Positions 1 to 64,000 of a stretch of DNA of 64,000 nt are shown here, one piece after another. A program made the position numbers and the translations under genes. This DNA comes from Butyriboletus loyo (lineage: Eukaryota; Basidiomycota; Agaricomycetes; Boletales; Boletaceae). The stretch is taken from positions 1 through 64,000 of the forward strand of contig JBBPSI010000140.1 in the NCBI GenBank assembly GCA_038093515.1, given 5' to 3'. The first letter of the stretch is position 1; the number at the start of each line of letters is the position of its first letter. The notes below the pieces were generated by a model that was given only the letters and a program-made list of their open reading frames with translations, had not been told where the DNA came from and searched no databases.

Positions 1-1162
1 GATAGTCCATAACAAGTCGCTTGTCTCCGGTCTTTTTTGGGATAAAGAACACAGGGGCCGTCTGCGGTGACTTGGACGGTCTTATGTAACCCTTCTTGAG
101 TTCTTTCTCCACAAAACCTCGGATTTGCTCCTGTTCTTCTTCGGACATAGGGATAACCCGACCCTTTTTTGGTATAAAATCGGGTTTGAGATCTATTGCA
201 TGATCCCATGGTTTCCTTTCAGGCATTCTTGCTGCCTCGTCCTCGGAGAATACATCTAAATACTCGTGGTAAACCTCGGGTACCTTTCCGGCAACCTCTG
301 GTTCTATCGTACAGCAAGAAGTAATGTTCGAAGATGAAATAGAGTCTCTGATAACACTACAGTAAGGTGAACAGTGATTAAATTTAATGGTTTTGAAACG
401 CCAGTCAATGTCTGGGTTATGACGTGCAAACCAATCGTAACCAATAATCATTTGATGAGAACCAAGAAGAGAGACGTAAGCCTCAATTGATTCGTGGTGC
501 CCATCAATTTCCATAAATAGGTAGGCTTTGTGCGTAATGCGACCTATTGCTCCTTTAGAGCCGTCTGCATTAATAACCTCCATGGAACGTTCTAATGGTA
601 CAGTGTCTATCTTTCTTGTATCACAATAATTTTTGTCAATGAAGGTATTGACCACTCCCGTATCTAGCAAAGCTTTAAGCGAACGAGTTCGCCAAGTAGC
701 GTTTGACTGATAGGTGATTTTCACCACCGGGGAGTAATCTCCACCAAACATCAAAGAAGATTTAGGGGATTTATAATTAGAAGAAGAGGGAGATGAAATC
801 GGGGATCTGGTTTTCATTTGTCTCAAAAGAGAATTAAGCACGCTTTTGTGCGCCGCGCTCCCGTCAGGAGACGCTCTTTCGAGTTTTTCAATAGATAGTT
901 TATTCGATTTGATACAAGAGTTGAGAAATTCGTCCTCGTCACAATCAACTAAACCGGGAACATCCACGCTTACATCCGGAGACGAATTCGCGAATACCGA
1001 TCCAATCGAAAGTTTAGATTCAGATGGTACGTAAGAAAGTTCATTTGTGTCTACGGAATAGTCCACAAATGTTGATAAGGCCGAGAAAGAATTTGAAAAA
1101 GAAGAAGAAGAAGAAATATTGTTCTGTCCTCTAGGTACCCCTACACTAGAAGACTTTTTCAT
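1..1162 (-). CDS. Ty3-type pol, N-terminal part (protease and start of RT), runs off the window
   Basis: This is the start of a Ty3-like retrotransposon polyprotein read on the minus strand. From the ATG at 1160-1162 I read one open frame to base 1. It opens with a Ser-rich, charged segment. The aspartic protease follows, with the motif ALLDTGVVNTFID at about 695-655 (catalytic D-T-G) and a downstream IIGYDWF block. The connection segment (EQIRGFVEKELKKGYIRPS) leads into the first RT block, APVFFIPKKTGDKRLVMDY, at the window edge. The start ATG overlaps the gag stop TGA as ATGA, so pol is in a different frame and could be made by termination-reinitiation. I saw no internal stop, so this copy could be functional. 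It belongs to a different family from the chromoviruses at 16-34 kb (DTG instead of DSG in the protease). Confidence 0.88.
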   Translation of the reverse strand, partial: MKKSSSVGVPRGQNNISSSSSFSNSFSALSTFVDYSVDTNELSYVPSESKLSIGSVFANSSPDVSVDVPGLVDCDEDEFLNSCIKSNKLSIEKLERASPDGSAAHKSVLNSLLRQMKTRSPISSPSSSNYKSPKSSLMFGGDYSPVVKITYQSNATWRTRSLKALLDTGVVNTFIDKNYCDTRKIDTVPLERSMEVINADGSKGAIGRITHKAYLFMEIDGHHESIEAYVSLLGSHQMIIGYDWFARHNPDIDWRFKTIKFNHCSPYCSVIRDSISSSNITSCCTIEPEVAGKVPEVYHEYLDVFSEDEAARMPERKPWDHAIDLKPDFIPKKGRVIPMSEEEQEQIRGFVEKELKKGYIRPSKSPQTAPVFFIPKKTGDKRLVMDY

Positions 1163-2367
1163 TTTAAAGACCGCGAGGCCTTTTCCTTTGCTTCGCAAGC
1201 GAAGACATCTGCCCAGTATGCTCGGGCATCGTCTCCCATGTACGCGGCGCGCTGGGAAACTTCTTGTTGCGGTGCTCCAACCGCAGGTGGTGCCGGTAAC
1301 GGCCTTGACTGGTATGAAGCATTTGGAGGGGTTACCTCCGCGGCATTGACTTGAACCCACCCTTGGACGTAGGTTCCATCAGCCTGCTGGATCCACTGCT
1401 GCCTTACTTTCGGGCGAGGAGCGGTACCGGCTTTATCCCGACGGTTTGGGTTTTGGGGGCAGTTTGGGCGGATGTGTCCGGCCTGCCCGCAGCCGAAACA
1501 CGTTCTGGTCTCAGGGCCAGATTGCTGTGCGGATAAGTCCATTGGGGCTCCGCGGCCCGGTTGAGTTCCAGTGGCTGTGAAGCCAGGAGGGGGTCCTTTA
1601 GGAGGTGGGTAACCTCGTTGGGGCTGCTGTGAATACGGCCGCCATTGCCGTGCCTGCCCCGTTCCCCTTTCGGCATACATTTGTTCGAAGGACCTTCCTG
1701 TCCTCCGGAACTCTTCGACCAAATTATTGAAATCCTCTAGGACGTCCTCAGAGCACGAGAGGAAGACCTGTTTGTAGATCTCATACTTGACTGCCCTTTT
1801 TAGAAGTTCGATGGCGTGCTTGGGCTCGCACTCCGACTGTCGGTATAGAACTTTAAACCTTTCTAGGAAGGTGTCGATTTGGGTTTGGCCCTGGGTGAGA
1901 GCGGCCAACTTCCTTAAGGCTTGATGAGCGAGGACGTCTATTTGGAAATGTCCTCTGATCATGGCCTGGAGGTATTCCCATTCCGGCCATGCCAAGTCCT
2001 TTTTCCGTCCTTTGGATCTGTCGAGAGGATCTATGTACTTTTCCTCTTCCGAAACGTAATCCTCCAGAACCAGTTGAGCGAAGTCCTGGCCTTTTCCTTT
2101 AATGCGGCTGAGAACCGCGACCGTCCGGAGCTTGTCTGTTTTCCAGGTGTTGACGGACACCCAGACCTTAAGTGAAGTCCACCAGTGGTGGAACTTTTCT
2201 CTGTCGCCGTCCCATTCTCCGGGATCAGCAACCTTTTTAGAAATTCCTCCTTGGGTATCTTTTTCCAGCCACTGCGCGAAGAGGGCGCGCAATGTCTGGT
2301 CGTCATAGACGGCGGCGGGTACATAATCTGTGGGAGCAGGGGCGTAAGACGGACCGGGATCGGACAT
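1159..2367 (-). CDS. Ty3-type Gag with one CCHC zinc knuckle
   Basis: This 402-residue capsid/nucleocapsid protein belongs to the same element as the pol to its left. It starts at the ATG at 2365-2367 and ends at the TGA at 1159-1161. The first 240 residues form a typical helical retrotransposon gag core (for example WDGDREKFHHWWTSLKVWV and the block around AALTQGQTQIDTFLERF). A Pro/Gln/Gly-rich linker follows. A canonical CX2CX4HX4C knuckle, CFGCGQAGHIRPNC, lies at about residues 290-303. The frame is uninterrupted. Gag binds and packages the element RNA in cytoplasmic particles; this is known for the family. The stop overlaps the pol start. Confidence 0.88.
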   Translation of the reverse strand: MSDPGPSYAPAPTDYVPAAVYDDQTLRALFAQWLEKDTQGGISKKVADPGEWDGDREKFHHWWTSLKVWVSVNTWKTDKLRTVAVLSRIKGKGQDFAQLVLEDYVSEEEKYIDPLDRSKGRKKDLAWPEWEYLQAMIRGHFQIDVLAHQALRKLAALTQGQTQIDTFLERFKVLYRQSECEPKHAIELLKRAVKYEIYKQVFLSCSEDVLEDFNNLVEEFRRTGRSFEQMYAERGTGQARQWRPYSQQPQRGYPPPKGPPPGFTATGTQPGRGAPMDLSAQQSGPETRTCFGCGQAGHIRPNCPQNPNRRDKAGTAPRPKVRQQWIQQADGTYVQGWVQVNAAEVTPPNASYQSRPLPAPPAVGAPQQEVSQRAAYMGDDARAYWADVFACEAKEKASRSLK

Positions 2368-3147
2368 CCTTTTTTGGTCGTCGTCTGGGAAATCCGTAGA
2401 ATACTCGGAACCCAGTTTGGTAATCGGAATTTAAGAAGTTGGGGGCGGAGGAAAGGGGGTGATTATTGAATCTTCTTCGGCAACCTTTTCTTCGGCTGAA
2501 CCGGCTTCTTCGGCAAAAGATAAAAGGAAAGCTACAAGGTATAAAGACCCTTACTGTTCCCTATCTTCCAAGGTGACTCTGGGGGACTCTACAACAAGTA
2601 GAACGTAGAAAATATTTCTTCGAACGGAGGTAGTATCTCCGACGAAGTTTTGTCCGGTAATGGACGGTTACAGGTAAAAACTTTTTGACTACTAGTTGAC
2701 AAATTTTGAAAAAGTTTTCCGGTTCTACCTCCCGTGTTACCACAGGGACTACGATTTTTGGGAATAGCTCAGCCAACGGGATTTGGGGGTCCCGAAGTCG
2801 CTCTTTGCAAACTAGGCACGACCCTAGCGCAGACTATCAACTCCAAGGGAGCGACGGAGAATGAAGGTTTTACAGGTAATTACTTTGAGACACAAAATCT
2901 ACCCTTCCAAGGGGTTCCCCTAAAAGTGGCGGGGGCAATCCGAAATGAAAACTGCGGAACGTGCAGTAGCGGCTCTAAACCCTGAGCACCGGGTTATCCC
3001 GTAAGAGGGAAATTCTGCTCCGTCAAGTGGAGGCCTACTGGAAGTGCAGGATAGGGAGAAACGAGACGGGTACGCTATTGGCCAATCGCCGACAAGCATG
3101 CTACCCCTACCCTGGGGACCGGGTGTGTATCTGAAGTTTTAACCAAG
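2368..3147. other. Upstream region of the Ty3-A element; probable 5' LTR and leader, boundaries not found
   Basis: For a minus-strand element, the leader and 5' LTR must lie to the right of gag. This stretch has no convincing gene. A TTCTTCGGC motif recurs at 2470-2515. I could not find a TG...CA pair with a matching partner, because the other LTR lies outside the window. No primer binding site was recognised. Confidence 0.4.
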
Positions 3148-3667
3148 TGTTGCGAGGCAACGCGCAGTCGAATGCTAGCACGTAGTACCCTTTCACAAGC
3201 GGTCCAACGACAGTTGCAGGTCTACACAAAGACCTGGCAAGATGTAATCAAGGAGTCTCAACTTAATCCTCAACTGTTGCCAGCGAATAGACAAGTGGTT
3301 AAAACTAGGGAATCCTAGTCTAACCACGAGCCCTTTTATATTGTACAAGGACGCGCACAGACCATGCTGTGTGTGTGAGGAATTACTATACATGGATAGA
3401 CTAAAGAAGAGAAGCGCAACGGTGATTAACCACACGAGGTGCGGGGATCAAAGAGAAGAGAAGTAAACGGAGATTAAATACATGTGTTGTGACGTCATAG
3501 AGTCTAGGCCTGGTCTAGACCATGACATCATATGCTTAGTCAGCAATGGATCACATGTAAGTTCCCACGATCACGTGTGCTATGTCACGTGACCTTTGAA
3601 GTTGAAATCGACTAAGTCCAAAATGAAAGTGTACGAAGTGTACGAATAAAATGTTATGATTATAACA
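3148..3667 (-). mobile_element. Solo LTR, family LTR1
   Basis: This is a 520-bp element with TG...CA ends (TGTTGCGAGG at the left, TTATAACA at the right). It is nearly the same as the copies at 6719, 26615, 29056 and 32797. The sense strand is minus, because the TATAAAAGG box reads on that strand. Its five-base flanks (CCAAG and GTGGC) do not match, unlike most other copies, so this locus was rearranged after insertion or formed by recombination between LTRs. Confidence 0.85.
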
Positions 3668-3712
3668 GTGGCTGTAAGTGAAATACAGAAATAGAACACT
3701 ACTGTTTCAACA
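3668..3712 (-). repeat. 45-bp terminal scrap of the copia LTR
   Basis: These 45 bp match the end of the copia LTR at 59375-59419 with two mismatches by eye, and end in the same TTTCAACA. The rest of that LTR is missing. The scrap abuts the LTR1 copy directly, so the junction records a deletion or recombination. Confidence 0.8.
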
Positions 3713-3784
3713 GGCTCTTGGGTCGAAGGTCCTTGGGCATCGTTAATGGTGAGTGAGGGGTAAGATTGAGTCAGAGCCTGAACC

Positions 3785-3859
3785 CCACTATCGTAGTGAG
3801 TGACTAATTTTTGATATGTCAGTCACTAGTTGGCCAACTAGTGGCCAACTAGTGGTCAC
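3785..3859. repeat. Palindrome cluster with CACTA motifs
   Basis: The cluster holds CACTATCGTAGTG (3785-3797, palindromic), an inverted GTGACT...AGTCAC pair, and the perfect 18-bp palindrome ACTAGTTGGCCAACTAGT (3825-3842) followed by a repeat of its right half. The CACTA start resembles the terminal repeats of CACTA transposons. A Tnp2 transposase relic of that class lies downstream at 11.7 kb, but I found no matching right end. Confidence 0.5.
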
Positions 3860-4313
3860 GCTTGAGACCTGCTTTTATCCCACTTTACACCTTCCCAGCT
3901 AATGTCACTGCAACAAGAGGCCAGCTCATTGCCCAGAATTTCATGACCATCTGCCCAGCCTGTCGTCGCAGGCTCTTCAGGCTTCAAGTTGCACTACACA
4001 ACAAACAGTATCATCATGCCAGCAGCTCAACCACAACACTTGCTTCATTTGGACTCATTAGCTAAGCCAACCATCCAAGTGGTCGGTCAGTTGCTTGTGC
4101 ATACCACAACCTTGATATATGTATATGGGAACCTGCAGAAAATTCGCAAGAATACACTGGTAAGTTCAGCGCTACTGTATAGCATTTACTCTATTTTCCC
4201 CTCCCCTCAATTGCAGCTCATCAGACCCTCACTGTGACAAAAAGATGGATGCAGTGGGCCACTGTCCTTGGCCAGGCCCATCCTTCAAGTCGCAACCATT
4301 CTGGACCTCACAA
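3860..4313. other. No recognised gene
   Basis: Short plus-strand open frames are present (for example 3862-4065), including a Cys-pair stretch, CPACRRRLFRLQVALHNK. I cannot match it to a family. It may be the 5' part of a decayed element gene. Confidence 0.3.
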
Positions 4314-4603
4314 GTGCTGATGCTGGACTCATCTGTACCCTCCAGCCTACCTTTCATCTTGGTGTGTCTGCCCCCTGGGCCTTGGTTGTGTGCAATCGGT
4401 GCCAGTGACCTTTGTGAGTGCTGATGCTGGACATCTGTACTCTCAGGTGCCTTTTGTCTCAGTGCCTCTGCCTTCTCACCTGCATGTGATCGGTACCAAT
4501 GACCTTGTGAGTGCTGAGGCTGGACTCAGATCTGTACCCTCCAGCCTGCCTTTCATCTCTGTGCCTCTGCCTCACTGCCTGCATGTGATCAGTGCTGGTC
4601 ACC
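4314..4603. repeat. Minisatellite, three imperfect units of about 95-105 bp
   Basis: Units begin near 4314, 4418 and 4511 with the shared text GTGCTGAxGCTGGA. Each contains a CTGTAC block, a CTGCCTTTCATCT-like block and GTGCCTCTGCC. The unit spacings are 104 and 93 bp. Confidence 0.65.
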
Positions 4604-4732
4604 TCCCATTTGGTTTGGGCATTCCTTTTTGTCTATTTTGATCAGAATGACAAACCTGCCCCCTAGTCAAGGTAGTCAGGGGGTCCCTAACAACTGATCT
4701 GCTTCCCTCAAGGCTTCGAGCCCATTGATACT

Positions 4733-6718
4733 ATGGGCATCAAGGGCCTGTGGCCTGTGAGTCGAAATTGTGCATCAAATTCTTCACTGTCAACTGATAT
4801 CAACCTCACAGCTTTTGTCCTGTGCTGCAGATGAGCGCTCGCTTGTCGAGTTTACAGTCCATGAAGGCTTTTTACCCCTGACTGGGCAAGCTGGTGATGT
4901 GAAGCTGTTGACCATTGGTGTTGATGCAAGGTACACACACACTCCTCTACCACTGTAGGTCACACCTGAAACTGAGGTCGCTGTGACTGCAGCACATGGA
5001 TGCATGCCATCTGCTGTGTTTTCCAGCATAACCATGTGGGAGCAGGAAGGAATCCAGAGCTTTGGACTCTGTTTTATTGGGTCGCATCCTTCCTGAACCT
5101 CCCTGTCCATGTGCTCTTCATTTTCAATGGTCCAACACGACCAGACATAAAACGGAAAAAGCAACTTCATAAGATCCCACACTGGCTTACTGGAGTATTT
5201 CAAGAGATGTTAGCTGTGTTTGGATTCAGATGGTATGAGATAAGCATCTGATAACTGGACAAGATACTGCTCTGACTTTTTCACCCAGGCACCTGGCAAA
5301 GCTGAAGCTGAGCTGGCATGGCTCAGTCAACATGGAATCATTGATGCTGTGTTGACAACAGACAATGATACTCTCGTGTTTGGTGCTACATGTGTCATTT
5401 GTTGGTGTGTCATGTTTCCTCTGAGTCTGTTTCCACCTCAATTCATGTTTTGACTAATTGCAATTTCTTTCTTTTGTCTTGAAAGCCCTGAGCAGCCTGG
5501 TCATTTTGACTGTGTCGAGGTTTACACAGACCATGCAATCACTGCTGTGGCAGGCTTGAACCATGCCAGCCTTGTCTTGGTTGCTCTTCTCGCTAGTGCA
5601 GACTATGATGTGAGTTATTTCTACAGAACTCTGTGTCAAACTGTTGCTCACTGGCATGCTGCCACTCAGGATGGGGTTCCCCACTGCAGCATCAAGATCG
5701 CTTGTGATGTCACCTGATATGGGTTTGGTAATGCCCTCATCAATGCCTTCTTGACCAAACAGCCAGAAGACTTTGCTGGATTTTGTCATGGCTGGTGGAA
5801 TGACCTTTGGTGGGTATTAGCTACCAATCCCAAAGGATATCTTGGACGGGAGCATCCTGCAGTTACAAACTCAATCACTAACTCATTTCCTAATGCTGAC
5901 AACTTACAGAGATATATTCACACAATAACCACATTCTCTGCCCATTGCACCACCCAGGATGTTACATCCACCAGTGTGAGAAATGATTTTGGATTCCATA
6001 CCTGCTCCCTCCAACCATGTATCAAGATGCTTGTATCTTTCTGCAAGCACCAATTTGGATGGAATGGCGACACAGCCCTTGTAAAGATGTGCGCCTCCGT
6101 TTGGGAGGGTGTGGCTCTGTGCTTGCTATGTGGGGTAAGCAAGACTTGCCCACTTGTGCTCAGCGAGCCCCAAGTTGACTCCACATCAGCTTGAAAGGCA
6201 ACCTCATAACACAGACACAGCCATGTTCACACACAAGCTTAAGCTTGTATATCACAGAGTTGTTGAGACAACCAGCTCAAGACTTGTTGTCTACAAGGCA
6301 TGTCTCTATATGAGACAGTTCACTGATGTAGTGTGCACAGTACTGTCACTGCCACTGTGCAAAAAGAAGGAGCACGAATCAATGTTTATCACCCTTCCTG
6401 CTTGTGTTGTAGAGTATGCACTTCCCACTGAGACAAGGTCTTTTGCCTGTCACAATGCTGAGGCATATATTATGATTTACTGCAGCACATCATGTCACTG
6501 ACAAGATTTGGCTTTGTTCTTCTTCTTTCATACAGCCAGTGTCAACCTTCGAGGCAGGTATCAAGGCCCAAGAGCAGGTAGAAGCTTGAGATTTTCTGCA
6601 TGATGATGCTGGCAACAGTACAAATGTGATGGGGGGCATGTGGCCCAGGATGGTCATGATTAATCTGACTGGAAATGACTCAGAGTCTGAGACTAAGCAT
6701 GTCAAGGAAGGGTCAGAT
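4733..6718 (+). pseudogene. XPG/GEN1-like flap or Holliday-junction nuclease (PIN-like fold), decayed
   Basis: The N-terminal XPG motif MGIKGLWPV starts at the ATG at 4733. After a short intron comes DERSLVEFTVHEGF and then LLTIGVDA. A later exon (about 5027-5240) reads NLPVHVLFIFNGPTRPD and ends in FGFRWYE. The XPG internal region follows from 5290: APGKAEAELAWLSQHGIIDA, then TTDNDTLVFG with the acidic metal-binding residues kept. The helix-hairpin-helix area has an in-frame TGA (5715-5717), where related proteins usually have Arg. The splice site after FGFRWYE reads GAG/ATAAGC, so the donor GT has become AT. Proteins of this kind cut branched DNA in nuclear repair, and they are multicopy (PIN domain-like) in Agaricomycetes. 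The C-terminal tail (an acidic NDSESE segment) is interrupted at 6718 by a solo LTR and resumes at 7229. The identity is confident; this copy is not functional. Confidence 0.8.
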
Positions 6719-7228
6719 TGTTGCGAAGGCAACGCACAGTCAAATGCTAGTGCGAATACCGAGCCACAAGTGGTCCACTACAGTTGCAGGTATACACAAG
6801 TACCTGGCAGGTATAAGACTGGAGCTTCAACTTAATCCTCAACTGTTGCCAGCGAATAGACAAGTGGTTAAAACTAGGGAATCCTAGTCTAACCACGAGC
6901 GTTTATATATTATACAGAGATGCGCACAGACCATGCTGTGCATGTGATGAACTACTATACATGGCTAGACTAAAGAAGAGAAGCGCAATGGTGATTAACC
7001 ACATGAGGCGCAGGGATCATAAAGAAGAGAAGTAAACAGAGATTAAATACATGTGTCGTGACATCATAGAGTCTAGGCCTAGGTCTAGGCCATGACATCA
7101 TATGCTTAGTCAGCATGAGATCACATGTAAGTTCCCACGATCATGTGTGCTATGTCACATGACCTTTGAAAGTAAAAACGACTAAGTCCAAAGTGAAAGT
7201 GTACGAAATAAATGTTATGATTATAACA
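6719..7228 (-). mobile_element. Solo LTR, family LTR1, with TSD CAGAT
   Basis: This 510-bp LTR runs from TGTTGCGAAGG to TTATAACA. It is flanked by perfect 5-bp target duplications CAGAT at 6714-6718 and 7229-7233. It inserted into the tail of the XPG-like gene. The sense strand is minus by its TATA box. Confidence 0.93.
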
Positions 7229-7559
7229 CAGATGGAAAAGTTGAGATCATTGGTTGACTGCATCACATCTGTATTGTATTTGTAGTAGCTACACATCTTT
7301 CATATGTATGATGGCATGGCATCAGCTAGAATGTCCCTGTGAAACAAGTTATGAAATTGACCCTACCTTGGTCATGGGGAACTTTCGGAGTGGTCACAGG
7401 CAACTCATCCTATCTCTGCATACCCATTCTCCTTGGTACATGCCCAGAAGTCAGCAAAGAAAGCTCCTCAGCTCCCAGAATCACCACAAAAACATCACAA
7501 ACAGGTGCTATCACCCATCAAGTCTCTGAAGGTGATTGAGAAACTGGCAAGGAGACTCA

Positions 7560-9780
7560 CCTCAAAGCAACAAACATGAAGAAATGCTATGCTGGCCATG
7601 TGAAGCATGGCTGTCAACGGCTTGCTAAGTTCTTTCAGGATGAGACATCCTCTGACTCCAAGAAGCTGCCTTGGTTGCCTTCTGAACACATTGTGGGCAT
7701 GGATGATCCATTCACCAACCCTGCCTTTGCTCATGCATTTGACCGCATGCCAAACAAGTTTTCCAATCAGGTGCTCTCACTGTTCCTGACCTACAAAGGA
7801 TTCCATCAGAATCTCCAAAGGACAATGGTTGAGGAAATACGAGCTGCATTCAAGGATCTGTGGGATAAAGCATGTGTGGCAAAATATATTAAACCTTGAT
7901 GGATATTGATCCCTTGGTCATCACAGTGACAGTGGCCATTATTGTGGAAGGTGGCATCTTGATCAATTCAGTCAGCAATGGGAAGGTAATCCTGCAGGGT
8001 TGCATGAGGTTGAAGACATCATGAGCTCACTGAGGCACAAAACAAGCTCAGAGGATGGTGACAGAAGCCACTCACTCCCGATGACAACTGCATTCATGGA
8101 AAAAATGCTTGCATGGTCTTTCGAAAGCTGTCCATTGCTCGAGAAGGTGATGTCTATGTTGGAGTGTGCATTTGATGACATGTCAAACAATCAAACAGTT
8201 CCTGCACTGGAGATCAGCCTTGAAGAGCATGCACTGCTCACCTGTCACCTGGAACAGCACACATTTGATGCCACTGCATGGACTTTGTGGACAAGGCAAG
8301 CTCCGTGATTTTTCAAGATGTGAGCTGTCAGAACTGAAGGGTGTGGATGACAATGAATGTACCTCAGGTGCTTTGAGCTTACCAAAGTACAGCAGAAGCA
8401 CATTACGATCACCGATCCTGCTGCAGTCAATGCAGCAGTAAGAAAGTACCTTCTCAATGAGAAACTGGTCAGAACTGATGTTGCAGTACAATTCGAGGTT
8501 CATTTGATGAACAGAAAGGGATGGCAACGGAAGACCGACAAGGGTGAGACCGATCTGAAGAGTGCATGTCAATCATCATATTGCTGGCATGAAAGATCAT
8601 ATCACCCACTGATGGATTGCCACAGGCAACCACTATCAGGTGTATCCTCAACCTCACTTACCTGGTTCGGACCCTTTTCTTTGGCTGTCTGTTTGGATGA
8701 AGTGGTTGGAGGTATATCACTATGAACATGCACTAGATCCAGACAACTGCATATTCCCATCCATGGGAGTGAATGGTGTCATGCAGCCTCATGAGCAACT
8801 CTCCCACAATACTGTTCAAAAGTGAATCAATGAAGCAACAATGGGAGCTGGCATTTGTGGCTCCTTCTTCACACACTGCTTTCGACAGGGTGGAGCTCAA
8901 TATTGTTTCATGTTTGCACCCATTGGTGAATGCTGGACATTGGCAATGGTCTGCTGGTGGGGCAGGTGGGCCGAGAATGAGCAGGTCAGCCTATGCCATT
9001 GACTCATTGTGTCATCATTGTTGTCACTCATACCCCAGATACTGAAACCTTTCACACCCCCAGCACAACACCCTAATTTGATACCTGCTTGACGAGCTGC
9101 ACACTTTTGAGACTGATTACAGTGACACCCTTGCACTCACCTCTCGAAAGGCCAACAAGTCATTGATGGGTGAAGCTGCTCTTGTTCAGCCTGTCAGTAC
9201 TGAAGAGGTATGCTCAATGCTTGCTTCATTCAACACCAACCTCTCAGATTTGAGAAACCAGATGGTGCACATCAACGGGACTGTGCATGAACTTGTTGGT
9301 GTCATCTCTGACAAGCTACCACTTGGCAGGACAACAAACACTCACCAAATGAACTCCAGCGCTCTGAGCTTGAACCCATCAAAGCAGAAGCTCCTCATCA
9401 GAATTCCACCCTGGCCCATGCCACCCACTGTCAGTGCACCAGTGGTACAGTTGCCTACTGATCCAAGCCATCAATCGACCACCATCGCCAGCACACATCC
9501 ATTTCCCTTACCAGCCCACTGCTCAGTTCATGACAACTTCTCCAGCCCTGACAGCAACTTGATCATGCAGCCACCATCCACTACCATGACCAGCTCTGGT
9601 CATATCAAGCCTGAGGTGACAGGGAGTTGGGCCAGGGCTCCAAGCGCCAGTGGTCCCAGTGGCACTGTCAGTCATTGTCAAACCTCATCACATTCACTTC
9701 CAATGGTAGGACTTGTCATACCTGACATCCCTGTTCACAATCCTGATGGGAGCCATTGTCCAAGGAGCAATTTGTGGTGA
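7560..9780 (+). pseudogene. Tyrosine recombinase (fungal DNA breaking-rejoining enzyme), decayed
   Basis: The N-terminal part has the core-binding type segment KKCYAGHVKHGCQRLAKFF (7576 onward) and FSNQVLSLFLTYKGFHQN. A middle region at 8000-8300 includes TAFMEKMLAWSFESCPLLEK. The catalytic end has HCFRQGGAQY at about 8870-8900, which supplies the H-x-x-R pair of tyrosine recombinases, then a Trp-rich block and TLIxYLLDELHTFETDY at about 9072-9120 with the likely nucleophile Tyr. Several stops interrupt it: TGA after NTVQK near 8822, and TGA directly before the nucleophile Tyr (near 9080). Intron or frame changes occur near 7900-8000, 8300-8350 and 8600-8640. The tail after 9163 is Ser/Pro/Thr-rich. 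Such enzymes break and rejoin DNA through a phosphotyrosine link, as in Cryptons and related fungal elements. The start is uncertain. Confidence 0.75.
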
Positions 9781-11241
9781 GACATCATCCAGCACTGGAT
9801 GGAGGGTGCTCCAGAACTCAGTCTCCACACCCTACTCAGGGACTGGCTTCCCAAATGGACATGGAGTGCCAACTGGCTCTTCACAGCCAAATACCATCAA
9901 TGGTCCATCATTGCGCTCGAGTTCCTCAGCACATGAGTACCACCACCACCCTTCCCTTCACTTGTCTGCTTGTTCCAAACCAGACTCACCCTCCAACTCA
10001 CACAGGTTCCAGTCAAATGAGGCTCGCTTCCTTGCCGCATATCCTGAAGCTGCAAAGGGCCACACCATTCTCATCAATGTGATCAATACTGCACACGAGG
10101 CTCATGGCAAATGAGAGGTGCACTCGTGGAGAGGCTGCAGGGCTTCATCTCATTCTCACCTTGTTCATAAGCCTGAGTAATTTTCTCTCCTCACTTCGAG
10201 TCAAGTCACTCTGGCCGCTTTGTCTGTTGTCAATTTGCTGTCGTTCACACTCACCTCCTCTCTTCGAGTCATCTCCCCTCTTGCATGCTCGAAATATATA
10301 TACTCTACTCTACTGGTGCTCTTTCAACCCCCATCCCTCGAAGGAGAGAGGTGGGGAGTTTTTTCCCTTCAAGTTTGTCAATGGCAGTCTCATCAAGAAC
10401 ATATGATCTGAATTGTTGCACATCTGCATGTGTTGCAGTCATGGTCACGCCCTCTGCTCCTGTCTGTTCGTTCATTTCTGCTCTTATTCCATTCTCGTGT
10501 GTGCATGCATGATCAGTGGCTTCAGTCTCTCGGTGGCAGTGTGGGGGGGTCCTTGCTTGAAACGGAAGGTGTGGGTGGAATCCCAAGTCACATGACACTT
10601 GGTGGCTGTGCCTACTCAGGTGCTGTGGGGCACAGCATGTGTATTTTCCAACATAAGTATTTACCAATATTTGTCTGATGATATCTGTGCATCTCTGATT
10701 GAGGTAACTTTGCCCAAATCTTGACTTGCCTGATTTTCCAATCTGGCAATGCAATGTGCCTTTGTACAATCTACACAACACATTGCAGACTTTACAAAAG
10801 CATGCTGCATGACTTCGTCCTGTCATTCTACTCACCAACCATGGATGTTGAGAGTGCTGGGACATTGAACCAGTGCTACAACTGTGTATGTTCCGCTTAC
10901 AATTTTGGGCAGCCTCATATAGTTTCCTGAACTACCTGGTATCACCATCTTCAAGAAGCTTTGGAGGAAGAGCAACAATGAATGCAGGATGTGAAATTTA
11001 ATGGTCTCATCAGGCCCTCTGATCGTAGGGTATCCTGCAGGCGCAATAATGTTCTACCTATGCAAGTGTGAGCACATGTACATGGTGCCAGTGAGACACA
11101 GGTCTCCCTTGGACAAGGGCCACAATGAGATCTAGAGGTTTGTTTCACTTCTATATCATAAGTTTTTACCTACTAACATATTCCTAGATACTTTCTGCTC
11201 ATTCCTCCTCTCCCAACTCTCCTGTCATGTGGAGAGAATCC
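9781..11241. other. Tail of the recombinase relic and probable 5' part of the transposase relic
   Basis: From 9781 to 10100 a low-complexity plus-strand frame continues (Ser/His/Thr-rich). At 10290-10320 there is a TATA-like AAATATATATACTC run. No conserved motif was recognised from 10115 to 11241. Because a solo LTR with matched TSD splits the DNA at 11241, the sequence just left of it belongs to the same gene or element as the Tnp2 relic. Confidence 0.35.
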
Positions 11242-11738
11242 TGTTATAATTGTACCTCTTATAACTATCTTTTGCATTCGGACTTCGTCATATTTCTCTT
11301 TCAAAGGTCATGTGACCTAGTGCACGTGATTGTGGGATTATACATGTGATCACGAGCTGACTAAGCAAATGATGTCATGGTCCAGACCGGCCCAGACTCT
11401 ATGACGTCATGCCTCATGTATTTAATCTCCGTTTGCTTCTCTTCCTTTTGATCGCCGTCGACTTCTATTTCCCATCATCGTCGACGTGTGACTCACTTCG
11501 TATATACATATGTAGTAACTAGTCACACGCACTGCATGGTCTGTGCGCACTCCCTTGTAATATAAAAGGGCTTGTGGTTGCGGCTAGGATTCCCTAGCTT
11601 TAACCACTTGTCTTATTTGCTGGCAACAGTTGAGAGATTAAGGCCTGAGCTATCCTCATTATACCTCGCCAGTTACTGTGTATAGCTGCAACAGTTGCGG
11701 AACCCTGTGTGACTTGATAACATCATTGTCTCATAACA
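11242..11738 (+). mobile_element. Solo LTR, family LTR1b, with TSD AATCC
   Basis: This 497-bp LTR runs from TGTTATAATTGT to CTCATAACA and is flanked by AATCC (11237-11241 and 11739-11743). The sense strand is plus: GGTCTGTGC at 11538, then TATAAAAGG at 11561. It is the sister of the copies at 32030, 61493 and 61899, and a diverged relative of LTR1. It interrupts the N-terminal part of the transposase relic. Confidence 0.93.
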
Positions 11739-14633
11739 AATCCCCTCTTCCCCAGCTGGACTTCCCTGTTGTGCAACCAGAGCCTCATTCCCAGTCAAAC
11801 TCTGAGTCTTCTGACTCAGAAGCACAGTCAGATCCTCCACCTGACACTCCCTCCTGAAACTTTCACCCTCTTCAAACACTTATAGATTACCAATCCTGGT
11901 CCCAACCTGACATCAACATCAAGGCCCTCTCCACTCTTGCGACATTCAAGCCAATGCAGGAAGTTATGTACTTTGTTCAAGTTCTTTCCAATGCTTCCAC
12001 TGCAGACCCAGCTGCCAAGCTCTCCCCAGATGCCTTCACTCACCTCCACCATCTGCCCACTCTTCTGCTTGTAATAGATAATCCTGCCATTCAACACAGT
12101 ATTTCCACCTACCTTGCTCTACAAAGCTCATCCCAAGCTGCTTATGAAGCTGTTTCTCGTTCCCTCAAGCATAACTTTCCCAACATTGGGAATATTCTCA
12201 GCTTCTACCATGTCGAGAAACTCATCAGCACATATACTGGCATTGAGCTGATTCTCAACAACATGTGTCCAAATACTTGCATTGCTTTTACTGGACCATA
12301 TAATGATTTAGAAGAGTGTCCATTTTGTCAGGAGTCACAATGGGATCAAGCAAAGCTTCAGGGAACAAGTGGCTGCATTAAAGTTCCTGCTCAGCAATTC
12401 ACCACTATCATGGTTGGTCCCCAGCTTCAGGCATGAAACCGTAGTCCCACAAGCACAAGAGCAATGCACTACCTCTGGGAGATGACCCAGGAAGTACTCC
12501 ATAATATTGTGGCTACCCACTCTCCCCACATCCCGATCATCAATGACATCACCATGGGCTGGGATTTCTTGGGTGCCATATTGGATGGCCACATCAAAGA
12601 ACATGATATTGTACTCATGGTCTCCCTTAATGGTGCACAGTTATATAAAAGTAAAGAATCAGATTGCTGGATGTATGTATTGATTATAGGCAACCTCTCT
12701 CCTTACATATGTTACCATAAGCTTAACATTTTACCTGGTGGCTTTATCCCTGGTCCCAAGAAGCCAAAGAACGTGGACTTCTTTCTCTTCCCTGGCATGC
12801 ACCACCTCGCTGCAATTCAACATGAGGGTCTTTCCATGTAGGACCCACTCTCTGATTCATGCTATTCCTCATATGTTTACCTTCTCTTTATGACTGCTGA
12901 TGGCCCTGGTCTGGTTTATTGGGATGGAATGGTTGGTCACAGCAGCAAAAATGATTGCTGCTTGTATTGCAGCCTTCCCAGAAGATGAAAGGAACGTGCC
13001 CATCGCTATTATCCAGCCCTTTTGTGTTCCTGTGATCAAGTTGTTGAGGGAAGCAGTCACTCCAATATTGATGTCTTTGCACTTCCTCCTGGCAACTCCT
13101 CTGACTACTCACAAAACCTCCACAAGATTGTTTCCATCTCCAACCAGACACAGTGGGACAGGATGAAGATGGAGACTGGCCTCACAAAGCCTCCCCTAAT
13201 CCTTGGCCTCAACCCCTCTTGCTCACTCAGTGTTCCACTCTGTATGATGACTGACATCATGCATTTGGCCAGCAACATATCGGACCTTCTCATTTCCCTC
13301 TGGCATGGTGACATGGATGTTGGTCCCGACAATGACAAGTCCACGTGGGACTGGGCCATTTTTAGAGATGAGAACCTCTGGGTGTCCCATGGCCAGAATG
13401 TCACTACTGCTGGCAGTTTTCTTCCTGGCTCCTATGACTGCAAACCACGCAACATAGCTGAGAAGATCAACACCCAATACAAGACCTGGGAATTTCAGCT
13501 ATACACATTCAGTATTGCTCCCATTCTTCTCTATGGTATACTCCCTTTGAAGTATTGGTCCCACTTTTGCCAGCTTGTTTGTGGGTTTCAACTTGTATGT
13601 CAACATTCTCTAACCCACAATCAGCTTGAAGACACCCACACCCTCCTTTGCATTTGGGAACACAATTTTGAGCTATTTTATTATCAACTTCGTCACAACC
13701 GCATCCACTTTGTTTGGCCAGCTGTGCACCAAGTCATTCACCTGGTTCCAGAGGCATTTCAAAATGGACCTCTGATCTGTTACGCACAATGGACTATGGA
13801 AAGAACTATTGGTAATCTAGATCAACAAATCCATCAACCATCCAAGCCAAATGCGAACCTTGCTCAAGAGGGTGTTCACTGCTTGCAAGTCAATGCACTA
13901 ATCTCTATCATGCCAGAGCTTGACACCCCTCCCAAAACACTTCCCCATGGCTCTATTGACCTCGGTGATGGTTATGTCCTCCATTGTAAACACTCCAAGT
14001 ATCCTGTCTCTCCTGACAATGCACTTGCTCAAGTACTACACAACTACCTACCTTTCACTCAAGAGATTCCCTGTTTCATTAAATGGGCACAGCTACTTCT
14101 TCCAAATGGACAAATCGCTCGCTCTGCATGGAGGGAGATGCTCAAGTCAGAGGAGAACTTACAAGTCTCCCGAAATGTCAAGGTATGTCTCTTCCTTTGT
14201 TGATATAGATTCTATTTACACATTCTTTGTATAGTTTCTCAATGGTGACAAAGTTCAAGTTGGAGAAGTTCAATACTTTACTCGACTGGCTGTTCAATCC
14301 ACACCTCATGCCAAAGAAGGGTGGTCCTTTGCAGATGTTGCTATTCTCAAACTCTATTCGGAATCAGACACTGACCTTCTACACCTTTCTTCACAAGTTC
14401 TCACAGCATCCTTCCTGCTCAATAACCTCTTCATCTGTGATGTCAAAAACATCTGCAGTGTTGTTGCAATGATCCCTCACATGTTAACATTGCCATCCAC
14501 AGTTGAAGCCTACTTGTTTTGCATGATGGAAACACCAGGTGTTGATATCTCAGATCTCAGAGTACCATATAGTGTGTATTCAGAGCTAGGGAATGATGAG
14601 GGAGAGGACAGAAATGATGCAGATGTCGAGTAG
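11739..14633 (+). pseudogene. Tnp2-type (CACTA/En-Spm) transposase, four in-frame stops
   Basis: A single reading frame can be followed from 11744 to 14182 and then, after an intron (GT at 14183, AG at 14234), to a TAG at 14631-14633. Signature blocks in order are YTGIELILNNMCPN, FTGPYNDLEECPFCQES (zinc-binding Cys pair), GPQLQA, the KSKESDCWMYVLIIGNLSP block, GGFIPGPKKPKNVDFF, LMTADGPGLVYWDGMVGH, MTDIMHLASNISD, and PLICYAQWTMERTIGNLDQQ with VNALISIMPELD. These are typical of basidiomycete Tnp2 proteins. The stops are TGA 11855, TGA 12434, TAG 12839 and TGA 12986. No frameshift was seen, so the gene died by point changes only. The protein would cut and paste an element with CACTA ends. The longest intact stretch is 13022-14182. 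Confidence 0.85.
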
Positions 14634-14921
14634 AATCTTTTTGCATATCAATCAAACATTTTAAGTTTGTTATCTCAGATGGGTGATTTATCTCGAACAA
14701 CAGCATTGATATACTATAACAGCACAAAGACAGCACAAAGACAGCACTATGACAGGATGTGACAAGGGAATATCTACTATACCAACTGAAGATGCTTGTG
14801 CAACCTCTTTTGATACTCCTCCAGCAAGAGCCTTTTTTCTGCAGTCTTGAGGGGAAGGAAGGAAGTGTCGAAAGCATGTATCAAATACTTTGAATGGTAG
14901 CATGAGACGTAGTTGGGTATG
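14634..14921. other. No gene; short tandem repeat
   Basis: An 11-bp unit (ACAGCACAAAG) occurs about 2.5 times at 14720-14747. Nothing else was recognised between the transposase stop and the small minus-strand gene. Confidence 0.4.
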
Positions 14922-15680
14922 TCACAGTGGATGAGGAGATGACATGGGATGATTGGGCAACTGTAATCAAAATAGTTAGATATGCTTTACTTAGAGTAAC
15001 AAATGCACTGAATGTAGTCACCTGTAACATTGAGAGGGACCTCCTCATCCTCCAGTTTGACTGGGTCTGGTAATCCAGGATCCTCTTTGATGGGAGGGCA
15101 ACTGTAATCAAAACACATAGTTAGACATACTTTGCCCATGGTAAAAGATACACTGAATGTAGTTACCTGTGACATCAAGAGCAACTTCCTTACCCTTCAG
15201 CTTAATAGGATCTTCAAGCTTGAGAATGGCACTGGGATCCTCTTTGATGGGAATAGTAATCTCTGCATGATTGCCAATTGTCTATTGATTTTATCAGTAC
15301 ACAGATGGTTAACCAGACAAAATATTTACATATCCACACAGATGATCATTTTTTTGTCAGATGTGATTGTGTTTTCTGTCTGGATTTCACTACGATCACA
15401 TAGATACATGCCTGCAGCTAGGATATGGTAGTACTTACATGGAATTAGTCTCCACAGCATGATGCTTGATTCAAAGGACAATTTGCTAGAGTAGAGTGAA
15501 TCAGAAACAGTGAAACAAGTATGAGTATCTTACCTTTTCTCCAGGCTGGATGGTATCGAGGGAAAATGTGTATGTTTCCCAGCCAGGAACAATGTCCTCA
15601 ATATCTAATAATATGACATTTCCAGACATATGGATACAGGGTGTTTTTGGAATGAGAAGCTCAGTGATTGGCTTGGACAT
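14922..15680 (-). CDS. Unknown small multi-exon gene with duplicated internal unit
   Basis: A plausible start is the ATG at 15678-15680, giving MSKPITELLIPKTPCIHMSG, then ILLDIEDIVPGWETYTFSLD, ending at a likely donor near 15535. Downstream exons are suggested by PIKEDPSAILKLEDPIKLKG and, again, PIKEDPGLPDPVKLEDEEVP. The two PIKEDP units and the intron-like spacers that follow them (GTAACTACATTCAGTG... and GTGACTACATTCAGTG...) are copies with a period of about 141-157 bp. The reading frame across the spacers could not be made fully consistent, so exon borders and the stop are uncertain. I do not recognise the family. It may be a host gene or the second gene of the DNA element to its left. Confidence 0.4.
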
Positions 15681-15699
15681 ATTGAGGGAATGTTGTGTG

Positions 15700-16368
15700 A
15701 CAGGCAATGACAGCAATGTATAGCACAGCTGGATTTAGCCAAGTCGGAGTTACCAGAACTGTACATCCCCTGTGTTGCTAGTTGTCTACTTTATGTCCTC
15801 CACTTTACTCTCATTCTCAATGAACAGAACATACAACCTCTTCTCCTTCAATAATGGTAATGGAATATCGACTAATACTAATATAGGTTTCTCTGAGAAC
15901 ATGCTCAATGTGGGCTTTTGCTTTTTTGGTCATGCTGCCACCACCGCCCCCTTAATCTCCCAAGCAAATCTTAATCAGCCATCATTCAGATACTCCTAGG
16001 TAAGACAATTCTTGGGACCACACTGACTACATTGGATGTTTTGGTTAGACATATATGTAGGAAACTCTTGCTTTGAAAGAGCACTGTAAGGTGCTTGAAA
16101 CACAGCTCATCAAGATCACAACTGGGCAGGACACTCTGAAGTGCACAATCATCATTTATCCACTGTACTGATTAGATTATGTCATCCAGATCAATGTTCA
16201 AACAGTTATCTACATCATTACACAAGACAACTGTGCCTACAAGGACTGCTGAGATGTACTTGAAGCTTTTCTTTTGGACCCAGAGCCAATACAATGAATG
16301 GACAAATACTTCTGAGGCCCATAGCAATTCTTGATACAAATTTGCTTTCATAGAAGATGACCAGGGGA
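15700..16368. other. No recognised gene
   Basis: AT-rich sequence with short non-conserved frames on both strands. It ends at the 5' LTR of element P1. The five bases left of that LTR are GGGGA; no matching copy was found at the damaged 3' end. Confidence 0.4.
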
Positions 16369-16794
16369 TGTTACGGTAGTGGTATACTTTTTCCATCCAT
16401 TACCACTTGGACTACTTCATTTGCCTAGCCTGTTGCTAGTGCCCTTTGAGCGGTATGAACCACTCTAGCTTAGTCACCATTTCCCGTGCACGGACGCGCT
16501 TTCTTTCGTACTCCAGAATCTTCTAGAGTACTCCTTCCTCATTTGTACTTTCCTTCTCGCAACCCGATTAGGAACATGGTCTGTGCGCAGACCTCAGTAG
16601 TATAAAGACTCAGTCTTTACACCCATGTACTCTATCTAGTTCTACACAGTCTTCTGCTAGCAATTAGTTCTCTTCCAGACTCTTAGTGTGTGCACTAAGA
16701 CATAGTCTGAGACTTCTCCAGAATTGTCTCCAGAGTCCTGTGGCTACTCCAGAGTGCTGCCTCAGAGTTCTAGTTGTTAGCGCCCAGCGTAACA
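16369..16794 (+). repeat. P1 5' LTR (family LTR2, 426 bp)
   Basis: It starts with TGTTACGGTAG and ends with CAGCGTAACA. It contains GGTCTGTGC at 16578, TATAAAG at 16601 and the proposed transcript start near 16634. The same 426-bp LTR occurs at 17756, 20442, 28425 and 34649 (428 bp), and partly at 33433 and 61801. Confidence 0.95.
16578..16606 (+). promoter_or_regulatory. LTR2 core promoter: GGTCTGTGC motif plus TATA box
   Basis: GGTCTGTGC starts at 16578 and TATAAA at 16601, a distance of 23 nt. The same motif at the same 23-nt distance is present in LTR1b (11538/11561), LTR1 (33102/33125) and LTR3 (21740/21763). This is inferred to be the RNA polymerase II promoter of the element. Confidence 0.7.
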
Positions 16795-16796
16795 AA

Positions 16797-16806
16797 AGAA
16801 CTAGAT
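16797..16806 (+). promoter_or_regulatory. Self-priming type primer binding site
   Basis: AGAACTAGAT, two bases after the LTR, is the exact reverse complement of ATCTAGTTCT at 16634-16643, which lies 33 nt downstream of the TATA start and so near the expected mRNA 5' end. Tf1/sushi chromoviruses prime reverse transcription by such fold-back pairing instead of a tRNA. M1 has the same pair on the minus strand. The pairing is seen; the mechanism is inferred. Confidence 0.65.
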
Positions 16807-16851
16807 CTTCACCTTGCTTCTGCTTCTCAGCAGTAAAGCCGCCCTCCCCTC

Positions 16852-18608
16852 TTGCCCAACATTTCCATCCCACGATCAAGACGTGTTGGTCGTTCTTTCC
16901 GCGTTCCCTCTCCCGAACCAGAACCCATCGTCATTGACAACCCATCGCCGCCACATTCTCCTGCCCAGCCAGACCCTCAGCCCCAGCCAGACCCTCTGCC
17001 CCAGTCTGACCCCGAACCCTCTTACCAACCCGAGGACCAGGGTCTAGGGCAGGAATCTGAACAGGCACCCAGCGACGACGGTTACAATAGCAACTGGCTT
17101 GACAGAACCCCCCACGTCTCCCGCTCCCCATCTCCACCGTACTACCCGCCTGCATACTTCCCAGACGACAACAACAACGACATGTCTGAAAAGAAAAACA
17201 TTGTCCCCAAGGACTTCTCTGGTCTCAACGAGGATGCCTCCTGATGGCTCCTCACCATGCGCACTTACTTCGATGCCAACCAGACGGCCTTCCCCGACGA
17301 CAAATCAAAGATCAATGCCCTTCTCATGAAAATGAGCGAAGGGAAAGGAAAGACATTTTCCGAAGGATGGATGGGCCTCCTCCTAGATGGACATCCCACG
17401 GCACAGCAACAAGAGTTCAAGATGGTCTGTGAAGACTTCCAAAGAGTCTTCCACCCCTTCAACGTAGGAGAGAGTGCCCGTATTGATCTGGGGAACCTCA
17501 CCCAGAACAAAGCCAACCGAAAAGACAGGTACGACACCTATGTCACAGAGTTCCAGCTACTCACCGCCAAGTCTGGGATCTCTGATGAAAAGGCTCTCAT
17601 CGAGTGGTTCATTCGTGGACTCGACCCCCACCTCGCTGAATCTGTTCTTTCATGTGAGAAACCTCCCACCACGCTCGCTGGATGGGCCGAAAAGACCTCT
17701 GCCTTTCATGCACAACACAAGCGCATCGACAACCTTCGTGCAGGAAAGCGCTACATGTTACGGTAGTAGTCTACTTTTTCCTTCCTCTACCACTCGGACT
17801 ACTTCACTCGCCTAGCCTTTTGCTAGTGCCCTTTGAGTGGTAGGAGCCGCTTTAGCTTAGTCATCATTTCTCGTGCACGGACGCGCTTTCTTTCATACTC
17901 CGGAATCTTCTGGAATATTCCTTCCTCATTTGTAGTTTCCTTCTCGTATCTCGATTAGGAACATGGTCTGTGCGCAGACCCCAGTAGTATAAAGACCCGG
18001 TCTTTACACCATGTACTCTATCTAGTTCTACGCAGATACCTGCTAGCAATTAGTTCATTTCCAGACTCTTAGTGTGCGCACTAAGACATAGTCTGAGACT
18101 CCACCCAGAACCGCCTTCAGAGTCTCGAGGCCACTCCAGAGTGCCTCCTCGCTGTTCTGATTGTTAGCGCCCAGCATAACACTACATCCCCACATTCTCA
18201 TCCTCCTCCAAACCCTCATCCAGCCGAAGGGACCCCAACGCCATGGACATAGATGCTGTCCAACTTACTTCCATGCAATGCATGGAGTACATGAAACAGA
18301 ACAAGTGTTTCATATGCCACCAAGTCGGATGCCGCTTCACCAATCACCCTCGTCCCCCTCACAATGGGCAGAACTCCTGAGGACCGCCTCCTCGCCCCCC
18401 TCGTAACCCTCGACATGCACATGCTGCTGTCATCACACCCCCCGAACCAAAGCCCTCCCCGCTCATCGACTACTTATCCGAGCTAAAGGGTCGAGGCACC
18501 CAGCAAGACAATGTCTTGAATGTGCTAAAAGCATGTTTCAATGAAGATGAAGAAAGGCTGCCTGTCACAGCAACCAAAGTGGCCGAAGCTTGGCCGAAGG
18601 ATTTTTAG
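16852..18608 (+). pseudogene. P1 gag, with stops and a solo LTR insertion
   Basis: A Pro-rich open segment (SPEPEPIVIDNPSPP and onward) precedes the first in-frame ATG at 17182 (MSEKKNIVPKDFSGLNED). No ATG exists in the upstream open part of P1 or M1, so initiation at 17182 is most likely. The gag core follows (MRTYFDANQTAFPDDKSKIN, then LIEWFIRGLDPHLAESVL). A solo LTR2 interrupts it at 17756-18181. Beyond it lies NKCFICHQVGCRFTNHP, a knuckle with Cys-Cys-Cys-His order (CX2CX4CX4H) instead of CCHC. In-frame TGA codons at 17242 and 18378 stand where M1 has CGA. The frame ends with TAG at 18606-18608, overlapping pol. Confidence 0.85.
17756..18181 (+). mobile_element. Solo LTR2 in P1 gag, TSD CTACA
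   Basis: This is a 426-bp LTR2 copy with perfect duplications CTACA at 17751-17755 and 18182-18186. It has the same orientation as P1. A member of the element's own family thus landed inside it and was reduced to a single LTR. Confidence 0.95.
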
Positions 18609-20441
18609 AAGAGAGGGAAGTTTCGACGTCTTCACCTCTCCATGTAATCGCCCCTGTAGTTCTATCAAATCCCCATGTGCAATCCATACGAGTTCCTGTG
18701 TCAATATTCACGCATGAAGGGGGTCAAATCGTCGACACATTCGCCCTGGTGGACAGTGGTGCAAGCGGATGCTTCATAGATCGCGATCTAGTGAAGCGAA
18801 AGAAACTGCTGATGGAACGGCTACCCAAACCACTTAGTGCCCAGAACGTGGACGGGTCAAACAATCAAGGAGGAGTCATACAACACAAAGTCACCATCTC
18901 CATTAGGATTGGAGAAACCGAGGAGGAACGGAGCTTCCTGGTCCTCAACATAGGAAAAGAAAACATGATCCTGGGATTACCGTGGTTACGAGAAGCAAAC
19001 CCAGTAATAGATTGGGCCACTGGCCACATCGATCTCCCGGATCAGATAAAGAAGCCCTGACACGACTCCCCTCGGGCAATCGCACAGCGTTACCTCGTAC
19101 GGTACCTGGACTTGGACCCAGACTCCAAGATCACCAAGCTCTGGAAGAAGCGAGTAGATGCTTCAGCAAGGGAAGCTTACCCTGTCCGAAAAGCAACCAT
19201 TGCCACTGAAATCGCCGCCCAAGCCATCAAGGAGAAAGCAGTTCTCCCAACCCTGTTCACTGCCTTCGCGGATGTTTTTGACAAGAAGAACACCGAGGAG
19301 TTACCCCCGTCCCGATCGTTCGACCACGCCATTGACCTCGACAAAGACTTCGTTCCAAAAGTCGCTAAGGTCTATCCTCTGAACCCGAAGGAATCAGAGG
19401 CATGTAAGGCGTTCATCGAAGAACACCTCAAGTCGGGAAAGATCACTCCCTCCAAGTCCCCCCAAGCAGCCCCTTTCTTCTTCGTGTCCAAGAAAGATGG
19501 CTCGCTACGCCCCTGCCAGGACTACCGGTATCTGAACTCCCATACTGTCAAAAACGCCTACCCTCTCCCCCTCATCTCCGACCTCGTCGATCGTCTCAAG
19601 GGGTCAAAAATCTTCACAAAGATGGACATCCGCTGGGGATACAACAATGTCCTCATCAAACCAAACGACCGCTGGAAGGCGGCATTCATCACCCCCCAAG
19701 GGTTGTTCGAACCAACGGTGATGTTCTTTGGACTCTGCAACTCCCCTGCCACGTTCCAGGCATTGATGGACCACATCTTTGGCGATCTCATGGCCGAAGG
19801 ATGGCTCATCATCTACATGGATGATCTCCTGATTCATTCTGCCACCACCGCCGAACACGAAGCATGAACGATTCGTGTCCTGGAACGTCTCCGCGAACAT
19901 AAGCTGTTCCTCAAACTGGAGAAATGTTCGTTTGATGCCGAAGAAGTGGAGTATCTCGGGATGATGGTCCGAGAAGGTCAGGTCAAGATGGACCCTACCA
20001 AGTTGAAAGCCATTCGCGAATGGAACCCCCCGACCTCGGTGAAGGCAGTCAGGTCCTTCATCGGGTTTTGCAACTTTTATCGCAGGTTCATCCAGGACTT
20101 CTCCCACATTGCGAAGCCGCTTCATGACCTCACAAAGAAAAACTCCCCGTGGGCGTGGACCCCAGCTTGCGAACAGGCATTCCAAGCCATCAAGCAATCC
20201 TTCCTCCGCCAACCTGTCCTCTCAATGCCCGACGTCACGAAGCCATTTGCTGTCATGACGGACGCTTCCCTCACTGCCACTGGAGCAGTACTCATGCAAA
20301 AGGATGTCAATGGCGACCTGCATCCTTGTGCATACCTCTCAAAGACGCTCTCGCCAGCAGAGCGCAACTACGATATTTATGATCGCGAGTTGCTCGCAGT
20401 CATCCATGCATTGGAAGAATGGCGACACTACCTGCATGGTA
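18590..20441 (+). pseudogene. P1 pol, first half: protease, RT, start of RNase H
   Basis: The pol frame overlaps the gag end in the -1 register. In M1 the equivalent position has an ATG (ATGGCCAAAGG); in P1 it is TTG. The protease core is FALVDSGASGCFIDRD (18747-18790). RT spans about 19440-19850, with SKKDGSLRPCQDYRYLN, GLFEPTVMFFGLCNSPATFQ and the catalytic YMDD in WLIIYMDDLLIHS (about 19803-19840). RNase H begins at [19 protein letters not shown] (about 20250). TGA stops at 19058 and 19865 replace CGA of M1. The frame is broken at 20441 by M1 and resumes at 28851 with GHQVEILTDHKNLTYF. Confidence 0.9.
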
Positions 20442-20867
20442 TGTTACGCTGGGCGCTAACAACTAGAACAGCGAGGAGGCACTCTGGAGTGGCCTCGAGA
20501 CTCATGAAGCGTTTCTGAGCTGGGTCTCAGACTATGTCTTAGTGCGCACACTAAGAGTCTGGAGTGAAACTAATTGCTAGCAGGTGACTGCGTAGAACTA
20601 GATAGTGTACATGGTGGAAAGGCCGAGCCTTTATACTACTGGGGTCTGCGCACAGACCGTGTCCCTAATCGAGACGCGAGAAGGAAACTACAAATACGGA
20701 AGGAACATTCCAGAAGGTTCCGGAGTGTGAAGGAAAGTGCGTCCGTGCGCGGGAAGTGATGACTAAGTACGAACAGTTGTCACCGTTCAAGTGGAACTAG
20801 CAAAAGGCTAGGTGAATGTAATAGTCCTAACGGTAATGGGGAGAAAAAGTATACCACTACCGTAACA
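20442..20867 (-). repeat. M1 3' LTR
   Basis: The plus-strand text runs TGTTACGCTGGG to CTACCGTAACA. The polypurine tract lies directly inside it (plus-strand TTACCCCCTTCCCATGG at 20868-20884). Confidence 0.95.
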
Positions 20868-20918
20868 TTACCCCCTTCCCATGGTGGAGACTCTGACTCC
20901 ACAATTTGAATGCTCCCT

Positions 20919-22979
20919 TCACTGAGACTCCCCCTTGTTGACATCGTAGTCGTAAGCATCATTGGTATTGAAATCCGCCCAGACGTTGTCCCGAAAGGTG
21001 CAGTTCGTGACGATATGGCCAACGGCACCGCAGAGGCCACATACACGTTCTGGACAAAACTCCTGTATATGACCAGGGGCGATCCGGTGACAGAAGGGGC
21101 AGGTGTAGTTGGGGCACTCCCTACAGAAGTGACCAACGGTCCCACACTTGAAGCAGAGCTGCGGGCGGACGAGGTGAGGTCGAGCAGTGCCTGGGCTGGG
21201 ATCAGGAGATCGGTGTTACAGTTTTACCCCTAAGCGTACCCCGCCACTCGTTTTCCCACGCTTACGCGTCCCCGCCGCCCCCGCCGCCTTGCGATGCCGC
21301 CCATCGCCCGCCCCTTAGTCGCCTAGTGGACGTTATCCACTTCCCCGGTTGCTCCTGCGAGTCTCTGTGCCGTTGCACGAGATAGCCCCTGTCTTCTCGC
21401 CCCGTCGGGCCGGACCTTCAGCTGAGCTGTCGCGTCCCTCTTTTTTTGACCAATGACATTTCTTACATCACGTGACTAGCACGTGACTAGATTACGACGC
21501 GTCAGTACCTTCGCGTCGAGACCCGTATCCAAGGGCTCCGCCGTTCGCGCACCCTTCGCCCTGTGGGGCTCGCCTCATGGACATCGTCACTTCGCCTTCA
21601 GCTCTTCTCATTCGCTGACGATGTCGCCATCTTACTCGGAGCTTCGCTCCCTCGTTACCGGCACTTTGCCGCTTCCCCTTTCGCCGCTATGACTCGGACG
21701 GACTCATAGCCCTATGCCCTTCGCTGCCACGCACAGCTCGGTCTGTGCACGATGGCCCTTAGTATATATACTCGCACTTAGACTAGTACGAGTTCTTTAG
21801 CTAATTCTACGCATCTACCAAGTGCCTAGCAATCTAGCTTATACCCCATCTGCCGATAGAGCCGATAAGCTCAAGCTCGATCTCGTCTGGTCTCCGCCAT
21901 ACGACATCTCGCCGACACTTGCTCTGCAGAAGCCCGATAGCGTCGTCTACGCGAGTCGGCCATCTTCCCGATTAGGCTCGAGCCCCTATTCAAGTGCTCG
22001 CTGCTAGTTGTTTCGCACTCCAGCGTAACAATCGGTCGTCGACGACGATAGGGGAATCACGAGTACCCCGACCGGGGAGATAGGGGGGCGGGGGTCCGTA
22101 CGAAGAGTCATTAGAGCCACCAGCTGCGGCGGCGGGGGAGGTGACACGAGGGATGAGTTGGATGGCGGGGGTGCCACGTCGAGTGGACGGTTGGGGGGTG
22201 ACGGAGCGAAAGGCCCTGTTGGCGATCCTTCTTCCTGCGGCGGTGAGGGTGACTGATCCCGGGACAGATCCAACCTGGAGAAGCGTCTGGCGAGGTTGGC
22301 GACGCACAGTTCGAGGCGGTAGAGGGGAGTGTCGACGAGCGACCTGGGGCTCGTCGACGTCGGTCCGAAAGGACTCAAGTGATTCTCCAGTGGTTTCCCT
22401 GGATGAATCTGCTACCAGTGTGGTCGCAGGTGAATCTCTAGTGGATGGCGCTGGAATAGGTAGTGGCGGAGGAGATCCTTCCGCGGCAGGACGAGGAGGA
22501 GGATTGGGGCCGCGAGCGGTGGGGCGAAGAAATCCAATCCTGTCGTTGGACTGAAAATAAAACTCTCTCTCCCTAGGAGCGAGAGCGACGAGGATGGGGC
22601 GTAGGACGGGGGCGAGGATACCTGGGAGAAGTTGGTCCACGACATACCCGAACCCTTCAGCGTGAAGGATGTCCAGGGTATACCCCCTGGCCTCCATCAA
22701 GGAGGTCTCCAGGGCGGTGGCATATACGGGCGGCTGGTTGTCGGGGCATAGACGGGTGTGGACGGTGCGGGCTAGGGCATATGAACGATAGAGTGAAGCG
22801 AGGGTACGGAGCACGTAGTCTCCAGTAAAATCCATACGTTGCTCGAGGGCATACGTAGCGACGGGGTTTTCTAAAACGGCGGCGTAGAGGACGTGGCGAG
22901 ACGAAACTGGGAGACGAGAAGAGCGAACGGGAGGCTGAGCTGGGAGCGGGGCATTGTTTTCTGCGGGGGGAATGGCCAT
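20919..22979 (-). pseudogene. M1 ORF3: downstream accessory protein with three zinc knuckles, split by a solo LTR3
   Basis: ORF3 starts at the ATG at 22977-22979, ten bases after the pol stop. The N-terminal half (to about residue 145) is conserved between copies: HVLYAAVLENPVATYALEQR, MDFTGDYVLRTLASLYRSYA, and MEARGYTLDILHAEGFGYVV with DQLLPGILAPVLRPILVALA. A Pro/Ser/Arg-rich linker follows. LTR3 (21214-22030) interrupts the frame after the segment DSPIVVDDR. The C-terminal part (21213 to 20919) has CFKCGTVGHFCREC, CPFCHRIAPGHIQEFC (CX2CX6HX4C) and CGLCGAVGHIVTNC. The stop is the TGA at 20919-20921. Three knuckles suggest RNA or DNA binding. I know no named family for the N-terminal half. 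It occupies the position where some LTR elements carry env or an additional ORF, but no signal peptide or membrane segment is visible. Confidence 0.8.
21214..22030 (+). mobile_element. Solo LTR, family LTR3, TSD ATCGG
   Basis: This is an 817-bp LTR from TGTTACAGTTTTACC to CCAGCGTAACA, with duplications ATCGG at 21209-21213 and 22031-22035. GGTCTGTGC is at 21740 and TATATA at 21763. Its end resembles that of LTR2, so the families are related. A second copy, inverted and damaged, is at 33747. Confidence 0.93.
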
Positions 22980-22988
22980 CTTATTTGT

Positions 22989-25900
22989 TTACTGTGAAGA
23001 TGGGGAAGGGAAGTCCTTGGGATGTCGCAGTTTATAAGCCTTGAGAAGGGCTTGCGCATGGACCAAGTTCCCATTCGGCTCCCAGGTGTTCTCAGCTGCG
23101 GAGTACCCTTTCCAGGAAACCAGGAACTGGCGGCGTCCCTTGGAGCCGCGGTGCGATAAGATCCGATCGATCTCATACTCTTCATCTCCGTCTATTTCTT
23201 CCGGAGGGGGATTCGTAAAATTAGGACCGTGCTCCACGGTCTCGCGATAAGGGGTGAGGAGTGACGCGTGGAAGACGTCATGAATCTTCCAGGTCGGGGG
23301 TAATCGGAGTCTGTACGCCACAGGGGAGACAACCTGTGCGATCTCGAACGGTCCTTCCCTTCTTGGGGCGAGTTTCTTGGACGGGTACCTGAGTCGAAGG
23401 TTGCGCCCTTCGAGCCAAACCTTATCCCCTGTCTTCCACGGACGGAACTTGGACGAGATCCGTTCCTTCATCAATCGCCGTGCCTTCTCGTGGGCTTCTA
23501 ATGCCTCCGTTCGGGCTCCCGTGAGTTCCGAGAGTCTGGATTCGAGGGCGGGAAGGAAAGTTTTTCCGATTGGAGGATAAGACCTCGGCTCGTAACCGAC
23601 CATCAGGGAGAAGGGGGTCACGTTGGTCGATGAATGGGTCATGGAATTGTGGGAAAACTCGGCCATGGGGAGAAGTTCGGCCCATCGTTCCGGGTGACCA
23701 TCACAGAAGATCCGGAGGTACGTTTCCAGTTCTTGATTGACTCGTTCTGTTTCTCCGTCGGTCTGTGGGTGGTATGCGGAGGAGAGGGCGAGGTCATAGT
23801 CCAGGAGCCTTGCGAGTTCTCTGGCGAAGGCAGAAGCGAACTGAGGACCACGGTCAGAGATGCAGTGGGAGTGTAGTCCGAAGTGGAGGAAGATGGTTTT
23901 GAAGAATAATTTGGCGACTCCTGCCGCATCGATGTCCTTGTTGCAAGGGGAATAAATTACCCCCTTCGTAAGCCCATGGTCTACCACGACCATGACAGAA
24001 TCATAACCTAAAGAGGAAGGAAGGCCAGTAATGAGGTCAACTGAGACCTGTTCAAAAGGGCGAGAGGCCACGCTGGCCAGAGGGGTGAGAGGAGGCATGG
24101 TGGGGTGAGTATTAACTTTATGCGCCTGACAAACGGCACAGCCAGAGACGAAATGGTGGACCAGATTAGCCATGCCTGGCCACCAATAATCCCGTTGCAC
24201 CAGGTTCTGGGTGCGAAATATGCCACCGTGACCTCCAGCCGGGCTTTCGTGCAGAGATCGGATGAGGTCGACTCGTGCCGCCTCCGGGATGTAGCGTTTC
24301 TTGCGAAAATACAGCTCTTTACCGTCGAAGTCCCAGTCCCCAGCATTCATTTTGGGAAAGAGCGGGGAGTCTTCATAAAGAGCCTGCATGCATCGCTTAA
24401 TCATGGGATCGCTGGGGGTGGAGGCTGCAATCTTTTCGGCGAGGGCGACGTCAATCTTGCGAGCGAAGAGATTCTCTGGGAGGAGGGTTATCTCCTGGTT
24501 GTCGGCAGAGGTGTCAACATCGTCGTGGCGGGATAAAGCATCGGCAGGTCCCATCTGAGTACCTGGGATGTGATGGAAATGCAGGTCGAAATCCTGCAGG
24601 AACATGAGCCAACGTGCTTGTCGGTGAGACAACTTGTTTGGTTGTCGAAAGTATGTGAGATTTTTATGGTCAGTGAGAATCTCGACCTGGTGACCAGTAC
24701 CGCGCAGGTAATGTCGCCATTCTTCTAATGCGTGAATGACTGTGAGCAGTTCGTGGTCGTAGATATCGTAATTGCGCTCTGCAGGGGAGAGTGTCTTCGA
24801 GAGGTATGCGCAGGGGTGGAGGTCCCCATTGACGTCCTTTTGCATGCCCCGGTGGCAGTAAGGGAGGCATCTGTCATGACTGCAAATGGCTTCGTGACAT
24901 CGGGCATGGAAAGGATGGGCTGCCTTAAGAACGACTGTTTTATTGCCTGGAACGCGGCCTCACAGGCGGGGGTCCAGGCCCAGGGGGAGTTTTTCTTCGT
25001 CAGGTCATGCAGCAGCTTTGCAATATGGGAGAAGTCCTGGATAAATCTCCGATAGAAATTGCAAAAACCTATGAAGGACCTAACAGCCTTCACAGAAGTC
25101 AGGGGGTTCCATTCATGAATGGCTTTCAGTTTGGTAGGGTCCATCTTGACCTGCCCCTCTCGGACCATCATTCCGAGGTACTCTACCTCTTCAGCATTGA
25201 ATAAGCATTTCTCCAGCTTGAGAAATAGCCTGTGTTCACGAAGGTGTTCAAGGACCCAAATCGTTCGCGCTTCATGCTCGGCTGCAGTGGCGGAATGGAT
25301 CAAAAGGTCGTCCATGTAGATAATCAGCCAGCCTTCTGCCATAAGGTCACCGAAGATGTGGTCCATCAAAGCCTGGAACGTAGCTGGAGAGTTGCAGAGT
25401 CCGAAAAACATCACAGTGGGTTCAAACAACCCTTGGGGAGTGATGAAGGCTGCCTTCCGGCGGTCATTCAGCTTCATGAGGACATTGTTGTACCCCCATC
25501 GGATATCCATCTTGGTGAAAATCTTTGAGCCTTTGAGGTGATCTACGAGGTCTGAGATGAGGGGGAGAGGGTAGGCGTTTTTGACTGTATGGGAGTTCAG
25601 GTACCGATAGTCCTGACAGGGGCGTAGCGAGCCATCTTTCTTCGATACGAAGAAGAAAGGGGCGGCTTGGGGGGACTTGGAGGGAGTGATTTTTCCCGAC
25701 TTGAGGTGTTCCTCGACGAACGCCTTACATGCCTCTGACTCCTTCGGGTTCAGAGGATAGACCTTGGCGACTTTGGGTATGAAGTCTTTATCGAGGTCGA
25801 TGGCGTGGTCGAAGGACCTGGACGGGGGTAACTCCTCGGTGTTCTTCTTGTCAAAAACGTCCGCGAAGGACTTGAACGGGGTTGGGAGAACTGCCTTCTC

Positions 25901-26542
25901 CTTGGTGATCTGGGCGGCGATCTCGGTCGCGATGGTTGCTTTTCGAACAGGGTAAGCTTCCCTTGCTGAAGCGTCTACTCGCTTCTTCCAGAGCTTGGCG
26001 ATTTTGGAGTCTGGGTCCAAGTCAAGGTACCATACCAGGTACCGTTGAGCGATTGCCCGAGGGGAGTCGTGTCGGGGCTTCTTGATTTGATCTGGGAGAT
26101 CGATATGGCCAGTGGCCCAATCTATTACCAGGTTGGCTTCTCGCAACCATGGTAATCCCAGGATCATGTTTTCTCTTCCTATATTGAGGACCAGGAAACT
26201 CCGTTCCTCCTCGGTTTCTCCAATCCTGATGGAGATGGTGACTTTGTGTCGTATGACTCCTCCTTGGTTGTTTGACCCGTCCACGTTTTGGGCACTAAGT
26301 GGCTTGGGTAGCCGTTCCATTGGCAGTTTCTTTCGCTTCACTAGATCTCGGTCTATGAAGCATCCGCTTGCGCCGCTGTCCACCAGGGCGAATGTGTCGA
26401 CAATTTGTCCCCCTTCATGCGCGAATAATGACACTGGGACTCAAATAGATTGCGCATTTGGGTTTGATAAAACTACAGGGGCAATTACATGGAGAGGCGA
26501 AGATGTCGAAACTTCCCTCTCTTCTAAAAATCCTTTGGCCAT
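22989..26542 (-). pseudogene. M1 pol: protease, RT, RNase H, integrase, chromodomain; one stop and one 7-nt deletion
   Basis: The start ATG is at 26540-26542, inside the gag end. An early TGA (26441-26443) stands where P1 has CGA. Protease VDSGASGCFIDRD (near 26390-26350) and RT with YMDD (near 25330-25310) follow. In RNase H, after [10 protein letters not shown], seven bases present in P1 are missing (near 24848), shifting the frame. The second frame (24845 to 22989, 618 codons) holds the rest of RNase H and an integrase zinc finger (LHESPAGGHGG with CAVCQAHK). The integrase core has D-D-E residues (the D of VSVDLITGL, SDRGPQF, QTDGETERVNQELE). A C-terminal chromodomain reads EEYEIDRILSHRGSKGRRQF with WKGYSAAENTWEP. 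The chromodomain marks a chromovirus, which targets integration through histone marks. The element is inactive as it stands, but only two lesions break pol. Confidence 0.92.
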
Positions 26543-28225
26543 TCTTCGGCCACCTTGGTTGCTGCGACGGGCAGCTTTTCTTCATCTTCGTTGAAGCACG
26601 CCTTGAGGACATTCTGTTACGAGACAACGATGTTATCAAGTCACATGAAGTTCCACTACTGTTGCAGTACTACACAGGTACTGGCAAGGTATAATGAGGA
26701 TAGCTCAAATCTTAATCTCTCAACTGTTGCCAGCGAATAAGACAAGTGGTTAAAGCTAGGGAATCCTAGCCGCAACCACGAGCCCTTTTATATTGTACAA
26801 GGATGCGCACAGACCATGCTGTGCGTGTGAGGAATTACTATACATGGATAGACTAAAGAAGAGAAGCGCAACGGTGATTAACCACACGAGGCGCGGGGAT
26901 CAAAAAGAAGAGAAGTAAACGGAGATTAAATACATGTGTCGTGACGTCATAGAGTCTAGGCCTGGTCTAGGCCATGACATCATATGCTTAGTCAGCAATG
27001 GATCACATGTAAGTTCCCACGATCACGTGCGCTATGTCACGTGATCTTTTGAAAGTGAAAACGACTAAGTCCGAATTGAAAGTGTACGAATAAAATGTTA
27101 TGATTATAACACATTCAAGACGTCTTCTTGCTGAGTGCCTTGACCTTTCAACTCGGACAAGTAGTCGACGAGTGGGGAGGGCTTTGGTTCGGGGGGTGAG
27201 ACGATAGCGGCGCGCGCACGCTGAGGGTTACGAGGGGGACGAGGGGGCGGTCCTCGGGAGTTCTGCCCGTTGCGAGGGGGGCGAGGATGGTTAGTCGATC
27301 GGCAGCCGACTTGGTGGCAAATGAAGCATTTGTTCTGCTTCATGTACTCCGCACGTTGTACGGGAGTAAGTCGGACTGCGTCGATGTCCATCGCGTTGGG
27401 GTCCCTTCTGCTGGACGAGGGCTTGGAGGGAGAGGAGAAAGTGGGAATGTAGCGCTTCCCTGCGCGGAGGTCGTCGATGCGCTTGTGTTGCGCGTGGAAT
27501 GCGGATGTCTTTTCGGCCCATCCGGCGAGCGTGGTAGGAGGTTTCTCGCAAGAGAGAACAGACTCTGCGAGGCGGGGGTCAAGACCGCGGATAAACCATT
27601 CTATGAGGGCCTTCTCGTCGATGATTCCTGACTTCGCGGCGAGGAGTTGGAACTCGGTGACATAGGTATCATAGCCGTCCTTTCGGTTGGCTTTGTTCTG
27701 GGTGAGGTTCCCCAGATCAATCCGAGCGCTCTCTCCTACGTCGAAGGGGTGGAAGACCCTGTGGAAGTCTTCACAGACTGTTGAGAACTCCCTTTGTCGC
27801 GCTGTGGGGTGTCCGTCCAGGAGGAGACTCATCCATCCTTCGGAAAATGTCTTGCCTTTCCCTTCACTCATTTTCATGAGGAGGGCATTAATTTTTGACT
27901 CGTCGTCGGGGAATGCTGTCTGGTTAGCGGCGAAGTAGGTGCGCATGGCGAGGAGCCATCGCGAAGCGTCTTCATTGAGACCAGAGAAGTCCTTGGGGAC
28001 GATATTCTTTTTGTCAGACATATCGTTGTTGTCGTCTTCGTCGTCGGAGGGATCTGCGGGTGGATAATACGGCGGGGAGGGAGAGCGGGAAACGTGGGGA
28101 GAGACGTGGGGGGTTCTGTCAAGCCAGTCGCTGTTATAACCATCGTCGCTGGGTGCCGGTTCGTCTTCCTGCCCTAGACCCTGGTCCTCGGGTTGATAAG
28201 AGGGTTCGGGGTCCGACTGGGGCAA
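26524..28225 (-). pseudogene. M1 gag, interrupted by a solo LTR1
   Basis: The gag frame reads from an upstream Pro-rich open segment; the first in-frame ATG is at 28019-28021 (MSDKKNIVPKDFSGLNED). The core NALLMKMSEGKGKTFSEGW and ALIEWFIRGLDPRLAESVL is intact. The nucleocapsid-like end has NKCFICHQVGCRSTNHP, a Cys-Cys-Cys-His knuckle, and an Arg/Pro/Gly-rich basic tail. LTR1 (26615-27111) splits it near its C-terminus, after QQEDVLN. The remainder runs to TAG at 26524-26526. The part from 28021 to 27117 has no stop. The Pro-rich upstream segment differs from P1 by a two-base indel near 28365, so it is probably leader. Confidence 0.85.
26615..27111 (-). mobile_element. Solo LTR1 in M1 gag, TSD CATTC
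   Basis: This is a 497-bp LTR with perfect duplications CATTC at 26610-26614 and 27112-27116. It carries a CRE palindrome TGACGTCA at 26942-26949 and two CACGTG boxes at 27024 and 27038. The sense strand is minus. Confidence 0.95.
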
Positions 28226-28424
28226 AGGGGAAAACTGGGGTTGAGGGTCTGGCGGGGCGGGAGAGTGTGGTGGCGATGGGTTGTCGACGACGATGGGTTC
28301 CGGTTCGGGAGAGGGAACGCGGAAAGAACGACCGACGCGTCTGGGACGTTGGATGGAAATGTTGGGCGAGGGGAGGGTGGCTTTACTGCTGGGAAGCAGA
28401 AGCGAGAGGAAGATCTAGTTCTTT

Positions 28425-28850
28425 TGTTACACTGGGCGCTAACAACTAGAACAGCGAGGAGGCACTCTGGAGTGGCCTCGAGACTCGTGAAGCGTTTCTG
28501 AGCTGGGTCTCAGACTATGTCTTAGTGCGCACACTAAGAGTCTGGAGTGAAACTAATTGCTAGCAGGTGACTGCGTAGAACTAGATAGTGTACATGGTGG
28601 AAAGGCCGAGCCTTTATACTACTGGGGTCTGTGCACAGACCGTGTTCCTAATCGAGACGCGAGAAGGAAACTACAAATACGGAAGGAACATTCCAGAAGG
28701 TTCCGGAGTGTGAAGGAAAGTGCGTCCGTGCACGGGAAGTGATGACTAAGTACGAACAGTTGTCACCGTTCAAGTGGAACTAGCAAAAGGCTAGGTGAAT
28801 GTAATAGTCCTAATGGTAATGGGGAGAAAAAGTATACCACTACCGTAACA
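28425..28850 (-). repeat. M1 5' LTR
   Basis: The plus-strand text runs TGTTACACTGGG to CTACCGTAACA. The self-priming site AGAACTAGAT lies on the minus strand just inside (plus-strand ATCTAGTTCT at 28413-28422). It pairs with plus-strand AGAACTAGAT at about 28575-28584, the proposed RNA start. Confidence 0.95.
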
Positions 28851-31092
28851 TGGTACTGGCCACCAGGTGGAGATTCTCACCGATCACAAGAATCTCACTT
28901 ACTTCCATCAACCAAATAAACTATCTCGCCAGCAAGCACGCTGGCTAATGTTTCTGCAGGATTTTGACCTGCACTTCCACCACGTTCCGGGCATGCAAAT
29001 GGGACCTGCGGATGCTCTGTCCTGAAGGGATGACGTCGACACCTCTGCCCACAACTGTTGCGCAAGCAACGTGCAGTCGAATGCTAGCATGAATACCTTT
29101 GCCACAAGCGGTCCTATACAACAGTTGCTGCGCTACACAAAGCACAGGCAGGTGATAAGACTGGAGCTTCAACTTAATCCTCAACTGTTGCCAGCGAATA
29201 GACAAGTGGTTAAAACTAGGGAATCCTAGTCTAACCACAAGCCTTTATATATTGTACAGGGATGCGCACAGACCATGCTGTGCGTGTGATGAACTACTAT
29301 ACATGGCTAGACTAAAGAAGAGAAGCGCAACAGTGATTAACCACACGAGGCGCGGGGATCAAAAAGAAGAGAAGTAAATGGAGATTAAATACATGTGTCG
29401 TGATGTCATAGAGTCTAGGCCTGGTCTAGGCCATGACATCATATGCTTAGTCAGCAGGAGATCACATGTAAGTTCTCACGATCACGTGCGCTATGTCACG
29501 TGACCTTTGAAAGTGAAGTTGAAGCAAAACGACTAAGTCCAAAATGAAAGTGTACGAATAAATGTTATGATTATAACAACAACCAGGAGGTCACCCTTCT
29601 CCCAGAAAACCTATTCACCAGGAAAATCAACCTTGCTCTCGCCGAGAAGATTGCCGCCTCAACTCCCAGCGACCCTATGATCAAGCAATGCATGCAGGCT
29701 CTTTATGAAGACTCCCCCCTCTTCCCTAAAATGAATGCCGGAGACTGGGACTTCGACAGTAAAGAGCTGTATTTCCGCAAAAAGCAGTACATCCCCGAAG
29801 CCGTGCGTGTCGACCTCATCTGATCCCTACACGAAAGCCCCACTGGGGGTCACAGCGGCATATTCTGCACCCAGAACCTGGTGCAACGTGATTATTGGTG
29901 GCCAGGCATGGCTAATCTTGTCTGCTGTTTTGTCTCTGGCTGCACTGTTTGCCAGGCACATAAGGTTAACACTCACCCCACCATTCCCCCCCTCACTCCC
30001 CTGGCCAGTGTGGCCTCTCGTCCTTTCAAACAGGTCTCCGTTGACCTTATCACCAGTCTTCCCTCCTCTTTGGGTTATGATTCCGTCATGGTCGTGGTAG
30101 ACCATGGGCTTACGAAGGGGGTAATTTATTCCCCTTGCACTAAAGACATCGACGCAGCAGGAGTCGCGAAACTATTTTTCAAAACTGTCTTCCTTCGGTT
30201 CAGTCTTCACTCCCTCTGCATCTCTGATCGAGGTCCTCAATTCACCTCCGCCTTTGCCAGAGAGCTCGCAAGGCTCCTTGACTATGATCTCGCTCTCTCC
30301 TCCACGTACCACCCTCAGACTGATGGCGAAACAGAACAAGTCAACCAAGAACTGGAGATGTATCTTCGAATCTTCTGTGATGGTCACCCTGAATGATGGG
30401 CTGAGTTACTCCCTATGGCCAAGTTTTCCCATAACTCCATGACTCATTCGTCAACCAACGTGACTCTCTTCTCCTTGATGGTCAGCTATGAGCTGAGGTC
30501 TTATCCTCCAATCGGCAAGACATTCCTCCCTGCCCTCGAGTCCAGACTCTTGGAACTCACAGGAGCCCAAATGGAAGCTCTGGAGGCCTATGAGAAGGCA
30601 TGATGTCTGATGAAGGAGCAGATCTCCTCCAAGTTCTGGCCATGGAAGACAGGTGACAAGGTTTGGCTTGAAGGGCGCAACCTTCAACTCAGGTACCTGT
30701 CGAAGAAGCTCACACCAAGAAGGGAAGGACCGTTCGAGATCGCACAGGTGATCTCCCCTGTGGCATATAGGCTCCAACTACCACCGACCTGGAAGATCCA
30801 TGATGTCTTCCACGCATCACTGCTGACTCCTTATCATGAAACTATGGAGCATGGTCCAAATTTCACAAACCCTCCCCCAGAAGAAATAGTCGGAGATGAA
30901 GAGTACGAGATTGATCGGATCTTGTCCCATTGCGGATCAAAGGGACGCTGCCAATTCCTTGTATCCTGGAAAGGATATTCTGCAGCAGAGAACACCTGGG
31001 AGCCAAACAGGAACTTGGTCCATGTGCAAGCCTTGCTCAGGGCTTATAAGCTGTGCCACCCCAAGGATTTTCCCTCCCCATCTTTGCAGTAA
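28851..31092 (+). pseudogene. P1 pol, second half: RNase H end, integrase, chromodomain
   Basis: It resumes the P1 pol frame with GHQVEILTDHKNLTYFHQPN and LMFLQDFDLHFHHVPGMQMG, and is interrupted by LTR1 (29056-29578) between TSAHN and QEVTLLPENL. The integrase finger (HESPTGGHSG, CTVCQAHK), core (SDRGPQFTS, QTDGETEQVNQELE) and chromodomain (EEYEIDRILSHCGSKGRCQF, WKGYSAAENTWEP) are all recognisable. TGA stops occur at 29023, 29821, 30394 and 30601; those at 29821 and 30394 replace CGA of M1 exactly. Several Arg codons have become Cys or Gln, as expected from CpG decay. The stop is the TAA at 31090-31092. Confidence 0.9.
29056..29578 (-). mobile_element. Solo LTR1 in P1 pol, TSD ACAAC
   Basis: This is a 523-bp LTR with perfect duplications ACAAC at 29051-29055 and 29579-29583. 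The sense strand is minus. It is the closest relative of the copies at 3148, 6719 and 32797. Confidence 0.95.
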
Positions 31093-32029
31093 AACTTGAA
31101 AATGGCCATTCCTCCCGCTGAAAACAATGCCTCTGAGGACAACCTTCCTCTCCCACCTCAACCTCCTGTCCGTTCCTCTCACCTTCCAGTGTCATCCCAC
31201 CATGTTCTCTACACCGCCGTCTTAGAAAACCCTGTCACCACCTATGCCCTGGAGCAGCGTATGGACTTCACTGGGGACTATGTCCTCCGCACCCTCGCTT
31301 CTCTCTACTGCTCCTATGCCCTTGCCCATACTGTCCATACCCATCTTTGCCCTGACAACCAGCCACCCGTCTATGCCGCTGCCCTCAAGTCTTCTCTGAT
31401 GGAAGCTCGAGGGTACACGTTGGACATCCTCCACGCCAAAGGGTTTGGTTATATCGTGGACCAACTCTTGCCAGGTATTCTGGCCCCTGTCCTCAGACCC
31501 ATCCTCATTGCGCTTGCTCCTAGGGAGCAGCAATTCTATCTTCATTCCACCGACTGCATCGGCTATCTCCGCCCCATGGCTCGCAGCCCCAATCCAGTGC
31601 CTCATCCTCTCCTGGCAAGATCTCCTTTGCCTATACCTGTTCCAGCGCCATCCACTCAAGAGTCGCCTGCAACCACACTGGTAGCAGACTTGTCACGAGA
31701 GACCACTGGGGAGTCTTTAGAGTCCTTTCAGACCGACGTCGATGAGCCCCAGGTCGCTCATCAACACTCCCCCCTACCGCCTCGTATGGTGTGCCGCCAA
31801 CCTCACCAGGTGTTACTCCAGGTTGGAGCCATCCCCAGGTCAGTCACCCTTACCGCTGCTGGATGAAGAATTGCCAACAGAGCCATCCGCTCCGTCACCC
31901 CCCAACCATCCACTCGACAAGGAACTCCCACCATCCAGCTCATCCCTTGTGTCGCCTCCCCCCTCGCCGCAGCTGGCAGTTCTAACGACTCTTCATACGG
32001 ACCCCCACCTCCCTACTTCGCCAGTTGGG

Positions 32030-32526
32030 TGTTGTAATCGTATATCTTATAACTATCTTTTGCATTTGGACTTCGTCATATTTCTCTTTCAAAGATCACG
32101 TGACTTGGCGCACGTGATCGTGGGATTATACATGTGACCACAGGCTGACTAAGCATATGACGTCATGGTCCAGACTGGCCCAGACTCTATGACATCACGC
32201 CTCATGTATTTAATCTCTGTTTGCTTCTCTTCTTTTTGATCACCGTCGACTTCTATTTCTCATCATCGTCGACCCGTGACTCACTTCGTATATACTTGTA
32301 TAGTAACTAGTCTCACGCACTGCTTGGTCTGTGCGCATTCCCTTGTAATATAAAAGGGCTTGTGGTTGCGGCTAGGATTCCCTAGCTTTAACCACTTGTC
32401 TTATTCACTGGCAACAGTTGAGAGATTAAGGCCTGAGCTATCCTCATTACACTTTGCCAGTTATTGTGTATAGCTGCAACAGTTGCGGAACCCCGTGTGA
32501 CTTGATAACATCATTGTCTCGTAACA
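32030..32526 (+). mobile_element. Solo LTR1b in P1 ORF3
   Basis: This is a 497-bp LTR running from TGTTGTAATCG to CTCGTAACA. Its flanks TTGGG (32025-32029) and TCGGG (32527-32531) are a target duplication differing by one C-to-T change at a CpG. The sense strand is plus. Confidence 0.9.
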
Positions 32527-32796
32527 TCGGGGCACTCGTGATTCCCCTATCATCCTGGACGACAGATCCCCAGCTACCAGCCCACGCCCTACTTGACCTC
32601 GCCTCATCCGCCTGCAGCTCTGCTTCGAGTGCAGGACCGTCGGCCACTTCTGCAGAGAATGCCCAAACTACACTTGTCCATTCTGCCACCAGGTTGCCCT
32701 TGGTCATATACAGGAGTTTTGTCCAGAGCGCGTCTGCAGTCTATGTGGTGCCATTGGCCACATCGTCACCAACTGCACCCTCTGGGACGACATATG

Positions 32797-33315
32797 TGTT
32801 ATAATCATAACATTTATTCGTACACTTTCATTTTGGACTTAGTTGTTTCACTTCAACTTTCACTTTCAAAGGTCACATGACATAGCGCACGTGATCGTGG
32901 GAACTTACATGTGATCTCATGCTGACTAAGCATATGATGTCATGGCCTAGACCAGGCCTAGACTCTATGATGTCACGACACATGTATTTAATCTCCATTT
33001 ACTTCTCTTCGTTTTGATCCCCGCGCCTCGTGTGGTTAATCACCGTTGCGCTTCTCTTCTTTAGTCTAGCCATGTATAGTAGTTCATCACACGCACAGCA
33101 TGGTCTGTGCGCATCTCTGTATAATATATAAAGGCTTGTGGTTAGACTAGGATTCCCTAGTTTTAACCACTTGTCTATTCGCTGGCAACAGTTGAGGATT
33201 AAGTTGAAGCTCCAGTCTTATACCTGCCAGGTACTTGTGTATACCTGCAACTGTAGTGGACCGCTTGTGGCTCGGTATTCACGCTAGCATTCGACTGTGC
33301 ATTGCCTTCACAACA
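32797..33315 (+). mobile_element. Solo LTR1 in P1 ORF3
   Basis: This is a 519-bp LTR running from TGTTATAATCAT to TTCACAACA. Its flanks ATATG (32792-32796) and GTATG (33316-33320) are a duplication that differs by one G-to-A change at a former CpG. GGTCTGTGC is at 33102 and TATATAAAGG at 33125. The sense strand is plus. Confidence 0.9.
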
Positions 33316-33432
33316 GTATGGGCGGACTTCTCTGTCGACGATGCTTACAACAACGACTTCAACAAGGGAGCGTCTCAATGAGGGGAGTTTTCAGGTTGTG
33401 GAGTCAGAGTCTCCACCATGGGAAGGGGGTAA

Positions 33433-33746
33433 TGTTACGGTAGTGGTATACTTTTTCCATCCATTACCACTTGGACTACTTCATTCGCCTAGCCTTTTGC
33501 TAGTGCCCTTTGAGCGGTATGAACTGCTCTAGCTTAGTCACCACTTCCCGCACACAGACGTGCTTTCTTTCATACTCCAGAATCTTCTTTTGTACTCCTT
33601 CCTCATTTGTACTTTCCTTCTCACAACCCGATTAGGAACATGGTCTGTGCGCAGACCTCAGTAGTATAAAGACTCAGTCTTTACACCCATGTACTCTATC
33701 TAGTTCTACACAGTCTCCTGCTAGCAATTAGTTCTCTTCCAGACTC
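33433..33746 (+). repeat. P1 3' LTR, truncated
   Basis: It starts TGTTACGGTAG directly after the polypurine tract (GGGAAGGGGGTAA). Only the first 314 of 426 bases remain; an inverted LTR3 follows and the last 112 bases are not found beyond it. Confidence 0.9.
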
Positions 33747-34565
33747 TGTTACGCTGATAGCGCACAATAGCTAGCAAGCAAGCACTTTATAGGGGCTCGA
33801 GCCTAATGAGGAAATGGCCGACTCGTGTAGATGACACTATCGGGCTTCTGCAGAGCAAGTGTCAGCGAGATGTTGTATGGTGGCGACCAGACGAGATCGA
33901 GCTGAAGCTTATCAGCTCTATTGGCAGATGGGGTATACTGCTAGATTACTATGCACTTGGTAGATGCGTAGAATTAGCTAGAGAAGGCATACTATGCTAA
34001 GTACACTGGTATATATACTAATACATATCGTGCACAGACCGAGCTGTGCATGGCAGCGAGGGCGGAGGGTTATGAGTCGACGTGAGTCATAACGGCGAAA
34101 GATGGAGTGGTAAAGTGCCAGTAACGAGGGAGCGAAGCTCTGAATAATATGGCAACATCGTCAGCGAATGAGAAGATCAGAACACGAAGTGACGATGTCC
34201 ACGAGGTGCGGTCCACAGGGCAAAGAGGACGCAGACAGTGGAGCCCTTGGATACAGGTCTCAACGTGAAGGTACTGACGTGTTGTAATCTAATCACGTGC
34301 TAGTCACGTGATGTAACAAATGTCATTGGTCAAGAAATGAAGGACGTGACAGCTCAACTGTGGGTCTGGCCTGACAGGGCGAGAAGACAGGGGCTATCTT
34401 AGTGTAGTGGCACTAAGACTTGTGGAACGACTGGGAAAGTGGATAACGTCCACTAGGCGACTAGGAGGTGGGCGATGGGTGGCATCGTGAGACGGCAGGG
34501 GTGGCGGGGACGCGTGAGCGTGGGAAAACAAGTGGCAGGGTACGCTTAGGGGTAAAACTGTAATA
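33747..34565 (-). mobile_element. Inverted LTR3 copy without target duplication
   Basis: This is an 819-bp relative of the LTR3 at 21214, in the opposite orientation. Its last bases are GTAATA instead of GTAACA. The flanks (GACTC and CCCGA) do not match. Together with the missing end of the P1 LTR, this suggests a deletion or an exchange here. Confidence 0.85.
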
Positions 34566-36025
34566 CCCGATAGCACCAACCACTACTTCAGATGTTCCAA
34601 CTGCTGACTTCCTGGTGGTCATAACAGGCAAGTTTCCCACTGGCAAGTTGTTACGCTGGGCGCTAACAACTAGAACAGCGAGGAGGCACTCTGGAGTGGC
34701 CTCGAGACTCGTGAAGCGTTTCTGAGCTGGGTCTCAGACTATGTCTTAGTGTGCACACTAAGGAGTCTGGAGTGAAACTAATTGCTAGCAGGTTACTGCG
34801 TAGAACTAGATAGTGTACATGGTATAAAGGCAGAGCCTTTATACTACTGGGGTCTGTGCACAGACCATGTCCCTAATCGAGCCACGAGAAGGGAAGACAC
34901 AAATACGGAAGGAATACTCTAGAAAGTTCCGGAGTATGAGAGAAAGCACGTCCGTGCGCGAGAAATGATGACTAAGTACGAATGGTTGTTACCGTTCAAG
35001 TGGAACTAGCAAAAGGCTAGGTGAATGTAATAGTCCTAACGGTAGAGGGGAGAAAAAGTAGAGTACTACCGTAACACAAGTCTAGAGTCAATGAAGAAAC
35101 TGCTTGCATCTCTTCTCTGATTACACTCTTGTCCCCTATACCAGGCCCTGGCACTCCAACAACACCCTCAGTCCCATCAGCGGTAGTGGATATATCTGAT
35201 GCATTGCCTCTCATTTCATCTGCAAATACCACCCTTTTGACATCAAGTCTTTCTGTTCCACCTTGGACTCCCACTTTGGATTCCAACACCAAACCATTGA
35301 CTGGCCCTCCAGCATTACCTCTGATCTTGTCAATGGTAACCCAAGGAGCTGCCACTTTGGACTCTAACATGGAACCATCAATGGGTCACACAACTGAAGT
35401 CCTCACCAGAACATCCAAGGATGCTGCATCCACTCCGATTATCATCAATCCAAGGTACAGTTTCATTTCATCTGTGATCAGTATACTAATGAGCCAATAG
35501 TGCAAACCTGGCAAAGAGGTCTGTTATCCTCAAGCTTCCTCCTCTCCCCCCCATGCCCAAGTCTGTGGCTAAAGACAAAAACAAAGGCAATGAGAGCAAT
35601 GAGGAAGGCATTGGGGGGAGCAGCAACTCATCAAACAGCAAAGGCAAAGTGAACTCTAACTGGAAGATGTGACCAACAAAAAACAAGATGGCATAGTAAG
35701 TCATCAGTGGCTCACTACTAACTACCAATAATACAAGTCCTAGTAATTTGTGTGCTTCATGCTGGCTTGTGCAAATCAATGATAATGGAACTTGCAATGA
35801 GTTCTGTGCATACTGGAACCATCAACTCAATGAGCAGCAGCATGAGGTATGAACATATTTTTTCTACTAGTATATCTATTACTAACTTTAGTTCCTTGAG
35901 GCATACAAAAACAAGGCTGAAGAACTGGTAGGTCATCCAGATGCTCTGTTTGATGTGTGCTGACACTAGTACAGGTGGACAAAAAAGCATGGGACAACAC
36001 TGTGTCCAAAGGAACACTTCACTAG
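34566..36025 (+). CDS. 3' part of an unknown Ser/Thr/Pro-rich gene, split by a solo LTR2
   Basis: With the LTR at 34649-35076 removed, one frame reads from IAPTTTSDVPTADFLVVITG through NEETACISSLITLLSPIPGP and a Ser/Pro/Thr-rich stretch to an intron (GT 35455, AG 35500). It then reads VILKLPPLPPMPKSVAKDKN, a Lys/Asn/Ser-rich segment and GKVNSNWKM. A likely further intron leads to INDNGTCNEFCAYWNHQLNE, then FLEAYKNKAEEL and DKKAWDNTVSKGTLH, ending at a TAG near 36023-36025. The C-terminal Cys-containing block may be a small domain, but I do not recognise it. The 5' part was lost at the LTR3 junction. Codon use is unremarkable. Probably a relic. Confidence 0.5.
34649..35076 (-). mobile_element. 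Solo LTR2, TSD CAAGT
   Basis: This is a 428-bp LTR2 copy with perfect duplications CAAGT at 34644-34648 and 35077-35081, in the minus orientation. It sits inside the open frame of the unknown gene. Confidence 0.95.
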
Positions 36026-36978
36026 ATTCACTAGTCAGTTGCTCTCTTGTGTTCAACTTGTCACTCTCCAGTCTCTGACTCCAATTTTCTCTCTCATTTG
36101 CCAGTTATTTCGTCTCTCAGCCAACTCCAGGATCTCCCATTGGACATGTCTCGCCTCCCTTACACATCATCTCATTCAAGTTGTTCTTTCTCCAACATTG
36201 TCTTCCCTACATGCACTCATCTTTGCTCACTCAAAGTATGCAGAGGGTCGGTCACAGTGTAATAGTACAGCTTTACCTGTAGATAGCATATACCAGCAGA
36301 TGTCGTATGTAGTTGCTCACATCATAAATGGTCATTTGTGAGCAGCTCGAAGCAGAACATTTGATCATCAGTGAGCATTTCACATCAGATACCCCTGGAT
36401 GCAAATAACATATGAGGACATTGGTAATCAGTTGTGAGCATACATACCGCACGATCATGGACATTTAGAAATGCTGCTGCTAGAATCTGCTCTGCTATGT
36501 CGTACATCAGAAAATCATTTATAGTCAGAAATCATACTGTATAAGTATACATAACATTCCCGTTTTATTAGCAACTTCTGCTACATTATGATTACTTGTG
36601 TACCGAACAAGAAAACATGTCCAGACATGTCCGGACCCACGCAATCATATCCACTTTTCACTGGGGTTGAATATGGATATGGCAACGTGGTGGTCCTACG
36701 TGTCACTTTAGGGTAAGCTCTTTGCGGACTTTCTGCGACCGATAGTACACTTGACCAGGATCCAACTCGTCTCCAGCCCTGTTCCCACTTGAAGGTAAGC
36801 TGTTCCGTTCACCTAGCCACCGCCCTCGCCTGTTGTTACCCACTACGTAGAAGTACCGACACGAATAACTGTTCATAATATTCACAGGCTGGCACCTCAG
36901 GTGCATGGAAGACAAGTTTACAAGCTACCCATTTCCTCCGAAATTCAAAGGGGTTCTAAACTTGTCTCAAAGCAAATG
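36026..36978. other. No recognised gene
   Basis: Low-complexity AT-rich sequence with short frames on both strands; none shows a motif. From about 36600 the sequence becomes GC-richer and resembles the flank of the gene family that follows. Confidence 0.4.
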
Positions 36979-37004
36979 TTCAATACACCGGATAGGTGAT
37001 ATAA
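36979..37004 (+). promoter_or_regulatory. Putative core promoter of copy A
   Basis: The block starting TTCAATACACCGGATAGG and ending GATATAA lies 65 bp upstream of the copy A start. It is kept almost base for base upstream of copies B (43434-43458), C (47413-47438) and E (53585-53610), while the rest of the flank varies. The end GATATAA may serve as a TATA element. Confidence 0.55.
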
Positions 37005-37069
37005 CTGCCAGCTGAACTGATCGCTGAATCACTGCAAAATCTCCCTCTGTTTGACTCTGAATCTTTCCC

Positions 37070-38901
37070 ATGTCCTCTGACCCGCAATCTGCTTTGGAGC
37101 TTCTCCAGATGTCTAACTATGTATCCCGTGCGCTTACTCATACCTTCCGTCGACGATCAATCTTATAGACCAGCGCAGTTGCTCTCATCACTGCTGTTGT
37201 GTATGATTATTGTGAGTGATGCTGACAGTGCACATGCTATGCTTTTCACGCTGAACTGGGTGTTGCAATCCTATCACTGTAGTCCTCACCTTTTCGAGAG
37301 AGGTATGCTATTACATCACACTGCCATCATATTTGCGTGTCTGCTAATAATATTCAAAGGTGGACTATGTTTGGGTAAGGAACCAACAATTATCAAGCAA
37401 TTAGTAGGTCCCTGACAGCCTAACAGCATAAACCCTGGACCTGGGTCTCTACAATGTTTGTTCTGGTGCGTGTGAAAGTTCAGGGAACCACATTGCACAT
37501 TCTAAATCCGCGGTTCTGTAGGTTCGTTATGTCGGTCTTTCGTCCACTATGTACGTCGACTATTGCTATGAAGCATAGAAGATTATACAACTAATGGTTA
37601 CTCCGTGGTCAAGTCTTTATGGGTACTGTATGTTCGGAATTGTATTGGAGGTCGATTTGGCTGATCAGATATATTTGCAGTTATGAGAACCTTTCTCCCT
37701 GGCCCCGTCAAAGTCAGTTTTTCTGCTTTGCACCTTGTCTGTCGTTGATGACGGTCTTCTGTCTAGACGTATGCATCTAAATTGCAATTGAAAGCTATAT
37801 TGATAACAGTTGCATAGATGTAAGCAGATTGATTTGTTGCCTACGACACAATCAGCACGAGACATGGATATTCCAAAGGCACCATAATAATGATGGTAAC
37901 TCTCTGGGAGTTCGAAATATTCATGAATGCTGCTGATTGTGAGTCACTGTACCCACTAATTCCTTTCCCTTGACCATGATTCCCACTACAGTCGTAATGA
38001 TCCTACGTGTGTATGCAATGTGGAACCGATCCAAATGCATTCTTTGGGTCCTCCTGTTCATCTACGTGCTACAGGTGATCTGTTCCTCTGTTTATACGGG
38101 CATATACGAGAATCCCAGTACCTACAACTCTGGTACGTCCCGTGCTAAACTGGATGTGTTACTGTGTCTCATAAACGTGACCCTTTGTTATCTTCCACCC
38201 ATTTCTCCAGTCACAGTTGTTCAACTTATCAATGTCTCGTATTGCAATACCTTCGTCAACGCTCCATCCAAGACTCTCGCGTATTTCAGAATCCCGCGTT
38301 TTATTCTCAGTGCTACGCTTTTGGTACTCGCTGTTATGCAAACCTGCAAGCAGTCGGTCGAGATGTACAAAGCAACCAAGCAGTGGCAACCTAATCGATA
38401 CATGCATCAACTGGTCAGAGATGGAGTTGTTTACTTCGTTGTGTGCGTCTCGCTTTTCTACTCCCTGTAGATTACACTCGCCCATGCATCCTACCCTCGC
38501 GTGCTTGCCCAACAACTAACCACTCAGTTTCTTTCTTCTGAACCGCTAGAAATACGCTCTACAATTTGAATACTTCAGTCAACACGCAGTCCTCACCAAA
38601 CAGCGGTTCGGTGATCTTCTTGAGCTTTGTGTCTCTCGTAACCATATGCCCTATGATGCCGCGGTTCATCATCAGCGTGCGAGAGCTGTATGACCGTGAC
38701 CTTCGTAGGAGCCGGGAGGGTGTTGACACCGGATTCGGTGCGTTTTCGCAGCCCGTTGCCAGTGAAGATGCTGTCGTGTCTGCGATCACATTCGCAGATG
38801 TCACCCCGGGACAGGATCAGGTCGTGGAAGGGGGGGCGGACGGATCGGAGGCGATTCGACTCGAGCCGTTGGGAGACGTTGACAATACGCGTCGGGTTTA
38901 A
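37070..38901 (+). pseudogene. DUF6533-like membrane protein, copy A (frameshifted)
   Basis: This is a multi-exon gene. Exon 1 (37070-37127) codes for an MSSDxQSALELLQ-like start and NYVS. Following short exons give the pattern VVYDY-FLTFSRE-VDYVW-KPWTWVSTMFVL-VRYVGL, typical of the N-terminal domain of basidiomycete DUF6533 proteins. The last exon starts at 37992: VMILRVYAMWNRSK, then hydrophobic segments around WVLLFIYVLQVICSSVYTGI, IPRFILSATLLVLAVMQ and VVYFVVCVSLFYSL. A TAG at 38468-38470 with a short deletion ends the frame. The C-terminus continues in another frame (FVSLVTICPMMPRFIISVRE to the TAA at 38899). These are predicted multi-pass membrane proteins of unknown role. Confidence 0.7.
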
Positions 38902-40864
38902 ACGAGAATAAGTTTGGGTTGAGACCGGGGACGAGGAGGGCGTTGAAAAATTAGAGGATGGTTGTATTTCGACTCGGATCGATAGTTATGTTAGCTCTGC
39001 ATATGTCTCGTCGTATCTCCCAACTCTGCACAGACATGTCTCGAGGGAGCTTCTTCGCGGGCACCGTGGGGTTTTAGGTCTTGTGAGTGGTGGCACCAGC
39101 GGCTCTTTCCGAGGCAACATTTGGTATGTACAGCCCGGACGACGCATGGTCGGTATTGAGCATTCGCGGCATGCTAGAACAGCGATGCCAGTGTCGGCGC
39201 CGGACGAAGAAAACACGATGCTTTCCGTCGTCCGCGAGTATTCGTCGAACCCATCGATCTCCATCCTTCATGATGTCCACACCGCCCCAACCTCCAGCCA
39301 TTTTCCGTTTGAGCTTGAATGCGACATCCCCAACGCCTTGCCACGCCATTTCTGTCCCACCATTTTATCCGTCGTTCCTTCCCATTCTAGCCATTCCCCG
39401 CCGAATCTGTCCGTTCCCAAATCGCCTGCGGTAATCCAGGGGAGACGTTTCAAACGAATTGCCCTTGCAGGCTGAAACGTCTCCCCTGGATTACCTCGAG
39501 CGTTTTTCTTCGTGCGAATTGACGACCCGGCGGTACAGCCGACCGTTGTCCAACAACAATAGGTGGTTGTGTGAGGAACTGATAGCTTTGTCTTTGGTAC
39601 CTTCAATGGCGGAGTTACTCCCCCCACGACGGCTTCTGGCCCATTCACACTCGGGTCGGGTGGGAATTTACTGTTGACGCCCCTCTGCAAACGGGGGAGC
39701 ATTGTGAATCGAGGTCTCGTTCCCCTCTTGCAAAGTTCCTCTTCGACAGATAGCCATGTCAGTCAAGCGCAGGCTCTCTGGTTCGTCCCATTGTTCGCTG
39801 GGGTTCCTTAGTTGGGGGCCGACAGTGACACGGCTGGCGAGATCGGCGTGTACCTACTGAATTCATTGCAGCATTTCGGGTTGTCAGTCCACATGCACGA
39901 GGTGGTTAGATTGAGCCGACGGGTGAGTAAGCCCCGTCGCCCCACTACATTTCGTCGTCCTTCCTCACTTTTGCGTACGTTGATTTTCAGTGTCGTTTTG
40001 ACCGTAAACTGCTCATCCTACCATGACATGTGATAATTGTATGCGCAACGATAGATCCCTGGGTGCAAGCTATACATTACATCGCGTCGATACTCACACG
40101 GCTTCCGTCTACCGTCACCCTGCCTGGTGCACTATGGTGCATCGAACGCGGCTCAAATGTCCAGTATAAAACATATGCATATATGTATACTATGTTGATC
40201 TGAACGATGTACGTAAATATTCTTACCGTTGGCATCTCTTTCATTTATCGCCGTGTTGTATCTCACTATTTTGTTTAACAAATCCCAGAAGTATTCATTA
40301 CACATGTCGTTGGCAACCCCAGCTGTCTTCCGCACTCCATGCTGCACGATACGAATACATTCACGTTTTCTCTCTTTAATACGGCTTTCTCATCCTCTGG
40401 TGTACTCAGAAAAGCACTCTATGCTCGCCCGTGATGTTCACGAATCGGGCAAACCAGGTCGTCAGAGGTAGCACTTTTCCCGGGCAGTGGGATATCACCG
40501 TGTGGCGGCATCCGCATAGCGTCATCGGGGAGCCAGACTCTAGGTGTTCGAATTCAGACCCGATCCTGTATCCGCACGTCACTCTGACCATATCGTTGCA
40601 GGGTGGGTGGAGCGCGTTCGCGGTCGTCTTGGACGACGATTTGTACTACGCACGGCGACACTTATTTCCGCGACGCTTCCGCAATGAGGGCCAGAGTGAC
40701 GTGATCAATTGCGCCGTCTGTACGGTGGTCGTGAGGCGCACTGGGTCAGGAAACAAAATATACGATTCGATGTGTGCGATCACGATATCCGAACATCCGG
40801 GGTTCAAACATCCATTCATTCCAGAGGTAAACCGTCACGTATTACTGCTTCTCTTGCACCTGCC
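38902..40864. repeat. Duplicated block, paralogous to about 49640-50980; gene relics
   Basis: Long stretches match the region right of copy C, for example the text around GAATTCATTGCAGCATTTCGGG (39860-39890 and 50000-50030) and the ORF text near 40270-40600 versus 50520-50930. A plus-strand frame at 40431-40907 reads VVRGSTFPGQWDITVWRHPH and later DDDLYYARRHLFPRRF. A minus-strand frame spans 39268-39702. None matches a family I know. Frames are broken differently in the two copies, so these are probably relics. Confidence 0.5.
39431..39494. repeat. Perfect inverted repeat, 22-bp arms and 20-bp loop
   Basis: The left arm (39431-39452) begins GTAATCCAGGGGAGACG. The right arm (39473-39494) is its exact reverse complement and ends CCCCTGGATTAC. 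The paralogous block near 49740 has only the right-arm text. The hairpin therefore arose in this copy only. Confidence 0.9.
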
Positions 40865-41232
40865 ATGTCCTCCGACTTACAGTCTGCTTTGGAGTTGCTC
40901 CAGCTGAGTAACTATGTCTCCCGTACTATGGTCGCTCATACCCTCAGTCGATGATTAATCTTACAGACCAAGACATTCGTTACCGTCACTGCAGTTGTAT
41001 ATGATTATCGTGAGTGATGCTTACGCACACACCAGTTTCCATTGCAATGCCTCCACTTCGGTCCCCACCTTCTCGAGAGAGGTACGTTATTGCGCCTTTC
41101 ACATCTTATCTATTGATTGAAGTTCGGTTATGTATGGGGAAGGAAGCGACGATTATAGATGTATGCCCATGACGGTGTCACAGCGCAAACCCTGGACCTC
41201 CACAATCTTTATTCTGGTGGACAAGCACCCCG
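40865..41232 (+). pseudogene. DUF6533-like gene fragment, copy G (first exons only)
   Basis: The ATG at 40865 starts MSSDLQSALELLQLSNYVS. The second exon gives FVTVTAVVYDY and the third the FSRE block, followed by a VMYGE-like remnant of VDYVW and a KPWTSTIFILV remnant near 41195-41230. The rest is missing. The fragment ends close to the 3' end of copy B, which lies on the other strand. Confidence 0.7.
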
Positions 41233-41543
41233 CCATTTGTTTCTTTCGGCTTGCCATATCACAGGCCCACGCATAAGTTGACTACAAATATGACCTTGGT
41301 AGACGCCCAATATCGACATTCCAGACATTATTCACGTGCGATAACCTAGGAAGCGAATACAAGACGGAGAGTGCACTGGAAACGTATCCGATCAGTATGC
41401 ACATTGAGCTCACAAGACGATGCATACGCATACGTGCAATACATATCCGATTCACCATCCAAAGTACCACCATTCCGATTCCCTACGATTTACCATTCCA
41501 CCAGCGCTATTGCTCGTCCCGGGTTTCTACCCAAAATTCTCGT

Positions 41544-43368
41544 TTAAACCTGGCGCGTATTGTCAATGTTTCCCAACGGTTCGAGTCGAATCGCCTCTGA
41601 TTCGTTTGTGTCCCCTTGCACGACCTGACCCTGTCCCGGGGTGACATCTACGAATGTGATCGCAGACACGGTAGCATCTTCACCGGCAACGGGCTGCGAC
41701 AACACACCGAATCCGGTGTCAACACCCTCCCAGCTCCTACGAAGGTCACGGTCATACAGCTCTCGCACGCTGATGATGAACCGCGGCATCATAGGGAATA
41801 TGGTTACGCAAGACAGCAAGGTCCAGAAGAGTAGCCCAACGCTGTTTTGTGATGACTCGATGTTGAGTACATTAATCACATTGAAGAGCGTATTTCTGGT
41901 AGTTCAAAAGAAAGAAACTGAGTGGTTAGTCGACGGGCAAGCACTCGAGAGTAGCATGTACGGGGAAATGTAATCATGACGAACGAGAGCGTGTGGAAAA
42001 GCGAGACGCACACGAAGAAGTAAACAATTCCATCACTGACGAGTTGATGCATGTACCGATTAGGCTGCCACCGCTTGGTTGCTTTGTACATCTCGACTGA
42101 CTGTTTGCAGGTTTGCATAACAGCGAGAACTACAAGCGTGGCACAGAGGATAAATCGCGGGATTCTGAAATACGTGAAAGTCGCCTTGGAGGAAGTATTG
42201 TCGAGGAAAGGGCAAAAAGTGAAATCGGCGAGTTGAGCAACTGTCACTGGAGAAATTAACGAAGGGCCACCATCGTGAGATGCAGTGACACATGCAGTAA
42301 AGCTCGGGACGTACTAAATTTGTAGGTGCTGGGATTGTAGTAAATGCCTGTATAAACAACGGCACAAATCACCTGTGGCACGTAGATGAACAGCAGGACC
42401 CAAAGAATCCATTTGGATCGATTCCACATTGCATACACCCGCAGGACCATAACCACTGTGATTAAAACCGCAGTCGGAGGTCAGGAATCAGCGAGGGTGC
42501 AGTGACTTACAGTCAGCAGCATTATAAAATATTTCGAACCCCCAGAAAAATACCACAATTAGTATGGTACCTTTGGAGTATTCATCTCTCATACTGACAG
42601 TGGCAAGTAATAAACGAATCCACTTACATCTATGCAATTGTTATCAATACAAATTTCAGTGGCAATTTAGATGCATACGTCTACACAGAAGACCTTCAAA
42701 TCAACGACAGACAAGGTGCGAAGCAGAAAAACTGACTGTTATGGGGCCAGGAAGAAAGGAAGTACCCACTGCAAGTATATCTGATCAGCTCAATCGACCT
42801 CCAATACAATTCTGAACATACCGAACGCATAAGAACTTGATCACGGATCAACCGTTAGCTATATAATCTTCTATTCATCATAGGAACAATCGACATACAT
42901 AACAGAATAAAGACCGAAATACCGAACCTACAGACCTGTGAATTCAAAATGTACAATGGGGTTCCCTGGAATTTCACACGCACCAGAACAAAATTCGTTG
43001 AGACCCGGGTCCAGGGCCTGCACTGTGAGACTGTCAGGGACCTAGCTCGCTCGATAATTGTTGGTTCCTTACCCATATATAGTCTACCTTTGAATATTGT
43101 CAGCGCACAGAAATGATGCACAGAGTGTAATAACATGCCTCTCTCGAAAGGGTGAGGACTACGGTGGTGGGATCGCAATGCTCACTTCAGCGTGAAAAGG
43201 ATAGCGTGTGCACAAGCATCACTCACAATAATCGTATACAACAGCAGTGACGATAACAACTGCGCTGGTCTATAAGATTAATCATTGACAGAAGGTATGA
43301 ACGAGCACACGGGATAGATAGTTATTGATCTGGATAAACTCCAAAGCAGACTGCAGGTCAGAGGGCAT
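41544..43368 (-). pseudogene. DUF6533-like membrane protein, copy B (frameshifted)
   Basis: The ATG is at 43366-43368 (MPSDLQSALEF). The short-exon pattern matches the other copies. Intron 3 begins with GC (43138-43137). The last exon starts VMVLRVYAMWNRSKWILWVL near 42456. It is broken near 42256 by a deletion of about ten bases after the LHLTMVALR segment, and again near 41876. The end reads MMPRFIISVRELYDRDLRRS to NIDNTRQV, with TAA at 41544-41546. The promoter block is present at 43434-43458. Not functional. Confidence 0.7.
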
Positions 43369-43433
43369 GGAAAAGATTCAGAGTTGAAGAGAGGGAGGTT
43401 TTCCAGCGTTTCAGTGATGAATTCTCCTGGCTG

Positions 43434-43458
43434 TTATATCGCCTATCTGATGTATTGA
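43434..43458 (-). promoter_or_regulatory. Putative core promoter of copy B
   Basis: On the minus strand this reads TCAATACATCAGATAGGCG followed by ATATAA. It differs from copies A, C and E at a few bases and lies 65 bp upstream of the ATG. Confidence 0.5.
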
Positions 43459-45646
43459 CTATTTGCTTCGAGACAAGGTTGGAACGACGAACGATCTGAG
43501 ATCCTCGAAAATTCGACAAATATGCGATTGAATGCAGGCAGGCTGACGACAGAACTTGAAACTTGAAGGCGGGTGGAGGAGTATCTTCATTGCCATACAC
43601 AAAAAAAGCCTTTACGTATCAGTAGCACAGGACAGTATACGGTAAAAGGTTTCGATCGTAATTCGCATTCAGGAGGTAGTCAGACTAGCTCTGGTGACCC
43701 TTATGCAGCTAGCGAGTACATTCCAGGGCCGGATAGTACGTACTGAAACTAGAACATCCATTTGAGTCTGCAAGGTGCATTGTAACGTTGTCGCTTGATA
43801 GTAGGCTGGCGAAAAAAGGAAAATTCAGGGTCTTACTAAAAAAAATGAAACGAAAAGCAAGCGCAGTTACCAGTCAAAGCCTTGGGCGGAGTTATCCTCT
43901 CCCACGTCCCTCTTCCCATCAGTCACCTCCTATATTTAGGGTACTGAGCAGTGAACGCCCCCAAATACGTACGCTGTGGTCGCACTTATGAAATCCTCAC
44001 CTTTCCGACTCAATGCATACCGTGGCCACCCTCCTCGCGCCGCGCATAGTACAACCCTTCTCACCAAAGACGTCCTCGACTGCGCTCTCCATCCCCTCCA
44101 GTGATAGGGTCGGAGGCTGAGTCTGGGACGGAGTCTTGAATAACGTGTGGTTACAGGATCGGGTCTGACCTTGAACCTGTAAAGTAAATTTAACTGATGC
44201 TGACACCAAGGCGAGCCTGTTTATCCCCCCTTTTGATGGGGTACCTCGATGTCGTCATAGGGTAGTACCCAGCTACTCAGGCAGGGTCCCACCTCTGATT
44301 GTTCTGTTAGCGGACGTCAGGGAACGGGCACGAGGCGCTTTTTTGAATACGATGGGGGAGGACGAGAAGGGTGTCCTAAAAGAGAAAGAAAAAATCGTAT
44401 TCATACAGTTTAGCGGTCCCTGAATTTCCCGACGACATGGAATGAAAGCCATTGATTGTCTGAAAAATGATGGGCACTGCGCGCCAAAGCAGAGGCGCAA
44501 CAGACCAGTGCAGGTGGGAAAAGCGGAATTTATGGCCCCTTCCGGCATATACTCATCGAGTGGTTGATTGAACCAATCTATGGGGCCAAACGCACCAACC
44601 AATAGAAGAGACACTGTGTTACAACAATACCTATGTTCTGCTTCCCTTCGAACCATCTGTGTATACGCCGTTCAGAACAGAACAGAAAGCACACGTGCAT
44701 ATGGACAACTGAGCCGTGTTCCGCAGAGCCATACCCCGTCAGGGAAGGTAAATGATACACGTGGGGGCGCGGTGTCGAAGCAATGCAACTGTATAGATTG
44801 CATATAATATGAAAGAGGGAGATATGTCCCACAATCCTCTAGCCAAGTCGGTGTCCACAGCCCTCCTCAGGCCTGACCCGCGCACCTTACCTGAAAACAC
44901 GAAATACGGTAGTGACATCACCAGCATACATATTAACCTCGGAAGCCATGCCATGGATGGCCACACGGCTGAGGGAACCCAGCTGGATAGATGAACAACG
45001 GGCGAGCAATGCCAGCGAAGAGAGAGGGTGCATTTTCCCAGCTTGGTTATCTGTCAAAGAGGACCTTCACGCGAGGGGGAGCGAGACCCGGATTCCCGAT
45101 CCTGCCCCGCTTCTGCAGGTCAGGTAAACATAAATTCATGCCTAACCCAAGTGCGAATGGAACGGGAAGTCGTTGTGAAGGGAAAAACCCCATCATCGAG
45201 GGCGCCGCAAATAAATCCATTGACTTCTCGCGCAACAACCTCCACTTTCTTGAATAGCGATCGACCGTACCTCCCAAGTCGTCCATTTGCTCGATATAGA
45301 AATACCCAGGACGCCAGACGGAGCCGTGGAGATGGTTGAGTCTTGGACAAACTTGCACGCGCATGCGATTTGAAAACAAACAGATTCAGCGGGCAATGCA
45401 CAGATGGGGAGGAAACGTGGATGTAAGGGTCAGCCGCTTGGAACGGCGTCGAGGAGGTCGCATTCTAACTCGACAGGAAAATGGTCAACAGAAATGGGCC
45501 ACGTGACGAGGAATGGAAAATGTTCGGACGACGGAAAGCATCATGTGTTTTCGTCCTCCGTCGCCGATACAAACATCGTTGTTCGCTGGGTTAGCACGTC
45601 GTGAACGCTGCGACACGAACAGTGCACGTCTAGTCCGAGGCGGGAC
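43459..45646. other. Unassigned region with minus-strand frames
   Basis: Minus-strand open frames at 44273-44656 (with GPIDWFNQPLDEYMPEGAIN), 44739-44966 and 45047-45379 (with GYFYIEQMDDLGGTVDRYSR) may be exons of one unknown gene. Possible intron borders lie near 44885. At 45404-45604 the plus strand shares the text GACGACGGAAAGCATC with the minus strand near 39220, a further diverged copy. No motif was recognised. Confidence 0.3.
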
Positions 45647-46270
45647 TTGATGAAAGCCATCTCGGGGCATCACGTGACACGGACGTTGCATTTGCCGTTT
45701 TTCGTCGTCGTTTTGATCGTTTCGACTCTCGAGCCAATGATGTCTAATTTCATTCCCGCATCACAGACCATTCATTGTGCGAGAATTCATTCCTTTTTCG
45801 CGTTATGTATAGGCATGACAGTGATGAAAGTCGCGGAGGACATGCATCATTCAACTCGGCTCGTGGTTGGGCTTTTCCTCGTTTTCCAGCGCTCTCAATA
45901 CCTCACATCCTGTCTGCTTTTGTGCGTATCACTCGTTTGTCTCCTCTCTATACACATCATCCTCGCTGGCTCGTGTACCTTGTGTTCCAGCGTTGTCCGA
46001 TCACAATACGCGCTCTCAACTCCTCGGACGTGGCACTGCGTCTTATTCCTGTTTGACGGCAATCATCTCCCGAAAGCAGCCCAAGACCTCCTCGGATGGG
46101 ATGACCCTGCTCTCCAACTGTCCACGAGCGCCAAGAAGCTTTTCGTTACCGATGTGTACGCCCGTGCTACGAATATCGCCTGGGTGTAAGCATGGTGGAT
46201 CCAATCCATCTACAACGGCTCGCCATTGCCAACTTTGCCAAGATTTGCGATGGCGTGGATAAGTCAACGT
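45647..46270 (+). pseudogene. Relic of an unknown gene family (paralog at 52400-52751, minus)
   Basis: A 180-codon frame with hydrophobic stretches (LPFFVVVLIVSTLEPMM, LTSCLLLCVSLVCLLSIHII) ends KKLFVTDVYARATNIAWV. In the next frame, AWWIQSIYNG follows. The minus-strand text at 52400-52751 reads TKFYVTNVYERGAQNVW and AWIQFIYNG in equivalent places. The shared motif suggests a real protein family that I cannot name. Both copies have frame breaks. Confidence 0.4.
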
Positions 46271-47412
46271 ACCCTGTTTTACCTGTCAGACGACGCGCGT
46301 CATGTTTAGCACAGACTTGCTCTTCGATCCCCCCCCATAGGTGTCGTAGTCCCCGATTCCGCCATCGTGTTTCACCCTTGTTAGTTCCAGCAATTCCTCT
46401 TTGCATTCATCTTCTTATACGCAGGGTGTCAGGGAAAATGTCACAAGTCCCACGCTGGGGAATTATAATTTCTAAGCCGTCTGACGAGACATTCGCTCAG
46501 CTCGACTGCAGAAAAGTGAGGCATTTGCATGAACACTATGTCCAAGCAAACAACTCGGACGGTGTGTACTACGCACAATATGGTTTCACTAACGAGCGCG
46601 GGATCCATCATGCCGTCCCTGCGATAGAAGAGGCGGTCGTGATGTGCACTGGATCAGCAAAGGTGTGAGTTGATGAGTGCAATCACGCACAATGCCACAA
46701 CATACGTACTTGATATGATCGCAGTTCGCATCAATGCATCGCCCTCCAATGGCAGAATGGCAAGTGACATTCTCCGCATCACTTCCGCACCTTCCCACCC
46801 AGGAGAAGGTGTCCTTAGATGAGAGTGAGCTTTTTAACATTGGTGGGGACGCACTGCCGATTCGCGCCATCACCGGTAGGCTGGCCTGGATCAACCTGAG
46901 AATTGCTCGATATGCCATCGAGTTGAGATCATGGGTTGGCATTTGTGGTGCTACAACTTCAAGGCTTCTTGCTTCCGGCGCATCGCACTGGGTCATAGGA
47001 TATCAGCATGATCCTAAATAAAAACCACAATTAAATCGTTTGAACGTAAACATGCTGTGCTGTATACACAACGACTTTGTTATCTGCGCGGAAGTGAGAA
47101 CGCTCCGACTCGGAGTTTGACAGTTGCGCGTCGCCACCGGGCCCTTCATCTCCCCCGCCGAATCTGTCCGTTCCCAACTTGCCTGCCCGGGCAGTTCTCG
47201 GCGGCACGTTCAGATGGGGGGGTGAGTACTTTGATAATATCGGCGGTGAGGCGTTGCTGTTCTCATCATCACCAAATGATTTAGTTGCCAGGCTATTACC
47301 CCAGAGGAATTCTACGACGAAATAATCGCACCATCATCAAATCAAGATCAGCATAGATCATGGGCCGGAATCATACATCGCTCGTCGTTCTAAATTTGGC
47401 TCGAGGCAAATA
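46271..47412. other. Unassigned region with short relic frames
   Basis: A plus-strand frame (46192-46668) has DGVYYAQYGFTNERGIHHAV, which resembles DDLYYARRHLF of the block at 40640. A second frame (46734-47021) reads PTQEKVSLDESELFNIGGDA. At 47158-47190 the text matches 39395-39425. The region looks like a diverged third copy of the duplicated block. Confidence 0.35.
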
Positions 47413-47438
47413 TTCAATACACCGGATAGGTGATATAA
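47413..47438 (+). promoter_or_regulatory. Putative core promoter of copy C
   Basis: It is the same block as upstream of copy A (TTCAATACACCGGATAGG ... GATATAA), 75 bp upstream of the copy C start. Confidence 0.55.
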
Positions 47439-47513
47439 GTATAACTAACTCCCTGCGGAACTCATCATTGAATCACCGAAAAACTTCCCTCTGATTGACT
47501 CTGAATCTTTGTC

Positions 47514-49270
47514 ATGTCCTCTGACCTGCAGTCTTCTTTGGAGCTTCTCCAGATCAATGACTATCTATCCCGTGCGCTCGTTCATACCTTCCGTCAATGA
47601 TTATCTTATACATCAGCGCAGTTGCTCTCGTCACGGCTGTTGTGTACGATTATCGTGAGTGATGCCGACAATGCACACGCTATTCTTTTCACGCTGAACT
47701 GGGTGTTGCAACCTTATCACTGTAGTCCTCACCTTTTCGAGAGAGGCATGTGCTTTCACTCTGCATCCTATCTGTGGGCTGACGATATTCAAAGGTAGAC
47801 TATATATGGGTAAGGCAGCAACGATTATCGAGCAACGTAGGTCCCTGACAGTCTTACAGCTCAGACCCTGGACCCGGGTCTCTACAACGTTTATTCTGGT
47901 GCGTGTGAAAGTTCATGGAACCCCATTGCACATTCTGGATTCACAGTTCTGTAGGTTCGTTATTTCGGGCTTTGTTCCACCATGTGCGTCGATTGTTGCT
48001 ATGATGCATACAAAATTATTCAGTTAATGGTTGATCGATGATCAAGTCTTACTGGGTTCTGTATGTTCAAAATTGTATTGGGGGGGTCGATTGAGCTGAT
48101 CAAATATATTTGCAGTTGGTACTACCTTTCTCCCTGGCCCCGTGAGAGTCAGTTTGTTTACATCGCGCCTTGTCTGTCGTTGATGACGGTCTTCTGTCTA
48201 GATGTATGCATTTAAACTGCAACCAAAAACTATATTGATAACAGTTGCATAGATGTAAGCAGTTTCATTTATTGCCTGCGACACCATCCGCACGAGACAT
48301 GAATATTGCAAGGCACCATAACAATGATCGTACTTGTCTGGGCCTTTGCAATATTTTATAATGCTGCTGACTGTAAGTTATTGTACCTGCTAATTTTCTT
48401 CCCTTGACCATGATTCCCACTACAGTCGTAATGATCATGCGTGTGTATGCAATGTGGCATCGATCCAAATGGATTCTTTGGGTCCTCCTGTTCATCTACG
48501 TGCCACAGGTGATTTGTTCCCTTGTTTTTACAGGAATCTTCGACAAAGCCAGCACCTACAACTTTGGTACGTCCCGAGCTATACTGGATGTGTCACTGCA
48601 TCTCATGAAGATGGCCCTTCGTTACTTTCCACCCCCTTCTCCAGTGACAGTTGTTCAACTCGCCGATTTCTCTTTTTGCACTTTCCTCAACAGCACTTCC
48701 TCCAACACCTTCACGTATTCCAAAATCCCTCGATTTACTCTCAGTGCTACGCTTTTGTTTCTCGCTGTTGTCCGGACCTGCAAGCAGTCGGTCGGGATGT
48801 ACAGGGCAACCAAGCAGTGGCAACCTAATCGGTATATGCGTCGACTCGTCCGAGATGGAGTTGTTTACTTCTTTATGTGCGTCTCACTTTTCCACACACT
48901 CTCGTTCGTCACGATTACATATGTCCTACTCTCGAGTGATTGCCCGACAACTAACCACTCGGTGATTTTCTTCTGAACTGCTAGAAATATACTCTACAAT
49001 GTGAATGCTCTAGTCAACGCCGAGTCCTCGCCAAACCCCACTTTTCTGCTCATCTTGTGGTTGCTGTCTTTGGTAACCATATGCCCTACGATGCCGCGGT
49101 TCATCATCAGCGTGCGAGAGCTGTATGACCGTGACCTTCGTGGACGCCGGGAGGAAATTGACACCGGGTTCGGCGTATTGTCGCATGCCATTTCCAGTCA
49201 AAACGGAACCATGTCTGCGATTGCATTCGCGGATCTCGGAGCGGAGCGGGATCAGGTCGTGGAACCGTGA
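47514..49270 (+). pseudogene. DUF6533-like membrane protein, copy C (one in-frame stop)
   Basis: The start is the ATG at 47514 (MSSDLQSSLELLQINDYLS). The exon pattern is as in copies E and F. Intron 3 starts with GC (47747-47748). The last exon begins at 48426: VMIMRVYAMWHRSKWILWVL, YFPPPSPVTVVQLADFSFC, IPRFTLSATLLFLAVVRTCK, VVYFFMCVSLFHTLSFVTIT. A TGA at 48974-48976 stands where copy F has CGA, in the same frame. The frame then continues through LLSLVTICPTMPRFIISVRE to the TGA at 49268-49270. One C-to-T change at CpG may thus be the main lesion of this copy. Confidence 0.7.
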
Positions 49271-49464
49271 CGGGACACGAACGAATCGGCGAGGCGGCTC
49301 GGCTCGAAAGGTTGGGAGATAAATTACATAATACACGTTATACTTGAACGAGGATTCGATTGGGTAGACGACGGGGGCGAGTTCTAGGTGACTGGGGAAT
49401 GGATAAATAAAGGCACTCCGAGTCTGAATGGCGTCTCGACTCTCGAACATCTATTTTATGTATA

Positions 49465-49598
49465 CAGTTGATATGCTCGTAATGCGCGACAACGGTTCCT
49501 AATGACCATTAAGCGAGACTAGGTTTAGTCAAGGTTTGGGTCACCCTGAGTGTAGGGTTTATGCGTTATGACCCTATGCATTATGAGCATATCAACTG
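49465..49598. mobile_element. 134-bp MITE-like element with terminal inverted repeats, TA target site
   Basis: The left end is CAGTTGATATGCTCGTAATG and the right end, inverted, is CAGTTGATATGCTCATAATG: one mismatch in 20. Both ends are flanked by TA (49463-49464 and 49599-49600). There is no coding capacity. Short size, TIRs starting CAGT and a TA duplication fit a Tc1/mariner- or pogo-type MITE. No second copy was seen in the window. Confidence 0.7.
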
Positions 49599-49639
49599 TA
49601 TATAATATGTTTTCTATTCTGAGCTCAACGTTTTTTTAA

Positions 49640-51060
49640 CGTTGCGACATCTCTAACGCGTTGCCACGCCATTTCTGTCCCATCCTTTCATCCATGCTTC
49701 CGACTTACCCTTCTGGCTATCCCCGCCCGAGATTTCAACCGTCTCCCCTGGATTACCTCCTCCGGTGTCTCGAGCTTCTTTCTTTCGTGTGAATTGACGA
49801 CTCGGCGGTACAGTCGACCGTTATCTAAAAAGGAATCGATAGATTTGTCTTTGGTACCTTCAATGGCCGAGTTACTCCATTCACAACACCTTCCAGCACA
49901 TTTACATTCGGGTCACTGATGTTGTGCGAGTCGTCTATCCATCTGATGTTTCTCAATCGGGAGCTGACAGTGACACGGCTTGCGAGATCGGCGTGTATCT
50001 ACTGAATTCATTGCAGCATTTCGGGTTGTCAGTTCACATACACGAGGCTAGGATTGATATTGTTCATGCCCCATCACTTTAGGTTGCGGACACCAATAAT
50101 TGGGTGAACGTTGGTTTTCAGCGTCGGTTTGACCGTAACCTGCTCATCCTACCATAGCATGTGATAATTGTATGCGCAACGACAGATCCCTGTGTGCAAG
50201 CTATACATTACATCGCATCGATACTCGCACCGCTTGCGTCTACCGTCACCCTGCCTGGTGCACTATGGTGCATCGAACGCGGCTCAAATGTGAACCATAT
50301 GCATATATGCATTATGTGTTGAGTTGAACAATGTACGTACAGATTCCTACCATTTCGAAGGATGAACGCCGTTACAATGAAGTGTTTCTTTCATTTGTGG
50401 GCGCATTTTATCTCACTATTTTGTTTGATCGAATTTCCAGGAACTGAACACAGCACAGAGCTGAAAATGATCATCCGGGGTACGTGTTGGTTCCTAAATA
50501 ATGTTTCAACTGAAACGGTGACCAAATCCCAGAAGCATTCATTATGCATGTCGTTGGCAACCCCCAGCCATCTTCCGACGCACTCCATGCTGCACGATAC
50601 GAATAAATTCACGTTTTCTCTCTTTGGTACATCTTTCTCATCCTCTGATGTACTCGGAAAAGCACTCTATGCTCGCCCGCGATGTCCACGAATCGGGCAA
50701 TTCATGGTTGTCAGAGGTAGCACTTTCCCTTGGCAGCGAGATACCACCGTGTGGCGGCATCCGGGCACTCAAAGCAAGATGTACGAACTGATCATAAGCA
50801 CGTCTAGAGGGGGAGAAACAGCGCCCGCCTTTGGCATGGCGTCATCGGGGAGCCAGATTTTAGGTGTTCGAATTCAGACCCGATCCTGTATCCGCACGTC
50901 ACTCTGACCATATCGTTTCAGGGGGAGTGGAGTGTCTTGGACGAGCAGGGTGTGTACTACGCACGGCGCCACTTATTTCCGCGACGCTTCTGCAATGAGG
51001 GCCAGAGTGACGTGATCAATTGCGCCGTCTGTACAGAGGTCGTGAGGTGCACTGGGTCAA
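49640..51060. repeat. Duplicated block, paralogous to about 39330-40850
   Basis: It has the same order of segments as the block right of copy A: the CTCCCCTGGATTACCTC text, the GAATTCATTGCAGCATTTCGGG text, the CATCGAACGCGGCTCAAATG text (40140 and 50272), then the VVRGSTFPWQRDTTVWRHP frame. An extra 50760-50830 segment is present here only. No intact gene. Confidence 0.55.
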
Positions 51061-51957
51061 TGCTTCTACTTCAGTCCTCACCGTCAGAGGTATGTTATTG
51101 TGCCTTTCACATCTAATCTGCTAGCTGACAATATTCGAAGATCGATTATGTATGGGTGAGGAAGCAACAATTATCGAGAAAGACTTGAAGGAGGTCCATG
51201 ATGGTCCTGCAGTGCAAAACCTGGACCTGGGTCTCATGTATGTCACGAACTGAGCACCATGTATCACTGTAATCTCACGCAAGTGTGATTTATCCCCTGC
51301 TGCCCTCTTCCTTAGACGTGGCGGTTCGACTCGATTTTTCCGTTTGCAGTTTCCGGATTAGCAATCTCACCCAAGCTTGACTATGGTAAAATCCCGCGAT
51401 TCGTTTTCGCTGCCATACTTTTGGTTCTCGCTGTCATCCAAACCCGGAGGCAGTCGGTTCGAATGTACAAGGCGACCAAGCAGTGGAAACCTAATCGCTA
51501 CATAAAACAATTCGTGAGCGATGGGATTCTGTGCTTCCTCGTGTACGTCTCGCTTTCTGCCTCTCTCTCGTTTTCAATCCTCACGACCACATTCTCGCTC
51601 TCGAGTATTTGCAGAAAAACTAACCACTGAGATTATTTTCCCTTGGATTTTCAGGATCGTGCGTTTCTATGTGTTCGGCAACGTGTCTACAGCAAACACT
51701 GTTTTCTTTGATGACTGTATGCCCCATGATGCCCCGCTTCGTCATCAGCGTGCGAGGGCTGTATGACCGTGACCCTCGTGGACGCTGGTAGGGGGTTAAC
51801 GCCGGATTCGGAGTGTTGTCACAACACATTGCTGGTGGGGGTGCCGCCGTGTCTGCGATTGCATTCATGCATGTCGTCCCGGATCAAGATCAGGATCGGC
51901 CGTGGAAGCGGACACAAACCAATCGGAGACAACCCGACTCGAAACGTTGGGGGATGA
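51061..51957 (+). pseudogene. DUF6533-like gene, copy D (heavily decayed)
   Basis: A third-exon remnant (TCCTCACCGTCAGAG) lies at 51072-51091 and a VMYG remnant follows. From 51421 the frame reads LAVIQTRRQSVRMYKATKQW and SDGILCFLVYVSL, then a broken segment, then MMPRFVISVRGLYDRDPRGR near 51720-51790. Exons 1 and 2 and the first transmembrane part of the last exon are missing. Confidence 0.65.
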
Positions 51958-52399
51958 TGCAAGTCAGGTTTGAGCAGGGATTTTTGGGTAGAAATCGGGG
52001 GACGAGCACCAGCGCCGGGGCATTGATGAATAGTGGTCCCTCTGAATGGTGACCCGAATATTTACTCTGCCTGTGCATGTGCCTCGTCTTTTGAGCTCAA
52101 TGTATCATTTATCTCCCAATACAACGTAGGAGATACACTACCAGCTATCGGGGATCGAAGAGCGGGTTTCAGACATGTTATTGGCGGGTACGTTTATCTA
52201 TAACTGAAAGTAATGTTCAATGGCAAACGGAAGAGAACAAAATAATCTGCTTTAGGGATTCATCGATATCATCAGCCATGATACGATGGGCCCGCTTCGA
52301 GCGACGCATGATACGGCCGAGCGTGATGGACTCCAATCCTCGGACCCGATGCAGAGGCGATAAAGCGCTACTCAGCCTAGGATGTAACAAATGATGACG
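51958..52399. other. 3' flank of copy D and part of a minus-strand relic
   Basis: The text GGATTTTTGGGTAGAAATC-like after the copy D stop also follows copies E and F, so it is part of the duplicated unit. A minus-strand frame extends to 52217. Confidence 0.4.
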
Positions 52400-52751
52400 C
52401 AAAAGGTCATGTTCGTACATCCAAACGCTTGATAGCACAGATGGGGCACCGAGCACAGCGTCCCAAATCGTTAGCAAAGTCGAACCGGGAAAACCTTGAG
52501 CGGCAGGTTCTGTGCGCGGAACCGTGTGAGTCCGTTGTAGATAAATTGGATCCATGCTTGGCCCAGACGTTTTGGGCACCACGTTCGTACACGTTGGTGA
52601 CGTAGAACTTTGTGTGTGGTGGGATTGGGTTCGTTTGGACAAGGAGGTGTTGCGCTATTTTATGGGAGATGAGCGCCGTCGCTGGTCGAGAACAAAATTC
52701 GGTGGTATGGCGATTGGAGGGAACTGGAAAATTAGGCGCATAAGGTAGCAA
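52400..52751 (-). pseudogene. Relic of an unknown gene family (paralog of 45647-46270)
   Basis: The frame at 52407-52751 reads TKFYVTNVYERGAQNVWAKH. In a neighbouring frame AWIQFIYNGLTRFRAQNLPL occurs, matching AWWIQSIYNG of the copy at 46190. An alternative frame extends left to 52217. I do not recognise the family. The frame changes suggest decay or an unrecognised intron. Confidence 0.4.
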
Positions 52752-53584
52752 ATGATGACCATGACAAAACTTTTATTTCCTGGGTATGTGACCCCAGAGA
52801 AGCTAGAAATGCTTGATACTCACGATCGGACACCAGTATACCAGGTGACGAGAGTGCTCAAAATGACCACGAGTTTGAATCAAGGTTTTCTTCTGTAATT
52901 TCCATCAGGTTGAGTTCGAGTATGCCATGGAACGCGAAGGGGAAACGAACAGCTATTGTGATCGATAAAATTGGAAGGTTTGAATGGCTGGTTATCACGT
53001 GACTCAATCACTGCACTGTTATATGATCTATGCGTTGCGGCTACTTAGCTCGTCCAAATGAAGGACGTGGAGAGGAGGCTAGATGAGTATGTACAGATAT
53101 AATGTTGGATGAGTATGGAGGCGTTGGGCAAAAAGCTGAAAGCTTTCCCGGCCCGGAACTGGACCCCAAACCTGTCGGCGAGAGTGAGCTGTGTGGGCGG
53201 GCTGGACGCCGAAACAGCCGAGCTCGGACCGAGAGATGACGAGATACACAGCGTCAGACAGAATTGAGCCGGTTGAAAAATTGCTCGTCCGTGACTAGCT
53301 GGCCCACTCAACGCCACGACGCCCACCTCGATGATTATGGCCGATCGATTAAGTTCAGTGTTAAATGGCAAGCGACGAAAGACGTGCGGTCACGTTTTTT
53401 TGATAACGAATAACAGGAATGTGTTGTTGACCTGAATGATAGACCAACTCTAAGTGTCAAGGTTTTTTGCGATCCTAAATGAAAACCACGGGCGTTCGAT
53501 CAAGGGACAGAAATGAATTCCAAAAAAAAAGAAAGGATCGGATCATACATCGCTCGCTGTTCTAACCTTGTCCCGAAGCAAATA
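52752..53584. other. No recognised gene
   Basis: Mixed sequence with one minus-strand frame at 53045-53371, rich in Ser and Ala, without motifs. An A9 run is at about 53522-53530. The segment after 53550 is the conserved 5' flank of copy E. Confidence 0.4.
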
Positions 53585-53610
53585 TTCAATACACCGGATA
53601 GGTAATATAA
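53585..53610 (+). promoter_or_regulatory. Putative core promoter of copy E
   Basis: It is the same block as at copies A and C, ending TAATATAA, but only 38 bp from the ATG, because about 35 bp of leader present in A and C are missing. Confidence 0.55.
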
Positions 53611-53648
53611 GTAGAAAACATCCCTCTCTTCGACTCTGAATCTTTCTC

Positions 53649-55474
53649 ATGTCCTCTGATCTGCAGTCTGCTTTGGAGCTTCTCCAGACGTCTAATTATA
53701 TATCCAGTGCGCTCTCTCATACCTTCCATCAATGATTAATCTTATAGACCAGCGCAGCTGCTCTCCACACTGCTGTTGTGTACGATTATTGTGAGTGATG
53801 CTGACAGTGCACACGCTATCCTTTTCGCGCTGAAGTGACCATTGCAATCCCACCACTGCAGTCCTCACCCTTTCGAGAGAGGTATGTTCTTTCACTCTGC
53901 ATCCTATCTGTGGGCTGACAATATTCAAAGGTAGACTATGTATGGGTAAGGAACCAACAATTATTGAGCGAGCTAGGTCCCTGACAGTCTTACAGCTCAC
54001 ACCCTGGTCCCGGGTCTCTACAATCTTTGTTCTGGTGCGTGTAAACGTCCAGGGAACCTCATTGTACATTCTAAATTCACGGTTCTGTAGGTTCGTTATT
54101 TCGGGCTTTGTTCCACAATGTGCGTCGATTGTTGCTATAATGCATACAAAATTATATAGCTAACGGTTGATCCGTGATCAAGTCTTTATGCGTTCTGTAT
54201 GTTCAGAATTATATTGGAGGTCGATTGAGCTGATCAGATATGTTTGCAGTTGGTACTACCTTTCTCCCTGGCCCCGTCAGAGTCAGTCTTTCTGCTTCGC
54301 GCCTTGTCTATCGTTGATGATGATCTTCTGTCTAGACGTATGCATCTAAATTGCAATTGAAACCTGTATTGATAACAGTTGCATAGATGTAAGCAGATTC
54401 ATTTATTGCCTGTGACACTATCAGTGTGAGACATGGATATTCCAAAGGCACCATACTATTGATGGTATCCATCTGGGCGTTTCAGATATTTTATAATGCT
54501 GCTGACTGTAAGTTGCTGTACCCCCTAGTTCCTGACCTCTGACTATGGTTTCAATCACAGTGGTTATGATCCTGCGAGTGTATGCAATGTGGAATCGATC
54601 CAAAAGAATTCTTTGGGTTCTCCTGTTCATCTACGTGATACAGGTTGCTTCTTCCATCATTTTAATAGGCATATACAGAAATCCCAGTACCTACGTCTCC
54701 GGTATGCCTCGAGCCAAACTGCATGCATTCCTCTATCTCACGAATGTGACCCTTCATCACCTTGCACTCTTTTCTCCAGTCACAGTTGTTCAACTTATGA
54801 ATTTCTCGTATTGCAATACCTCCCTCGCTCCACCCACGGCTCTCACGTATTTCACAATCCCACGATTCATTCTCAGTGCTATTCTTTTGGTTCTTGCTGT
54901 TATCCAAACCTGCAAGCAGTCGGTCGAGATGTACAAAGAAACCAAACAGTGGCAGCCTAATCGGTATATGCATCACCTCGTTAGAGATGGAGTTGTATAT
55001 TTCTTTGTGTGCGTCTCGCTTTTCTACTCTCTCTTGTTCGTCACGATTACATTCCCCCATACATCCTACTCTCGAGTGCTTTCCCAACAACTAACCACTC
55101 AGTTATTTTTTTTAATTGCTAGAAATATGCTGTACGGGGTAATCAATATAGTCCAGGCCGAGTCCTCACACTACGGCACTTCGCTGCTCGTCTTGTGGTT
55201 GCTGTCTTTGGTAACCATATGCCCTATGATGCCGCGGTTCATCATCAGCGTGCGAGAGCTGCACGACCGTGACCTTCGTAGGAGCTGGGAGGGGATTGAC
55301 AGCAGATTCGGTGTGTTGTCGCAACACATTGCCAGTGAAGATGCCGCCGTGTCTGCGATTACATTCGCAGTTGTCACCCCGGGACAGGATCAGGTCGTAG
55401 AAGGAGACGCGAACGGATCGGAGGCGATTCGACTCGAGCCGTTGGGCGACGTTGACAATACGCGTCAGGTTTGA
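53649..55474 (+). CDS. DUF6533-like multi-pass membrane protein, copy E (best preserved)
   Basis: Likely exons are 53649-53706 (MSSDLQSALELLQTSNYIS), 53758-53790 (VVYDY), 53862-53881 (FLTLSRE), 53931-53945 (VDYVW), 53996-54034 (PWSRVSTIFVL) and 54091-54119 (VRYFGLCST). Then come an exon from 54250 whose 3' border I could not fix, 54397-54507 (SIWAFQIFYNAAD) and a last exon 54561-55474. The phases agree except at the exon 7/8 junction. The last exon (304 codons) is uninterrupted: LVMILRVYAMWNRSK, then hydrophobic helices around ILWVLLFIYVIQVASSIILI, FILSAILLVLAVIQ, VVYFFVCVSLFYSLLFVTIT and SLLVLWLLSLVTICPMM. A charged cytoplasmic tail ends DVDNTRQV. The pattern is of a seven-helix membrane protein of the basidiomycete DUF6533 type, function unknown. 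Confidence 0.68.
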
Positions 55475-56512
55475 CTGAGGATTTTGGGTAGCAACCAAGG
55501 TCGAGCACTAGCGCTGGTGCAATGGTGAACCATAGAGAATCATCGTACTTTGAATGGTGAATCGGATGTCTATTTTATCTATGTATACGTCTTGCCTCCT
55601 GAGCTCAATGTGCTTGCTTTTCGCATGTGCCTCCAGTGTACTCTCCGTCTCGTATTCGCTTGCTAGTTTATCGCACTGGCCATGGTGGGATATGCCTTGA
55701 ACGTCAATATTCGGCATCAAGTAAGATTGTATTACTAAGAAGTCAGTCGACTGGTGGGTGGACCTCTTCCGCAGCCACGTCTCCTCTCCCAACTCGCAAT
55801 GGGTCGAAACATCCCCCGTCTCATCTCAGCGCTTCACGTGCAATCGCCCACACCTGTGCCTCGCCATCAACTACCAAAGCCTTTGGCGAAGCCATCCTCT
55901 CCCACAGTGGGCTCACGCGAAATAGCCCCCTACTAGCTTGACGAGGAGACCGTAAACCGCCAAGGACGAGACTGAGGTTTTTCAGGAGGGATCGAGGAGC
56001 ACCCTCCATCCTGGCAGGAAGGGCCTGCGAGGCCTCAGCGTAGTCCGGACTGAGCACTTCAACCCCGGCGCTCGGTGTCCGGGGGTCGCACTCGTCGCCA
56101 ACAGCTTGGTCAGCTCGGGTGAGCTAGTGTTGCCGCGAGGCGAAGAGAACTGAAACGAAGCGCCAAATTCGGGTCAGTTCGTCGTGTCGAGGGCAAGCGA
56201 CGCTGAATACGGTCCGTCTGCCCAACCAATTAGAAAGTTGTAATTTAGGAGTCTACCGCTCAAATTATTCTACTCCGAATCATCATATTCGTTAGTCAAC
56301 CAACGAACCTCGAAGCTAATTCGCTTCGACGGCAACACACCCCCCCCGCGGCAACACTATCCAGGCGTCTCCTGGGGGACATCACATGTAAACCTGTCAA
56401 ACGTCCAAGGATCAAACATGTTCGAAACTTGGGATATATAGCTGCCAGTAGCCCGGGAACTCATCACTGAATCACTGGAAAACCTCCCTCTCTTCGACTC
56501 TGAATTATTCCC
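55475..56512. other. No recognised gene; 3' flank of E and 5' flank of F
   Basis: The first 120 bp resemble the 3' flanks of copies B and D. A Ser-rich plus-strand frame (55627-55941) shows no motif. The stretch 56000-56350 is GC-rich and ends in a run of C at about 56339. Copy F lacks the conserved promoter block but keeps the leader text CCTCCCTCTCTTCGACTCTG. Confidence 0.4.
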
Positions 56513-58329
56513 ATGTCCTCTGACCTACAGGCCATTTTGGAGCTTATCCGGTTGAATGACTATGTATCCCGTGCGCTCGCTCATACCTTCCGTCAAGGAT
56601 TGATCTTATAGACCTGCGCAGTTACTCTCGTTGTTGCTGTTGTGTACGATTATTGTGAGTGATGCTGTCAGTGCACACGCTATTTTTTTCACACCGAAGT
56701 GACCACTGCAACCCCACCACTGCAGTCCTCACCCTTACGAGAGAGGCATGTTATTTCACTGTGCATCATATCTGTGGGCTGACAGTATTCAAAGGTAGAC
56801 TATGTATGGGTAAGGAAGCAACCATTATCGAGCAAGGTAGGTCTCTCACGATCTCACAGCGCAAGCCTTGGACCCGGGTCTCTACATTGTTTGTTATGGT
56901 GCGTGTCAAATTTCAGGAAACCCAATTGCACATTCTAAATTCATAGGTCTGTAGGTTCGTTATTTCGGACTTTGTTTCGCTATGTACGTCGGCTGTTGTT
57001 ATGATGCATAGAAACTTATAGAGCTAATGGTTGATCGATGATCAAGTCTTTATGGGTTCTGTATGTTCAGAATTGTATTGGAGGTCGATTGAGCTGATTA
57101 GACGTGTTTGCAGTTGGTACTACCTTGATCCCTGGCCCCGTCAGCGTCAGTTTTTCTGCTTCGCAACTTGTCTGTCGCTGATGACGGTCTTCTGTCTAGA
57201 CGTATGCATCTAAATTGCAATTGAAAATCATATTGATAACAGTTGCATAGATGTAAGCAGATTCGTTTATTGCCTGCAACACTATCCCCACGAGACATGG
57301 ATATTCCAAAGGCTCCATACTAATGGTGGTATATCTCTGGGCGTTTGAAATATTTATTGGTGCTGCTGATTGTGAGTTACTGTACCCGCTAATTCCCTTC
57401 CCTTGACCACGATTCCTACAGTCGTAATGATCCTGCGTGTGTATGCAATGTGGAATCGACCCAAATGGATTCTTTGGGCCCTCTTGTCCATCTACGTGCC
57501 ACAGGTTATTTCTTCCGCTGCTTATACAGGAATTTACTACAATCCCAGCACCCACATCTCTGGTACGTCCCGAGCTATACTGGATGTGTCACTACGTCTC
57601 ATGAAGGTGGCCCTTTGTTTCCTTGCACCCTTTACTCCAGTCACAATTGTTCAATTTATGAATGTCTCGTATTGCATTGGTGTCCCCAACTTTCCACTCA
57701 AGACTTTCACGTATATCAGAGTCTCGCGATTTATTCTCAGTGCTATGCTTTTGGTTCTTGCTGTTATCCAAACCTGCAAGCAGTCGGTCGAGATGTACAA
57801 AGCAACCAAGCAGTGGCAACCTAATCGGTACATGCATCGACTCGCCAGAGATGGAATTAGTTACTTCCTTGTGTGCGTCTCGTTTTTCCACACTCTCGTT
57901 CGTCATGATTACATTCCCCCATACATCCTACTCTCGAGTGCTTGCCGAACAACTGACCCCTCGGTTATTTTCTTTCGAACTGCTAGGAACACGCTCTTCA
58001 ATGTGCATAATGTGATCACCGACCTCACACAAAACAGCATTCCGCTGCTCTTCTCGTGGCTACTGTCTCTCGTGGTCATATGCCCTATGATGCCTCGATT
58101 CATCATCAGCGTGCGAGAGTTGTATGACCGTGACCTTCGTGGACGCTGGGAGGAGGTTGACACCGGATTCGGTGTGTTGTCGCAATCTGTTGCCAGTGAA
58201 AACGCGGTCGTGTCCGGGGTCGCATTCGCAGATATCATCCCGGGGCAGGATCAAATCGTGGAATGGGACACGAACGAATCGGGGGCGATTCGTCTCGAAC
58301 ATTTGGGGGATGATATACGTCAGCGTTGA
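56513..58329 (+). CDS. DUF6533-like multi-pass membrane protein, copy F
   Basis: Exons by comparison with copy E are 56513-56570, 56622-56654, 56726-56745 (followed by a GC donor), 56795-56809, 56860-56898 (RKPWTRVSTLFVM), 56955-56983 (VRYFGLCFA), one from 57114, 57261-57371 (LWAFEIFIGAAD) and 57422-58329. Exon lengths equal those of E. The last exon is open to the TGA at 58327-58329. Relative to E it loses two bases after CVSFFHTL, so a stretch of about 30 residues (including the segment ILLSSACRTTDPSVIFF) is in a different frame before the common frame returns at RTARNTLFNV. This may be compensated frame change or an intron I did not resolve. The end LLSLVVICPMMPRFIISVRE is conserved. It may be functional. 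Confidence 0.6.
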
Positions 58330-58952
58330 ATGAGGAGTTTGGGTAGAAACTGGGGACGAACACTTGCGCTGGGGCGTTATCTGACAACGGTGAATGGTGG
58401 TGCTTTGGTGACTCGGATATCTAGTTTACTTATGCATGTGCCTCATCTTCTTCTCAGTTCGATGTATCAAGTGTTTACCAGCGACGCGTGCGGTTTTGTT
58501 CCGTGGTGCAAATCATTTCAAGGTCATACGCAGGGCCAACATTTGTAACAGTCAGAATGTTCACGTTCTTGAAGGGCTAGCAACAATGTATACAATACAA
58601 CCAAAGGTTCCTAACAGGTGGGTGTCATAATGACATGTTGCAAAGGTATGAGCTCAGGCATTCGAGAGTTGCCTTGTTCCCTTGAAACACGGTAGCCTAT
58701 TAATCCATCGGCCCATGTAAGTACCTGGAGCGTGCCTCGCATGGTGGTTGCGGTCGTGGTTGTGAGGAAATGCAGCGCCTACACCGACCTCGTAGGAATG
58801 TCTACCCGCCCCTCACCCCAAGACCACGCAGAGAAAGTAGAGGTTGCTTCATTGACTCTGGCAGTGATGCAATGAGCTATGTGTTGCAGCTACTTAGCTT
58901 GTCCAAATGAAGGATGTTGAAGAGAGGGCTGGATGCATATGAATAGACATGG
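58330..58952. other. No recognised gene
   Basis: 3' flank of copy F up to about 58440, then unique sequence without long frames. The text TGCAGCTACTTAGCTTGTCCAAATGAAGG (58883-58911) also occurs near 53037-53065, so a small dispersed duplication is present just before the copia LTR. Confidence 0.4.
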
Positions 58953-59419
58953 TGTTGTTTTCAGAATTGGTAAAGTCCAAGCAGGCGCACCGAGGGCAAC
59001 AAAGGATGCAAGGGTAAACCTATCAGTGGAAAGACTCACTGATAATATGAGAGTGAGAGTATCGCAAACAGAGTACTTGAAAGAGTATAAGGAGCAAGGC
59101 TCAACTTAGAGATATCGCAGTAGTGATGATAGAACTGAAAGATCTAGAGAAAAGCAACAAGCCATAAGGGCTGTCTTATATACAGTACATGAGTGTTTGT
59201 ACTTGTGTTCTGTATAGTACCTATATAAGGTATAGTATGAAATACATGACGATATGATAGAGATAAGAGATAAGACTAAGCATATTGTCCAATAGCATAA
59301 TAAGAGCTATTTGTAATGTAACAAGTGTGACCAGGTCTAGACAATGATGTCATATAGACCAGTCTAGAAATGTAGTGGCTGTAAGTGAAATACAGAAATA
59401 GAACACTACCATTTCAACA
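58953..59419 (-). repeat. Copia 3' LTR (467 bp)
   Basis: It begins TGTTGTTTTCAG and ends TTTCAACA. Directly right of it lies a polypurine tract on the minus strand (plus-strand CTCCTCCTCGC at 59420-59430), as required for the 3' LTR of a minus-strand element. The terminal 45 bp recur at 3668-3712. Confidence 0.88.
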
Positions 59420-59437
59420 CTCCTCCTCGCTTTAGCA

Positions 59438-61492
59438 TTACTTCTTTATTGAAGAGAAGGGTAAAAGAGAAAGCATGGACCGAACTTCTTCAAACCTCTG
59501 CCATGTCAGATTCTTTGTAAAGATATCTGCAGCTTGTTGTTGAGTAGGAGTATAGAAGAGAGTAATCTCCTTATCCTCGACACATTCCCGAATATAATGA
59601 AACAGAATTGCAATGTGTTTGCTGTGTCCTTCAATGGCAGGATTAGAAGCCAGAAATATAGCTCCTTGATTATCAACTAGAAGGGGTAAAGGACCAAGTC
59701 TGTATCCCAACTTGAAGAACAAGGAGCGCACCCAAGAGAGCTGTTTAGCAGTCTCAGTCATGCCCATATATTCTGCTTCAGTTGAAGAGTGAGCAATCTT
59801 GCATTGTCATCTGGATAACCATGATACTATGCCAGATGCTAGAAATATACAATAACCTGTCATTGAATGATGGGTCTCAATATCACCTGCCCAGTCTGTG
59901 TCACTATAAGTGATAAAGCCAGAATTGGCTCTCAGACCAGTCTGGCTGTGTCTGGAATACATAATGCAAAGGTCTGGTGTTCCCACTAGATAGTGGACTA
60001 TATAGAGCACTCTTTGCAAATGCTCTTCTGATGGATTGGAAGAAAATTGTGACATCTTAATGATGGCATGAGCAATATCGGGTCTAGATCCAAGCATAAT
60101 AAAGAGAAGAGATCCAATGACAGACTGATATTGTGAATGCAAAGATGGTGATGCTTCAGTGGTTGATGGTGAAGGATTGTAACCAGAAGGAAGAGGTATG
60201 CATGTGGGTTTTGCATTTTCAAGCTTGAATTGTTTTATGACCTTCTGTGTGTAATTGCACTGATCCAGCCTCAGGGTACGGTTTTTGCAATCCCTGGTAA
60301 TCCACATGCCCAGATACTCTTTTGCTTCTCCAAGGTCTCGACTTTCCCAAGTCTTCATAAAGTGCTTTTTGTGAGCGAGGACTTGTGCTTTATCACTACC
60401 CATAAAAAGAGCATCATCAATGTATATAACTAAAATAATGATGACTTTCCTGATGAATTTAATATAAGTTCCTGGGTCAGACAAGGTATGCTTGAAACCT
60501 TGTTTGATGAGTGATGAGTGCAAGGCTTTGTTCCATTGAAGGGCTGCTTGCTTGAGGCCATAAATTGCTTTTCATAGGCAACAGACTTTACTTTCTGAGC
60601 CTTTTTGAGTAAAACCCTCAGGTTGTTCCATATAGATTTCTTCGTCAAGATCTCTGAAGAGGAATGCAGTTTTGATGTCTAGGGCCTCAATTTCCCAATC
60701 TTCTAAGGCAGCTAGAGCTAATAGAATTCTAATGGTTTCAAACCTGGCAACTGGTGAGAAGGTTTCCTCATAATCAATTCTGAAGATTTGGGTGAAGCCT
60801 TTTGCTACCCAGCAAGACTTGAGTTGTCCATTGCTTTTTCATACATTTATCCATTTCCCTTTAATGACTTGATGTCCCTTGGAAAGATCTACCAGATCCC
60901 ATACATGTCATTCTTGAAATGACTTGTATTCCTCTTCCATGGCAGTTAGCCATTTGGATCTCTTGGCAGGAGGTAACCTCATTACTGCCTTACGAGACTG
61001 TGGGATTCCATCGACAGTAGCAGTAGCAAGAAGAGATTTAATCCACTTAGCGCTGTACATCTGTCCTAAGTCATCTTTTTCATTCATGAGTCTTGGTTGA
61101 TTAACCGGTTGTGGAGTAGGAATTAACTCCTCCTGAATAGGACCCATTCCTTGATGTATATCCTGTTCTATCTTGATTGGAGGTCAATTCGCATAAGCAT
61201 TATCTGGGACAATCCATGGAACACAGTTGCAAGTAGGATGAGGATTAAAGTCCTGACCTGTCTGCAAGAAATCTGGATTAGTGATCATTGGGATTGGAAC
61301 ACCATGAGACCATAAATCCTGATGGAACTCATCATATAAGTCACATTGGTGACCTCAAGCACATTCATCTTGTGTCAGATGATGTTGATGAGGATGGTTG
61401 CGAAACTCTGTGATTTGTTCAGGATATACTCTGGTTGGAGGTAAGAAAGTGAAAGGATGAATCTGACCAGGATCTTCAAATGTTTCCAATGG
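59438..61492 (-). pseudogene. Ty1/copia pol: RT and RNase H, several TGA stops, 5' part lost
   Basis: The minus strand, right to left, shows a pre-RT block (KWLTAMEEEYKSFQE near 60910), WVAKGFTQIFRIDYEETFSP, LLALAALEDWEIEALDIKTA, EQPEGFTQKG, KAIYGLKQAALQWNKAL, then RT with LVIYIDDALFMGS (near 60420), GSLLFIMLGSRPDIAHA, and RNase H with THHSMTGYCIFLASG and ADIFTKNL near the end. It ends with TAA at 59438. In-frame TGA codons stand at 60839, 60572 and 59807, in positions where copia proteins usually have Arg. Gag and integrase are absent: the element is cut at 61492 by an LTR1b copy, and no 5' LTR lies in the window. Confidence 0.88.
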
Positions 61493-61800
61493 TATTACGA
61501 GACAACAGAGTTATCAAGTGGCACACAGGGTTCTGCGACTGTTGCAGCTATACACAATAACTGGCGATGATAATGAGGATAGCTCAGACCTTAATCTCTC
61601 AACTGTTGCCAGTGAATAGACAAGTGGTTAAAGCTAGGGAATCCTAGCTGCAACCACGAGCCCTTTTGTATTACAAGGGAATGCGCACAGACCAGGCAGT
61701 GCGTGAGACTAGTTACTATACAAGTATACATGAAGGGAGTCACAGGTCAATGATGATGGGAAATAGAAGTCGATGGCAATCAAAAAGAAGAGAAGCAAAC
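61493..61800 (-). mobile_element. LTR1b copy, truncated by M2
   Basis: It begins TATTACGAGACAAC (TG changed to TA), matching the start of LTR1b, and stops after 308 bp where the M2 LTR begins. Its other half is not in the window. It sits in the copia relic. Confidence 0.85.
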
Positions 61801-62643
61801 TGTTACACTGGGCGAAGTCTCAGACTATGTCTTAGTGCGCACACTAAGAGTCTGGAAGCGAACTAATTGCTAGCAGGTTTCTGCGTAGAACTAGATACTG
61901 TTATGACAATGAAGTTATCAAGGCACACGGGGTTCCGCAACTGTTGCAGTACTACACAAGTACTGGCGATGGTAATGAGGAATAGCTTAGACCTTAATCT
62001 CTCAACTGTTGCCAGCGAATAGACAAGTGGTTAAAGCTAGGGAATCCTAGCCGAAACCACAAGCCCTTTTATATTACAGGGGAATGCGCACAGACCATGC
62101 AGTGCGTGAGACTAGTTACTATACATGTATATATGAAGAAGTCACAAGTCGACGATGATGGGAAATAGAAGTCAATGGCGATCAAAAAGAAGAGAAGTAA
62201 ACGAAGATTAAATACATGAGGCGTGACGTCATAGAGTCTGGGCCAGTCTGGACCATGACGTCATATGCTTAGTCAGCCTGTGGTCACATGTATAATCTCA
62301 CGATCACGTGACCTTTGAAAGAGAAATATGACAAAGTCCAAATGCAAAAGATAGTTATAACAGATACAATTATAACAGATACTGTACATGGTGTAAAGAC
62401 CGGGTCTTTATACTACTGGGAGTCTGCGCACAGACCAAGTTCCTAATCGAGTCGCGAGAAGGAAGCTACAAATGAGGAAGGAATATTCCAGAGAGTTCTG
62501 GAGTATGAAAGAAAGCACGTCCGTGCGCGAGAAAGGATGACTAAGCTAGAGCGGTTCGTACCGCTCAAAGGGCACTAGTGAAAGACTAGGCAAGTGAAGT
62601 AGTCCGAGAGGTAGTGGATGGAAAAAGTATACCACTACCATAA
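61801..62643 (-). repeat. M2 3' LTR, internally deleted and split by LTR1b
   Basis: LTR2 sequence is at 61801-61898 and 62383-62643. About 80 bp present in other copies are missing after TGTTACACTGGGCG. Its final bases read ACCATAACA instead of ACCGTAACA, another CpG change. Confidence 0.88.
61899..62377 (-). mobile_element. Solo LTR1b in the M2 LTR, TSD GATAC
   Basis: This is a 479-bp LTR with perfect duplications GATAC at 61894-61898 and 62378-62382. A third GATAC at 62363 lies inside the LTR end and is chance similarity to a GGTAC found there in other copies. The sense strand is minus. Confidence 0.92.
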
Positions 62644-62696
62644 CATTACCCCCTTCCCATGGTGGAGACTCCGACTCCACTACCTGAAAACTCCCC

Positions 62697-63955
62697 TCAT
62701 TGAGATGCTCCCTCGTTGAAGTCATTGTTGTAAGTGTTGTCGCCATCGAAGTCCGCCCAGGTGTCGTCCCGGAATGTGCAATTGGCAACGATGTGGCCAA
62801 TGGCCCCGCATAAGCCGCAGACACGCTCTGGACAAAACTCCTGTATATGACCAGGGGCGATCTGGTGGCAGAATGGGCAGGTGTAGTTGGGACATTCCCT
62901 GCGGAAGTGGCCGACGGTCCCGCACTCAAAGCAGAGCTGCGGGCGGACGAGGCGAGGTCGAGCAGGGCCTGGGCTGGGACCAGGGGATCTGTCGTCCATG
63001 ACGATAGGGGAATCACGAGTGCCCCGACCAGGGAGGTAGGGAGGCGGGGGTCCGTACGAAGAGTCGTTAGAACCGCCAGCTGCGGCGGCGGGGGAGGTGA
63101 CATGAGGGATGAGCTGGATGGCGGGGGTTCCTCGTCGAGTGGATGGTTGGGGGGTGACGGAGCGGACGGCTCGGTTGGCAATTCTTCTTCCTGCAGCGGT
63201 GAGGGTGACTGACCCAGGGATGGCTCCGACCTGGAGTAGCGCCTGGCGAGGTTGGCGACGCACTGTACGAGGTGGTAGGGGGGAGTGTCGACGAGCGACC
63301 TGGGGCTCGTTGACGTCGGTCCGAAAGGACTCCAGGGACTCCCCGGTGGTCTCACGCGACGAGTCTGCTACCAATGTGGTTGCAGGAGACTCTTGGGCGG
63401 GTGGTGCTGGAACAGGTACAGGCGAAGGAGATCTTGCCAGGGGAGGACGAGGCACTGGATTGGGGCCACGAGCCATGGGGTGGAGGTAGCCGATGCGGTC
63501 GGCAGAGTGGAGGTAGAATTGCCGCTCCCTAGGAGCAAGCGCGATGAGGATGGGACTGAGGACAGGGGCCAGAATACCTGGCAGGAGTTGGTCCACCACA
63601 TAACCGAATCCTTCTGCATGAAGGATGTCCAGGGTGTATCCTCGAGCTTCCATCAAGGAGGACTCGAGGGCAGCGGCGTACACGGGGGGTTGGTTGTCTG
63701 GACAAAGGCAGGTGTGGACGGTGCGGGTGAGGGCGTAGGAGCGGTAGAGGGAAGCGAGAGTACAGAGGACATAGTCCCCGGTGAAGTCCATACACTGTTC
63801 CAAAGCATAGGTGGTGACAAGATTTTCTAGAACAGCAGCGTAGAGGACGTGGCGGGAGGATACTGGGAGGCGAGAGGAACGGACGGGAGGTTGAGGCGGA
63901 AGAGGGAGGCATTATTTTCTGCGGAAGAGGCATTTTCTGCGGGAGGAATGGCCAT
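62697..63955 (-). CDS. M2 ORF3: accessory protein with three zinc knuckles
   Basis: The original start is the ATG at 63953-63955 (MAIPPAENASSAENN), but a one- or two-base indel near 63910 shifts the frame in the first 20 codons. From the ATG at 63801-63803 a 368-codon frame is intact to the TGA at 62697-62699. It has MDFTGDYVLCTLASLYRSYA, the GYTLDILHAEGFGYVVDQLL block, a long Pro/Ser/Arg-rich linker and three knuckles: CFECGTVGHFRREC (residues 291-304 from that ATG), CPFCHQIAPGHIQEFC (309-324) and CGLCGAIGHIVANC (329-342). The end is Asp/Asn-rich. It is the most complete ORF3 in the window. Nucleic-acid binding is inferred from the knuckles; the N-terminal domain is unknown. Confidence 0.82.
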
Positions 63956-63963
63956 TTTCGTGT

Positions 63964-64000
63964 TTACTGTGAAGATGGGGAGGGAAAATCCTTGGGGTGT
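63964..64000 (-). CDS. M2 pol C-terminus (last 12 codons)
   Basis: The minus strand reads HPKDFPSPSSQ and then TAA at 63964-63966, identical in type to the ends of M1 and P1 pol. The ORF3 ATG follows eight bases later. Confidence 0.85.
   Translation of the reverse strand, partial: HPKDFPSPSSQ

What the first reader, a model, noticed from the sequence alone, without database searches (positions are those of the whole stretch)
20919..22979. A third ORF with three zinc knuckles between pol and the 3' LTR of a fungal chromovirus family
Seen: three copies (M1 20919-22979, P1 31102-33381, M2 62697-63955) have an ORF on the element's sense strand starting 8-10 bases after the pol stop. The N-terminal half is conserved and matches no domain I know. 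The C-terminus has CX2CX4HX4C, CX2CX6HX4C and CX2CX4HX4C, all cysteines and histidines kept in all three copies. Known: standard chromoviruses have only gag and pol; additional ORFs at this place are described mainly from plant LTR elements. Inference: this is a retained accessory protein, possibly a separate nucleocapsid-like RNA-binding factor or a silencing suppressor.
Basis: partly seen in the sequence, partly recalled or inferred. Interest (0 to 1): 0.75.

Follow-up and report, generated by a model that had tools for sequence, protein, structure and literature searches.

The report
Conserved third gene in fungal retrotransposon
A jumping element present in many copies in this genome carries, besides its two standard genes, a third gene for a nearly lysine-free protein with three zinc knuckles; natural selection maintains it, relatives exist outside this genome, and its job is unknown but probably involves binding RNA.

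Summary
ORF3 is real and selected, but no window copy is an unbroken ORF: M1 carries an ~817-bp LTR-like insert, P1 a stop and two repeat inserts, M2 a frameshift. Elsewhere in the genome 91 of 111 scored matches have no stop in the aligned stretch, and 91 of 111 lie directly behind the same pol. Across 31 distinct copies pooled dN/dS is 0.105 (N-domain 0.041, knuckles 0.050), with dN below dS in all 465 pairs. Nine JGI proteins are relatives; one (36% identity) keeps the exact three-knuckle array, another joins the same chromodomain tail to ORF3. The ATG lies 8-11 nt after the pol stop in all three relative frames (22 copies), favouring stop-restart translation over readthrough. Thirty of 33 copies have no lysine. 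The N-domain matches nothing known. Best mechanism: a separately translated, nucleocapsid-like RNA-binding protein supplementing a Gag whose own knuckle is CCCH-like. The gene is close to certain; its function is inferred. Additional ORFs are known in LTR elements, so this is a new variant of a known kind.

The parts
20442..28851 (-). M1, the element carrying the ORF3 of the finding (LTR to LTR)
   Evidence: 427-bp LTR pair 98.6% identical; flanking letters printed give TACCA on both sides
28425..28851 (-). M1 5' LTR
27104..28225 (-). M1 gag; its knuckle-like motif reads CFICHQVGCRSTNH (CX2CX4CX4H)
   Evidence: Retrotrans_gag E 1e-6, no zf-CCHC match; sequence
22989..26434 (-). M1 pol (PR-RT-RH-IN-chromodomain), frame broken where the two ORFs 24725-26434 and 22989-24845 overlap
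   Evidence: Pfam matches; ORFs
22980..22988 (-). 9-nt spacer between pol stop and ORF3 ATG (8-11 nt in 22 other copies)
22031..22979 (-). M1 ORF3, part upstream of the insertion (N-terminal tail, N-domain, proline/arginine-rich linker); no lysine
22500..22889 (-). ORF3 N-domain in M1 (approximate); all-helical in a low-confidence model
   Evidence: dN/dS 0.041 over the corresponding residues in 31 distinct copies; model mean pLDDT 59.5
21212..22030 (-). insertion inside M1 ORF3: TGTTAC...GTAACA, about 817 bp, CCGAT duplication, high-copy repeat, looks like a solo LTR of another family
   Evidence: besides itself 39 near-full-length places at 94-98% among the 40 candidates scored (of 500)
20919..21211 (-). 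M1 ORF3, part downstream of the insertion, ending TGA about 50 nt before the 3' LTR; two lysines
21000..21155 (-). M1 three zinc knuckles (52 residues)
   Evidence: translation
20442..20867 (-). M1 3' LTR (starts TGTTACGG, preceded by a purine-rich GGGAAGGGGG tract)
31102..33381 (+). P1 ORF3, broken: stop at codon 255 and insertions 32020-32526 and 32793-33318
32621..32776 (+). P1 three zinc knuckles
   Evidence: translation
62697..63955 (-). M2 ORF3, frameshifted near its start; knuckle-bearing frame open for 404 codons
62778..62933 (-). M2 three zinc knuckles
   Evidence: translation; zf-CCHC E 1.1e-7 on the M2 ORF

Best explanation
ORF3 is a genuine third gene of a Ty3/gypsy chromovirus family, between the chromodomain end of pol and the polypurine tract. 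Shown: it lies inside the LTRs, is under strong purifying selection, keeps a fixed architecture (conserved N-domain, P/R-rich linker with SLESFRT and LTAAG motifs, three-knuckle array), and has relatives outside this genome, one of them directly behind a homologous chromodomain tail. Inferred: it is translated from the pol mRNA by termination-reinitiation across an 8-11 nt gap. The protein binds RNA through its knuckles and multimerises through the N-domain (helical only by a weak model), acting as a separate nucleocapsid-like packaging or chaperone factor alongside a Gag with only a CCCH-type knuckle. Lysine depletion would keep it stable against ubiquitin tagging. Likelihoods (my estimates): selected gene 0.97; stop-restart translation 0.6; nucleocapsid-like role 0.45; lysine avoidance selected for stability 0.3.
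For: Selection: pooled dN/dS 0.105 in 31 distinct copies, jackknife 0.103-0.106, 0 of 465 pairs with dN >= dS; N-domain 0.041, knuckles 0.050, linker 0.227. The two other frames of ORF3 give 1.8 and 3.9 in 18 copies, where ORF3 gives 0.09 and the pol control 0.018. Knuckles: 12 ligands kept in 33 of 33. Linkage: 91 of 111 ORF3 matches have the pol tail 143-180 bp upstream of the aligned start on the same strand; pol and ORF3 distances correlate in 18 copies, r 0.56, 1 of 2000 permutations. A complete copy, L039, has LTR-gag-pol-ORF3-LTR. Relatives: P0001-P0009; P0002 36% over 410 alignment columns with the same three knuckles; P0008 71% over 97 residues to the chromodomain tail, with ORF3 following directly. 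Stop-restart: spacers 8, 9, 10, 11 nt in 1, 8, 7, 6 of 22 copies, so only 8 of 22 are in frame with pol. Gag: one motif CFVCHQVGCRSTNH in L039, no zf-CCHC Pfam match, while the Gag-like ORFs of another LTR family in this genome have a canonical knuckle (L002-L008). Lysine: 30 of 33 copies have none; gag has 22 and pol 78.
Against: No transcript, protein or binding data. The N-domain model is weak (mean pLDDT 59.5; whole P0002 45.7) and finds no fold. ORF3's linker and knuckle-plus-tail part are only moderately charged (net +9 and -6), unlike the strongly basic nucleocapsids I recall. A conserved pyrimidine tract plus CAG just before the pol stop (26 of 27 copies) could be a splice acceptor, which would replace reinitiation. 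RNA folding around the junction is not unusual (z -1.37). Base composition alone predicts only 4.5 lysines, so their absence is not extreme for one copy; M1 has two lysines, one in knuckle 1 and one in the tail, and two of the ten added copies share the knuckle-1 lysine. Copies were picked as intact, which biases dN/dS downward somewhat; the youngest pairs (dS < 0.02) number only 2, ratio 0.22. The link of ORF3 with a CCCH Gag rests on two Gag sequences (M1, L039).
Confidence: 0.5

Rival explanations
1. Host antagonist: ORF3 binds element or host RNA to shield it from surveillance or small-RNA silencing (an AIR1/2-like decoy of the TRAMP/exosome system, or a silencing suppressor) rather than packaging it.
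For: Best solved-structure match of the knuckle module is AIR2 (E 3.1e-7), collinear over three knuckles with a lengthened middle one. Lysine deserts (ORF3) are frequent in proteins of the ubiquitin-proteasome system (PMC10169902, abstract read). The gene is separate from Gag.
Against: The AIR2 likeness is mostly generic knuckle grammar: with C, H, G and P held fixed, 77 of 1000 shuffles reach the score (20 of 1000 for P0002); with only C and H fixed, 0 of 1000 do for either. No Pfam match to the N-terminal half, so no known suppressor domain.
Confidence: 0.22
2. ORF3 is expressed from a spliced or internally initiated mRNA, not by stop-restart on the pol mRNA.
For: Pyrimidine-rich tract ending in CAG directly before the pol stop in 26 of 27 copies. 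Fourfold-site diversity halves over the last 66 codons of pol, 0.145 (29 sites) vs 0.311 (142 sites), p 6e-4 on non-independent sites.
Against: Donor-like GTRNGY motifs between the start of the 5' LTR and the end of gag in L039 are only three, two of them in the LTR. A spliced intron of several kb would be unusual for fungi (recalled). L015 lacks the CAG. One 20-codon block elsewhere in pol is as low in diversity (0.090).
Confidence: 0.3
3. ORF3 is a duplicated or detached piece of Gag.
For: Zinc knuckles and a helix-predicted domain, as in Gag.
Against: No similarity to the Gag of the same element (best BLASTP E 2.6); no Pfam gag match; CCHC versus CCCH knuckle pattern.
Confidence: 0.06
4. 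Env-like glycoprotein, as in some extra ORFs of plant and animal elements.
For: Position after pol; one hydrophobic stretch in L039 (Kyte-Doolittle mean 1.82 over 19 residues).
Against: That stretch contains an arginine and three prolines, and at the aligned place P0001, P0002 and P0003 reach only 1.14, 1.06 and 0.99; their maxima elsewhere are 1.58, 1.52 and 1.61. The C-terminus is three RNA-binding-type knuckles.
Confidence: 0.02
5. Chance or hitchhiking ORF without function.
For: All three window copies are broken.
Against: dN/dS 0.105 with alternative frames above 1; a relative at 36% identity with all ligands kept.
Confidence: 0.01

Closest known systems
Chromoviruses (chromodomain Ty3/gypsy LTR retrotransposons) of fungi, e.g. 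the clades surveyed in PMC2864245
   Same: LTRs, gag, PR-RT-RH-IN order, C-terminal chromodomain
   Different: Third gene of about 420 codons between chromodomain and PPT. The survey says that the majority of its full-length elements have one or two ORFs; its Figure 3 legend names an additional ORF of unknown function, without sequence or domain in the text that I read. I did not place this element in one of its clades.
LTR elements with ORF3 in bdelloid rotifers (PMC5408684, abstract only)
   Same: A third ORF besides gag and pol, not always env
   Different: The abstract names env-like, GDSL esterase/lipase and DEDDy exonuclease types and no knuckle protein
Retroviral and Ty3-type nucleocapsid
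   Same: CCHC zinc knuckles; weak matches to NC chains in PDB
   Different: Nucleocapsid is the C-terminal part of Gag (recalled); here three knuckles sit in a separate protein with a conserved N-domain
AIR1/AIR2 zinc-knuckle proteins of the TRAMP complex (complex name recalled)
   Same: Three collinear knuckles with short linkers and a lengthened middle one
   Different: Similarity not clearly beyond knuckle grammar; nothing of the N-terminal half matched
Stop-restart translation of fungal victoriviruses (recalled; review PMC5972666 seen in a search listing only)
   Same: Downstream gene starts within a few bases of the upstream stop, independent of frame
   Different: Here an 8-11 nt gap after an open pol frame of 1201 codons in L039, no overlap of stop and start

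Membership tests
Chromovirus (Ty3/gypsy) | LTR pair with target-site duplication | tested here: met
   M1 LTRs 98.6% identical; TACCA on both sides read from the flanks printed. L039 LTRs 98.8% identical but its flanks show no matching duplication
Chromovirus (Ty3/gypsy) | PR-RT-RNaseH-integrase order and C-terminal chromodomain | tested here: met
   L039 pol: RVP_2 67-164, RVT_1 315-474, RT_RNaseH 563-669, Integrase_H2C2 769-827, Chromo 1140-1188
LTR element with an additional ORF | selected extra ORF inside the LTRs | tested here: met
CCHC zinc-knuckle protein | zf-CCHC above curated cut-off | tested here: met
   32.6 bits vs 20.8 for L039 ORF3
Nucleocapsid | part of Gag | tested here: not met
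   separate ORF, no similarity to Gag
Nucleocapsid | binds and chaperones element RNA in particles | not testable with these tools
   needs biochemistry
AIR1/AIR2 | homology beyond knuckle spacing | tested here: inconclusive
   77 of 1000 shuffles with C, H, G, P fixed reach the score for L039, 20 of 1000 for P0002
Env-like ORF | transmembrane segment conserved in relatives | tested here: not met
   hydropathy 1.82 in L039 but 1.14, 1.06, 0.99 at the aligned place in P0001-P0003
Silencing suppressor | suppresses small-RNA silencing | not testable with these tools
Stop-restart (coupled termination-reinitiation) | close stop and start with frame not conserved | tested here: met
   8-11 nt, all three relative frames, 22 copies
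Stop-restart (coupled termination-reinitiation) | upstream RNA element promoting reinitiation | tested here: inconclusive
   reduced synonymous diversity but ordinary folding energy

The most novel reading that the evidence does not exclude
A new class of retroelement gene: an RNA-binding accessory protein, kept nearly lysine-free so that it escapes ubiquitin-dependent turnover, made by frame-independent stop-restart behind pol. It takes over or supplements the nucleocapsid role that Gag has partly lost, and is shared by at least two divergent chromovirus lineages.
Probability: 0.25. Interest if true: 0.8.

Novelty: new variant of a known kind. Interest (0 to 1): 0.6.

Why it matters
LTR retrotransposons are usually described as gag plus pol. 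A third gene held at dN/dS about 0.1 in a high-copy element, with a relative at 36% identity and another in the same place behind pol, means these elements need something that gag and pol do not supply. If it is a detached nucleocapsid, the element separates RNA binding from capsid assembly and becomes a natural test of how the two functions can be uncoupled. The lysine depletion gives a sharp, cheap test of whether mobile elements adapt to the ubiquitin system. The frame-independent junction offers a compact stop-restart site to study in fungi.

Tried and rejected
Chance ORF: rejected by dN/dS and relatives. Readthrough or frameshift from pol as the general mode: rejected, 14 of 22 junctions are out of frame. 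P0008 does join chromodomain and ORF3 in one reading frame; it also shows a deletion and other changes against its relatives, so I read it as a decaying copy whose pol stop is lost, without having its DNA. Env: rejected. Gag duplication: no similarity. A second gene in the +1 frame of ORF3 (about 273 codons open, running past the ORF3 stop, in the copies whose listing I could see): dN/dS 1.83 for that frame over the whole ORF3, so not supported. AIR capture: left as a lead, not beyond knuckle grammar; a query from the AIR2 match gave a list of 150 scored places that, where I compared coordinates, were ORF3 copies; I recognised no host AIR gene in it. A second, P0002-like ORF3 family in this genome: none stood out; the best match to P0002 was 42% and the listed places were copies of the same family as far as compared (capped list). 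Structure: both models low confidence; Foldseek in PDB and in viral predictions gave nothing at E <= 0.001. The many hepatitis B core entries at TM 0.2-0.3 are not evidence. IMG/VR scans with ORF3 and with pol found no relative. The first protein search with the M1 N-half found nothing, perhaps because word candidates were swamped; the full-length and profile searches worked. No pol control was run in the protein database. Literature: eight topical searches (open-access papers only) listed no description of this ORF3; two more were on stop-restart and lysine deserts. The supplement of PMC2864245, which might hold its additional ORF, was out of reach.

Full report
What is in the window. The window is contig C140 of a 30.3-Mb assembly of 420 contigs. 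M1 is an 8.4-kb LTR element on the minus strand, 20442-28851, with 427-bp LTRs 98.6% identical; the flanks printed show TACCA on both sides. It encodes a Gag (Retrotrans_gag) and a Pol with protease, RT, RNase H, integrase and a chromodomain. ORF3 begins 9 nt after the pol stop and ends about 50 nt before the 3' LTR. P1 and M2 carry the same gene 9 and 8 nt after pol. None of the three is an unbroken frame, however. M1 is split by a repeat of about 817 bp with TG...CA ends and a CCGAT duplication; besides itself 39 near-full-length places at 94-98% were found among 40 scored candidates of 500. P1 has a stop and two inserted repeats. M2 is frameshifted near its start.

The gene in the genome. 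A search with the M2 protein scored 111 places (of 396 candidates); 91 have no stop inside the aligned stretch, 20 do. L039 (C109) shows the whole order with open frames: LTR, gag, pol frame of 1201 codons, ORF3 of 423 codons, LTR, with LTRs 98.8% identical.

Selection. On 27 copies (25 distinct) pooled dN/dS is 0.101. With ten more divergent copies and four without canonical start left out, 33 copies (31 distinct) give 0.105: N-terminal tail 0.051, N-domain 0.041, linker 0.227, knuckles 0.050, C-tail 0.196; jackknife 0.103-0.106; 0 of 465 pairs have dN >= dS. In 18 copies ORF3 gives 0.089 where the end of pol gives 0.018, and reading ORF3 in its two other frames (stops skipped) gives 1.8 and 3.9. 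ORF3 is therefore less constrained than pol but plainly protein-coding. All 12 zinc ligands are kept in 33 of 33.

Beyond this genome. One JGI protein was found with the single sequence and nine with a profile; both searches scored only the candidates sharing most words. P0002 (350 aa) aligns over almost the whole length at 36% identity and keeps the three knuckles with the same unusual middle spacing. Most of the others are shorter pieces; P0001 and P0003 keep the N-domain, SLESF(R/W)T and LTAAG motifs, P0001 keeps knuckle 1, and P0003 has lost a ligand there, as a decaying copy would. P0008 runs from a chromodomain tail 71% identical to ours straight into the ORF3 N-terminus, so in this one case the junction is conserved too. 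P0001-P0009 carry no organism names.

The protein. No Pfam family matches the N-terminal half. PDB sequence matches lie in the knuckle part, residues 333-408 (module alone). AlphaFold gives seven helices in the N-domain at low confidence (mean pLDDT 59.5; P0002 45.7 overall, same helix layout), and Foldseek finds nothing at E <= 0.001. The knuckle module resembles AIR2 best, but shuffles that keep C, H, G and P reach the score 77 times in 1000. Gag of this family has one CX2CX4CX4H motif in the two copies read (M1, L039) and no zf-CCHC match, whereas Gag-like ORFs of another LTR family in the genome (L002-L008, assigned by my reading) have a canonical knuckle.

Lysine depletion. ORF3 of L039 has 0 lysines and 45 arginines; gag and pol of the same element have 22 and 78 lysines, about twice what their base composition predicts, whereas ORF3's composition predicts 4.5. 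From the ATG on, 30 of 33 copies have none, 2 have one and 1 has two. P0002, P0003, P0004, P0006 and P0009 (whose C-terminal half does not align) have none; P0001, P0005 and P0007 have one each; P0008 has six, five of them in its pol part by my reading. Among single-base variants, lysine was created once where 7.9 were expected from the acceptance of other changes of the same type; counting multi-base changes there are three distinct lysine positions. M1 has none before its insertion and two after it, in knuckle 1 and the tail; P1 has several where the other copies have glutamate. I read this as real depletion, part composition and part selection. Avoidance of unwanted ubiquitylation is the explanation offered for lysine deserts in PMC10169902 (abstract read).

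Expression. The spacer between pol stop and ORF3 ATG is 8, 9, 10 or 11 nt in 1, 8, 7 and 6 of 22 copies (a few of these are near-identical duplicates). Spacing is conserved while frame is not, which fits termination-reinitiation and speaks against readthrough or frameshifting as the general mode. Fourfold-site diversity falls from 0.311 to 0.145 over the last 66 codons of pol (p 6e-4, sites not independent; one 20-codon block elsewhere is as low), folding there is ordinary, and a pyrimidine tract plus CAG precedes the stop in 26 of 27 copies. A cis element for restart or a splice acceptor would both fit.

Mechanism. Shown: a selected gene, inside the LTRs, with an RNA-binding-type knuckle array and a conserved new N-domain. 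Inferred: it is translated by restart, presumably at a lower level than pol, multimerises through the helix-predicted domain, and binds element RNA as a separate nucleocapsid-like factor. A host-antagonist role is the main rival.

Novelty. Extra ORFs in LTR elements are known (PMC5408684, abstract), and a survey of fungal elements has a figure symbol for one of unknown function (PMC2864245, section 5). In PMC3248453 a term search found no occurrence of zinc, CCHC or knuckle in the main text. Eight topical open-access searches listed no such protein. I therefore call it a new variant of a known kind: a new protein family in a known position.

Noticed in passing
M1 ORF3, 22979-20919, and other ORF3 copies: ORF3 protein is nearly lysine-free while gag and pol of the same element are lysine-rich.
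   Followed up: partly
last ~66 codons of pol, e.g. L039:6703-6903: Synonymous (fourfold) diversity halves towards the pol stop, and a pyrimidine tract ending in CAG precedes the stop in 26 of 27 copies: possible cis element or splice acceptor.
   Followed up: partly
window 21212-22030 (-): About 817-bp TG...CA repeat with CCGAT duplication inserted in M1 ORF3; 39 other near-full-length places at 94-98% among 40 scored candidates; probably a solo LTR of another family.
   Followed up: partly
window 32020-32526, 32793-33318, 26615-27110, 6719-7234, 3148-3667, 11241-11738, 29044-29579, 61495-62378: Two related ~500-bp repeat families that repeatedly sit inside or next to this chromovirus, also directly after the 3' LTR of L039.
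   Followed up: no
ORF3 copies with stops: 27 of 29 premature stops listed in 20 of 111 rows are TGA, as expected if arginine CGA codons decay by C-to-T change.
   Followed up: no
window 36953-58372: Several diverged copies (about 81-84%) of a ~1.9-kb unit; two open frames (54545-55474, 57403-58329) match no Pfam family.
   Followed up: no
ORF3 +1 frame, e.g. L016:1937-2758: A second frame stays open for about 273 codons past the ORF3 stop in many copies listed; dN/dS above 1 over ORF3, so probably only stop-poor sequence.
   Followed up: partly
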